From Bacteroidales bacterium (GTDB lineage Bacteria; Bacteroidota; Bacteroidia; Bacteroidales; UBA932): a stretch of DNA of 46,299 nucleotides. The stretch lies in contig JAFQAR010000065.1 of NCBI GenBank assembly GCA_017399905.1, positions 1 to 46,299 of the forward strand, in the 5' to 3' direction. The translations under genes and the position numbers were made by a program. Below the pieces are notes generated by a model. The model was not told the DNA's origin. It did not search any database and worked only from the letters and a program-made list of their open reading frames with translations. Shown piece by piece: positions 1 through 46,299 of the stretch. The first letter of the stretch is position 1; each line of letters begins with the position of its first letter.

Positions 1-139
1 CATATATCATTTGAGTATCTGGAACGGCGCCACAATTAATCACATGACTCATCTGCTCACATTTATCCAAATGTATAAATCCTCCTTCATTTGGAGGCAT
101 ACAGAAAAATAGATATACGAATATAATCAATGATTTCAT
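1..139 (-). CDS. Start of a small secreted protein of unknown function (partial)
   Basis: An open frame begins at an ATG at 139 on the minus strand and runs off the left edge, giving 46 visible residues. It starts MKSLIIFVYLFFCMP, a basic residue followed by a hydrophobic run, so it looks like a signal peptide or a short membrane anchor. The rest cannot be assigned. It lies 64 bases downstream of the Rhs tip on the same strand, which is where immunity genes of polymorphic toxins usually sit, so an immunity role is a reasonable guess from position only. The region is AT-rich compared with the metabolic genes to the right. Confidence is modest because only the first part is seen. Confidence 0.45.
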   Translation of the reverse strand, partial: MKSLIIFVYLFFCMPPNEGGFIHLDKCEQMSHVINCGAVPDTQMIY

Positions 140-203
140 TTTCTAACTTTATTTAAAACTATTTCATACAACTGTTTCTTATTTTGATTCTCCTCTCTCA
201 TGA

Positions 204-695
204 TTATAATCTTCCCTGAAGATATTCCTGTATTTTTCCCCGAATCCCAGATAAAATTACTAAAAAAGCGTCTGCATCATCGGGATGTATTGTAACATCC
301 TCTCCATTCGGCGTAGTTCCTTCAGTTAAACGTTCTCCATTCTCGTCAACAATATTCAATCCTTTCTTCTGGCCTTTATCATGTCCAAATTTATTGTTGA
401 ATTCTGTAATTCCCTCATTTATTGTGTTTGCAGACGGAGTATTATCTGTGTTAGACTTGGAGTTAGGATAACTACTTGCTCTATATGGACCTACTATTTT
501 CCCTTCTATTTCAACATAAACTTCTCCGGTATAAGTTTCACCTTTAATGCCCCTGTCATTCGGTCTCTGCGGCTGATCAAAAACATACACAGTGTCACGA
601 CCATATAAGTCAACATAAGCAATAGGGTTGTTACCACAGAACGCATAAGGCGAAATGCTGTAGTACTTCTCTGAGAGAGGATCCTGCACTCTCAA
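204..695 (-). pseudogene. Orphan Rhs-repeat core tip with C-terminal domain (5'-truncated)
   Basis: The frame carries the Rhs-associated core signature right at its start (VQDPLSEKYYSISPYAF, then CGNNPIAYVDLYGRD), which marks the end of the Rhs shell just before the variable tip. About 130 residues follow, ending IQEYLQGRL; the tip has no motif I recognise. The large Rhs repeat region and the usual YDYGAR-type segment upstream of the core are absent. The first possible start is a TTG at 695, and an in-frame stop lies about 30 bases upstream, so this is a displaced or decayed 3' end rather than a full Rhs protein. Such orphan tips are known beside Rhs loci, where they can recombine onto a complete gene. 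Whether it is translated is unclear. Confidence 0.7.
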
Positions 696-796
696 GACTG
701 ATATTGCTTCCAGTCTTCCTGTATATCAAAGAACCCAAGGTAAAACTACCGTATGCAAGATAGGAATAATTTACCAAATCCGTATCAGTCCGGATG

Positions 797-826
797 TTGC
801 AGTTAGAGAAATTTTTAGTATCTTTG
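797..826 (+). promoter_or_regulatory. Bacteroidota-type promoter for the GH130 operon
   Basis: A TTG at 797-799 and TATCTTTG at 819-826 are separated by 19 bases, which fits the Bacteroidota -33/-7 consensus (TTTG, N19-21, TAnnTTTG). Transcription would start near 833, about 20 bases before the ATG at 854. The promoter excludes the longer GH130 reading that starts at 794. Confidence 0.7.
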
Positions 827-853
827 AATGATTTAAAAGATAATTCACGAAAA

Positions 854-1855
854 ATGGAAAAGAAACTTACAATTGCAGGCATCCCTATGCCGAACATGCC
901 TTGGGAAGACCGTCCCGAGGGATGCAAGAATGTAATGTGGAGATACTCAGCAAATCCTGTGATTCCACGCGACCTTCTTCCAAATTCAAACAGCATATTC
1001 AACTCTGCGATCGTTCCTTTCGAAGACGGTTATGCAGGCGTGTTCCGTGTTGACGACACCAATATCAGGATGACACTCCATGTCGGATTCTCGAAGGACG
1101 GCATCAACTGGGAGCTCGACCCAGAGACCATCAAGTTCGAGTGCGACGATCCTGAGGTAGGCACATGGGTTTACGGATATGACCCTCGCGTGTGCAAGAT
1201 AGAGGACAAGTATTATGTGACATGGTGCAACGGCTACCATGGTCCTACCATCGGAATCGCATGGACTACAGACTTCAAGACATTCCATCAGCTCGAGAAC
1301 GCATTCCTGCCATACAACCGCAACGGAGTGATGTTCCCTCGCAAGATCAACGGCCGCTATGCAATGCTTTCACGTCCTTCGGACACAGGCCACACACCTT
1401 TCGGCGATATCTTCTATTCGGAGTCTCCTGACCTCGAGTTCTGGGGAAGGCACCGTCATGTGATGGCACCGTCAGACTTCGAGAAGAGCGCATGGCAGTG
1501 CTGCAAGATCGGTGCAGGCCCTACCCCTATCGAGACTTCAGAGGGATGGCTCATGTTCTATCACGGAGTACACCGCACATGCAACGGATACAACTATTCG
1601 TTCGGCGCGGCTCTCCTCGACCTTGACGAGCCATGGAAGGTGATCGCACGTACAGGTCCGTACCTCCTCCATCCGGAGACTCTTTACGAGTGCACAGGAG
1701 ATGTGCCTAACGTATGCTTCCCATGCTCTGCCCTCCACGATCCGGAAACAGGGCGCGTAACGGTATACTACGGATGTGCCGACACGGTAGTGGGAGCATG
1801 TTTCGGATATATCGATGAGATCATCGAATTCACAAAGAAGACAAGCATTTTATAA
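854..1855 (+). CDS. GH130 beta-1,4-mannoside phosphorylase (Man-GlcNAc type likely)
   Basis: This 333-residue protein has no signal peptide and fits the GH130 five-bladed beta-propeller family. The family signature DPRV is present, with the probable catalytic acid at Asp110 (YGYDPRV), close to where it lies in characterised members. GH130 enzymes cleave beta-1,4-mannosides with inorganic phosphate to give mannose-1-phosphate. In N-glycan loci the substrate is the core Man-beta-1,4-GlcNAc disaccharide left after endoglycosidase and alpha-mannosidase action. The neighbours here (GH92, GH18, ManA) support that assignment, but mannosyl-glucose or beta-mannan oligosaccharides cannot be excluded from sequence alone. 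The start at 854 was chosen because a good promoter covers 797-826 and family homology begins at [11 protein letters not shown]. It is the first gene of the plus-strand operon and should act in the cytoplasm. Confidence 0.85.
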
Positions 1856-1864
1856 AGACACTGG

Positions 1865-1894
1865 GCCCGGAATGACAGAAAAGCCATTCCGGGC
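1865..1894 (+). repeat. Perfect 10-bp intergenic hairpin
   Basis: GCCCGGAATG at 1865-1874 pairs exactly with CATTCCGGGC at 1885-1894 around a 10-base loop. It sits in the 65-base gap between the GH130 and GH92 genes. No T-run follows (TGCTTAAATAAT), so it is a poor intrinsic terminator. It may instead stabilise the 3' end of the GH130 message or cause partial termination. Confidence 0.6.
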
Positions 1895-1920
1895 TGCTTA
1901 AATAATACCACATAAGAAAC

Positions 1921-4173
1921 ATGAAACGCATATTCCCTATCATCGCCACTTTCGCCCTGCTCTGCGCAGGGACGGCAGCGGCCAAGGTGACCGACTATGT
2001 GAACCCGTTTGTAGGAACCACGAATTTCGGCACGACCAATCCGGGCGCGATCTGCCCCAACGGAATGATGTCCGTGACTCCGTTCAACGTGATGGGTTCC
2101 GACCTCAACGTCTATGACAAGGACAGCAGATGGTGGTCGACGCCATACTGCTACGAGAACAAGTTCTTCACAGGATTCTCTCATGTGAACCTCAGCGGCG
2201 TAGGCTGCCCAGAACTCGGTCTCGTGCTCACCATGCCTACGATGGGACAGGTCCAGCCGGATCACCGCATCTACGGTTCGGAATATACAGGAGAACACGC
2301 AGAACCGGGATACTACACATGTGACCTCAGCGCATACGGAATCAAGGTGGAGGCAACGGCTACAACACGCACATCTGCCGAGCGCTATACCTTCCCTGCA
2401 GGACGAGGAAACATCCTTGTGAACCTCGGAGAGGGTCTCACCAACGAGACGGGAGGCTGGATGCGCAAGATAAGCGAGACCGAGATCGAAGGCATGAGGA
2501 TGGCCGGAACGTTCTGCTACAACCCTCAGGCCGTGTTCCCGATGTATTTCGCTATCCGCGTCAGCAAGACTCCGGCAAAGGGAGGATTCTGGAAGAAGCA
2601 GCCTAAGATGAAGGGTGTGGAGGCAGAATGGACTCCGGACAACGGGACATACAAGATCTACACGAAATACGGACGCGAGATCGCGGGAGACCAGATCGGA
2701 TACTGGTTCTCATACGACACAGCGGAGGGAGAGCAGATCGAACTTCAGATGGGAGTGTCCTTCGTGAGCTGCGAGAACGCATGGGAAAACCTTGATGCGG
2801 AGCAGAAGGGTTTCGCGTTCGACAGCGTACGCGAGGCTGCGTCAGCGGCATGGGAGGCCGACCTTTCGAGAATCCTCGTGAACGGAGGCACACAGAAGGA
2901 CAAGGAAGTGTTCTACACCGCCCTCTACCATACCCTGATTCATCCTAACATCCTCAACGACGTGAACGGAGAATATCCGCTGATGGAGAACGACGGAGTC
3001 GGAAAGGTTCCGGCAGGACACAACCGCTACACCGTATTCTCGTTGTGGGATACATACCGCAACGTGCATCAGCTGATGACGCTGGCATACCCTGAAAGAC
3101 AGGTCGACATGGTACGTTCGATGATCGACATGTACAAAGAGTGGGGATGGATGCCTAAGTGGGAGCTCTATGGCCGCGAAACCTTCACTATGGAAGGCGA
3201 CCCTTCGATTCCTGTGATCACAGACACATGGCTCAAGGGTATCCGCGACTTCGACATCGAGACGGCATATGAGGCCTTCGTGAAGTCGGCCGACACTCCG
3301 AGCGCACAGAACCTGATGCGTCCTGACGTGGATCCGTATATCGAAAAAGGCTATGTTCCGCTCGGATATTATGCTGCAGACCTTTCAGGCGACAATTCCG
3401 TTTCGCATGCACTCGAATACTATATCGCCGATTACGCCCTTTCTCTTCTTGCGGCTGACCTCGGCAAGAGCGAGGATGCAAAGAAATACTACCAGCGTTC
3501 GCTCGGCTACAAGAACTACTACAGCACAGAATCAGGCACACTTCGTCCTATAACCGTTGACGGCAAGTTCCTCGAGCCGTTCGACCCTAAGCAGGGTGAG
3601 AACTTCGAGCCTGTACCGGGCTTCCACGAAGGCAGTGCATGGAACTACACATTCTTCGTTCCGCATGACGTATACGGCCTTGCGAAGCTTATGGGAGGAA
3701 ACAGGGCGTTCGTAAAGAAGCTCCAGAAGGTGTTCGACGAGGGTCTTTACGATCCTGCAAACGAGCCTGACATCGCATATCCATACCTTTTCAGCTACTT
3801 CAAGGGCGAAGAGTGGAGGACTCAGGAGAAGGTCGCAGAGCTTCTTGACAAGCATTTCACGACCCTCCCTGACGGTATTCCGGGCAATGACGACACGGGA
3901 ACGATGTCGGCATGGGCCGTGTTCTCGATGATGGGATTCTACCCTGACTGTCCGGGAAATCCTTCATACACCCTCACGACTCCGAGATTCGACAGCGTTG
4001 AGATCACCCTCGACCCTGACCTCTGCGGTGGCAAGGAGAAGCTTGTGATCACCACATCAGGAACAGGAAAGAGGATAAAGGGAATGAAGCTCGGCGGCAA
4101 GACATACGGAAAATACCGCATAAGCCACAAGGACCTCACCGAAGCCGGAACACTTAAGATAACAAGAAGATAA
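1921..4173 (+). CDS. GH92 alpha-mannosidase, secreted
   Basis: A 750-residue GH92 exo-acting alpha-mannosidase with a cleavable signal peptide (about residues 1-21, ending TAAA), so it should be periplasmic. The N-terminal beta-sandwich starts at YVNPFVGT near residue 25; the (alpha/alpha)6 domain carries PNILNDVNGEYP and SLWDTYRN. The calcium-binding and general-base region is GNDDTGTMSAW from residue 655, with Asp657 and Asp658. GH92 enzymes are calcium-dependent inverting mannosidases. The tract at 614-617 reads NEPD, followed by IAYPYLF, unlike the NEPSHH tract of the second GH92 enzyme in this window. The two probably differ in linkage preference, though which linkage this one cuts cannot be told. 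Its stop codon overlaps the next start by one base (TAATG), indicating translational coupling to the CotH-like gene. Confidence 0.93.
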   Translation: MKRIFPIIATFALLCAGTAAAKVTDYVNPFVGTTNFGTTNPGAICPNGMMSVTPFNVMGSDLNVYDKDSRWWSTPYCYENKFFTGFSHVNLSGVGCPELGLVLTMPTMGQVQPDHRIYGSEYTGEHAEPGYYTCDLSAYGIKVEATATTRTSAERYTFPAGRGNILVNLGEGLTNETGGWMRKISETEIEGMRMAGTFCYNPQAVFPMYFAIRVSKTPAKGGFWKKQPKMKGVEAEWTPDNGTYKIYTKYGREIAGDQIGYWFSYDTAEGEQIELQMGVSFVSCENAWENLDAEQKGFAFDSVREAASAAWEADLSRILVNGGTQKDKEVFYTALYHTLIHPNILNDVNGEYPLMENDGVGKVPAGHNRYTVFSLWDTYRNVHQLMTLAYPERQVDMVRSMIDMYKEWGWMPKWELYGRETFTMEGDPSIPVITDTWLKGIRDFDIETAYEAFVKSADTPSAQNLMRPDVDPYIEKGYVPLGYYAADLSGDNSVSHALEYYIADYALSLLAADLGKSEDAKKYYQRSLGYKNYYSTESGTLRPITVDGKFLEPFDPKQGENFEPVPGFHEGSAWNYTFFVPHDVYGLAKLMGGNRAFVKKLQKVFDEGLYDPANEPDIAYPYLFSYFKGEEWRTQEKVAELLDKHFTTLPDGIPGNDDTGTMSAWAVFSMMGFYPDCPGNPSYTLTTPRFDSVEITLDPDLCGGKEKLVITTSGTGKRIKGMKLGGKTYGKYRISHKDLTEAGTLKITRR

Positions 4174-5801
4174 TGACCAGATATCGTTTCAACCTGCTCA
4201 TATGCGCGCTGGCGGCAGTATTGTCAGCAGCATGCAAGGAAAAGCCCGTGGTAATCGAACCGGGACAGGGTTTCACGTCATTCAGCTTCCTGATGGAGCA
4301 CAACCCTTCATTGAGTGCTGACGTGACGTGCACTGTCAATGAAGACGGCACCATCACCGGAACGTTCACCGACATCCTCAAGAGCTACATTCTGGTGCCG
4401 TCGTTCGAGCTTGACTGCGAGCAGGCGACAGTAGGAGCCGTCGTACAGACAAGCGGAAAGGACAAGCACGATTTCTCAAAGAGTGTCAACTATGAGGTAA
4501 AGATGAATGACGGGACATACCGGACATTCACCGTGAAGATGAGCATCCCGAAAGTTCCGAAACTTCCGGTCTTCAGAATCAACACGGAGAACGCATATCC
4601 TATCCTGGACAAGAAGAACTATATACCGGGTACCGTCGTTATCGAGGATCCTGACGGAGCATACTGGGACACTCCGAGACTCGAGGTGAAGATCGTCGAG
4701 AACGGTGTCAGAGGCCGAGGCAACTCCACATGGGACATGCCGAAGAAGCCTTACAAGATCAAGTTCGACGAGAAGATAAGCATCTTCGGCCTCGGAGAGG
4801 ACAAGGAGTGGGTGCTTCTTGCAAATTATGCAGACAAGACCCTGCTCCGCAATGTCGTGGCCATGAAACTTTCCGAAATCGTCGGAATGGAATGGACTCC
4901 TTCGATGCTTCCTGTTGAAGTGTATCTCAACGACGAGTACATGGGCTGCTACACATTCTCCGAGCACAAGAAGGTTTCGAAACACAGGGTGGATCTCGAC
5001 ATTGTGGGAGAGTCGGACAACAGCGGTGACGCCGTGACCGGCGACTACTATATGGAGATCGAGCAGAACATGGACGAGACCACTTGTTTCCGTACTTCGA
5101 TATGCGGTATCCCTATGATGTTCAGCGACCCTGAGGTTCCTACTGCAGCACAGTACGACTACATTGTCGGATACTTCTACGATGCTGAGAACGCACTTAT
5201 GGGCAACAACTTCACCGATCCTGACAACGGATGGCAGAAGTACATAGACATCGAGTCTTTCGCAAAGGCCTACATCGTCAACGAACTCACCAAGAACATC
5301 GACGGCAACATGCGTAAGAGCTCGTTCATCACAAAGGAGAAGGGCAAGAAGCTGGAAATGTACCACCTCTGGGACTATGACCTGACTCTCGGCAACTGCA
5401 ACTACCTTGACGACGAATTCGGGGCGACAGACGGTCCGGAAGGCTGGTTCATCAAGGATTTCTCATGCAATTACTGGACTCATGGCTGGAATCATACGAA
5501 CTGGTACACCAGACTTACCGATGATCCTGCGTTCTGCGCAAAGGTAAAGGAGATATGGGACAAGCACCATCAGGAGTTGAGTTCGATTCCGGACTTCATC
5601 GATGTCAAGGCCATGATCATGGAAGACGCACAGAAGAGGAACTTCAAGAGATGGGACATCCTCAACATCAGTGTATGGCCGAATGTAGTGGTAAAAGGCA
5701 CATATGCTGGAGAAGTGGAATACCTGAAGGACTACTATACGAAGAGATTCAGGTGGCTTGACGGAAAATTCAACGTCGGTAACGGAGAAATCTTCAAATA
5801 A
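4173..5801 (+). CDS. CotH-kinase family lipoprotein
   Basis: This 542-residue protein has a lipobox signal peptide (VLSAAC, Cys21), then an Ig-like or DUF5018-like stretch (about 30-125), then a CotH domain (about 130-530). The CotH signature GRGNSTWDMPKKPYKIKF is intact, and the metal-binding, DFG-like segment appears as HLWDYDLTLGN. CotH proteins are atypical protein kinases first known from Bacillus spore coats; related lipoproteins occur in Bacteroidota glycan loci without a settled role. Here it is translationally coupled to the GH92 gene before it and lies 10 bases before the ROK kinase, so it is an integral operon member. Kinase activity is inferred from the family only. A structural or glycan-binding role is equally possible. 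Confidence 0.85.
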   Translation: MTRYRFNLLICALAAVLSAACKEKPVVIEPGQGFTSFSFLMEHNPSLSADVTCTVNEDGTITGTFTDILKSYILVPSFELDCEQATVGAVVQTSGKDKHDFSKSVNYEVKMNDGTYRTFTVKMSIPKVPKLPVFRINTENAYPILDKKNYIPGTVVIEDPDGAYWDTPRLEVKIVENGVRGRGNSTWDMPKKPYKIKFDEKISIFGLGEDKEWVLLANYADKTLLRNVVAMKLSEIVGMEWTPSMLPVEVYLNDEYMGCYTFSEHKKVSKHRVDLDIVGESDNSGDAVTGDYYMEIEQNMDETTCFRTSICGIPMMFSDPEVPTAAQYDYIVGYFYDAENALMGNNFTDPDNGWQKYIDIESFAKAYIVNELTKNIDGNMRKSSFITKEKGKKLEMYHLWDYDLTLGNCNYLDDEFGATDGPEGWFIKDFSCNYWTHGWNHTNWYTRLTDDPAFCAKVKEIWDKHHQELSSIPDFIDVKAMIMEDAQKRNFKRWDILNISVWPNVVVKGTYAGEVEYLKDYYTKRFRWLDGKFNVGNGEIFK

Positions 5802-5811
5802 AAGATAAGAT

Positions 5812-6921
5812 ATGGCAAACATCCATACCGATTCGCGTATCGTCATGACTCTCGATGCAGGCGGTACCAACATGGTCTTCGGAGCCATGCAGGCTGGAGA
5901 ATATGTGGTCGACCCCATAACCCTTCCTGCGAATTCACATGACCTGGACCTCTGCCTCAAGACCATGGTGGAAGGATTCAGGGCCGTGAGAGACAGGCTC
6001 GACCGTCAGCCGGTCGCTATCAGCTTCGCTTTTCCCGGACCGGCCGACTACCCCAACGGCATCATCGGAGGCTATCTTCCCAACTTCCCTTCATTCAGGG
6101 ACGGTGTGGCCCTCGGCCCTTACCTCAGGAAGAAGTTCAGCATCCCGGTGTACATAAACAACGACGGTGACCTCTATGCCTATGGCGAGGCCCTCGGCGG
6201 AATCCTTCCGGACATCAATGAGAGGCTTGAGCTTGCGGGCAGTGCAAAACGCTACAGAAACCTTCTCGGATACACATTCGGAACCGGATTCGGCGTAGGA
6301 ATGATTGTCAACAACCAGCTCAACAGGGGTGACAATTCATGCGTGGAGACCTGGTGTCTGCCGCACTGCAGGCACCGTGACATCATCGTTGAGGACGGAG
6401 TGTCGATCAGAGCCGTAAAACGTGTTTACGGCGAACTGAGCGGCAATCCGGAGCACGGCCTGGAGCCGAAGGACATCTTCGATGTGGCGGAAGGTCTGCG
6501 CGAAGGCGACGCGGAAGCCGCAAGGCAGGCGTTCGCCGAGCTCGGCGAGGTGGCCGGAGAGGCGATGGCGACGGGCGTGACCCTCACGGACGGCCTCATC
6601 GTCATCGGAGGCGGAATAACCGCAGCTCACAAATACTTCATGCCGGCTCTTCTCAAATCGCTCAGAAGCAGGATCCGCACCATGAGCGGAGACGAGATAG
6701 ACAGGGTGCAGATGAAGGTCTACAATCTCGACGACGAAGAGGAATTCGCACAGTTCGTCAAAGGTTCGCAAAGGAAACTCAAGATCTACGGAAGCGAAAT
6801 CGAAGTCGACTACGACCCGCAGAAGCGCATAGGTGTGGCAATTTCAAGAATAGGAGCAAATATGGCGACCGCTATGGGAGCCTATATGTTTGCCCTCGAT
6901 CAGTTGGACAAAACTTATTGA
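5812..6921 (+). CDS. ROK-family sugar kinase, probable mannose or HexNAc kinase
   Basis: A 369-residue cytoplasmic ROK-family protein. The N-terminal phosphate-binding motif is LDAGGTN (residues 14-20), and the NDxN-type catalytic segment is NNDGD with the likely base at Asp118. The second nucleotide-binding stretch appears as VIGGGI. The usual ROK zinc motif CxCGxxGCxE is not present in normal form; in its place is ETWCLPHC followed by RHRD, so the metal site is altered or lost. No helix-turn-helix domain precedes the kinase fold, so it is an enzyme rather than a repressor. It lies immediately before manA, which makes mannose a likely substrate (mannose to mannose-6-phosphate); GlcNAc released by GH20 or GH130 is an alternative. 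Confidence 0.82.
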   Translation: MANIHTDSRIVMTLDAGGTNMVFGAMQAGEYVVDPITLPANSHDLDLCLKTMVEGFRAVRDRLDRQPVAISFAFPGPADYPNGIIGGYLPNFPSFRDGVALGPYLRKKFSIPVYINNDGDLYAYGEALGGILPDINERLELAGSAKRYRNLLGYTFGTGFGVGMIVNNQLNRGDNSCVETWCLPHCRHRDIIVEDGVSIRAVKRVYGELSGNPEHGLEPKDIFDVAEGLREGDAEAARQAFAELGEVAGEAMATGVTLTDGLIVIGGGITAAHKYFMPALLKSLRSRIRTMSGDEIDRVQMKVYNLDDEEEFAQFVKGSQRKLKIYGSEIEVDYDPQKRIGVAISRIGANMATAMGAYMFALDQLDKTY

Positions 6922-6930
6922 TATATTATT

Positions 6931-7905
6931 ATGTATCCTTTAAAATTTCAGACAATATTCAAGACCGTCGTATGGGGCGGTGAGAAGATCGCTCCTTTCA
7001 AAGGAGTGGAGACAGACCAGCACAACATCGGCGAAAGCTGGGAACTTTCAGGTGTAAAGGGCAACGAGTCAGTCGTTGCGGAAGGCGCACTGGCTGGCAA
7101 GACCATAACCGAGCTTGCGGCAGAATACAAGGGCTGCCTCCTCGGCGAGAAGGTATACGCCAGGACAGGAACCGAATTCCCTCTCCTTATCAAGTTCATC
7201 GACGCACGCGATGACCTCTCGATCCAGGTCCATCCTGACGATGAGCTCGCAGGAGCAAGACACAACGGCTCAAAGGGAAAGACTGAGATGTGGTATGTGG
7301 TTCAGGCAGATGAAAAGGCCCATCTGATGTCCGGACTCACCAAGCACATCACTCCGGAGGAGTATGCTGCTAAAGTCGAGGACAACACGATCACAGAAGT
7401 CCTCCACGACTACAATGTATCTGCAGGCGACGTATTCTTCCTCCCTGCAGGACGTATCCACAGCATCGGAACAGGCTGCTTCATCGCCGAGATCCAGCAG
7501 ACCTCGGACATCACCTACCGTATCTACGACTTCGGACGTGTCGGCCTTGACGGAAAGCCTCGTGAGCTTCATACAGAGCTTTCAAAGGCAGCCATCGACT
7601 ATACCGTTCTCGACGACTACAAGACAGCTTACGAGGAAGTGAAGAACGCAGAGAATGAGATCGTTTCATGCGAATACTTCACAACCTCACTCTTCGACCT
7701 TGACCAGCCGGTATCGGTCCCTGTCAAGGCAAACGACTCTTTCCTGATTGTAATCTGCGTAGGTGGAAACGGCACATTGACTGATTCGGAAGGAAACACG
7801 GTGACTCTCCGTCAGGGCGAGACAGTGCTTGTCCCTGCATGTACAGAATCCGTAACATTCACGCCTTCGGAAGGACTCAAGCTCATCACAAGCTACATAC
7901 GATAA
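6931..7905 (+). CDS. manA: Mannose-6-phosphate isomerase, class I
   Basis: A 324-residue cytoplasmic type I phosphomannose isomerase of the short Bacillus-like form. It converts mannose-6-phosphate to fructose-6-phosphate and so feeds mannose from N-glycans into glycolysis. All expected zinc ligands are visible: Gln99 and His101 in QVHPDD, Glu119 in TEMWYVV and His177 in GRIHSIGTG. The N-terminal region (FKTVVWGGEKI) and the C-terminal cupin half are complete. It follows the ROK kinase by 9 bases and precedes the GH20 gene by 3 bases, so the three are clearly co-transcribed. Pairing of kinase and isomerase is the strongest argument that mannose is the main product of this locus. Confidence 0.93.
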   Translation: MYPLKFQTIFKTVVWGGEKIAPFKGVETDQHNIGESWELSGVKGNESVVAEGALAGKTITELAAEYKGCLLGEKVYARTGTEFPLLIKFIDARDDLSIQVHPDDELAGARHNGSKGKTEMWYVVQADEKAHLMSGLTKHITPEEYAAKVEDNTITEVLHDYNVSAGDVFFLPAGRIHSIGTGCFIAEIQQTSDITYRIYDFGRVGLDGKPRELHTELSKAAIDYTVLDDYKTAYEEVKNAENEIVSCEYFTTSLFDLDQPVSVPVKANDSFLIVICVGGNGTLTDSEGNTVTLRQGETVLVPACTESVTFTPSEGLKLITSYIR

Positions 7906-7908
7906 TCA

Positions 7909-10188
7909 ATGAAACACATAACCTTCATCTTCACTGTTGCGGCCCTGATTTGTTCATGTGGCCGCAACATTGTTTCTGACATCATCCCTGAACCATCTGA
8001 AATACACATGGCAGGAGGATATTTCCACCTTCCCGATACCCTGGAAACGGGGTGTCCGGACAGTTCGTTCCTGAGTCTGGACAAAGCCTTCAAGGCATTG
8101 GTCCCTGATACGGAATTCAGACTCAACGTATCTGACAAGGGTAGCCTGACCATCATGAAACAGGACGGAATCGCGGAAGGCGGATACAGGATGAAGGTTT
8201 CCAGACGCGGTATCCTGATCGAAGCCGCAGATTACGGTGGAGCGGTTTCCGCAACAGCTACCCTCGGTCAGATGGTCTCGGATGGCAGGATACCATGTTG
8301 CACGATCCAGGATTCTCCGAGATTCGGATGGAGAGGATTCATGCTTGACGTATCACGTCATTTCTTCAGCAAGGAGGAAGTCATGGACCTCCTTGAGACC
8401 ATGGCTTCATACAAGTTCAACCGCTTCCACTGGCATCTGACCGACGACCAGGGATGGAGGATTGAAATAAGGAAATATCCCGAACTGACCGACAACGGAG
8501 CATGGCGTGACCCTCTTGCACATAATCATGACATCATATGTGCCCGAATCGCAGAGTCCATGGAGGACCCGAGCTACGTGCTTGACCATTCAAAGATCGT
8601 CATCCGAGACGGCAAGGAAGTATATGGAGGCTTCTATTCTCAGGAAGACATCCGGGAAATCGTAGCATATGCCGGAGCATTGGGTATTGAAGTGGTTCCT
8701 GAAATAGACATGCCGGGACATTCGCTCAAGGTGGTGGAAAGCTATCCGGAGCTCAGCTGCGGAGGGGTTGCCCGCTGGGGCAAGGACTTCTCGGTTCCTC
8801 TATGCCCGGGAAACGATGGCCTGCTGCAATTTGCAAAGGACGTATACAGCGAGATCTTCTCTCTTTTCCCGTTCGGATATGTACATATCGGTGCCGATGA
8901 AGTAGAACAGACCCATTGGAAGACATGCCCTAAATGTCAGGCGAGAATAAAGTCCGAAGGTCTTGCTGATGAGAACGGGCTGCAGGCATGGTTTGTAAAG
9001 GAGATGCAAGGTTTCTTTGCAGCTAACGGAAAGAAACTCATCGGATGGGATGAAATCGTATCAGGAGGAGCACCGTCGGAGGCCACGGTCATGTGGTGGC
9101 GTGGATGGAGACCGGATACGAGGGCAACTGCCGTGGAAAACGGACATGAGCTGATCGTCAGTTCGTCGGAATTCCTCTATCTCGGCGGAGAACAGGACAG
9201 GAACTCACTCATGAAGGTATACAACTGGGATCCGGTAGCAGACGGCCTTGCAGGACTTGAAGATAAGGTCCTCGGAATTCAGGCTCATCTGTGGGCGGAA
9301 ACGGTTCCGACATTCGCCAACGCATGTAACAGGATATTCCCACGCCTTTTTGCCGTCAGCGAGCTTGCATGGAGCGACCCTGCACAGAAGGATGCCGGAC
9401 ACTTCAACAGACGAGTTCTGTTACATTTGAGGAAGCTTGAAGAAAAAGGTATGAATTACCGCATACCTGACCTTTCCGGTTTCTGCGATGTGAATGTATT
9501 TGCTGATTCCGTAAGGATTGATGTGGAGAAGCCGTTTGAGGATATGACAGTCCGATACACGGCAGACGGGACAATACCCCGGTCTTCTTCTCCGATCTAT
9601 GATTCCCCTCTTACAATCAGCAGCAACACTACCCTGCATTTCCGGCCTTATACCTCAGACGGGATGCCGGGAGACATCTTCCGTGCAGAATACAGGAAGA
9701 CTTCATACATGGAGCCTTGTATGGAAACCGATACGGACGCACTGAAATCCGGACTGAAGGCTGACTGGTACGAATTCAGAGGAGAAGCATGCGACAGCAT
9801 AACCCATGTACCTTTCAACGGGTCATATGTAACCGAGGGAGTGTATATTCCGGAGGAGGTCAAAGGGAACATCGGTCTCGTATTCACCGGATATATCAAT
9901 ATTCCGGAGGATGGCATATATTCGTTCTATACCTATTCCGACGACGGCTCATACATCAGGATAAACGGAGAAATGATCGTAGACAGCGATGGTCCTCACT
10001 CCCGTATGGAAAGGAGCGGACAGGCGGCATTGAAAAAAGGTCTGCATGCGTTCGAAGCGCGATATTTCGACCATAGCGGAGGTATCCTTGAAGCCGGTTT
10101 CATCATGCCGGACGGCAGACGCAGGCTCTTTGAGGCAGGAGATTTCCTGCATACGGAAGGTCAGTCGAAAACCTCACCAGAGATATAG
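7909..10188 (+). CDS. GH20 beta-N-acetylhexosaminidase lipoprotein with PA14 domain
   Basis: A 759-residue lipoprotein (Cys17 in ICSC). Domain order is a GH20b-like N-terminal domain (about 20-135), a GH20 TIM barrel (about 140-490), a chitobiase/hexosaminidase C-terminal Ig-like domain (about 520-600) and a PA14 domain (about 615-745). The substrate-assisted catalytic pair Asp330-Glu331 is in HIGADEVEQTHW, and the barrel start FMLDVSRHFF is typical. It should remove terminal beta-linked GlcNAc or GalNAc, matching the antennae of complex N-glycans. PA14 modules often bind sugars. The last 28 bases overlap the 3' end of the opposing lacI-family gene. It is the last gene of the plus-strand operon; no separate terminator was found. 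Confidence 0.93.
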   Translation: MKHITFIFTVAALICSCGRNIVSDIIPEPSEIHMAGGYFHLPDTLETGCPDSSFLSLDKAFKALVPDTEFRLNVSDKGSLTIMKQDGIAEGGYRMKVSRRGILIEAADYGGAVSATATLGQMVSDGRIPCCTIQDSPRFGWRGFMLDVSRHFFSKEEVMDLLETMASYKFNRFHWHLTDDQGWRIEIRKYPELTDNGAWRDPLAHNHDIICARIAESMEDPSYVLDHSKIVIRDGKEVYGGFYSQEDIREIVAYAGALGIEVVPEIDMPGHSLKVVESYPELSCGGVARWGKDFSVPLCPGNDGLLQFAKDVYSEIFSLFPFGYVHIGADEVEQTHWKTCPKCQARIKSEGLADENGLQAWFVKEMQGFFAANGKKLIGWDEIVSGGAPSEATVMWWRGWRPDTRATAVENGHELIVSSSEFLYLGGEQDRNSLMKVYNWDPVADGLAGLEDKVLGIQAHLWAETVPTFANACNRIFPRLFAVSELAWSDPAQKDAGHFNRRVLLHLRKLEEKGMNYRIPDLSGFCDVNVFADSVRIDVEKPFEDMTVRYTADGTIPRSSSPIYDSPLTISSNTTLHFRPYTSDGMPGDIFRAEYRKTSYMEPCMETDTDALKSGLKADWYEFRGEACDSITHVPFNGSYVTEGVYIPEEVKGNIGLVFTGYINIPEDGIYSFYTYSDDGSYIRINGEMIVDSDGPHSRMERSGQAALKKGLHAFEARYFDHSGGILEAGFIMPDGRRRLFEAGDFLHTEGQSKTSPEI

Positions 10189-11174
10189 ACTATCTTTGTC
10201 GTCTGCTCTATTTCCTTGTCGATGAGTTTCTGAAGATAGCTGAAGGCAAGGGAGCATATCTTATCGATAGGCTGGCCTACATGCGGTATCGGCGGATAGA
10301 AGAGGTCGTACACATCGGAATTGTCGAATCCTACAAGATATATATCCTTCTGAATCCTCACACCCATCGAAGAAAGCTTTCTGATGGACGCAATGGCCAA
10401 TGCATTCGTCGCGAATACGATTCCCTCGACACCACGGCCTACGATAGAAGGAATTACAAGGTCTGTCGAGGAATCTATATCATCGAAAGGAAGACGATGT
10501 ATCCTGATCTGTTCGTCTGATATCCCCTGTTCCCTCATCCGGCTGATGAATCCTTCCTCGCGTCCGGTGATGCTGGTCGCCCTAATCGTGTAGGAAATCA
10601 TCTCTATCTTCTTCAACCCTTTCTTAAGAAGGATTTCAACGGCACTCCTCATCGCCCCCACATTGTCCAGAACAATCATAGGAGCCGGGAACCGCTCGTT
10701 CTTACGGTCAAGAACCACACACGGCACACCTACATTCAGGACCTGCTGCAAAACCTTCAGCGTACCGGTACATGGCACCACGATAAAGCCTTCCACACCT
10801 TTTTCAAGAAATGACAATACGATCTGCCTGAATTTTTCAGGAGACTCATCAGAACTCGCAAAGAGCATGGTATAGCCCTGTTCGAAGGCAAGAGTTTCAA
10901 GATTACGGGCAATCTCACCGTAAAATACATTCGAAATATCTGAGACGATAAGTCCGAGCACCTTGGACTTTCCTTTGCGCAAGATTCTGGCAGCAGAGTT
11001 AGGCATATAATTGAGTCGTTTCGCTACCTCGATCACTCTCTCCCTCGTGGCATCATTGACCCTGTACTTCATCTTTCCGTCCGCCTCAACACGGTTGTTC
11101 ATCACGAAAGAGACCAATGCGATCGACACACCGGCTTCAGCAGCAATATCCTTGATGGTTACATTCTTTGACAT
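10161..11174 (-). CDS. LacI/GalR-family transcriptional regulator
   Basis: A 337-residue regulator with an N-terminal LacI helix-turn-helix (VTIKDIAAEAGVS, then a hinge ending NSAARILRKGKS) and a periplasmic-binding-protein-like effector domain (about 60-335, starting VLGLIVSDISN). The start at 11174 is chosen because the family begins MSKNVTIKDIA; an upstream in-frame extension to 11303 runs through a terminator and is not protein-like. The gene lies just past the terminator of the SusC operon and faces the GH20 gene, overlapping it by 28 bases. A weak promoter-like CAATTTTG ends about 10 bases before the ATG. It is the only transcription factor in the window and probably controls the SusC promoter, where a matching palindrome is found. 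The effector is unknown; a mannose- or GlcNAc-containing sugar is likely. Confidence 0.9.
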   Translation of the reverse strand: MSKNVTIKDIAAEAGVSIALVSFVMNNRVEADGKMKYRVNDATRERVIEVAKRLNYMPNSAARILRKGKSKVLGLIVSDISNVFYGEIARNLETLAFEQGYTMLFASSDESPEKFRQIVLSFLEKGVEGFIVVPCTGTLKVLQQVLNVGVPCVVLDRKNERFPAPMIVLDNVGAMRSAVEILLKKGLKKIEMISYTIRATSITGREEGFISRMREQGISDEQIRIHRLPFDDIDSSTDLVIPSIVGRGVEGIVFATNALAIASIRKLSSMGVRIQKDIYLVGFDNSDVYDLFYPPIPHVGQPIDKICSLAFSYLQKLIDKEIEQTTKIVYISGEVFD

Positions 11175-11211
11175 GGCAAGGCAAAATTGAGAAAAAAACA
11201 GAGAAATTCCA

Positions 11212-11248
11212 ATAAAAAAGAGGGATGGAACATCACGTCCCATCCCTC
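11212..11248 (-). terminator. Rho-independent terminator of the SusC-SGBP operon
   Basis: A perfect 9-bp stem (GAGGGATGG at 11220-11228 and CCATCCCTC at 11240-11248) with an 11-base loop is followed, reading on the minus strand, by a T-rich tract. It lies about 30 bases after the last binding-protein gene and before the LacI-family gene, separating the two units. Confidence 0.85.
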
Positions 11249-11277
11249 CCGGAAAACTATAATTAAATGTCAATTGA

Positions 11278-13008
11278 TCAGTCGAATGAGTTGAATGGGT
11301 CATTCTTCCACTGAACGTAAGCGCTTACGTCAGCTGAAGTCATAGAGCTCTCGTCATCACAACGTGTTGTCTTTGAGAAGTCGATTGACTCATAACGTCC
11401 TGTTCCGTCTACACAGACTGCACCTGCACCGTCATCCATAGGCCAGTAAGCCATACATCCGTTGCTTGCATAGCCGATTACATATGGATGCCAGTTATCT
11501 CTGTAGCAGTAGTTCTTGAGCCAAGACGAATTCAAAGCCTTGTTGAATACACCTACCTGCCAGAGACGTCCATGGAATTCGTTGCCCTGACGGTAGTTTG
11601 CACCCCAAGATGAGTTGAACTCGATAGCCTGGAACTTAGGTGAAACAAGTTTTGCCATTGCTGCCTTATCCTCATCTGTGAGAGTATAACGAGCAACCTC
11701 TTCACCTTCAAGATACATGATATATGCGTTCTTGTTATATACAAGAGCATACTGATACCACTTCTGAGCCTCGATAGCAGGAGCATACAGCTGCTTTCTG
11801 CAACCGTTAGGACCTACGAACCACTCGAGACGGGTATCCTTGTTGCCCTTCTGGCCATAACGGAGCATGTTGATCCAGTTCTCGTTTGCGTCAGCGAAGT
11901 CACCGATACGAGAATGGTCTGTAATCTCATCGATGAACACATGGAACACATATGTATATCCGTTGCTGAGGTCAATAGGATTCTGGAACATATACCATGT
12001 AGACAGGCGGTAGTCACCGAGATAGAGAGCAGAGAAGTAAGCTGCGCTACCCTGGATGTTCTTGACCTTCACGATGATGTATGATACACCGCAATCATCT
12101 GCCACAGTAGCATCACCGGCATCTGTAACCTTTACCGGAATGAGATATCCCTTGGAATCAAGAAGCTTAGCCTGGTCATCAGCAGAAATAGAGAATTCAG
12201 AAGTTACCGATGTTCCCTCCTTCTCCATTGTAACCGGAGTAGTGATGTTTACGGTAACACCCTCAGGAACTGCACAATATTCTGTGCCGTTTTCCTGGTT
12301 GTAAGCTGCAACGAGCTCAGGTGCATGAGCGAGAGAAACCTCGAATGGGAGGAATGCAGGCTCAGAACCCGAAATGTTGATTGTCTTCTTGATGTCAGCC
12401 GTAACAGTCTCGACTGTACCGTCCTCTGCATGATACTGCTTGATTTCGAATGTCGAAGTCGAAGAAGTTACATTGACGATATTGTCAGCTGGGTCGATAA
12501 CCTCAGTAACTACCATGAGGTAAGCGGCATTTGAGTTTGAAGAAACCTTCACACCTGAAGCAGAAGCAATACGGAAGATAGCCTGATACTTGAGGTCAGC
12601 GAGCTTAACAAAATCTTCATTGGCAACAGTAACATCTACTGTAGCTTCCTTCTGACCTGCCGGAATTGTAACATTCTCGTTGAACTTGAGGACTCCCTCA
12701 GGGAAAGCTGAATATCCGTTGTCGAGCGATGTGTTGTCAAGAGCGAGGACAACGTTCACATCTGACTTCTGAACCTTTGTCAAGGCAACGGTAACAGATG
12801 TAGCTATCTCTCCCATCTCTCCGATAGGAGTGTGGAAAACCTCACAGTTTGCACCGGCATACTTAGCCTCGGTACCGTCAACGATATAGGCAAAATCACC
12901 TACAACTCCCTGAACGTCTGCCACTTCTTCCTGGCATGCAGCGAATCCGAAGACAGCTGCTGCGAGGATAAGAATATTTTTGAATATGTTTTTCATCTTA
13001 ACGTTCAT
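11278..13008 (-). CDS. Surface glycan-binding lipoprotein, DUF1735 repeats plus LamG
   Basis: A 576-residue lipoprotein (signal peptide ending FGFAAC, then QEE, an acidic stretch like the surface-export signal of Bacteroidota lipoproteins). Two DUF1735-type Ig-like domains (about 30-165 and 170-320) precede a LamG/concanavalin-A-like domain (about 325-550). The C-terminus ends with SAYVQWKNDPF, resembling the SAYVNWLDD end of its neighbour, so the two are paralogues. It is the last gene of the SusC operon, a position held by surface glycan-binding proteins in N-glycan loci. It should bind the released or protein-linked glycan outside the cell. An alternative start at 12996 (MKNIFKN) is equally good for the signal peptide. 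Confidence 0.82.
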   Translation of the reverse strand: MNVKMKNIFKNILILAAAVFGFAACQEEVADVQGVVGDFAYIVDGTEAKYAGANCEVFHTPIGEMGEIATSVTVALTKVQKSDVNVVLALDNTSLDNGYSAFPEGVLKFNENVTIPAGQKEATVDVTVANEDFVKLADLKYQAIFRIASASGVKVSSNSNAAYLMVVTEVIDPADNIVNVTSSTSTFEIKQYHAEDGTVETVTADIKKTINISGSEPAFLPFEVSLAHAPELVAAYNQENGTEYCAVPEGVTVNITTPVTMEKEGTSVTSEFSISADDQAKLLDSKGYLIPVKVTDAGDATVADDCGVSYIIVKVKNIQGSAAYFSALYLGDYRLSTWYMFQNPIDLSNGYTYVFHVFIDEITDHSRIGDFADANENWINMLRYGQKGNKDTRLEWFVGPNGCRKQLYAPAIEAQKWYQYALVYNKNAYIMYLEGEEVARYTLTDEDKAAMAKLVSPKFQAIEFNSSWGANYRQGNEFHGRLWQVGVFNKALNSSWLKNYCYRDNWHPYVIGYASNGCMAYWPMDDGAGAVCVDGTGRYESIDFSKTTRCDDESSMTSADVSAYVQWKNDPFNSFD

Positions 13009-13011
13009 TTT

Positions 13012-14235
13012 TTAGTTTACACACCTGTTCTTGTCATCGTCAAGCCAGTTTACATACGCAGACTTGTCGAATGGGTTGAGAGCACCGCTACCTGTGTTGT
13101 CGCGAACGGTCTTGCTCCAGTCCATATCATAGCCGTTTCCAGTTGCATCGTGGAAGATATGGCCTTCGCCATCGTTCATCTTCCAGTATGCCTTGAGGCC
13201 TTCAGACTGAGGGTCAACACCGCAGAGACCAAGCTGGATCTCGCTTGCAGAAAGCGCGCGGTCCCATACACGGATCTCAGCAACACGACCGTTGAAGTAC
13301 TGCTTCGCAGGATATGATTCCCATGACATACCGAGTTCGAAACGCTGGAATACGTTTGAACAATCTGCACTGAGCTCACCATCACGCTGGCCGTTCACAT
13401 AGAACCTCAATGCACTACCATCGAATGCAAGAGAAAGGGTATACCATGTGTTCTCCGAGAACCTTGTAGTCGAGATGAGGTTTCCACCTGGAGATACGAT
13501 CTGGAGAGAGTTGATATCCTGACCGTTCTCACCGAAACGGAGCATCATAGACCTTGACTCATCCTTGGCTGTCCAAGAGCAGAGACGTGAAATCTGCTCA
13601 GGTCTTGTATGCCATTCGTTGATGTAGCACTTGATCTCGTAAGTATAGGTAGGAAGTTCGATCTTCTGATCATCCTCGAAAATGAAGTTAGAGTAAAGGT
13701 TGGTGTTGTTCATATCAAGCGATGTGAAGTAAACAACCCTTGAAATACGGAGGTAGATTGTCCTTGAAGACTCGAGTACCTCAAGATTACCCTTTACGTC
13801 TGTGATTGTAACAGGAATGATGTAGATACGTCCGTCAACGAAGTCATCAGCGGAAAGAACTGAAAGAAGGCTGATTTCCGAAGTTGCCTTACCTTTCTCG
13901 ATCACAACCTGTGACTTCTCGAGAGAAACCGCACCCTCAGGTACAGCATAGTAGCTTGTCTTGTTTTCAGCATTGTACTTTTCAACAAGATCACTGTCAA
14001 TCTTGATGCTTACAGTGATATCCTCCTTAGCCTTTCCTGTAGCTGAAACAGTCACAGGATAAGTAGATGGAGTATCCTCAACCGTAAACTTGAGCAGAGG
14101 TGACTCATCTGTTCCGGTCATCACAAGGACCTCCTTGTTCGGATCGAACTTATCAGCCTCTGTACAGCTGCCCAGAAGAAGAGCAAGAGCTGCGATAATT
14201 CCGAATTTGATATATTTTGTCATAACTGTCTTCAT
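13012..14235 (-). CDS. Surface glycan-binding lipoprotein, DUF1735 plus LamG
   Basis: A 407-residue lipoprotein (lipobox LLLGSC) with one DUF1735-type domain (about 30-165) and a LamG-like domain (about 170-370) containing typical pieces such as WYTLSLAFDGSALRFYVNGQ and AEIRVWDRALS. It shares overall design with the next gene but lacks one of its two Ig-like domains. The start overlaps the GH18 stop by one base, and only three bases separate its stop from the next gene, so both are tightly coupled to the endoglycosidase. No catalytic motif is visible in the LamG fold, so binding rather than hydrolysis is expected. Confidence 0.82.
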   Translation of the reverse strand: MKTVMTKYIKFGIIAALALLLGSCTEADKFDPNKEVLVMTGTDESPLLKFTVEDTPSTYPVTVSATGKAKEDITVSIKIDSDLVEKYNAENKTSYYAVPEGAVSLEKSQVVIEKGKATSEISLLSVLSADDFVDGRIYIIPVTITDVKGNLEVLESSRTIYLRISRVVYFTSLDMNNTNLYSNFIFEDDQKIELPTYTYEIKCYINEWHTRPEQISRLCSWTAKDESRSMMLRFGENGQDINSLQIVSPGGNLISTTRFSENTWYTLSLAFDGSALRFYVNGQRDGELSADCSNVFQRFELGMSWESYPAKQYFNGRVAEIRVWDRALSASEIQLGLCGVDPQSEGLKAYWKMNDGEGHIFHDATGNGYDMDWSKTVRDNTGSGALNPFDKSAYVNWLDDDKNRCVN

Positions 14236-15308
14236 TAATAGATTGTAGGGTTGGCAACCTGGATTCCACGACGGAACTCCCTGTAAGGAACACCTGAAGC
14301 AGAATAGTAGTTACGGTCAAGATAGAAGACACCCCAACCTGCCATGTTGTTATCTGAAGTATGGCGTGCAAAGCCCTCGAAAGAGTACATTTCCGAACCG
14401 TCAGTCGTATAGATCTGGTTACCATTGTCATCCTTCCATGCACCACCGCCGTTCAAAGCATAGCTTGTATCACCTCCCTGCTCGCAAGTGATGATCTTCG
14501 ATGCAGGAATACCAGCATTGATACCACGGGTTGTATAGAAGTTTCTCAGACGCGCTGTAGAGCAACCGATCTGTGGAGTGTAGCACTGGATCACGAGATA
14601 ATCGATATACTCGTTGATCTCTGTCGGAGGTACATCGCTGAAAAGGTCCATGATCACAAGCTTGCCCTGTGGCTTGAGAGCCTCGTTGAGCTTCTTCATC
14701 ACATAGATGATAGTTTCATGGTCTCTCCATACAGGGATATTTGGCTCCCAGTCAACGTCAACACCGTCAAGGCCAGCCTCTGCCACCTTGTCAAGCATAA
14801 GCTGGACATGATTGTCAAGACCTTTCTTCACAAGTTCTGCGTCACCGGCGTTATATGCCTCATGAATGTTGATTGTGTCGTTCTTATATACAACTTCTCT
14901 TGTAGAGGCTGCGTCACCGTGGAGAACGAATCTTGTTCCGAGCTTCTCCTGCATGTACTTCATGTCAGCATAAGCTACAGGAGCATAGCTCTCACTCTTT
15001 GGATCCGGGCTTGGATAACCCATCCAGAGGTTGCAGATGTCAAGGCTGTCAGGAAGTCCTCTGAGGCGCTCACCCCATGATGCAGGATCCTTGTAGCCTG
15101 TCAGACCCTCGAGCGGTGCCCATGCTGCATAATAGCAGTAAGAAAGGGTGTGCTCGCTCTTCTTGAATTCGCGTACATTCTCGTAATACTGCTCATCGTA
15201 TGTGAAAGGCTCCTGAAGAACGATCTTCTCCTCCTTCATACAACTGCTGACAGCTACGACTGCCGCCGCGAAAGCGAAAAAATATTTAATCTTGTTCATT
15301 TTCATCAT
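14235..15308 (-). CDS. GH18 endo-beta-N-acetylglucosaminidase (EndoF/EndoH-like) lipoprotein
   Basis: A 357-residue lipoprotein with lipobox VSSC followed by MKEEK, whose lysine and acids resemble a surface-export signal. The GH18 signature is complete: DGVDVDWE at 181-188, with catalytic Glu188 and Asp186. The size and the SYCYYAAWAPL start fit the short endoglycosidase group that cuts between the two core GlcNAc residues of N-glycans, not the longer chitinases. It sits between SusD and the binding lipoproteins, the same order as in the high-mannose N-glycan locus of Bacteroides thetaiotaomicron. It should act at the outer surface and supply glycans to SusC/SusD. Whether it prefers high-mannose or complex glycans cannot be judged here. 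Confidence 0.88.
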   Translation of the reverse strand: MMKMNKIKYFFAFAAAVVAVSSCMKEEKIVLQEPFTYDEQYYENVREFKKSEHTLSYCYYAAWAPLEGLTGYKDPASWGERLRGLPDSLDICNLWMGYPSPDPKSESYAPVAYADMKYMQEKLGTRFVLHGDAASTREVVYKNDTINIHEAYNAGDAELVKKGLDNHVQLMLDKVAEAGLDGVDVDWEPNIPVWRDHETIIYVMKKLNEALKPQGKLVIMDLFSDVPPTEINEYIDYLVIQCYTPQIGCSTARLRNFYTTRGINAGIPASKIITCEQGGDTSYALNGGGAWKDDNGNQIYTTDGSEMYSFEGFARHTSDNNMAGWGVFYLDRNYYSASGVPYREFRRGIQVANPTIY

Positions 15309-16903
15309 TAGTTACGAGGTTTCTTATCCCACCAAAGTTTAGTACCGCAGTTGTCAAGTCCACCGAGTTTGGCAACACCTGCAGAAACACCTGTAGGGTT
15401 GGTATCGAACTCATCGTGTGGATATGGTACACGGCGGATCTGAAGAGCTGAGCTTACTGCTCCGTCACTGTCGTTGTTTACAACAGGGAGAAGCTGAGGA
15501 TAACCTGTACGGCGATACTCTGCCCAAGCCTCACAGCCGTTAGGGAAGATTGCAAGCCACTTCTGAGTCATGATCTTCTCGAGCTTGATTTCGAAGTCTG
15601 CTGCGTTGTCCCATGCGATTGTAACGTCGCTGAGAGCTGCCATGCTGTTGTTTGAGACATTGTCCTTGTAGTCAGCTGGAGTAGAAGTTGCGTCAGCGAT
15701 GTATGCGTCTGCACCTGAAACACCTGCCTCTTCGAATGCTACGCGGATACCCTTCTCATAAAGTTCCTGAGCATTTCCGCCCCAACGGATAGCATACTCG
15801 GCGCGGAGGAAGTAAACCTCGGAAGCAGTAAGCCATGTGAGTGAAAGGTTGGAAGCGTTAGGAGCCGAAACCTTACCAGCAGCATTTCTGTATGAAGACC
15901 AGTTGGTAGAGTGGATACCGTTACGTACGCCATGATAATTACCGTCAGCAGCCGGCTTGAAGTATACTGAAGCACGTGGGTCCTTGTAACCGTTGAGATA
16001 TACATCCATAGATGCACCCATCTGGCAGTCACCGTCGTTGAAGTTAACGTTGATCTCGTATGTAGGGTGAGTGTAGTTGATGAGCGAAGGATTGAGTCTT
16101 GCGATATCACCAGCCTCAGTCATCACGCCTGTAAGATCGTTGAGAGACTTGTCTGCCTCAGCCTTCGCAAGAGCCTCGTCAGCATAAACCACGCGCATTG
16201 CGAGACGGAGACGGAGTGAGTTTGCAAACTTGATCCACTTTACGACGTCACCGCCGAAAACGTAGTCGAACTTAGAGAAGATCGATGCGTTTGAGTTCTT
16301 GTACTCGTTGAGGACATCGATAGCGTAACCGAGTTCCTCGAAGAACTGTGCATAAACCTCGTCAAGAGCATCATAGGTTGGAGTAAGGGTCTTTCCAGAC
16401 TCGCTGTAAGGAATAGGACCGTAGTAGTCTGCCACCTGATGCATAGAAGCCACCTTCATGATCTTGCCCATTGCAGAAACGTGCTCGAGACCCTGCTCCT
16501 GTGCAGTCTTCTCAAGGCTTACCCATGCCTGCATTGCATAAACGTACTTGTTTGCGAACATTGCTCTTCTCCAAGACTCTGTCATGAAGTAGCTTCCGCA
16601 GTGTGTTCCGTTGTTGGACGCGATTGTAGGTGCAAGATATCCTGCATATGAATCAGCAAGGAGGTTGTACATTACCTGATAGTCAGAATCAAGGTAAGTA
16701 CCGTCATTGAAGATGAAAACCGAACGCTGAAGCTGGCGGAAGAGGGCACCTGTAAGGAGGTTATCCATCTCCTGCTGCTCCTGTGAAGCTTCGTGCTGGT
16801 TTGTGTTGTAATCGATAAACTTACCAGTACAAGCTGTCAGCATCGTGCTGAAGCAAACTGCTGCAGCAAGACCTTTGAGAATATTTTTCATATTGATTGT
16901 CAT
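15308..16903 (-). CDS. SusD/RagB-family nutrient-binding lipoprotein
   Basis: A 531-residue lipoprotein (signal ending MLTAC) of the SusD-like_2 branch. Helical TPR-like segments are evident, including VASMHQVADYYGPIPY and KFANSLRLRLAMRVVYAD, both typical of the family, and LTWLTASEVYFLRAEYA near the C-terminal part. SusD proteins cap the SusC barrel and bind the incoming sugar. It is 14 bases downstream of SusC and overlaps GH18 by one base. The initiation codon may be at 16903 (MTINMKN) or 16891 (MKNILKG); the latter gives a shorter signal peptide but no other difference. Confidence 0.93.
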   Translation of the reverse strand: MTINMKNILKGLAAAVCFSTMLTACTGKFIDYNTNQHEASQEQQEMDNLLTGALFRQLQRSVFIFNDGTYLDSDYQVMYNLLADSYAGYLAPTIASNNGTHCGSYFMTESWRRAMFANKYVYAMQAWVSLEKTAQEQGLEHVSAMGKIMKVASMHQVADYYGPIPYSESGKTLTPTYDALDEVYAQFFEELGYAIDVLNEYKNSNASIFSKFDYVFGGDVVKWIKFANSLRLRLAMRVVYADEALAKAEADKSLNDLTGVMTEAGDIARLNPSLINYTHPTYEINVNFNDGDCQMGASMDVYLNGYKDPRASVYFKPAADGNYHGVRNGIHSTNWSSYRNAAGKVSAPNASNLSLTWLTASEVYFLRAEYAIRWGGNAQELYEKGIRVAFEEAGVSGADAYIADATSTPADYKDNVSNNSMAALSDVTIAWDNAADFEIKLEKIMTQKWLAIFPNGCEAWAEYRRTGYPQLLPVVNNDSDGAVSSALQIRRVPYPHDEFDTNPTGVSAGVAKLGGLDNCGTKLWWDKKPRN

Positions 16904-16917
16904 AACTTGTGCAACAA

Positions 16918-19900
16918 TTAGAATTTAAGTTTAACTGAGAAACCAAGATTGCGTGTGCTTGGCTGCATGAAATAATCGAGGCTCTGGTTGTAAGTACCTG
17001 TGCTTGATGTCATCTCAGGATCGAATGGAGCTCTGAGAAGAATCATTGCAAGATTGTGTCCTACGAATGATACGTTAAGACCCTTAAGCCACTTGCACCA
17101 GTTCTGCACTGGGAAGTTGTAACCGAGTGAGAGTTCAGCGAGACGGATGTTTGTAGCATCGTAAACATACTGTGAAAGAACGCCGTCACCTGCACCGATA
17201 GTCTGGTAGTAGTTGATTGCAGGGATGAGCTTGCCGTTTACGAGAGCACCGCCGTTGTCACGTGCATCAGCTGTATCCTGTGAGATACCGTAGAAGTCCA
17301 TGACAGCCTGAGTCTTTGAAACAGCTACACCACCAAGTCTTGCATTGAAGAGGAAGTTGAAGCTGAAGTCCTTGTAGTTGAGCTCGTTACCCCAGCTGAG
17401 GAGATGCTTAGGAGCTGTATCTCCAGCGTAGATATATTTATAGTCAGTTGAAACTGTCTGGTCTGTAGGGTGAACATAGATTGCTCCGTGCTCGTCTACA
17501 TTAAGTGAAGTCACATAGATGTCAGACATTGAACCGCCTTCCTTGAGGATGGTCTTTACACCGCCCATTCCACCTTTCTCGAACTGAGGAAGTGAGAGGA
17601 CTGTATCAGTCTCAGAGTCATACCACTCTGTGAGGACTTCCTTGATGACGTTCCTGTTGTGTGAGTAGGTCATGTATGTCCTCCAGTTGAGACCGCATGC
17701 GAAATCCTGAGTCCAGCTTGCAGAAAGCTCGACACCCATGTTGTCCACGCGACCGGCATTGAGGATCACTGTAGAGTAAGAAGACGATGTAGGAAGAGAT
17801 GGCTCGAAGAACTGATGATAAGTCTGTGACCAGTAACCTGTAGCATCAACCTTGAGTCTGTTGTTGAAGAAGTAGAGGTTTGTACCTACCTCATATGATC
17901 TTGTGCGCTCTGGCTGAAGATCCTTGTTGTCCTTTCTGCCTCTGAGGTTAAGCTCACCGCTCACTACAGGCTTGGTAAGGATTGTAAGGAAGAGGTCTGG
18001 GTCGTTACCCACTTCAGAGTAAGAAACACGCATCTTCCAGTAGTTGAGGAAGTCACCCTTGAGAGATGGGAAGATCTCTGTCATGATGCCTGAAAGACCT
18101 ACTGTAGGATAGAAGAATGAACCGTAGTTAGATCCTGCGAAAGTAGAAGACCAGTCGTTACGTGCAGTAACATCGAGGTATACCATACCTCTCCAGCCGA
18201 GCTGAACGTTAGCGAAGATTGACTGCTTCTGCTTGTCATATCCGCTCTGTGAAAGGGATGTACCGTTGTGGTTGCGGTCGATGTTTGCATATGTAAAGAG
18301 GTTCGGAACGAGTGCGAGATTACCCTCAACCATATCCTGAGCATATCTTACATGCTCGACGTTGGTACCGAGAACTGCAGTGAGTGAAAGTCTGTCCTCA
18401 AGGAAATACTTGTTGATGTTCACGAGAGCCTCTGCGAATACCTGTGTTGTAGAAAGCGCGTTGTGGCTGTAGTAACCGGCATCAGAAGCAAAGAGAGTCA
18501 GGGTCGAAGCGTTGAACTTCCTCTCCTGAAGTTCGTTGGTCTTGTCGATCTTTGCACGTCCTGAAATGTTGATCCATGGAGCGATCTCATACTTGAGCTG
18601 AGCTGTACCCATGAAACGGTTCTTCCTGTTCTGGTAGAGCTGACGGTCAGTGATCCAGTAAGGGTTCTGCATTGAAAGGTCATGCTCGTATGGCCAGTAC
18701 TGTGTCTTCATGTTGCGCTCTGCATTATAACGCTCGAAGATCTCGATTCTGCTCCAGTCCTCAGCAGCCGGGAAGAGGTATACAGGAAGTACAGGGTTCA
18801 TATACTGACCCTGAGACACCATGTTCTTCTCGTTGATGAATGTGTAGTTTGCACTGAGGTCGAGAGTCAGCTTGTCATTGAGGAAGTTTGAAGTGTTCCT
18901 GATAGAGAAGTTGTAACGGTCGAAATTGTTGTTACGGATGATACCCTCAGCATTTGTAGATGCCATTGAGAAGTATGTCTGGTTCTTCTCGTTACCTGTA
19001 GAAAGGCTGATCGAGTTGGTTGTGTTGTAACCTGTCTGGAAGAAGTTTCTTGGATTCCATGAAGATGGAGTTGCAAGCTTGTCTCCCCAGCTCTGGTATG
19101 AGCCTGCCTCAGTAGTTCCGTAAGTATTCTGGAACTTAGGCATTACATAAGCTCTTGAGAATGAAGTGCTGTTTGAGTAGTTGAGTGAGAACTGGTCCTT
19201 TGAACCCTTCTTTGTTGTGATGATCACAACACCGTTTGCAGCTGATGATCCGTAAAGAGCGGCTGCAGAAGGTCCTGAAAGAACTGAAATGCTCTCGATA
19301 TCGTCAGGGTTGATGGCTGCAAGACCGTCACCTGTCTGACCTGCACCTGCAAACACACCGTCAGGCTGCTCACCTGCGAGAGAAGGCATAGGAATACCGT
19401 CGATCACATAAAGAGCGTTGTTGTTACCTGAGATTGACTTTGTACCACGCATAACGACACGGCTGCCACCACCGATACCGGTAGAAGACTGGCTGATGTT
19501 CACACCGGCAACCTTACCGTTGAGTGAGTTCACGAATGAACCTGTTGGAGTCACGTTCTCAAGCTTTGTTTCCTGAACGTTGTAAGAAAGAGACTTTTCA
19601 GACTTGGTGATACCCATCGCAGTAACGACTGTCGCCTCGAGGGCGTCGAACTCTGCAACAAGTACAGCGTTTACCACTGAGCGTCCGTTGATCTGTTCTA
19701 CCTGATCTTTCATACCGATGTAAGAGAAGACGAGAGCAGTCGCTCCTTCCGGCACTGTGAGGGCATAATTACCGTCCAGGTCAGTGATTGTTCCGACTGT
19801 CGCATTTCCTTCTACGAATACACTGGCTCCGATCAGTGGCTCTCCGCTTTCATCAGTCACAACACCGCTGACTGCGGTCTGTGCATAACCGATTCCGGCA

Positions 19901-19968
19901 AAGAGGAAGAATCCGGCCAAAGTCATTACGACAGAAGCCAGACCTTTCATCATAGAGTGTTTACTCAT
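16918..19968 (-). CDS. SusC/RagA-family TonB-linked outer-membrane transporter
   Basis: A 1016-residue SusC-type transporter. The signal peptide ends about residue 29 (IGYA). A carboxypeptidase-like regulatory domain follows (about 31-115, VSGVVTDESGEPLIGASV), then the plug (about 120-255, with LYGSSAANGVVIITTKKGS) and the 22-strand barrel ending in Phe (FSVKLKF). There is no STN domain, so it is not expected to signal to an anti-sigma factor. Together with SusD it should import the glycan freed by GH18 in a TonB-dependent way. The gene heads the five-gene operon ending at 11278; its leader is about 80 bases, with a strong -7 element and two palindromes upstream. Confidence 0.95.
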   Translation of the reverse strand: MSKHSMMKGLASVVMTLAGFFLFAGIGYAQTAVSGVVTDESGEPLIGASVFVEGNATVGTITDLDGNYALTVPEGATALVFSYIGMKDQVEQINGRSVVNAVLVAEFDALEATVVTAMGITKSEKSLSYNVQETKLENVTPTGSFVNSLNGKVAGVNISQSSTGIGGGSRVVMRGTKSISGNNNALYVIDGIPMPSLAGEQPDGVFAGAGQTGDGLAAINPDDIESISVLSGPSAAALYGSSAANGVVIITTKKGSKDQFSLNYSNSTSFSRAYVMPKFQNTYGTTEAGSYQSWGDKLATPSSWNPRNFFQTGYNTTNSISLSTGNEKNQTYFSMASTNAEGIIRNNNFDRYNFSIRNTSNFLNDKLTLDLSANYTFINEKNMVSQGQYMNPVLPVYLFPAAEDWSRIEIFERYNAERNMKTQYWPYEHDLSMQNPYWITDRQLYQNRKNRFMGTAQLKYEIAPWINISGRAKIDKTNELQERKFNASTLTLFASDAGYYSHNALSTTQVFAEALVNINKYFLEDRLSLTAVLGTNVEHVRYAQDMVEGNLALVPNLFTYANIDRNHNGTSLSQSGYDKQKQSIFANVQLGWRGMVYLDVTARNDWSSTFAGSNYGSFFYPTVGLSGIMTEIFPSLKGDFLNYWKMRVSYSEVGNDPDLFLTILTKPVVSGELNLRGRKDNKDLQPERTRSYEVGTNLYFFNNRLKVDATGYWSQTYHQFFEPSLPTSSSYSTVILNAGRVDNMGVELSASWTQDFACGLNWRTYMTYSHNRNVIKEVLTEWYDSETDTVLSLPQFEKGGMGGVKTILKEGGSMSDIYVTSLNVDEHGAIYVHPTDQTVSTDYKYIYAGDTAPKHLLSWGNELNYKDFSFNFLFNARLGGVAVSKTQAVMDFYGISQDTADARDNGGALVNGKLIPAINYYQTIGAGDGVLSQYVYDATNIRLAELSLGYNFPVQNWCKWLKGLNVSFVGHNLAMILLRAPFDPEMTSSTGTYNQSLDYFMQPSTRNLGFSVKLKF

Positions 19969-20026
19969 AATTTTGGAAAAGTGTTTTGGTTAATAATTAA
20001 TTGATTGTAGTGTGTTCTTTTTCATA

Positions 20027-20045
20027 TCAGTCTGTCACAGACTGA
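20027..20045 (-). promoter_or_regulatory. 19-base palindrome in the SusC leader
   Basis: TCAGTCTGT and ACAGACTGA flank a single C, giving an exact 9-bp-arm palindrome. It begins within a few bases of the predicted transcription start (about 20049). In RNA it could fold as a 7-bp hairpin with a 5-base loop at the extreme 5' end; in DNA it could be a protein-binding site. Confidence 0.55.
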
Positions 20046-20055
20046 AAAAGCGAGG

Positions 20056-20092
20056 CAAAGGTAGGGTATTTTTTCGAATTTAAAACGTTTTA
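20056..20092 (-). promoter_or_regulatory. SusC promoter with overlapping LacI-type operator
   Basis: On the minus strand a TACCTTTG -7 element lies at 20063-20056. The perfect 12-bp palindrome TAAAACGTTTTA lies at 20081-20092, exactly where the -33 element is expected (about 19 bases upstream of the -7). AT-rich palindromes with a central CG are typical operators of LacI-family regulators, and such a gene is at 10161-11174. A bound repressor would cover the -33 region. The match between factor and site is an inference. Confidence 0.7.
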
Positions 20093-20109
20093 GCAAAAGT
20101 TTAGCTATT

Positions 20110-21909
20110 TTATTCTACCGCTGAAAATTCTGAAACTCCGTAAGTGTCGTGTTCCTGTCCGGCAGCACCGGCAGAAATCTCCACTCTCACAGGAGTAAGA
20201 CGTAATGCCTTTGCCTTGAGAGGTGCGTCAAACATGACCTCGCGAGAGGTAGGATTGTTGATTATGTTCTCGAACATCTTGCCTTCATAGACCTTGGTCC
20301 ACACCGAACCGTCGACGCTTGCCTCGAGGTCATATGCAACGATGCATCCTCCCTCACCCTTATATATAGGCGCATATGTGAATCCTTTAAGCATCCTTGC
20401 TTCTCCGAGATCGAGAGTCAGGGCCTCCGATGCCGGCTTCACCTCTCCCACAGGGATGTTCGCCTTCTCATCGCTCACATATATGTTGTCCATGAAAAGA
20501 GCGAATCCGTTGATGAGCGGACATGCAAGCGACTCCTCGATGTTCACGCGCACAGCAGTTGCCGTGGTCACAGGAGTATGCACGATCCTCTTGTATCCGA
20601 CAGTGGTCTCGTTTGCGATGGTCTTCCACACGCCGTCTTCACCCAAAGCCTCGATGCTGAACGCAGCCACTCTCTGTCCGAGAGGGATATACTCCTGAAG
20701 CTGGACGCGGTTGAAAGTGCGTGCCTCCGGCAAGGTCACTGTAAATGAAGCAGTCGTAACCTCATCATCTACAGTCCAATATGCATCATAGTCCGCATCA
20801 AGGATGTTCGCAGCCGCATACTTCCTGCTGCCGCCACGTACCGCAGAAGCCTCGACTGAAGCACCGGCTGCAAGGTCGGTTGAGAATATCTCGTCGATTG
20901 CCGCACGAAGTTCCATAAGACGTACAGAGTCCACTTCGTGAAGGAGACCGCGGGTATCTGCAGGCACATTGAGAAGGAGGAGCGAGTTGCGTCCTACGCT
21001 TTCATAATATATCTTGAGGAGCTGCTGGATGCTCTTCACCTTGTCGTTCTCCGACTCTCTCCAGAACCAGCCCGGACGGATGGACACGTCAGTTTCCGCA
21101 GCAACCCAAGTCTCGCCGTCAGGATTACCCTCATTGAGAAGGTCTGTGCTGATAGGGGTGCTCGGAGTATGCTCGCCTACGTTCATGGTACCCCAGCATG
21201 TGCGTCCTGCACTTCCGTACTCGTTGCCGACCCAGCGGCATCCGGGACCTACATTGCTGAAGATGATGGCATCCGGCTGCATCTTGTATACTGTAGAATA
21301 GAAGAGAGGCCAGTCGTAGGTCTGCTTCTTGCCGTTAGGGCCTTCACCGCAGGCGCCGTCGAACCACTGTTCGAACACCTCTCCATAGCTGCCGAGGGCA
21401 TGCTCAAGCGTCTTCACGAACACGTCGTTATAGTCGTCCGTTCCATAGTGGGGATCGTTTCTGTCCCACGGAGAGATATAGATACCGAACTTGAGCCCGT
21501 ACTCCTTGCATGCCTCCGAGAGTTCCTTGAGTACGTCGCCCTTTCCGTCTCTCCAGCTGCTCTGGGCCACTGTATGCCGGCATACAGGATTTGGCCAGAG
21601 ACAGAAACCGTCGTGATGCTTGGCAGTGATTATGATACCCTTCATGCCGGCAGCCTTGGCTGTGGCAGCCCACTGACGGCAATCCAATGCTGTAGGGTTG
21701 AAGATATCCGCTATCTCCGTACCATCGCCCCACTCTGCACCGGTAAAAGTGTTAGGGCCGAAGTGGACGAACATATTGTACTCCATCTTCTGCCATTCAA
21801 CCTGTGCCTCAGTAGGCAGGGCGCCATATGGCTGCGGAGCCTTGACTCCGTTGCATGCAGCGAAAGCTGCCAACGAAAGGCAAATAAGTAATGATTTCTT
21901 TAAATTCAT
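20110..21909 (-). CDS. GH29 alpha-L-fucosidase lipoprotein
   Basis: A 599-residue lipoprotein (lipobox AFAAC, followed by NGVKAP without acidic residues, which suggests periplasmic retention). The GH29 barrel spans about 25-335, with the family segments YNMFVHFGPNTF, AKHHDGFCLWPN and the nucleophile Asp184 in FEQWFDGACGEG. Two discoidin or F5/8-type beta-sandwich modules follow (about 350-470 and 475-599). The size and modules resemble the alpha-1,3/1,4-specific branch more than the broad branch, but this is not certain. It would remove antennary or core fucose from complex N-glycans. The start at 21909 (MNLKKSLLIC) is preferred over an extension to 21999 that overlaps the preceding gene. It is the last gene of the GH3-to-GH29 unit; no clear terminator follows. 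Confidence 0.9.
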   Translation of the reverse strand: MNLKKSLLICLSLAAFAACNGVKAPQPYGALPTEAQVEWQKMEYNMFVHFGPNTFTGAEWGDGTEIADIFNPTALDCRQWAATAKAAGMKGIIITAKHHDGFCLWPNPVCRHTVAQSSWRDGKGDVLKELSEACKEYGLKFGIYISPWDRNDPHYGTDDYNDVFVKTLEHALGSYGEVFEQWFDGACGEGPNGKKQTYDWPLFYSTVYKMQPDAIIFSNVGPGCRWVGNEYGSAGRTCWGTMNVGEHTPSTPISTDLLNEGNPDGETWVAAETDVSIRPGWFWRESENDKVKSIQQLLKIYYESVGRNSLLLLNVPADTRGLLHEVDSVRLMELRAAIDEIFSTDLAAGASVEASAVRGGSRKYAAANILDADYDAYWTVDDEVTTASFTVTLPEARTFNRVQLQEYIPLGQRVAAFSIEALGEDGVWKTIANETTVGYKRIVHTPVTTATAVRVNIEESLACPLINGFALFMDNIYVSDEKANIPVGEVKPASEALTLDLGEARMLKGFTYAPIYKGEGGCIVAYDLEASVDGSVWTKVYEGKMFENIINNPTSREVMFDAPLKAKALRLTPVRVEISAGAAGQEHDTYGVSEFSAVE

Positions 21910-21932
21910 GATATTATGTCGGTTAGTATGTA

Positions 21933-22664
21933 TTATTTTCTTGTTGTGACCTTGACTATGATCGGATTCTCGAGACGGACTCCGTCCACTATAGGCCATA
22001 TCCTGTTGACATGACTGCCTGAATAGCCGTAAGGCATGGTGAGCGTGACATAAAGCTTTCCTCTTTCGTCCGGCTTCAGTTCCAGAACCTTTTCAATTTC
22101 GATATGGCGTGCACAGCAGCCCTCCACCTCGAAACGGAGTTCCATAGGCTCCGTTGTCCCGTTCGCATAACGGAAGAACATGGACCTGGACTCACCAGGA
22201 GACAGGGTTCCGAAAGGCAGTACCTTGTGGCTTGTATAAAGACCTGAACCGAAACTGTACGGATGGTCTTCTTCCACAGGGTGAAGCATCGGCACGACAT
22301 CGGCCGTCACGGGGACGGTCTGACGTACCATACGGTCACGATACCATATGACGACGCTGTACTTCATCGGTCCGGAACGGTAGGCGGGATCAAGGGTCAG
22401 ACTGATCTTACCTTTCTGTCCGGGAGGAACGGGGATGAATGAAGGCTCCCCTGTTATGCAGCGGCAGGCAGTGGTGATGCCGCAGACGACGACGGTGTCA
22501 CGGCTGTCATTGCGGAATTCAAAGTCCCTGACATGCTTGCCGTCCTTTTCCTCTACGATGCCGAAATCGCAGGGCCCGTCGAACACGAGGTCCTGGGCAT
22601 ACAGCAAGGCCTGTCCCGACAGAAGCAGGGACAGGCTCATAGCCATATGGATAAGTATTTTCAT
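21933..22664 (-). CDS. DUF1573 domain protein, secreted
   Basis: A 243-residue protein with a signal peptide (about 1-23). The DUF1573 domain (about 26-115) is recognisable from FDGPCDFGIVEEKDG, RDFEFRN and the cysteine-bearing stretch CGITTACRC. A second Ig-like region (about 130-240) follows. DUF1573 proteins are common in Bacteroidota as periplasmic or surface Ig-like proteins without known enzymatic activity. The start codon directly abuts the GH2 stop, and the GH29 start is 23 bases downstream, so it is co-expressed with the glycosidases. Its role in the locus is unknown. Confidence 0.8.
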   Translation of the reverse strand: MKILIHMAMSLSLLLSGQALLYAQDLVFDGPCDFGIVEEKDGKHVRDFEFRNDSRDTVVVCGITTACRCITGEPSFIPVPPGQKGKISLTLDPAYRSGPMKYSVVIWYRDRMVRQTVPVTADVVPMLHPVEEDHPYSFGSGLYTSHKVLPFGTLSPGESRSMFFRYANGTTEPMELRFEVEGCCARHIEIEKVLELKPDERGKLYVTLTMPYGYSGSHVNRIWPIVDGVRLENPIIVKVTTRK

Positions 22665-28039
<5,375 letters not shown>

Positions 28040-28049
28040 GTATGTTGTT

Positions 28050-30392
28050 TTAAAGTGTTATGTTTTCCTGAAGTCTGATATCTTCCGACGAAGCTCCGAC
28101 GGCGATGGTGAATCCGCCCGGCTCCACCACCCTGTTCATATGGACATCATAAAGCATGAACGCCGTCTCGTCAAGGACGAACTCCACATGAGCGGTCTCA
28201 CCCTTGGCCACAGCCACTCTTTCGAAGGCACGGAGCTGCTTGCGCGGGCGTACGGTCGAAGCGGCAAGGTCGGTAACATAGACCTGAACCACCTCCTCTC
28301 CGTCGCGGACACCGGTATTCTTGACATTGAGGCTCACCTTTACGCTGTTTCCGCCGAGATTCTCGACGGCAAGGTCCGAATATTCGAATGTCGTATAGCT
28401 CAGGCCATATCCGAAAGGATACAGAGGAGCCGCAGACATTTCGACATAATCATGTCCCATAGGGAATCTCTTGTTGTAGTAGACAGGTATCTGACCCACA
28501 TTGCGTGGTACCGACACAGGAAGACGGCCTGCAGGGTTGAATTCACCGAACAGGACGTCAGCAAGAGCGTCACCTCCCTGCTGTCCGGGATAGAACTGGG
28601 TCAGAAGGGCATCCACATTCTCGCTTGCCCAAGCCTTGTCGAGAGGCCTTCCTTCGATATAGACCACCACCATAGGCGTTCCTGTCTTCTTCACTGCCTT
28701 GAGGAGGTCGTCCTGGAGTCCCAGAAGCGAAAGGCTTGCACGGTCGAAGCCTTCTCCGGCCTCCATGTCGCTTACAGAATTCTTGTCGGCGATGGCCGCT
28801 CCTGTCTCCTTGTATGTGGTCTTGAAGTCCCTTGCGCTGGATCCTCCGACAACCACAACGGCAACGTCAGCCCTTCTTGCCGCACGCACCGCTTCCGCAA
28901 TGGAATCGTCCTTTGTGTCACGGATCGCGCATCCCTTCACATATGTCACGTTCTTTTCGCCTATCTTGGCCTTTATGCCGTCAAGAACGGTGCGGATGTT
29001 CTCACGTGGCTGAGGAGCCGTATAGTCACCGAGCTGGTTGTACATATTGTCGGCATTAGGTCCGATTACGGCCACCTTCATGTCCTTGCTGAGCGGAAGC
29101 ACACCGTTGTTTTCGAGAAGCACGACGCCTTTGCGGGCAGCCTCACGTGCCACGGCAACATTTTCGGCTTTCCTCACCTCAGCCGCTGCGGCGTCCGGAT
29201 CTATATAAGGATTGTCAAAAAGTCCGAGCTGGAACTTCAGCTTGAGGACTCTTCCGACAGCCTCGTCCAGAACCTTTGAGCTGACCTTTCCGCTTTCCAC
29301 CGCCTCCTTGAGGAGGGCATAGCAGTTGGCTCCGAGATCTACGTCCACTCCTGCATTGATGGCTATGACACCGGCCTCCTCCTTGTCCTTCGCAATGCGA
29401 TGGCTGTCGAAAAGTCCGTCAATGCTCACAAGGTCGGACACAACGAAACCGTCAAAGCCCCACTCTTCCTTCAGGACCTTGCGCAGAAGCTGAGGGTTGC
29501 CGGTAGAAGGCACTCCGTCGATGGAATTGTATGATGTCATCACTGAAAGCGCTCCGGCGTCGATAGCGGCCTTGAAGGCAGGAAGGAAGTTCTCATGGAG
29601 GTCACGTTCGCCGACATGGGAAGGATTTCCGTTATGGCCGCCTTCAGGTATGCCGTATGCCACGAAATGCTTGAGGGTCGATATGACACCCTTGTCCCAG
29701 CCGTTATGCTTGGGGCTTGTTCCCCTTACCATCGCAGCCGCCATTTCAGATGTCAGATATGTGTCCTCTCCATAGGTCTCTTCAACTCTTGACCATCTTG
29801 GCTCGCGTGCAAGGTCGATTACAGGTCCGTATCCGATATGGCCTCCCTGAGCCCTGAGCTCACGGGCTATGGTCTGTCCCACCTCAGTGATGAGATCCTT
29901 GTCCCATGTTGATGCAAGGCCTATGCTTGTAGGGAAGACAGTAGCACCGATGGCCATATGGCCATGAGGAGCCTCCTCCGCTATTATCATAGGGATACCC
30001 AGCCTGGTGCTGTCCACAGCATAGTGCTGAAGAGCGTTGTAAGCCTCTGCGGCAAGTCTCGGATTGAGACCGTTTTCAAGCGTCTTCTGAGTCCAGGGGT
30101 CTGCTCTGAACACAGCCCACAGCATGCCGCCATGCTGCTCATCTATGAATTTCCTGTACTCGTCGGAAATGCCGGCAACCGGCCCTTCCGGAGTCTCGGT
30201 CTTCTCGTACATAGGCCATCCGAGAGGACAGAGGAGCTGTCCGAGTTTCTCCTCGACCGTCATCCTGTCAAGGAGGTCGGCTGTACGCTTCTCGACAGAA
30301 AGGTCAGGATTCTTATAGTCAGGTGTCTTGTCTGAAAGGTTGCAGGAAGCAAGGAGCAGCCCTGCCGCAAAAATGATAAAAGGTTTTAGCAT
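28050..30392 (-). CDS. GH3 beta-glycosidase lipoprotein (BglX-like)
   Basis: A 780-residue lipoprotein (lipobox LLLASC) with GH3 N-terminal barrel (about 40-385), GH3 C-terminal sandwich (about 420-640) and fibronectin III-like domain (about 690-765, VKNTGVRDGEEVVQVYV). The nucleophile is Asp320 in FVVSDLVSIDG. This three-domain layout is that of beta-glucosidases and beta-xylosidases, not of the NagZ-type beta-N-acetylglucosaminidases. The start at 30392 (MLKPFIIF) gives a proper lipoprotein signal; an extension to 30524 enters the preceding gene. It heads the minus-strand exoglycosidase unit. No step in mammalian N-glycan breakdown clearly needs it, so its substrate is open. Confidence 0.88.
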   Translation of the reverse strand: MLKPFIIFAAGLLLASCNLSDKTPDYKNPDLSVEKRTADLLDRMTVEEKLGQLLCPLGWPMYEKTETPEGPVAGISDEYRKFIDEQHGGMLWAVFRADPWTQKTLENGLNPRLAAEAYNALQHYAVDSTRLGIPMIIAEEAPHGHMAIGATVFPTSIGLASTWDKDLITEVGQTIARELRAQGGHIGYGPVIDLAREPRWSRVEETYGEDTYLTSEMAAAMVRGTSPKHNGWDKGVISTLKHFVAYGIPEGGHNGNPSHVGERDLHENFLPAFKAAIDAGALSVMTSYNSIDGVPSTGNPQLLRKVLKEEWGFDGFVVSDLVSIDGLFDSHRIAKDKEEAGVIAINAGVDVDLGANCYALLKEAVESGKVSSKVLDEAVGRVLKLKFQLGLFDNPYIDPDAAAAEVRKAENVAVAREAARKGVVLLENNGVLPLSKDMKVAVIGPNADNMYNQLGDYTAPQPRENIRTVLDGIKAKIGEKNVTYVKGCAIRDTKDDSIAEAVRAARRADVAVVVVGGSSARDFKTTYKETGAAIADKNSVSDMEAGEGFDRASLSLLGLQDDLLKAVKKTGTPMVVVYIEGRPLDKAWASENVDALLTQFYPGQQGGDALADVLFGEFNPAGRLPVSVPRNVGQIPVYYNKRFPMGHDYVEMSAAPLYPFGYGLSYTTFEYSDLAVENLGGNSVKVSLNVKNTGVRDGEEVVQVYVTDLAASTVRPRKQLRAFERVAVAKGETAHVEFVLDETAFMLYDVHMNRVVEPGGFTIAVGASSEDIRLQENITL

Positions 30393-30437
30393 TATATCTG
30401 TGTTAATATGGTCAATAATAAAGGTGTGTATGAATGT

Positions 30438-30466
30438 GGAAAATCCCGGAATGTATTTCCGGGATA
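30438..30466 (-). terminator. Hairpin terminator after the M3 peptidase gene
   Basis: ATCCCGGAA and TTCCGGGAT (30443-30451 and 30457-30465) form a perfect 9-bp stem with a 5-base loop. Read on the minus strand the stem is followed by a short T-run. It lies about 12 bases after the M3 peptidase stop codon and so ends the nucleic-acid operon. The 45 bases left before the GH3 start have no convincing promoter match. Confidence 0.65.
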
Positions 30467-30477
30467 TAGGAACGGCA

Positions 30478-32484
30478 TCAGAGGCCACGGGCCCTGAGAA
30501 GCGCAGCCGGATCCGGATCTGCACCTCTGAAATTCCTGTAAAGCGTCATAGGCTCCTCGCTGCCACCCTTTTCAAGGACGTTTCTGCGGAACGACATTGC
30601 CGTCTCCTTGTCGAGGATTCCCTTTTCCTTGAAGAGTTCGAAGGCATCCTTGTCCAGGACTTCCGCCCAAAGGTAACTGTAGTAGCCCGCACTGTATCCG
30701 CCGCTGAATATATGGGCGAAATATGTCGACCTGTATCTCGGAATGATTTCGTCTATGAGTCCCATATTGAGACATGCATCCGCCTCGAAGGCCTCCACAT
30801 CAGTCGGAACAGTGTCGAGCATATGCCACTTGAGGTCCAGAATCGAAGCCGCAGCAAGCTCTGTCGTCATGAAGCCCTGATTGAATGTCTCGGCAGCCAT
30901 GATCTTACCGATGAGCTCGTCCGGAATAACTTCACCTGTCTCGTAATGACGTGCATATTCTGCAAGCACTTCCTTCTGGAAGGCCCAGTTCTCCATGATC
31001 TGTGAAGGAAGCTCCACAAAGTCGCGCGCCACAGATGTACCGCTCACGCTCTTGTATGTACACTGGCTGAGAAGGCCATGGAGAGCATGTCCGTACTCAT
31101 GGAAGAGGGTCTCGACCTGATCGAGGGTAAGGAGGGACGGCTTGTCTGCAGTAGGCTTCGCGAAGTTTCCTACATTCACGATCACCGGACGGATATCCTT
31201 TCCGTCAGCCGTGATTTCCTGATTTACGAAATTGGTCATCCACGCACCACCCCTCTTCGTGCTGCGAGGGAAATAGTCCGTAAGGATCACACCTATGAGC
31301 GAGCCGTCAGCGTCAGTCACCTTGAAGCCCTCGACATCAGGATGATATACCGGAATATCCTCAAGCTTCTCATACTGAAGGCCGAAAAGCTTAGTCGTAA
31401 GGTCGAACACGCCCTGACGCACATTCTCCATCTTGAAATACGGCTTGGTCTGCTCCTCGTCAAGTGCATACTTTGCCTTGCGGACCCTTTCGGCATAATA
31501 AGCCCAGTCCCATGCCTCGATCTTCGATCCTTCAGGAAGAAGACCTGCCTTGATATCCTCGTCCATGACAGCCTGCATGTCCACGATCTCAGCCTTTGCC
31601 TTCTCAACCGCAGGCTCCATGATTGAAGCGAGGAAGCTGTCCACAGCCTCAGGAGTTCCGGCCATCTTGTCTGCAAGGATCATCTGTGCAGGATTCTCGT
31701 AACCGAGAAGCTTCGCCTTCTCTATACGGAGAGCCATCATCTTGAGTATCAGCTCCTTGGTATCGTTCTCGTTTCCATTGTTTCCTCTTGAAGAATATGC
31801 CTTGAACATCTTCTCCCTGAGGTCCCTGTCCTCTGTGGCCGCCATCGCTCCCGCATACTCTGAGATAGAAAGTCCGAACTCCTCGGCAAAAGCGTTGTTC
31901 TCTGCAAGAAGACGGTTGCCGAACGTATTCGAGAGTGAAGAAAGTTCCATGTTGATCTCACGCATCCTTGCCTGCTCAGCCTCTCCAAGCGCCACACCGT
32001 TCTTCACAAAGGCATTGTAGAGCTTGGTCAGGGTCATCTCCTGCTCACGGTTGAGTCCCAGATTCTCCATATCCTTGTAGAGGGTCTCGACCTTGGCAAA
32101 GAAGTAAGGGTTCATGAAGATGTTGTCGCTATGCTCGGACATCATCGGAAGGACCTGCTCCACGATCTTCTGGAGGGACTCTGTCGCATCCGACTCGGAC
32201 ACATTGAAGAGGACGCTTGTGACACGGTCAAGGATAGCTCCCGAACGTTCGTATGCTTCCACTACGTTTTCGAATGTAGGTGCGTCAGACTCAGCGATTA
32301 TCGCATCTATCTCGCTCTGCTGCTGACGGATACCCACCTCTACAGCAGGCACATAATGCTTTTCCTTGATCTGGCTGAAGTCAGGAATTCCATATGGTGT
32401 GTCCCACTCGGTCAGGAACGGGTTGATGCTGTTGCATGAAACTGCTGCCATGATGATTGAAAATGCAGTAATGATTCTTTTCAT
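30478..32484 (-). CDS. M3-family oligopeptidase lipoprotein (Dcp-like)
   Basis: A 668-residue zinc metallopeptidase of the M3 (thimet/oligopeptidase A/Dcp) family. The zinc motif is HEYGH at 462-466, with Glu463 as the catalytic residue, inside FHEYGHALHGLLS. The long helical N-terminal part and the LAAASILDLKWH segment near the end fit the family, and length is normal. A lipobox (AAVSC, then NSINPF with no acids) suggests a periplasmic lipoprotein, whereas Escherichia coli Dcp and OpdA are soluble. It would trim short peptides. It is 14 bases downstream of the DUF5689 gene and is followed by a hairpin terminator, so it belongs to the nucleic-acid operon rather than to the glycan genes that follow. 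Confidence 0.9.
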   Translation of the reverse strand: MKRIITAFSIIMAAVSCNSINPFLTEWDTPYGIPDFSQIKEKHYVPAVEVGIRQQQSEIDAIIAESDAPTFENVVEAYERSGAILDRVTSVLFNVSESDATESLQKIVEQVLPMMSEHSDNIFMNPYFFAKVETLYKDMENLGLNREQEMTLTKLYNAFVKNGVALGEAEQARMREINMELSSLSNTFGNRLLAENNAFAEEFGLSISEYAGAMAATEDRDLREKMFKAYSSRGNNGNENDTKELILKMMALRIEKAKLLGYENPAQMILADKMAGTPEAVDSFLASIMEPAVEKAKAEIVDMQAVMDEDIKAGLLPEGSKIEAWDWAYYAERVRKAKYALDEEQTKPYFKMENVRQGVFDLTTKLFGLQYEKLEDIPVYHPDVEGFKVTDADGSLIGVILTDYFPRSTKRGGAWMTNFVNQEITADGKDIRPVIVNVGNFAKPTADKPSLLTLDQVETLFHEYGHALHGLLSQCTYKSVSGTSVARDFVELPSQIMENWAFQKEVLAEYARHYETGEVIPDELIGKIMAAETFNQGFMTTELAAASILDLKWHMLDTVPTDVEAFEADACLNMGLIDEIIPRYRSTYFAHIFSGGYSAGYYSYLWAEVLDKDAFELFKEKGILDKETAMSFRRNVLEKGGSEEPMTLYRNFRGADPDPAALLRARGL

Positions 32485-32498
32485 ATTTCGTGTTTATT

Positions 32499-33536
32499 TT
32501 AATACCAGTTTGTTCCGTCAGCCTTTTTCACGCCGTCAAGGTCGATGAGAGTGAACTGGGCCGCACCCTTATACTCGGTAAGGATACCGGTGAATGTCAC
32601 CGTAGCAGTGCCGTCGAGCACTTCCTGAGGAATCTCTGTATCAGCAAAGCGTGCATATCCGCTCGAACGTACCTGCACATCCGTCTTGCCCATCTTGAAA
32701 TACTGGCTTACCGAATATGCCATCGATCCGATGTTGTAGGTTCCGTCCTCGTTCTTATAGCTTCCTACTGTGCCCTGGCCGGCCTCGACGCTGTCGAAGT
32801 TGCCGTTGTTGAGATACTCCTTCCATTTCTGCTCCGAGCATGCCCATGTCGTAACGCCATAGTTGTCAGGACCTTCCTCATCGATGAAGATGCCGTTGTT
32901 GGTATAGTCCTTCCTGTCTCCGTTCGGATCCACATAAGCGAGGATGAACACATGGTTGTCATACTTGAGGTCCTTGATGGTGACGAGGCGTCCGAGATTG
33001 ACCTTCTTGTGAAGGTCGGCCTCGGTGATCTCTACAGGCTCCACAGGATCCTCGTAAGGGCCCTTGAATATGTGGGTGTTGATTATTGACATGTGCTCGA
33101 TGTAGGCTGTCTCGTATTCGCCTGTAGGGTCGCTGTAGCCTATCTGGATCATTCCGTTATAGTCGCCTACGGTCAGTCCTTCGCAATTCACATAGACCCA
33201 CTGTCCCAGCCTGTACTCGTTGTAGAGGCCGTTCTGACCCACCTTGATCTCGATGCCGGCAGTCTCGTCCTGGATGTAGAAGCTCTTGTACAGGTTTCCT
33301 ACCTTGTCGGATGTGGTCACCTGACCGCCTATGAGGATCGGATCCTCTATCACTATCGGCTTGTTGCCGTTCGCAACATAAAGGTCCTTGAGGTCGGCGA
33401 TGGTCATGTTGGGAGTCATGACCTGAGGCTCCTTGTATTCAGGATTCTCATACTTTCCCGTAAAGACAGGCTGGAACTCCTCGCATCCTGCGAAGAGGGC
33501 AGCCGCTGCAAATAGTATCGTATATATTCTTTTCAT
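32499..33536 (-). CDS. DUF5689 lipoprotein, putative binding partner of the TonB receptor
   Basis: A 345-residue lipoprotein (lipobox LFAGC, then EEF, an acidic start consistent with surface export). The DUF5689-type fold is suggested by MTIADLKDLY, then FYIQDETAGIEIKVGQNG, VYVNCEGLTVGDYNGMIQIG and a C-terminal TVTFTGILTEYKGAAQFTLIDLDGV. These strands look like one or two OB-fold modules. No catalytic motif is seen. It follows the TonB-dependent receptor by 3 bases, where SusD would sit in a glycan locus, so it may be the receptor's extracellular ligand-binding partner. The related segment YVQDETAGLQFYLG in the 38805-41912 protein of the same operon supports a shared ligand. Confidence 0.75.
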   Translation of the reverse strand: MKRIYTILFAAAALFAGCEEFQPVFTGKYENPEYKEPQVMTPNMTIADLKDLYVANGNKPIVIEDPILIGGQVTTSDKVGNLYKSFYIQDETAGIEIKVGQNGLYNEYRLGQWVYVNCEGLTVGDYNGMIQIGYSDPTGEYETAYIEHMSIINTHIFKGPYEDPVEPVEITEADLHKKVNLGRLVTIKDLKYDNHVFILAYVDPNGDRKDYTNNGIFIDEEGPDNYGVTTWACSEQKWKEYLNNGNFDSVEAGQGTVGSYKNEDGTYNIGSMAYSVSQYFKMGKTDVQVRSSGYARFADTEIPQEVLDGTATVTFTGILTEYKGAAQFTLIDLDGVKKADGTNWY

Positions 33537-33539
33537 GCC

Positions 33540-36500
33540 CTAGAATCTGAAATAAAGGTTCAACATGTAATTGAAGCCCTGCATGTAGAAATACTTCGAA
33601 TCGAATCTGTAGTATCTTTCCATGCTCTTGCTGTCAATGAGACGGGTCTGCTCGTAACCTCCGGTCTTGACATATCGGTTGTTGGTAATGTTCTGGAGAT
33701 TGAGAGAGAATCCGAAGTTGTACTTGCGGTCGATGTACCAGGACTTTCCGATGCTTGCGTTGAGGAGGAAGACAGGGTCGAACTCCTCCTGTGAAGTCAT
33801 GTAGGTAACCTCTACAGGTGTGGTGATCTTATCCGGACCGACTACAGCCATATCCGTCCTGTAAAGAGGGTTCATGTCAAGATAAGAATGTGCGAAGTAC
33901 TGTGCGGCAATCTCGAAGAACCAGTATGAATTCGTCCTGTAGTTGAATCCGAGGCTTGACGCGAACTGCGGAGTAGAAGGCACATAATGCTTCTTGTAGT
34001 GGTCTATGACAGGGTCTCCGTTCGCATCAGTCTGATACATGGTCTCGCCGTTGACTACAGCCTGCTTGAATACAGGAGTAGCAGCCCAGTACGGTACAAG
34101 CTGGTTGTCGAAGATCACTTCGGCGCTGTTGTCGATGGTCTGGGTCATGCGTGGAGTCGAAGTGTAGATGTACTCACCCCAGCTGAGGGCTCCGCTCAAC
34201 GAAAGGTTCTTCACGAAGAAAGGAATGTTGAAGCCGAGCTCGATACCCATGTGCCTCTGGTCTATTCCGCTCATGGCGAAGTTGGTGAAGGAGTTCTGTG
34301 AGTCATCGTAGAAACTCATCATGTCGGTCTGGTCCTTGATCTCCGTCCAGAATCCTGTTATGCGGAAGTTGTAGCCGTTGTTGCTGTACTGGTAATTCAC
34401 GTCAGCCGAAGCTGTCTTCACGGTCGTAAGGTTAGGAACGATGGAGTTCCTTGTACGAGGGGAGATGAATGACTGCGAGAATGTAGGGGCATCATTGAAA
34501 TAGCCTCCGTTAGCATATATGCGGTGTCCGCCTGAGAACTGATACTGGAGTCCGAGCTTTGCCGAATAGGTAAAGAATTCAGGAGCGGCCGACTTGCCCT
34601 TTGAGGTGATAGGCTTGAGTTCGCCGTTGACCTTCTCATAGGTGGTCAGGACCTGACCGTCGTACATGAACTCGCTGCCGTCGTCGTTGAGTCCGGCAAA
34701 CAGACCCTTGCGCACAAGGCCCTCCCTGAAGAATGATGTAAAGCCGCCTTCCAGTGCGATATTGGCCTTGAAGCCGCCTACGTTGAAGGTTCCGTTAGCC
34801 CATACGTCAGCAGTCGTGATGTTTGCGTAGTAATCGTAGCCGTACTTGTCGCCGAGCTTGAGGGTCTGAGCCTCTCCATGGGCAATGAAGTAGTCGAGGT
34901 CGTTCTGGACCATGGCAGGAGAAGATGCGAAATCGCGCTCCGCGAACTGGTCGATGTTCATGTAATATTCACCTCCGAGAAGATCGTCGAGCTTCTTGTA
35001 GTATTCGGTCCTGTTGAACCTGAAGTTCACACCTCCGTTGAGGGTAAGCCACTTGTTCACGACACCCTTCACATTTGCATTTATGGTCAAATCGTTCTGG
35101 TCGACGCGACGCTCCTCGATCACATACTTCGAGCGTAACATTCCCGCATTGTCGAAGCTGTTGTAGTTCACGTTGTAGAGACGGTCCCAGTTAAGGTGGG
35201 TGTACTCAGGAAGGTCATATTCCCACACATCCTTCGCCCAGTAGTATTTCTCAAGGTTCGCACGGTCGTAATCCTCGTTCTCCATCCAGAAATAGCTCGG
35301 AAGGTTCCTGTAGTAGTCAGGACGAGGGTCCGGTGCATCATACCAGTCGAGGGCGGTGTAGCCGTTCTTTCCAGTACGCCAGAGGACGGTCAGCGAAGCC
35401 TCGAGGCCGTCTGCAGGAGTGCCGGTATATTTGAGCATGGTCACAGGCTCGAATGTCTTGCGCACACGTGCGTTGCGGAGCTTGCCGGCCTGATAACCCC
35501 AGTTGCTGTTGTACATGTTGTCGCCCATGAGGTCATAGACTTCCTGGGTCGATGCATTCTGCGCGCCACGCTGTCCCGGAGCTGCGAAAGTGACGAGACT
35601 TACGCGATGGTTGTCCCCGAACTTCTTCTCCACGCCTGCATAGTATGCGAAATTGCGGTAATAAATACCTTTGACCCAGTCGTTTCCACCCACGCGAGCC
35701 GACACGTTGAAAGCATAAGACCATCCGTTGTCAAGCTCACCTGAAGCATATGTGGCCATGAGGCGGAGACGATAGAGTGCACTGTTGGTCAGGGCGCTGA
35801 AACGCCATCCCGTACGTACGCTTGAAGGCACGGCATGTATATTGGTCACACCGTTGTATCCGCCGTATCCGTAATCCGAAACCTCGTTTCCGATTGTCGT
35901 CTCCTTGCTGCGCATAGCCTCGTTCAAGCCGCTCCACAGCGAATACGGAGAATAACCGGTGACAGCATCGTTCATCCTCACACCTGCAAGATAAACATCC
36001 TGCGATTCGCTCGTATATCCTCTGTTCTTGAAACGGATGTTGCTGAATCCGAAGCTTACGATCTCGTTGTACGGGTCATTCGTGCCGAAAAGGATGGTCG
36101 GAGCGTCATCATAGCCCGAATCGTCCATATCGAACTCCGAGAAATTCGAATCATCGACATCATTGACCACCTGCTCTGCAATGAGGGAGACGAAGATAAG
36201 GTCCTTCACATAGCCCTCGACGGTCACATTCACATTTGACGGAACAAAGCCAGGGGCCTGTACCGACATGTCATATATGCCGTTCGGAAGGCCTTCGAAA
36301 AGGAATTTTCCGTCTTCACCTGACCGGCCTTCCGCAACAACTTCACCTCCAAGTGAAAGTGTCATCGCGGCGCCTGCCACCGGCACACGTCCTGCACGGT
36401 TCACGACTGTTCCGGTCACACCGCCGAAATCGCTCTGGGCAAGCAGTGCAAGCGAACAGGTCAGGACCGCTGCTAATGTTAATAATGCTTTCTTTATCAT
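33540..36500 (-). CDS. TonB-dependent outer-membrane receptor with N-terminal regulatory domain
   Basis: A 986-residue receptor. The signal peptide ends about residue 21; a carboxypeptidase-like regulatory domain spans about 25-110 (GVTGTVVNRAGRVPVAGAAM). A strongly acidic stretch (DDSNFSEFDMDDSGYDD, about 117-133) comes before the plug, followed by a large barrel ending in Phe (MLNLYFRF). It lacks the SusC plug signature and no SusD is nearby, so it is not a standard glycan importer. The flanking nuclease, phosphatase and DUF5689 genes suggest that its cargo is nucleic-acid breakdown products, for example oligonucleotides. That cargo is an inference from context only. Confidence 0.88.
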   Translation of the reverse strand: MIKKALLTLAAVLTCSLALLAQSDFGGVTGTVVNRAGRVPVAGAAMTLSLGGEVVAEGRSGEDGKFLFEGLPNGIYDMSVQAPGFVPSNVNVTVEGYVKDLIFVSLIAEQVVNDVDDSNFSEFDMDDSGYDDAPTILFGTNDPYNEIVSFGFSNIRFKNRGYTSESQDVYLAGVRMNDAVTGYSPYSLWSGLNEAMRSKETTIGNEVSDYGYGGYNGVTNIHAVPSSVRTGWRFSALTNSALYRLRLMATYASGELDNGWSYAFNVSARVGGNDWVKGIYYRNFAYYAGVEKKFGDNHRVSLVTFAAPGQRGAQNASTQEVYDLMGDNMYNSNWGYQAGKLRNARVRKTFEPVTMLKYTGTPADGLEASLTVLWRTGKNGYTALDWYDAPDPRPDYYRNLPSYFWMENEDYDRANLEKYYWAKDVWEYDLPEYTHLNWDRLYNVNYNSFDNAGMLRSKYVIEERRVDQNDLTINANVKGVVNKWLTLNGGVNFRFNRTEYYKKLDDLLGGEYYMNIDQFAERDFASSPAMVQNDLDYFIAHGEAQTLKLGDKYGYDYYANITTADVWANGTFNVGGFKANIALEGGFTSFFREGLVRKGLFAGLNDDGSEFMYDGQVLTTYEKVNGELKPITSKGKSAAPEFFTYSAKLGLQYQFSGGHRIYANGGYFNDAPTFSQSFISPRTRNSIVPNLTTVKTASADVNYQYSNNGYNFRITGFWTEIKDQTDMMSFYDDSQNSFTNFAMSGIDQRHMGIELGFNIPFFVKNLSLSGALSWGEYIYTSTPRMTQTIDNSAEVIFDNQLVPYWAATPVFKQAVVNGETMYQTDANGDPVIDHYKKHYVPSTPQFASSLGFNYRTNSYWFFEIAAQYFAHSYLDMNPLYRTDMAVVGPDKITTPVEVTYMTSQEEFDPVFLLNASIGKSWYIDRKYNFGFSLNLQNITNNRYVKTGGYEQTRLIDSKSMERYYRFDSKYFYMQGFNYMLNLYFRF

Positions 36501-36502
36501 AG

Positions 36503-37582
36503 TTACTTGCTGATTACGATATATGTAGGATAATGGTCACTGTATCCTCCGATGAACGCCCCGTTCGAGAATGTACGGAACGGAGTGTCCTTGTACTGTC
36601 CCTTCTGGTTGGTGAGGAACTTCGCCCTGAATATATGTCCGTGATAGCCCTTCTTGCCGAGAGGAGTTATCTTCAATCCTCCGTCCGGTGCGTTTGCAAG
36701 GGCGTTGTTCACGAGAAGAAGGTCATATATGCTCCACACTCCCCTGTACGCAAGGGAACCGTGTCCGTCCTTGAGCATCTCGATGAAAGGGCTGTAGAAA
36801 TCCTTCTCGCCGACATCGCTGAGATTCTCCTTTCCGTGAAGGTATTCCGCCATGCTCGGATCGGTAGGGTTGTCGTTCATGTCACCCATGCAGACGATCT
36901 TGATGCCCGGATATTTCTCCTGCATCATCATCGCATGGTCGTACATGATCTCGCCGCCGCGGTCACGGAGCTGGTTGCTGCCATTCTTGTCTCCTGAACG
37001 GGAAGGAAGGTGCGCAACGTATATCGCGAAATGCTCGCCTTCGATAAGTCCGTGAACCATGAGGACATCGCGGGTCCTGAAATATTCCTGCTCCTCCTTC
37101 GACATGATGAAGTCTATCGAACTTCCTTCAAAGGTATAAGGGATGGACTCGCTGTCGAGATAGGTGAACTTGTCAGGCCTGTAAAGCAGGGCCACATCCA
37201 CGCCTCGACGGTCCGGACCGTCATAATGGATGATCTGATAGTTCGCGTCCGCTATCTGCGGGTCGGCAACGAGATCCTCAAGCACGAGCCTGTTCTCGAT
37301 CTCGCTGACTCCAAGAAGAGTATGATAGCGTCCGTTCTGGTTCTTCATCTCCCTGATGACCTTCGCCATGTTGGCTATCTTCTTCTGATACTTCACTTCT
37401 GTCCATCTGTTGGCACCGTCAGGAAGGAATTCACCGTCATTCTTGACAGGGTCGTCATAGATGTCGAAGAGATTCTCGAGATTGTAGAATCCCACCACAT
37501 GCGCGCTTTCCACCTTCTTCTGTGCGAATGAAGCGCAGCAGAAAAGGGTCAGGGCCGCCGATATTATGATTATCCTTTTCAT
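36503..37582 (-). CDS. Endonuclease/exonuclease/phosphatase-family enzyme, secreted
   Basis: A 359-residue protein with a signal peptide (MKRIIIISAALTLFCCASFA). The EEP (DNase I-like) fold is shown by its motifs in order: FYNLENLFD, GVSEIENR (metal-binding Glu), AHLPSRSGD, GDMNDNP (Asp/Asn pair) and the C-terminal SDHYP (catalytic Asp-His). All key residues are present, so it should be an active phosphodiesterase or phosphatase. DNA, RNA, nucleotides or inositol phosphates are possible substrates; the NUC-type endonuclease gene 16 bases upstream favours nucleic acid. The start at 37582 gives the signal peptide; an extension to 37660 runs into the upstream gene with an unlikely arginine-rich N-terminus. 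Confidence 0.86.
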   Translation of the reverse strand: MKRIIIISAALTLFCCASFAQKKVESAHVVGFYNLENLFDIYDDPVKNDGEFLPDGANRWTEVKYQKKIANMAKVIREMKNQNGRYHTLLGVSEIENRLVLEDLVADPQIADANYQIIHYDGPDRRGVDVALLYRPDKFTYLDSESIPYTFEGSSIDFIMSKEEQEYFRTRDVLMVHGLIEGEHFAIYVAHLPSRSGDKNGSNQLRDRGGEIMYDHAMMMQEKYPGIKIVCMGDMNDNPTDPSMAEYLHGKENLSDVGEKDFYSPFIEMLKDGHGSLAYRGVWSIYDLLLVNNALANAPDGGLKITPLGKKGYHGHIFRAKFLTNQKGQYKDTPFRTFSNGAFIGGYSDHYPTYIVISK

Positions 37583-37598
37583 TTTCAGTTGTTTTCTT

Positions 37599-38801
37599 TT
37601 ACCACCACATTGCCGAATCCGCCGGATCCGCTGCCTCAAGCTGTGCCGCCTGGTCCGCACCTATCTTTGCAGGAAGGTTCACGAAGAAGTCCAGTCCCGT
37701 GATCTTTTCCAGTTCATCGATGGACATGGAGTGCTGCTTGCCGATGCTTTCCGAATAGCTTCTGTGCTCAAGATAGAACGCAGCTGCATTCCACTGGCCC
37801 AATGTAGAGGACTTGCTGTATCTCAACAATGCCTTGAAATATGCTGTCGGAACCGTCATTGACTTTCCGTCAGAGTCAACCGTGGTCTTTGTGGAACCTT
37901 TGGTGATGACTCCTGTCACGACATAGGTCGTATCCGATTTCTCGGCGATGTTACGGACCTTACTCTCGAGCTGCTGCCATATGCCTTCGTTATGGGCGTT
38001 GAGCTGAGGTGTCATGTTCGTGCCGTAGAAAGTCTGCGCGTTGGCCTCATAACAGCAAAGACGGTCTGCAGACGGGAGCTGATGTCCACGTGCGTAGCTT
38101 CCGCCATATCCTCCGAACGGAGCCGAAGAATATTTGCCCAGCAGCGGGTCATAGGCCCATGCGTCGGTCCTGCTGACTGTCTTGTTGGTGTAGAAGCTGC
38201 ACAGAGGATATGCCACCCAATGAGCCACAAGGTCGCTCTGGCTCCAGCCGAAGGTATAGTTCCTGTAGGTCTTTCCGTTCATGCTGAAGCTGTGGCTGTA
38301 ATAGTCCAGAGCATCATTGTCCATCGCAGGAAGCTCCATCCAGCCGGTCTTTGCCGTCGCTGTCGAGCCAGACGAACCGCTTCCGGAGCCTGAGCCGTTT
38401 CCGGAATCGTCGTCATCGGGATCCTGGTCAGGAGAATACTGCTTCAATGAACATTCCACCCAAGAAGAGCCGTTGTCAAGAATCACCCTTAGCTGACGGC
38501 TTGAATTTCCGGTATTGGCCTGATAGGTCAGGATGATATTGTTCCTGTCGCCCTCGCCTGAAGTCACGTTCAACGAAGCCCAGTCCGCAGCACCGTTGTC
38601 GGCAGCCAATGAAAGGGTCCACGTTCCGCTGCATTTCACGGAAACGAACACCTGTCCTGCCGGACTGTTGACTACAGTCTTCCTGAGCTCGACGGACATG
38701 GTCTCGCCCACAGGCTTCTCGCATGAAGACAGCAGCAGGAGACAGCATGCCGCAACGGCCGCTGCCACCTTCTGCATCATATGAGATAGTCTTGTCATCA
38801 T
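37599..38801 (-). CDS. DNA/RNA non-specific endonuclease lipoprotein with BACON domain
   Basis: A 400-residue lipoprotein (lipobox LLSSC, then EKP). A BACON-like Ig domain (about 35-126) is followed by an acidic and Gly/Ser-rich linker (about 127-148) and a NUC/Serratia-type beta-beta-alpha-metal nuclease domain (about 150-390). The catalytic segment is ARGHQLPSADR with the general base His240, and the metal-binding Asn is in FYGTNMTPQ, 25 or so residues later, as in the family. It should cut extracellular DNA and RNA. BACON domains are typical of Bacteroidota surface proteins and may attach the enzyme to polymers. The gene is 3 bases downstream of the large BACON/OB-fold gene. Confidence 0.9.
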   Translation of the reverse strand: MMTRLSHMMQKVAAAVAACCLLLLSSCEKPVGETMSVELRKTVVNSPAGQVFVSVKCSGTWTLSLAADNGAADWASLNVTSGEGDRNNIILTYQANTGNSSRQLRVILDNGSSWVECSLKQYSPDQDPDDDDSGNGSGSGSGSSGSTATAKTGWMELPAMDNDALDYYSHSFSMNGKTYRNYTFGWSQSDLVAHWVAYPLCSFYTNKTVSRTDAWAYDPLLGKYSSAPFGGYGGSYARGHQLPSADRLCCYEANAQTFYGTNMTPQLNAHNEGIWQQLESKVRNIAEKSDTTYVVTGVITKGSTKTTVDSDGKSMTVPTAYFKALLRYSKSSTLGQWNAAAFYLEHRSYSESIGKQHSMSIDELEKITGLDFFVNLPAKIGADQAAQLEAADPADSAMWW

Positions 38802-38804
38802 TCC

Positions 38805-41800
38805 TTATTCAGCCACGTACTTGTAAAGCTGCACAGGGTTCTGCTGGCTGTAAGTAGTTGACTTGTAATATCTGAATCTTGACGAAGTTCCGCTCGAGTA
38901 GAAACGGAGTACTGAAGTTTCAGAAACGAACTTCACACCGTCAGACTCCATTGTAATGGTGTTAAGCTTCTGGGCAGTGTCGAAGCAGAGGTCATTCTTT
39001 GCGGAAACGCCGTAGAGATATCCACCCTTCGCCTTGACAGCATATCCGCCGTCCATGGTCTCGATTGTGACTGCATACTCAGTAAGTCCTTCAGCAGCGA
39101 TGGCATTGCCGCTGATTGTCGCAGTCGTGAAGTTTCCGGCCACGTCACCGTCCGTGAAGACCGAAGCTGTGGTACCATTCTCATAAACGATGAGGTATGA
39201 ACCGTCGGTCCAGTCTTCAGGAGCCTCTGTCACCTTCACATATCTCGCACCTGTAACCTCTCCGCCACCGGTGTTGCCGCCTTCACCGCCTTCACCGCCT
39301 TCACCGCCTTCGCCTGAACCTGCCTCGAAACGCTCTCCGGTAAGGCCGGCATAGTCCGATGCCTGAGCGAAGATGATCTGCATGTTGCCGTTGCTGATGG
39401 ATGAGATGCCCTTGATGGTACCTGAACCCTGAGGAACGGTCTCGCCTCCGTAAGTCGCATACTTGGATGAGAACACCACGAATGAATTGCCGTTTACGTC
39501 CTCGATATTGATGCTTGTGTGTGCTCCGCCTTCAACGAATGTCTTCGAAAGGTCTGAAGAAGCCACCTGAACACCCTCGATCGCGATGTACTGTCCCTCG
39601 TACTTGTTGTCAAGGAAATCAGCGATAGAAACGGTCTTAGGCTGTACCGTGTTGCCTGAAGACACCTTGGTTATCTTGTCAAGAGCAAGACCGCTGATCT
39701 GAACGGCACCGTTGTAAGCGCCTACTGAAACGCCTGAAAGGTCGATCTGCACCTTGTCACCGAAATCGAATTCATGGTTTGCGCCAAGGTAGAACTGAAG
39801 ACCTGCAGTCTCGTCCTGAACGTACATTCCCTTCTTTGATGTGAGGTTGTTGAGGCCCCTGTCAGAGATTACGACAGCCTCGATGGTCGAACCTGAAGGA
39901 AGTGTTGCGCCATATGCAAGGACTTCAGCGATGGTCATCTCCGATCCGCCGCCGGCAGGAGGAGTGGTTCCGCCACCTGAAGTAGAGAAATCCTTGGTCA
40001 CCGCACCTGAGAAATCAACCGATGCACCCGCAGAAGCGGAAGCTTCAAGCTTGAAGTCGTCCATACGGTATGCGCTGGCTACATCTACAGACATGCAGAC
40101 AGAAAGGGTCTGTGTGTCTGAAGGGACCGAGAAGTTGGCTGTAGCCACGTTCCAGCGGCCTCCGGCTGTTCCGGCAAAGGTGTAATCGGTGAACTCAACC
40201 CACTTCGCTCCGCCGTCGTTGCTGAGCCAGATATGGAACTCTGAGTTCTGGAATACGTTGCCGTAGTCCTGTGAATACTTCTCCGAACCGAACGAGAGGC
40301 TGAGGTCGGTCTTTCCACCGAGAGCGATTCCGTTGATAGAGAAGTATGCATTGGCACCGAAGAAGATATTGTTGTTGCCGGAGCCTGAATAATCGGAGTA
40401 TGAACCGTCGGATGTCGAATTCGCACGGGCAGATGTTCCGTTGTATTTGTATGTCACATTTGCCGAACCTGTTCCGGCCTCGTTCTGCCAGCCGTCGAAC
40501 TGGTCGAGGTATGGCCAGCTTGAACCCGAACCGTATGTCTTTGTAGCTACGGTCTTGTCGAAGTTGTTTGCATAGATGGCATCGCCGTCAGACTCTCCGC
40601 CACCTGTGCTGCCGCCGTCCGTATAGCTTACGATATAGGCATCCACAACCTCATGCTGAGACTTCTGTGAATAGAAGAGGTACTTTCCGTAGATGGTCAC
40701 GGTACCGCCGTTCTTGATCTTGCTGCTCCACTCAGCCTTGCTTGCGGCGAGAACGGAATATACATAGATCTTACCTGTAGCATCAGTGAGGTCGAAGCTG
40801 CAGTATGTCGCATTGAAACCTGACACTGTACCTGTAAGTTCATAATAGTTCTGAGTGTCTGCAAGAGAGATGAATTCCTCGACGGTCTTCTTGCCCTTGG
40901 ACTCAGGAGCTTCGCCGCTGCCGCCAGAAGAAGATCCGCCGGCAGTGAAGTCCATCTCCACTGCATCGGTGAAGTCCACAGCCACACCTTCCTTGTTTGT
41001 ACGTACAAGCTGGAGGTCATCCATACGGTATGAGCTTGCTACATCCGTCTTCATGCAGATAGAGAGGCTTTCCGTTCCTTCAGGAACAGAGAATACCGAT
41101 GTAGCCACATTCCAACGTCCCTCAGTTGTACCGCCGGCGAATGTGTAGTCCTTGAGCTCTACCCACTTCTCACCGTCCTGGCTGAGGTAGATGTGGAATT
41201 CTGAGTTCTGGAATACGCTGCCGTTGTCCTGTGAATACTTCTCGGTACCGAATGTGAGCTCGAAGTCAGTCGAACCTCCGAGGGTGATGTTCTTTGTTGC
41301 GAGGTATGCGTTTGCACCGAAGAACATGTTGTTGTTACCCGAGCCGGCATAATCCGAATAGTTGCTGTCTGATGTAGAATTTGCACGTGCAGACATGCCG
41401 CTGTAGTTGTATGTCACGGTCTCCGCACCTGTACCTGTTGCGTTCATCCAGCCGTCGAACTGGTCGAGATATGGCCAGCTTGCACCTGAACCGTAAGTCT
41501 TTTCCGCAACTTCCTTGTCGTAATCGTTCGCATAGACGATAAGGTTTGCTGAAGAGCCGTCAGGACCAGCCTGTGTGACGGTAAGCGTCTTGCTGGTCAT
41601 TCCGATCGAGAACTTGATCTTGGTCTCGCGGTCAAAACCAGTGTTCTCCAGAGCTGTTACGGTGAGTTCGGAATCCTTGAGGGATGCATATCCCTTTTCA
41701 GGGCTCACCACCACCCAGTCTGCGTCTGTCTCGACCGTCCAGTCACGGGTTGCCGTAAGCGTGAGGTCCTGTGAACCACCTGCAATCTCGAATGACATGG

Positions 41801-41912
41801 CCTTCTCGCTCAGATAGAGCTTAGGGATGCCAAGATACTCGACTTCCTCCTGACAAGCCACGGCAAAGCCGGCTACGGTCAGCAGTCCGAGAATTAGATT
41901 TCTTAGTTTCAT
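38805..41912 (-). CDS. Large surface lipoprotein: BACON, duplicated sandwich, OB-fold and DUF5689 domains
   Basis: A 1035-residue lipoprotein (lipobox AVAC then QEEVEY). Visible parts in order: BACON domain (about 28-120, WTVETDADWVVVSP); a ~200-residue jelly-roll-like module (from 125); an OB-fold-like stretch (about 336-432, YELTGTVSGFNATYCSFDLTD); a second copy of the ~200-residue module (from 446); a DUF5689 domain (about 655-860, YVQDETAGLQFYLG); a Gly-Glu linker (about 868-890); and a C-terminal domain that I do not recognise (about 895-1035). The two modules share long blocks such as SSWPYLDQFDGW and GSGNNN. No catalytic motif is seen. OB-folds often bind nucleic acid, and the next genes encode nucleases, so a surface capture role is likely. 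It heads the operon behind its own promoter. Confidence 0.78.
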   Translation of the reverse strand: MKLRNLILGLLTVAGFAVACQEEVEYLGIPKLYLSEKAMSFEIAGGSQDLTLTATRDWTVETDADWVVVSPEKGYASLKDSELTVTALENTGFDRETKIKFSIGMTSKTLTVTQAGPDGSSANLIVYANDYDKEVAEKTYGSGASWPYLDQFDGWMNATGTGAETVTYNYSGMSARANSTSDSNYSDYAGSGNNNMFFGANAYLATKNITLGGSTDFELTFGTEKYSQDNGSVFQNSEFHIYLSQDGEKWVELKDYTFAGGTTEGRWNVATSVFSVPEGTESLSICMKTDVASSYRMDDLQLVRTNKEGVAVDFTDAVEMDFTAGGSSSGGSGEAPESKGKKTVEEFISLADTQNYYELTGTVSGFNATYCSFDLTDATGKIYVYSVLAASKAEWSSKIKNGGTVTIYGKYLFYSQKSQHEVVDAYIVSYTDGGSTGGGESDGDAIYANNFDKTVATKTYGSGSSWPYLDQFDGWQNEAGTGSANVTYKYNGTSARANSTSDGSYSDYSGSGNNNIFFGANAYFSINGIALGGKTDLSLSFGSEKYSQDYGNVFQNSEFHIWLSNDGGAKWVEFTDYTFAGTAGGRWNVATANFSVPSDTQTLSVCMSVDVASAYRMDDFKLEASASAGASVDFSGAVTKDFSTSGGGTTPPAGGGSEMTIAEVLAYGATLPSGSTIEAVVISDRGLNNLTSKKGMYVQDETAGLQFYLGANHEFDFGDKVQIDLSGVSVGAYNGAVQISGLALDKITKVSSGNTVQPKTVSIADFLDNKYEGQYIAIEGVQVASSDLSKTFVEGGAHTSINIEDVNGNSFVVFSSKYATYGGETVPQGSGTIKGISSISNGNMQIIFAQASDYAGLTGERFEAGSGEGGEGGEGGEGGNTGGGEVTGARYVKVTEAPEDWTDGSYLIVYENGTTASVFTDGDVAGNFTTATISGNAIAAEGLTEYAVTIETMDGGYAVKAKGGYLYGVSAKNDLCFDTAQKLNTITMESDGVKFVSETSVLRFYSSGTSSRFRYYKSTTYSQQNPVQLYKYVAE
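39282..39308. repeat. Three 9-bp tandem repeats encoding the Gly-Glu linker
   Basis: TTCACCGCC occurs three times in tandem, with degenerate units on both sides. In the minus-strand gene it encodes GGE units of a flexible linker between the DUF5689 and C-terminal domains. Such repeats can change copy number by slippage without shifting the frame. Confidence 0.75.
39984..40577 (-). repeat. Second copy of intragenic ~600-bp duplication
   Basis: This part of the large surface lipoprotein gene encodes residues from 446 to about 643 and is clearly similar to the copy at 40941-41540 (shared SSWPYLDQFDGW, SARANSTSD and GSGNNN). The copies have diverged, so the duplication is not recent. Confidence 0.8.
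40941..41540 (-). repeat. First copy of intragenic ~600-bp duplication
   Basis: Encodes residues 125 to about 324 of the large surface lipoprotein. It pairs with the copy at 39984-40577; an OB-fold-like segment lies between the two. Both copies contain YRMDD near their ends and a VYAN or IYAN start. Confidence 0.8.
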
Positions 41913-41963
41913 AACTGTCTGTTAATATCTTGATAAATTATAATTATAATCCTCTTGAACTTA

Positions 41964-41993
41964 CAAAGATAATGAAATGACGCTATTTTACAA
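41964..41993 (-). promoter_or_regulatory. Promoter of the nucleic-acid utilisation operon
   Basis: On the minus strand a TTG (41993-41991) and TATCTTTG (41971-41964) are 19 bases apart, matching the Bacteroidota consensus. Transcription would begin near 41957, giving a leader of about 45 bases before the ATG at 41912. No palindromic operator was noticed around it. Confidence 0.7.
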
Positions 41994-42004
41994 TAAATGT
42001 GAAA

Positions 42005-42040
42005 CAAAAAAAAGCGGCCCTGAAAAATCAGGACCGCTTC
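42005..42040 (-). terminator. Rho-independent terminator of the Oar-like receptor gene
   Basis: On the minus strand GCGGTCCTGA and TCAGGGCCGC form a 10-bp stem (one G-U pair) around a short T-rich loop, followed by eight T residues. It begins about 25 bases after the receptor stop codon and separates this gene from the operon promoter at 41964-41993. Confidence 0.9.
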
Positions 42041-42064
42041 AGTTATGCTATGAGAATTAATCTC

Positions 42065-45000
42065 TTAGAAGAACCAACGGAGGCTGAGGAGCATCTCCCA
42101 AGTTGAAGATACTGTCGCTACCTTGCTCCAAGTAGGCTCAGTGAATGTATAAGTTGATGTCTTGGTATCATACTTAAGGATCTGGTCACCGCTGAGCTTG
42201 TCATAAGCACCCCACTTGCTGTTGAGGAGGTTTCCGAGGTTGTTGATGTCAAGACCGATCTGGATAGTATTCTTCTTGCCGGCAACGCGGAAGTCGAAGT
42301 CCTGAGCAACCTTGAAGTTGAATCTGTGCTGCCAAGGAGCTACTACACCACCTCTCTCTGAGTACTCACCTCTATGCTTGCTAAGATACTTGTCACCCTT
42401 GATGAATTCCGCAAATGCAGCCTTGTTAGCCTCATCCTTGAATGTCATCTTGGCGAGATCTGCATCTGTAGGGATGTAGATAAGGTTGTTTGCACCGCCG
42501 TCACCAGTCACGTTATTCATGGTGTATGAATATCTTGTGTAAGAGTATGAACCTACGTAGCAGTGGTTGTAACCCTCATAGAAGAGACCGAATGTAAGGG
42601 CACCGTTACCTCTGTCAAGACGATAGCTGATGTTTGCGATGAGACGGTTAGGTGAAACATATGCAGAATGACCGAGCTCAGGAGTGTTTGAACCCATTGA
42701 TGAGTATGTCATTGTGTTGTATGCAGATGACACCTGGTCACCGATACCCTCAGCTGCGCTCTTTGAGCCGCTGTAAGTATAAGCCGCCATAGCTGAAAGT
42801 CCGAAAGCGAAGTCCTTCTGGAGCATTGCAGTCACTGAATAGTAGTGTCCCTTGACATCAGTGTTCTTGATGTAGTATGGAGCCACAGTACCGTTCTGTG
42901 AATTCTTTATACCCTCTGACTTCCATGAAGGTCTTGCCTGTGGCTCACCTGGGAGCTGGATGCCGCCCTCAACCTCAGCCTGACCGAGCTTGTGAACATA
43001 TACAGAAGTGATATCCTTGTTGTAGATACCCTCGAGAGTAGCCTTGATGCCGCCTGGGAGGTGTCCCTCAACTGCGAGAGAAGACTTCCATGTTGTAGGC
43101 ATCTTGAGGTCTTTGCTCATGATTGTTGTAGCTGTAGGAGCTGCGAGATCCTGAGCCTTGAATGTGCCGCCGTAAACATCGTCAAGGATGTCGTTGAGCT
43201 TATTATGGAAGGTAGGAGTCATGGCACCGGTTCCGTCAGTATCGATGTACTGAGCCTGGAGACAGTTGCTGTTACCTGCTGCAGATACGATCCATACGAA
43301 TGGGATACGTCCTGTGTAGATACCTGTACCTCCGCGTACGATGAGGTTGCGGTTCTTGAGCACATCCCAGTTGAAACCTACACGTGGAGAAACGTTAAGG
43401 CGTGCCTTAGGCATGTCAGCTGTAGAAAGGCCGTGGATAGAGTTGTCACCCTTTGCAAGCTCAGCAAACTCCTTGTTGTTGTTTCCTTCGATTGTAGGAT
43501 AGAAAGGCATCTCGAAACGGATACCGGCAGTAAGCTTGAAGTTGTCGCTGATGTTGAGCTCATCCTGTACATAAGCTGAAGCCTGCATGTACTGGAAGCT
43601 TGGGAATACCTGCTGGAGGTCGTCACGATTAGAGTGAGTGATAGCGAAAGCTACCGGCTTGCCCTTAGCCTTGAATGCTTCCCATGAATCATATACATAG
43701 TAACCTGCACCACCCTGCATGTAACCGTTCTTTGTGTCATCCCACTCGAACTGGAGACCTGCAACGAAGTTGTTGATACCCTTGGTATATGAGAACTCGT
43801 CAGTAACTACAACTGTCTGAACGTCACGGAGGTTACCGTATGTGAACGGATCCGGACCGAATGAAGTGAGAACTGTTCTTGTACCGTCCTCGAGAGTCTG
43901 GAGGATATCCACTGTAGGGAAGAGGTCGCCTACGAAGCTACGAGGCTCGTTCTGGTGTGACCATGTAACACGGAGAACGTTGCTGGCGTTGTTGCCGAAA
44001 CGTGAGTTGAGCTCGGCTGCAAGAGACATGAAGTTCTGCTCCTGGAAGTAACGTGAGCTCTCGAAGAACTGAGCGTACATTGAAGTACGTCCGTACTTGT
44101 TCCTGTCGTATGGATTAGGGTTGATAGGGTTGACTGATGAAGAAGGGCTCGAAGAGTACTTGTTCATAGTCTGGCTGTAACGGATGTTGAATCTGTGGTT
44201 GTCATTGATGTTCCAGTCAACACGAGCCATGAGCTTCCAGTCAGGAGTGCTGAGCGAGTAGCCCTGGTAACGGCCCGGATCATATCCGTACTCGTCAGCA
44301 AGATACTTCTTTACCTCGTCCATGAAAGCCTTGGTAGGACGTACATATGATGTACCGTTGCCCCACTCCTGGCTCTCGTTGTCTCTTACCTTGTAGCTTG
44401 AACCTGGAGTAACGTCTGCTGCATACTCGAAGTTAGCGAAGAAGAAGAGCTTGTTCTTGATGATAGGACCACCTACTGTGAAACCTGTAGTGTTGTTGAG
44501 AGACTCTGAAACAGATACCTTCTCACCGTTTACCTTGTCACCCTTGAGGTAGTTGCTGTTATAATAGTTGTATACAGAAGCATGCCACTCGTTTGAACCG
44601 CTCTTTGTAACTGCGTTGATGGCACCGCCTGTAAAGCCTGAGTGACGTACGTCGAACGGAGTGATGTTAACCGACATCTGCTCGAGAGCGTCGAGAGAGA
44701 TAGGTGCACCGCCTGCAGGAAGGTTTGAACCGATACCGAATGCGTTGTTGAATGAAGCACCGTCGACAGTCACATATGACGAACGGTAGTTACCACCACC
44801 GATAGCGAGACCATTTGTAGTTGAAGACGCCTGTGGAGTAAGCTTCATCACATCGTTCATGCTGCGGCTTACTGTAGGAAGGGCAGTCATTGTCTGCTCG
44901 CTGATTGAAGTACCTACACCTGCACGGTTGATGTTCATGCCTGAGTTAGCTCCGTCAGCTGTGAAGACAGCTGCTTCAAGGCCGAGAGCCTCAACCTGAA

Positions 45001-45325
45001 GGTCTGCATTGAGTGAGAGAGTCTCACCGAGAGGAGCATAAAGGTTGGTGTACTCTACAGGTCTGTAACCGAGCATCTCCACCTTTACTGAATAAGGACC
45101 ACCAGGAGTCACAGCATTGATACGGTAAGAACCGTTCTTGTCTGTGATTGAATAGTAGTTTGTTCCAGATGGAACGTGTGTCGCTACAACTGCAGCACCT
45201 ACAACGGCGCCTTCGCTGTCAGCTACTCGTCCAGAGATGGACGAAGTTGTCACCTGCGCAGACGCAATGACAACTGCAAACATTGCCACCAAAGCGGCAA
45301 CAAAACACTTAAATGTTTGTTTCAT
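42065..45325 (-). CDS. Oar-like TonB-dependent receptor with carboxypeptidase regulatory domain
   Basis: A 1086-residue outer-membrane protein: signal peptide (about 1-23), carboxypeptidase-like regulatory domain (about 28-115, ISGRVADSEGAVVGAAVV), plug (about 125-250, with VTVDGASFNNAFGIGSN and HSGFTGGAINAVTKSGSNEW) and a large barrel ending RWFF. The plug segments GGAINAVTKSGSN and IIKNKLFFFANFEY are typical of Oar/OmpA-related TonB receptors, which are implicated in peptide, protein or unknown-substrate handling, not of SusC. It forms a single-gene transcription unit with its own promoter and terminator. Substrate is not predictable from sequence. Confidence 0.9.
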   Translation of the reverse strand: MKQTFKCFVAALVAMFAVVIASAQVTTSSISGRVADSEGAVVGAAVVATHVPSGTNYYSITDKNGSYRINAVTPGGPYSVKVEMLGYRPVEYTNLYAPLGETLSLNADLQVEALGLEAAVFTADGANSGMNINRAGVGTSISEQTMTALPTVSRSMNDVMKLTPQASSTTNGLAIGGGNYRSSYVTVDGASFNNAFGIGSNLPAGGAPISLDALEQMSVNITPFDVRHSGFTGGAINAVTKSGSNEWHASVYNYYNSNYLKGDKVNGEKVSVSESLNNTTGFTVGGPIIKNKLFFFANFEYAADVTPGSSYKVRDNESQEWGNGTSYVRPTKAFMDEVKKYLADEYGYDPGRYQGYSLSTPDWKLMARVDWNINDNHRFNIRYSQTMNKYSSSPSSSVNPINPNPYDRNKYGRTSMYAQFFESSRYFQEQNFMSLAAELNSRFGNNASNVLRVTWSHQNEPRSFVGDLFPTVDILQTLEDGTRTVLTSFGPDPFTYGNLRDVQTVVVTDEFSYTKGINNFVAGLQFEWDDTKNGYMQGGAGYYVYDSWEAFKAKGKPVAFAITHSNRDDLQQVFPSFQYMQASAYVQDELNISDNFKLTAGIRFEMPFYPTIEGNNNKEFAELAKGDNSIHGLSTADMPKARLNVSPRVGFNWDVLKNRNLIVRGGTGIYTGRIPFVWIVSAAGNSNCLQAQYIDTDGTGAMTPTFHNKLNDILDDVYGGTFKAQDLAAPTATTIMSKDLKMPTTWKSSLAVEGHLPGGIKATLEGIYNKDITSVYVHKLGQAEVEGGIQLPGEPQARPSWKSEGIKNSQNGTVAPYYIKNTDVKGHYYSVTAMLQKDFAFGLSAMAAYTYSGSKSAAEGIGDQVSSAYNTMTYSSMGSNTPELGHSAYVSPNRLIANISYRLDRGNGALTFGLFYEGYNHCYVGSYSYTRYSYTMNNVTGDGGANNLIYIPTDADLAKMTFKDEANKAAFAEFIKGDKYLSKHRGEYSERGGVVAPWQHRFNFKVAQDFDFRVAGKKNTIQIGLDINNLGNLLNSKWGAYDKLSGDQILKYDTKTSTYTFTEPTWSKVATVSSTWEMLLSLRWFF

Positions 45326-45361
45326 AACTGTTTAGCTAATAATAATAAGGTTTTTATGGCG

Positions 45362-45393
45362 CGAAGATAATACATTTTGCGGATGTTATGAAA
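45362..45393 (-). promoter_or_regulatory. Probable promoter of the Oar-like receptor gene
   Basis: On the minus strand TTTC (45393-45390) and TATCTTCG (45369-45362) are 20 bases apart, each one base from the Bacteroidota consensus. The leader to the ATG at 45325 would be about 30 bases. Confidence 0.5.
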
Positions 45394-45450
45394 TTTTGTA
45401 ACAATTTTATCCCTTATGAAACATATATTTAATGTTTTGTGTCATAAAAT

Positions 45451-45480
45451 TTTGCATGTGTGGAAATTTGATTAACTTTG
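45451..45480 (+). promoter_or_regulatory. Promoter of the metK leader transcript
   Basis: TTTG at 45451-45454 and TAACTTTG at 45473-45480, 18 bases apart, match the Bacteroidota promoter. Transcription would start near 45487, 35 bases before the SAM-II aptamer. No second TAnnTTTG was found before metK, so the leader of metK is probably about 435 bases. Confidence 0.7.
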
Positions 45481-45519
45481 CCGCCCGAAACGAGGGATGC
45501 GGAGGTTTCCGCATCGGAA

Positions 45520-45568
45520 ATGTGGAGAGATTTGGCTGCTTGCAACCACGTAAAAAAATGCTAAAATG
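45520..45568 (+). ncRNA. SAM-II riboswitch aptamer
   Basis: The sequence fits the SAM-II class by eye: P1 is GTGG (45522-45525) with CCAC (45546-45549); the loop has the conserved GATTT and TTGCAA; the A-rich strand ends in GCTAAA (45560-45565), which pairs with TTTGGC (45531-45536) to give the class-defining pseudoknot with its U-A triples. SAM-II riboswitches occur in alphaproteobacteria and Bacteroidota before methionine and SAM genes, in agreement with metK downstream. A small hairpin (GATGCGG with CCGCATC, about 45497-45515) comes before it. An ATG directly follows the pseudoknot strand at 45566. Confidence 0.78.
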
Positions 45569-45595
45569 TTGACTCCGGTCATCACGCCACGATGA
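45566..45595 (+). CDS. Nine-codon leader ORF after the SAM-II aptamer
   Basis: ATG at 45566 is the first triplet after the GCTAAA strand of the aptamer. The frame reads MLTPVITPR and stops at TGA (45593-45595). It runs through the whole 5' arm and loop of the hairpin at 45577-45597, and the stop lies in the 3' arm. A translating ribosome would therefore keep that hairpin from forming. There is no Shine-Dalgarno sequence, which is normal for this phylum. Translation is an inference; the frame is short enough to arise by chance. Confidence 0.4.
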   Translation: MLTPVITPR

Positions 45596-45601
45596 CCTTT
45601 T
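45577..45601 (+). terminator. Terminator-like hairpin inside the metK leader
   Basis: GGTCATC (45577-45583) and GATGACC (45591-45597) form a perfect 7-bp stem with a 7-base loop, followed by TTTT. It starts nine bases after the SAM-II aptamer, the place of an expression platform acting on transcription. Confidence 0.6.
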
Positions 45602-45629
45602 CATATCAATGTTTTGTGTTTTTGTGACG

Positions 45630-45658
45630 GCTCCGCATTCTTGTGGGGCTTATTTTTT
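45630..45658 (+). terminator. Second terminator-like hairpin in the metK leader
   Basis: GCTCCGCA (45630-45637) pairs with TGTGGGGC (45642-45649), using two G-U pairs and a four-base loop, and is followed by TTATTTTTT. It is a reasonable intrinsic terminator. It would also have to be read through to express metK from the promoter at 45451. Confidence 0.6.
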
Positions 45659-45671
45659 GCCCGGAAATAAA

Positions 45672-45755
45672 AGATTGCCACGTCGCTTAGCTCCTCGCAA
45701 TGACGTAGAAGCGACCTCTGACACGTCATTGCGAGGGCTCTGCCCGTGGCAATCT
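45672..45755. repeat. REP-like inverted repeat element in the metK leader
   Basis: Outer arms AGATTGCCACG and CGTGGCAATCT and inner arms CCTCGCAATGACGT (45693-45706) and ACGTCATTGCGAGG (45723-45736) make an 84-base near-palindrome. It consists of two inverted copies of the CGTCATTGCGAGG...GGCAATCT unit, a type of dispersed intergenic repeat seen in many bacterial genomes. It is non-coding. Confidence 0.8.
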
Positions 45756-45761
45756 GCAAAC

Positions 45762-45782
45762 TGAAACAACAGACAGACATTT
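45762..45782 (+). repeat. Direct repeat, copy 1
   Basis: TGAAACAACAGACAGACATT and one more T match copy 2 at 45896-45916 with one difference. The pair flanks a 113-base segment just before metK and resembles a target-site duplication or a slippage product. Confidence 0.75.
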
Positions 45783-45895
45783 TTAGCGAAGCGATGGCAA
45801 GTCCCTTTCCCGAGGAAAGGGATTTAGGGATAGGGTAACGTGATGGAATTCATATCCTGGACAACATCCGAAGCAACACCAGACTAAAGCAACAT
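45783..45895. repeat. 113-base segment between direct repeats, hairpin-bearing
   Basis: The segment holds a perfect 9-bp hairpin with a 3-base loop (TCCCTTTCC at 45802-45810, GGAAAGGGA at 45814-45822), followed by TTTAGGGATAGGGT. Its left end (AGCGAAGCGATGGCAA) resembles part of the adjacent REP-like unit. It has no ORF and is probably a small non-autonomous repeat insertion. Confidence 0.5.
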
Positions 45896-45916
45896 TGAAA
45901 TAACAGACAGACATTT
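45896..45916 (+). repeat. Direct repeat, copy 2
   Basis: TGAAATAACAGACAGACATT and one more T, five bases before the metK ATG. It differs from copy 1 at one position and probably represents the original sequence just before the gene. Confidence 0.75.
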
Positions 45917-45921
45917 ACGAT

Positions 45922-46299
45922 ATGAATTATTTGTTTACATCAGAATCAGTATCTGAAGGACATCCAGACAAGGTGTCGGACCAGATTTCAGACGCAATCC
46001 TCGACGAATTCCTCCGCCAGGATCCTGAGGCGAAGGTGGCTTGCGAGACATTCTGCAGCACCGGCCTTGTAGTAGTAGGCGGCGAGGTCCGCTCGGACGA
46101 CGCATATGTGGATATTCCAAAGACAGTGCGCCGCGTCATCAACAAGATAGGATACAACAAGGCTGAATACATGTTCGACGGAAACTCATGCGGCATACTT
46201 TCGGCGCTTCACGAGCAGAGCATGGACATCAACCGCGGAGTCGTGGGCGAGGACGCAGATGCGCAGGGCGCCGGCGACCAGGGCATGATGTTCGGCTAC
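45922..46299 (+). CDS. metK: S-adenosylmethionine synthetase (5' part, runs off the window)
   Basis: The first 126 residues of MetK are seen. The N-terminal segment [21 protein letters not shown] is the methionine- and ATP-binding signature with the catalytic His of EGHPDK, and the second signature [11 protein letters not shown] sits at the right edge. MetK makes SAM from methionine and ATP in the cytoplasm. The ATG at 45922 agrees with the family start. Expression is probably controlled by the SAM-II riboswitch at 45520-45568, giving feedback by the product. Codon use looks like that of a highly expressed gene. The remaining two-thirds of the gene lie outside the window. Confidence 0.95.

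Follow-up and report, generated by a model that had tools for sequence, protein, structure and literature searches.

A nuclease-rich operon of a Bacteroidales bacterium as a candidate nucleic-acid import system related to a Riemerella transformation pair

Which substrate is handled by a compact operon that joins two predicted nucleases to an outer-membrane receptor and surface lipoproteins? The question was raised by six open genes on the minus strand (30478-41912) of a 46,299-nucleotide stretch from a Bacteroidales bacterium (contig JAFQAR010000065.1), the whole of which is referred to here as the window. An initial annotation, made from the letters alone, had described six minus-strand genes with gaps of 2-16 bases, one promoter and a terminal hairpin. 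Gene calls and gaps agree with this description (14, 3, 2, 16 and 3 bases, in order of coordinates). The hairpin (30443-30465, minus strand; 9 bp, −13.7 kcal/mol, z −2.2) is a plausible terminator, although its tail is short, with three to four U, so that termination is not certain. The promoter (41964-41993, minus strand) reads TTG-N19-TATCTTTG, starts 81 bases 5′ of the first ATG and fits the consensus of the Bacteroidota type; with a spacer of 17-24, the pattern has three occurrences over both strands of the 46-kb window. RNA regulation of the operon was rejected, since Rfam, at gathering score, matches the window only once, with a SAM-II riboswitch close to its far end.

The first gene (38805-41912, minus strand) encodes a surface-type lipoprotein of 1035 aa carrying BACON (residues 57-115, Pfam 8e-11) and DUF5689 (residues 659-853, 6e-34), separated by a region assigned to no family, with QEEVE directly after the lipid cysteine. 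The OB-fold formerly assigned to this protein is not supported: tRNA_anti_2 gave a sub-threshold match (E 0.0098), and as a link between DUF5689 and the large BACON lipoprotein the fold reached an hhalign probability of 0.1. The second gene (37599-38801, minus strand) encodes the NUC lipoprotein of 400 aa. Its earlier description as a NUC-type endonuclease is borne out by family, the DNA/RNA non-specific Endonuclease_NS (Pfam 1e-35), and less so by motif. R, G and H of DRGH and later N and E columns are kept in 24/24 family sequences; the Asp is kept in 11 of the 24 and replaced by Ala in the window protein. DRGH, together with the Asn and Glu, is taken by us to be the active site of Endonuclease_NS, a family to which NucA and Serratia nuclease presumably belong. 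NUC matches solved nucleases at E 2e-17 to 2e-16 and shares their His, Asn and Glu columns, but differs in the Ala, in a BACON-like N-terminal region (match below cut-off) and in being a lipoprotein.

The third gene (36503-37582, minus strand, ATG at 37582) encodes EEP, a predicted nuclease/phosphodiesterase of 359 aa (Exo_endo_phos_3, Pfam 1e-87), which carries a Sec-type signal and is probably located in the periplasm. Residues N34, E36, E94, E96, H191, D234, N236, D349 and H350 are conserved in 92/92 sequences and are assumed to form the active site. Against solved structures, the alignment search returned an EEP entry as best match at E 0.0035 and the single-sequence search returned none. 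The receptor gene follows (33540-36500, minus strand; 986 aa), with CarboxypepD_reg (1e-10) as the only domain above cut-off and no Plug or barrel model reported by Pfam; its relatives are annotated as TonB-dependent receptors, and we infer a barrel and TonB dependence here.

The fifth gene (32499-33536, minus strand) encodes a DUF5689 lipoprotein of 345 aa (Pfam 2e-47) with a surface-type signal, EEFQP standing directly after the lipid cysteine. A search for solved relatives of DUF5689 gave gingipain domains at best (E 0.012), which were unusable. At net charges of about −24 and −61, both lipoproteins of the surface type are strongly acidic, so simple DNA binding is not favoured; the BACON/DUF5689 protein is kept as a candidate nucleic-acid binder. 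The last gene (30478-32484, minus strand) encodes a Dcp-like M3 peptidase lipoprotein of 668 aa (Pfam Peptidase_M3 9e-133; 634 bits against NCBIfam Dcp, under its cut-off of 944). None of ten M3 relatives with a lipobox has acidic residues at +2 to +6, and the peptidase probably faces the periplasm. The gene was found in 17 of 28 parsed related loci, all from the window's genus. Among the loci examined the peptidase is restricted to this genus, so that the scavenging of nucleoprotein proposed earlier hangs on one lineage-specific gene and is weaker than stated. No nucleotidase, phosphatase or nucleoside transporter was found by Pfam among the six operon proteins.

A relation to proteins of Riemerella anatipestifer was found for the receptor and both DUF5689 proteins. 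The best match of the window receptor in genome G443 is the protein at the position of RA0C_RS04915 (194.5 + 93.9 bits, next 34), and the reverse search from the G443 receptor returns the window receptor (191.6 + 92.2 bits, next 13.8), resulting in a reciprocal best hit at only about 29-32% identity. G443 was taken as R. anatipestifer from gene order and domains, not by name, since Riemerella was not among the best 80 of 591 loci in the named-genome scan. The gene after the G443 receptor carries DUF5689 and DUF5017, the domains given for RA0C_RS04920 in PMC8459023. According to the same paper, markerless deletion of RA0C_RS04915 or RA0C_RS04920 abolished natural transformation, and the pair was proposed as DNA binder and channel; TonB matters as well, as tonBA and tonBB mutants of Riemerella transform less (PMC8383284). 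The window's DUF5689 lipoprotein is 35% identical to the Riemerella partner over residues 28-140 (E 1e-16), and the BACON/DUF5689 lipoprotein is 28% identical to the DUF5689 region of the same protein (E 4e-12). In both organisms the DUF5689 gene lies directly downstream of the receptor gene on the same strand (gap of 3 bases in the window), EEP adjoins (RA0C_RS04910 by position), and ComEC, DprA and a tandem-HHH protein are encoded elsewhere in the genome. The window's DUF5689 protein is shorter, however, and lacks the DUF5017 part; its EEP gene is co-directional, whereas that of Riemerella is divergent, and the operon adds the BACON protein, NUC and M3.

The core of the operon is a module of EEP nuclease, outer-membrane receptor and DUF5689 lipoprotein. 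In 119 loci (120 minus L244, which served for the gene-order check of G443 and was without receptor), the gene directly after the receptor encodes DUF5689 in 106, at a median gap of 18 bases, and the one directly before it encodes EEP in 90 (71 divergent, 19 on the same strand), counts that are mildly circular because the profiles for DUF5689 and EEP derive from these loci themselves; Pfam confirmed representatives. For the nuclease-rich five-gene order, 31 loci from the window's family and from a single genus of a second family were taken, of which 28 were parsed (L292, L293 and L296 were dropped, antisense ORFs having been picked); the order recurs in 20 of these and is therefore more than chance. 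The same nuclease-operon group appears in the receptor and EEP trees. Co-occurrence of the families elsewhere, on which the initial annotation had staked its reading, was thus found in both sets. In 8 of 26 related five-gene-order runs, whose starts were set by a simple rule, a promoter pattern similar to that of the window stands close to the start; one lies only 7 bases before it. PMC8459023 describes the four new R. anatipestifer genes as spread widely through Bacteroidetes, above all in Flavobacteriaceae, and in the same passage reports receptor homologues from Flavobacteriaceae only. The receptor with DUF5689 and EEP neighbours is much wider than that family, being found in the named Bacteroidales Bacteroides finegoldii and Prevotella.

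Nucleases recur around this module. In Flammeovirga, DUF5689 is fused to Endonuclease_1, and the Riemerella DUF5689 protein aligns to the fusion over 96% of its length (E 3e-20). A further genome (G623) encodes DUF5689 with two PLD domains, one case in ten long DUF5689 ORFs scanned. A fusion of Endonuclease_NS with a fimbrillin domain adjoins the module in Bacteroides finegoldii, and Aureibacter has Endonuclease_1 beside it. DUF5689-nuclease fusions were rare among the sequences scanned, and relatives of NUC and EEP were also found without the module (five named records). The nuclease neighbours and fusions provide an independent reason to regard DNA as the likely substrate; in titles and abstract openings of the open-licence PMC literature, no link of DUF5689 or the receptor family to nucleases or DNA use was found outside Riemerella.

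The operon is probably an outer-membrane system for nucleic-acid capture and import, a nuclease-enriched variant of the widespread EEP-receptor-DUF5689 module, and its most likely task is to cut DNA and bring it in, as food and/or for transformation. The two surface lipoproteins would retain DNA or RNA from outside the cell at the receptor, NUC would cut the captured nucleic acid, and the receptor, driven by TonB, would pass strands or fragments into the periplasm, where EEP may process them. In the window's genus, the M3 peptidase probably trims peptides arriving with the DNA. Several observations weigh against this reading: the Ala of NUC, the acidic lipoproteins, the lack of a nucleotidase, phosphatase or nucleoside transporter, the undetected plug, the rarity of nuclease fusions and the NUC and EEP relatives outside the module, together with the link of M949_1556 to LPS and virulence and the weak ComEA co-occurrence described below. 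Nucleic-acid capture and import had been proposed before and is supported by association; the relation to the transformation pair had been missed. Because the core pair is related to a pair required for transformation by experiment, import of whole DNA and transformation is as live as feeding on oligonucleotides. The comparison with a polysaccharide utilization locus (PUL) in which nucleases replace glycosidases is also supported by association. Like SusCD PULs, the operon unites surface lipoproteins, a surface endo-enzyme, an outer-membrane receptor and a periplasmic enzyme; unlike them, it has neither SusD (none among the six proteins by Pfam) nor glycosidase, and its receptor has no reported Plug match. 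The window's SusD sits in a separate glycan locus.

Gram-negative models of transformation have DNA drawn across the outer membrane by type IV pili or related machines. The EEP-receptor-DUF5689 module is likely the gate by which DNA crosses this membrane during natural transformation in Bacteroidota. Tentatively, and somewhat short of what we would call probable, it may be a general importer of the phylum, TonB-driven and pilus-free, serving transformation and, with recruited surface nucleases, DNA feeding, EEP being the missing periplasmic nuclease. If true, this would fill in how DNA passes the outer membrane during competence in this phylum, Bacteroidales included. The operon may show how much of Bacteroidota imports DNA. 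The wide occurrence of the module and its nuclease neighbours make outer-membrane import addressable by simple gene removal and suggest extracellular DNA as a source of nutrients or genes for module-bearing bacteria.

Rather unlikely, though the best of the alternatives, is a system made for transformation first, in which the module imports long DNA, EEP renders it single-stranded for the HHH protein and ComEC, and the additional nuclease does no more than shorten the substrate. It draws on the homology to the R. anatipestifer pair and on the ComEC, DprA and ComEA-like tandem-HHH protein of the window's own genome, but donor DNA should not survive two co-transcribed nucleases, and the ComEC of this genome has only 369 aa and no DUF4131. 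No Lactamase_B match was found in four ComEC proteins scanned, which leaves room for a separate strand-degrading nuclease beside the importer. Porphyromonas gingivalis cannot do without ComEA and ComEC, and its import of DNA across the outer membrane is described as unclear (PMC11532111). Flavobacterium johnsoniae has homologues but was not competent in the conditions tested (PMC8459023). Co-occurrence with ComEA is weak as well: over 247 genomes, uncorrected for kinship and with nine genomes with weak receptor matches scored as receptor-less, receptor and ComEA-like protein gave p 0.22 at E 1e-12 and an odds ratio of about 2-2.5 at 1e-33 to 1e-43. ComEA-like proteins are common also in genomes without the receptor.

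Not all members of the EEP and PLD superfamilies are nucleases, and proteins of such folds might serve to scavenge other phosphodiesters or polymers, such as phospholipid head groups or phosphate-rich glycans, by hydrolysing their bonds. We regard this as improbable, given that Endonuclease_NS and Endonuclease_1 recur beside the module or fused with its parts and that relatives have a DNA-uptake phenotype. In its favour, a response to phosphate depletion is reported in F. johnsoniae for several receptors, lipoproteins and nucleases (PMC8115612). The phosphate utilization (Pus) loci of that paper resemble the operon in the idea of PUL-like loci for phosphorus and in the extracellular nucleases induced by phosphate depletion, but use PusCD.

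A role in the envelope, with the DUF5689 lipoprotein and receptor shaping the surface or LPS and DNA uptake being lost indirectly, is more doubtful still. M949_1556 is reported as an LPS/antigenicity and virulence gene, and the Riemerella partner belongs to the NCBIfam family of that name (599 bits, cut-off 475). The window's DUF5689 protein reaches just 70.8 bits against the same cut-off and matches Pfam DUF5689 only, so it is a relative and not a member of this subfamily; moreover, both members of the pair are required for transformation, and the nuclease fusions and neighbours would be left unexplained.

That the operon belongs, as a branch, to the neighbouring N-glycan utilization locus (GH3, GH92, GH2, GH18, SusC/D), acting on host glycoprotein or nucleoprotein, is very improbable and was rejected: much of the window is taken up by genes for glycan degradation, and GH3 begins on the same strand, 85 bases past the M3 gene, but the hairpin lies between the two, and the genes after M3 differ in related loci, often running in the opposite direction. 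Anti-phage defence was likewise rejected (no PADLOC match at 1e-3), as was a relation to phages, the sole PHROG match being a generic nuclease, for NUC. At the other end of the operon, a separate terminator-like site (42040-42011) lies 3′ of the gene upstream.

The six minus-strand genes at 30478..41993 were re-examined, and their set, order, promoter and hairpin agreed with the initial annotation (gaps of 14, 3, 2, 16 and 3 bases). By ascending coordinate, the products matched the Pfam families Peptidase_M3 (M3), DUF5689, CarboxypepD_reg (the 986-aa outer-membrane receptor), Exo_endo_phos_3 (EEP, 359 aa), Endonuclease_NS (NUC, a 400-aa lipoprotein) and BACON + DUF5689. No Plug or barrel domain was reported by Pfam for the receptor; SusD, previously annotated as missing, was indeed absent by Pfam, and no enzymes acting beyond oligonucleotides were found among the six proteins. 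The source assembly, of which the window is contig C61, measures 2.31 Mb and is 81% complete. The operon is real and conserved. It is most likely a TonB-driven system for nucleic-acid capture and import, and most likely the nuclease-rich variant of an EEP, receptor and DUF5689 module needed by Riemerella for DNA uptake.

Loci were fetched mostly from the best receptor matches (120 loci, 119 containing the receptor). Co-occurrence of the families outside the window was confirmed: DUF5689 lies directly downstream of the receptor on the same strand in 106/119 loci (median gap 18 bases), and EEP directly upstream in 90/119 (71 divergent, 19 same-strand). Among 1654 ORFs, 129 encode DUF5689 and 96 encode EEP, of which 124 and 93, respectively, fall within −2 to +3 genes of the receptor; as these slots make up roughly 43% of ORFs, the clustering is far from chance, with mild circularity because both profiles were made from the same loci as counted. 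A search with the window receptor matched 199 of 395 genomes sampled from the phylum at E ≤ 1e-3 and only 60 at E ≤ 1e-40, the latter all from the window's class (counted by eye); the best match outside that class was 1e-16. In the family of compared genome G281, 118 of 120 genomes matched that family's own receptor. In the window's order 122/247 genomes matched at 1e-20, almost half of the sample being without the receptor at that cut-off. Close relatives carried it in 37/61 cases (27/37 in the window's genus, counted from the result table).

A screen in R. anatipestifer (PMC8459023) was the sole paper mentioning DUF5689 found in the literature search. According to the available portions of that paper, transformation was abolished by markerless deletion of RA0C_RS04915, a CarboxypepD_reg outer-membrane protein, and likewise of RA0C_RS04920 (DUF5689 + DUF5017). 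Genome G443 was taken as R. anatipestifer because its RecA (by motif), five genes before ComEC, its ComEC, four genes before the receptor, and the receptor itself are spaced as tags 04870, 04895 and 04915. Its fetched stretch has a GC content of 35%, the receptor is followed by a DUF5689 + DUF5017 gene, and at roughly the spacing predicted for RS02645 there is a 447-aa protein in which HHH was matched three times. Identity between the G443 receptor and those of Chryseobacterium reaches 66% (65.9% in the available text of PMC8459023). Counting against this naming, Riemerella was not among the best 80 of 591 in a receptor scan of named genomes. By position, RA0C_RS04910 would be an EEP, read divergently; in the available text it is named only as an upstream gene and is absent from the markerless mutants of Table 2. 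The window and G443 receptors were reciprocal best hits with wide margins (about 29-32% identity), and invariant columns spanned the whole length of a nine-sequence receptor alignment; their DUF5689 proteins shared 35% over residues 28-140 (E 1e-16). The same portions of PMC8459023 describe four new genes as widespread in Bacteroidetes, yet receptor homologues as restricted to Flavobacteriaceae. The G443 protein after the receptor (L106:11730-13133, RA0C_RS04920 by position) also passed the cut-off of NCBIfam M949_1556, named after an R. anatipestifer gene reported for LPS/antigenicity and virulence (PMC12566107, PMC4976936, available portions); no link between these phenotypes and transformation was found in the literature text available.

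The window system may serve nutrition, transformation or both. In the available text of PMC8383284, Riemerella tonBA and tonBB mutants transformed less, the tonBB effect being attributed to iron deficiency. Food signals conflict in the portions available, since R. anatipestifer transformed less when phosphate or peptone was left out (PMC8383284), and R. columbina transformed more (PMC7965970). A ComEA-like protein was weakly associated with the receptor (not significant with the most permissive cut-off, odds ratio 2.1-2.5 with tighter cut-offs, kinship ignored). ComEC of the window's own genome is short (369 aa, Competence domain only; L291:1376-2485), and its open frames measured 371-417 aa across seven tested genomes of the genus, this one included.

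The nuclease-rich variant was surveyed in 31 loci belonging either to the window's family or to genus g2, which is part of a different family; 28 of these loci were parsed. NUC was present in 24, EEP in 25, the BACON protein in 25, DUF5689 in 24 and M3 in 17. Of the proposed six-family set, the five core genes follow the window order in 20/28 loci, and M3 was detected solely in loci from the window's genus. Sampled variant members grouped together in the receptor tree (nine rows, support 99/99), and the EEP tree recovered the same group (100/99). In L035 (genome G238, genus g2) a standard divergent EEP stands beside a five-gene operon with its own operonic EEP, a layout that would fit either an insertion of nuclease genes separating EEP from the receptor or a replacement of the old pair by the operon; this locus is a possible evolutionary intermediate.

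Acidic residues after the lipid cysteine, expected of surface export in Bacteroidota, follow it in the window BACON/DUF5689 and DUF5689 lipoproteins. A lipobox pattern was found in 90 of 108 DUF5689 proteins, 58 of these 90 having at least two acidic residues at +2 to +6, and in 10 of 12 M3 relatives, none of these 10 having any there, which would place the putative DUF5689/BACON binders outside and M3 inside; the location of NUC is ambiguous. The window EEP carries a Sec-type signal without a lipobox, and its putative active-site residues were kept in 92/92. Lactamase_B was not matched in the four ComEC proteins scanned, and the strand-degrading step was left open by PMC8459023, as far as its available text goes; EEP, adjoining the importer, would be a candidate for that step.

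In NUC the Asp of the DRGH motif is replaced by Ala in the window and is absent in 13/24 sequences, the window's included. As changing this Asp reduces the activity of NucA, the window NUC could cut slowly or act chiefly by binding. The capture and import of nucleic acid, proposed in the initial annotation, draws support from the conserved operon, the relatives needed in Riemerella and the recurring nucleases; its weak points are the missing Asp, the acidic surface proteins of the operon, the lack of enzymes acting past the oligonucleotide stage, the M949_1556 membership of the Riemerella DUF5689 protein and the weak ComEA link.

Named records were reached via the plasmid collection (seven matched the receptor, four examined). 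Bacteroides finegoldii NZ_OY725948.1, a 27-kb record that may be a chromosomal piece, encodes consecutively a fimbrillin::Endonuclease_NS fusion, a fimbrillin protein, receptor, DUF5689 and EEP. Flammeovirga kamogawensis has two EEPs, receptor, DUF5689/DUF6359/LTD and a DUF5689::Endonuclease_1 fusion (L303:11948-14143), and an alignment of the Riemerella DUF5689 protein to this fusion (E 3e-20) covers 96% of the Riemerella protein. Aureibacter tunicatorum has the receptor, two DUF5689 genes, Endonuclease_1 and EEPs; in Prevotella sp. oral taxon 299, receptor, DUF5689 and one other gene precede NUC, with EEP at least some 13 kb off. In genome G623, two PLD domains and a T9SS sorting tail were detected in a DUF5689 protein (L261:14439-16766) whose gene adjoins those of a paralogous receptor and an EEP. 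These varied fusions and neighbours point to repeated recruitment of nucleases of several families. DUF5689-nuclease fusions are rare among the proteins scanned; the other nine of ten long DUF5689 ORFs scanned (from 31 over 540 aa) had no nuclease domain. NUC or EEP alone is not diagnostic, as five other named records carry relatives with no module within 5-6 kb.

Genes after M3 in related loci differ from the window's glycan locus, so the adjacency of operon and glycan locus looks local. The latter (794-30392) comprises N-glycan-type utilisation genes by Pfam (GH130, GH20, GH18 (BT1044-like), SusD, SusC, fucosidase, GH2, GH92, CotH and GH3) and, by eye only, a second GH92, LacI, ROK and mannose isomerase. 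Directly upstream of the operon and outside it lies a second outer-membrane receptor (OMP_b-brl_4; 42065-45325, minus strand) with its own terminator-like site. A SAM-II riboswitch (RF01726, 62.6 bits) was located at 45516-45574 on the plus strand, and an open frame at 45922, ~350 bases downstream, resembles S-adenosylmethionine synthetase by eye.
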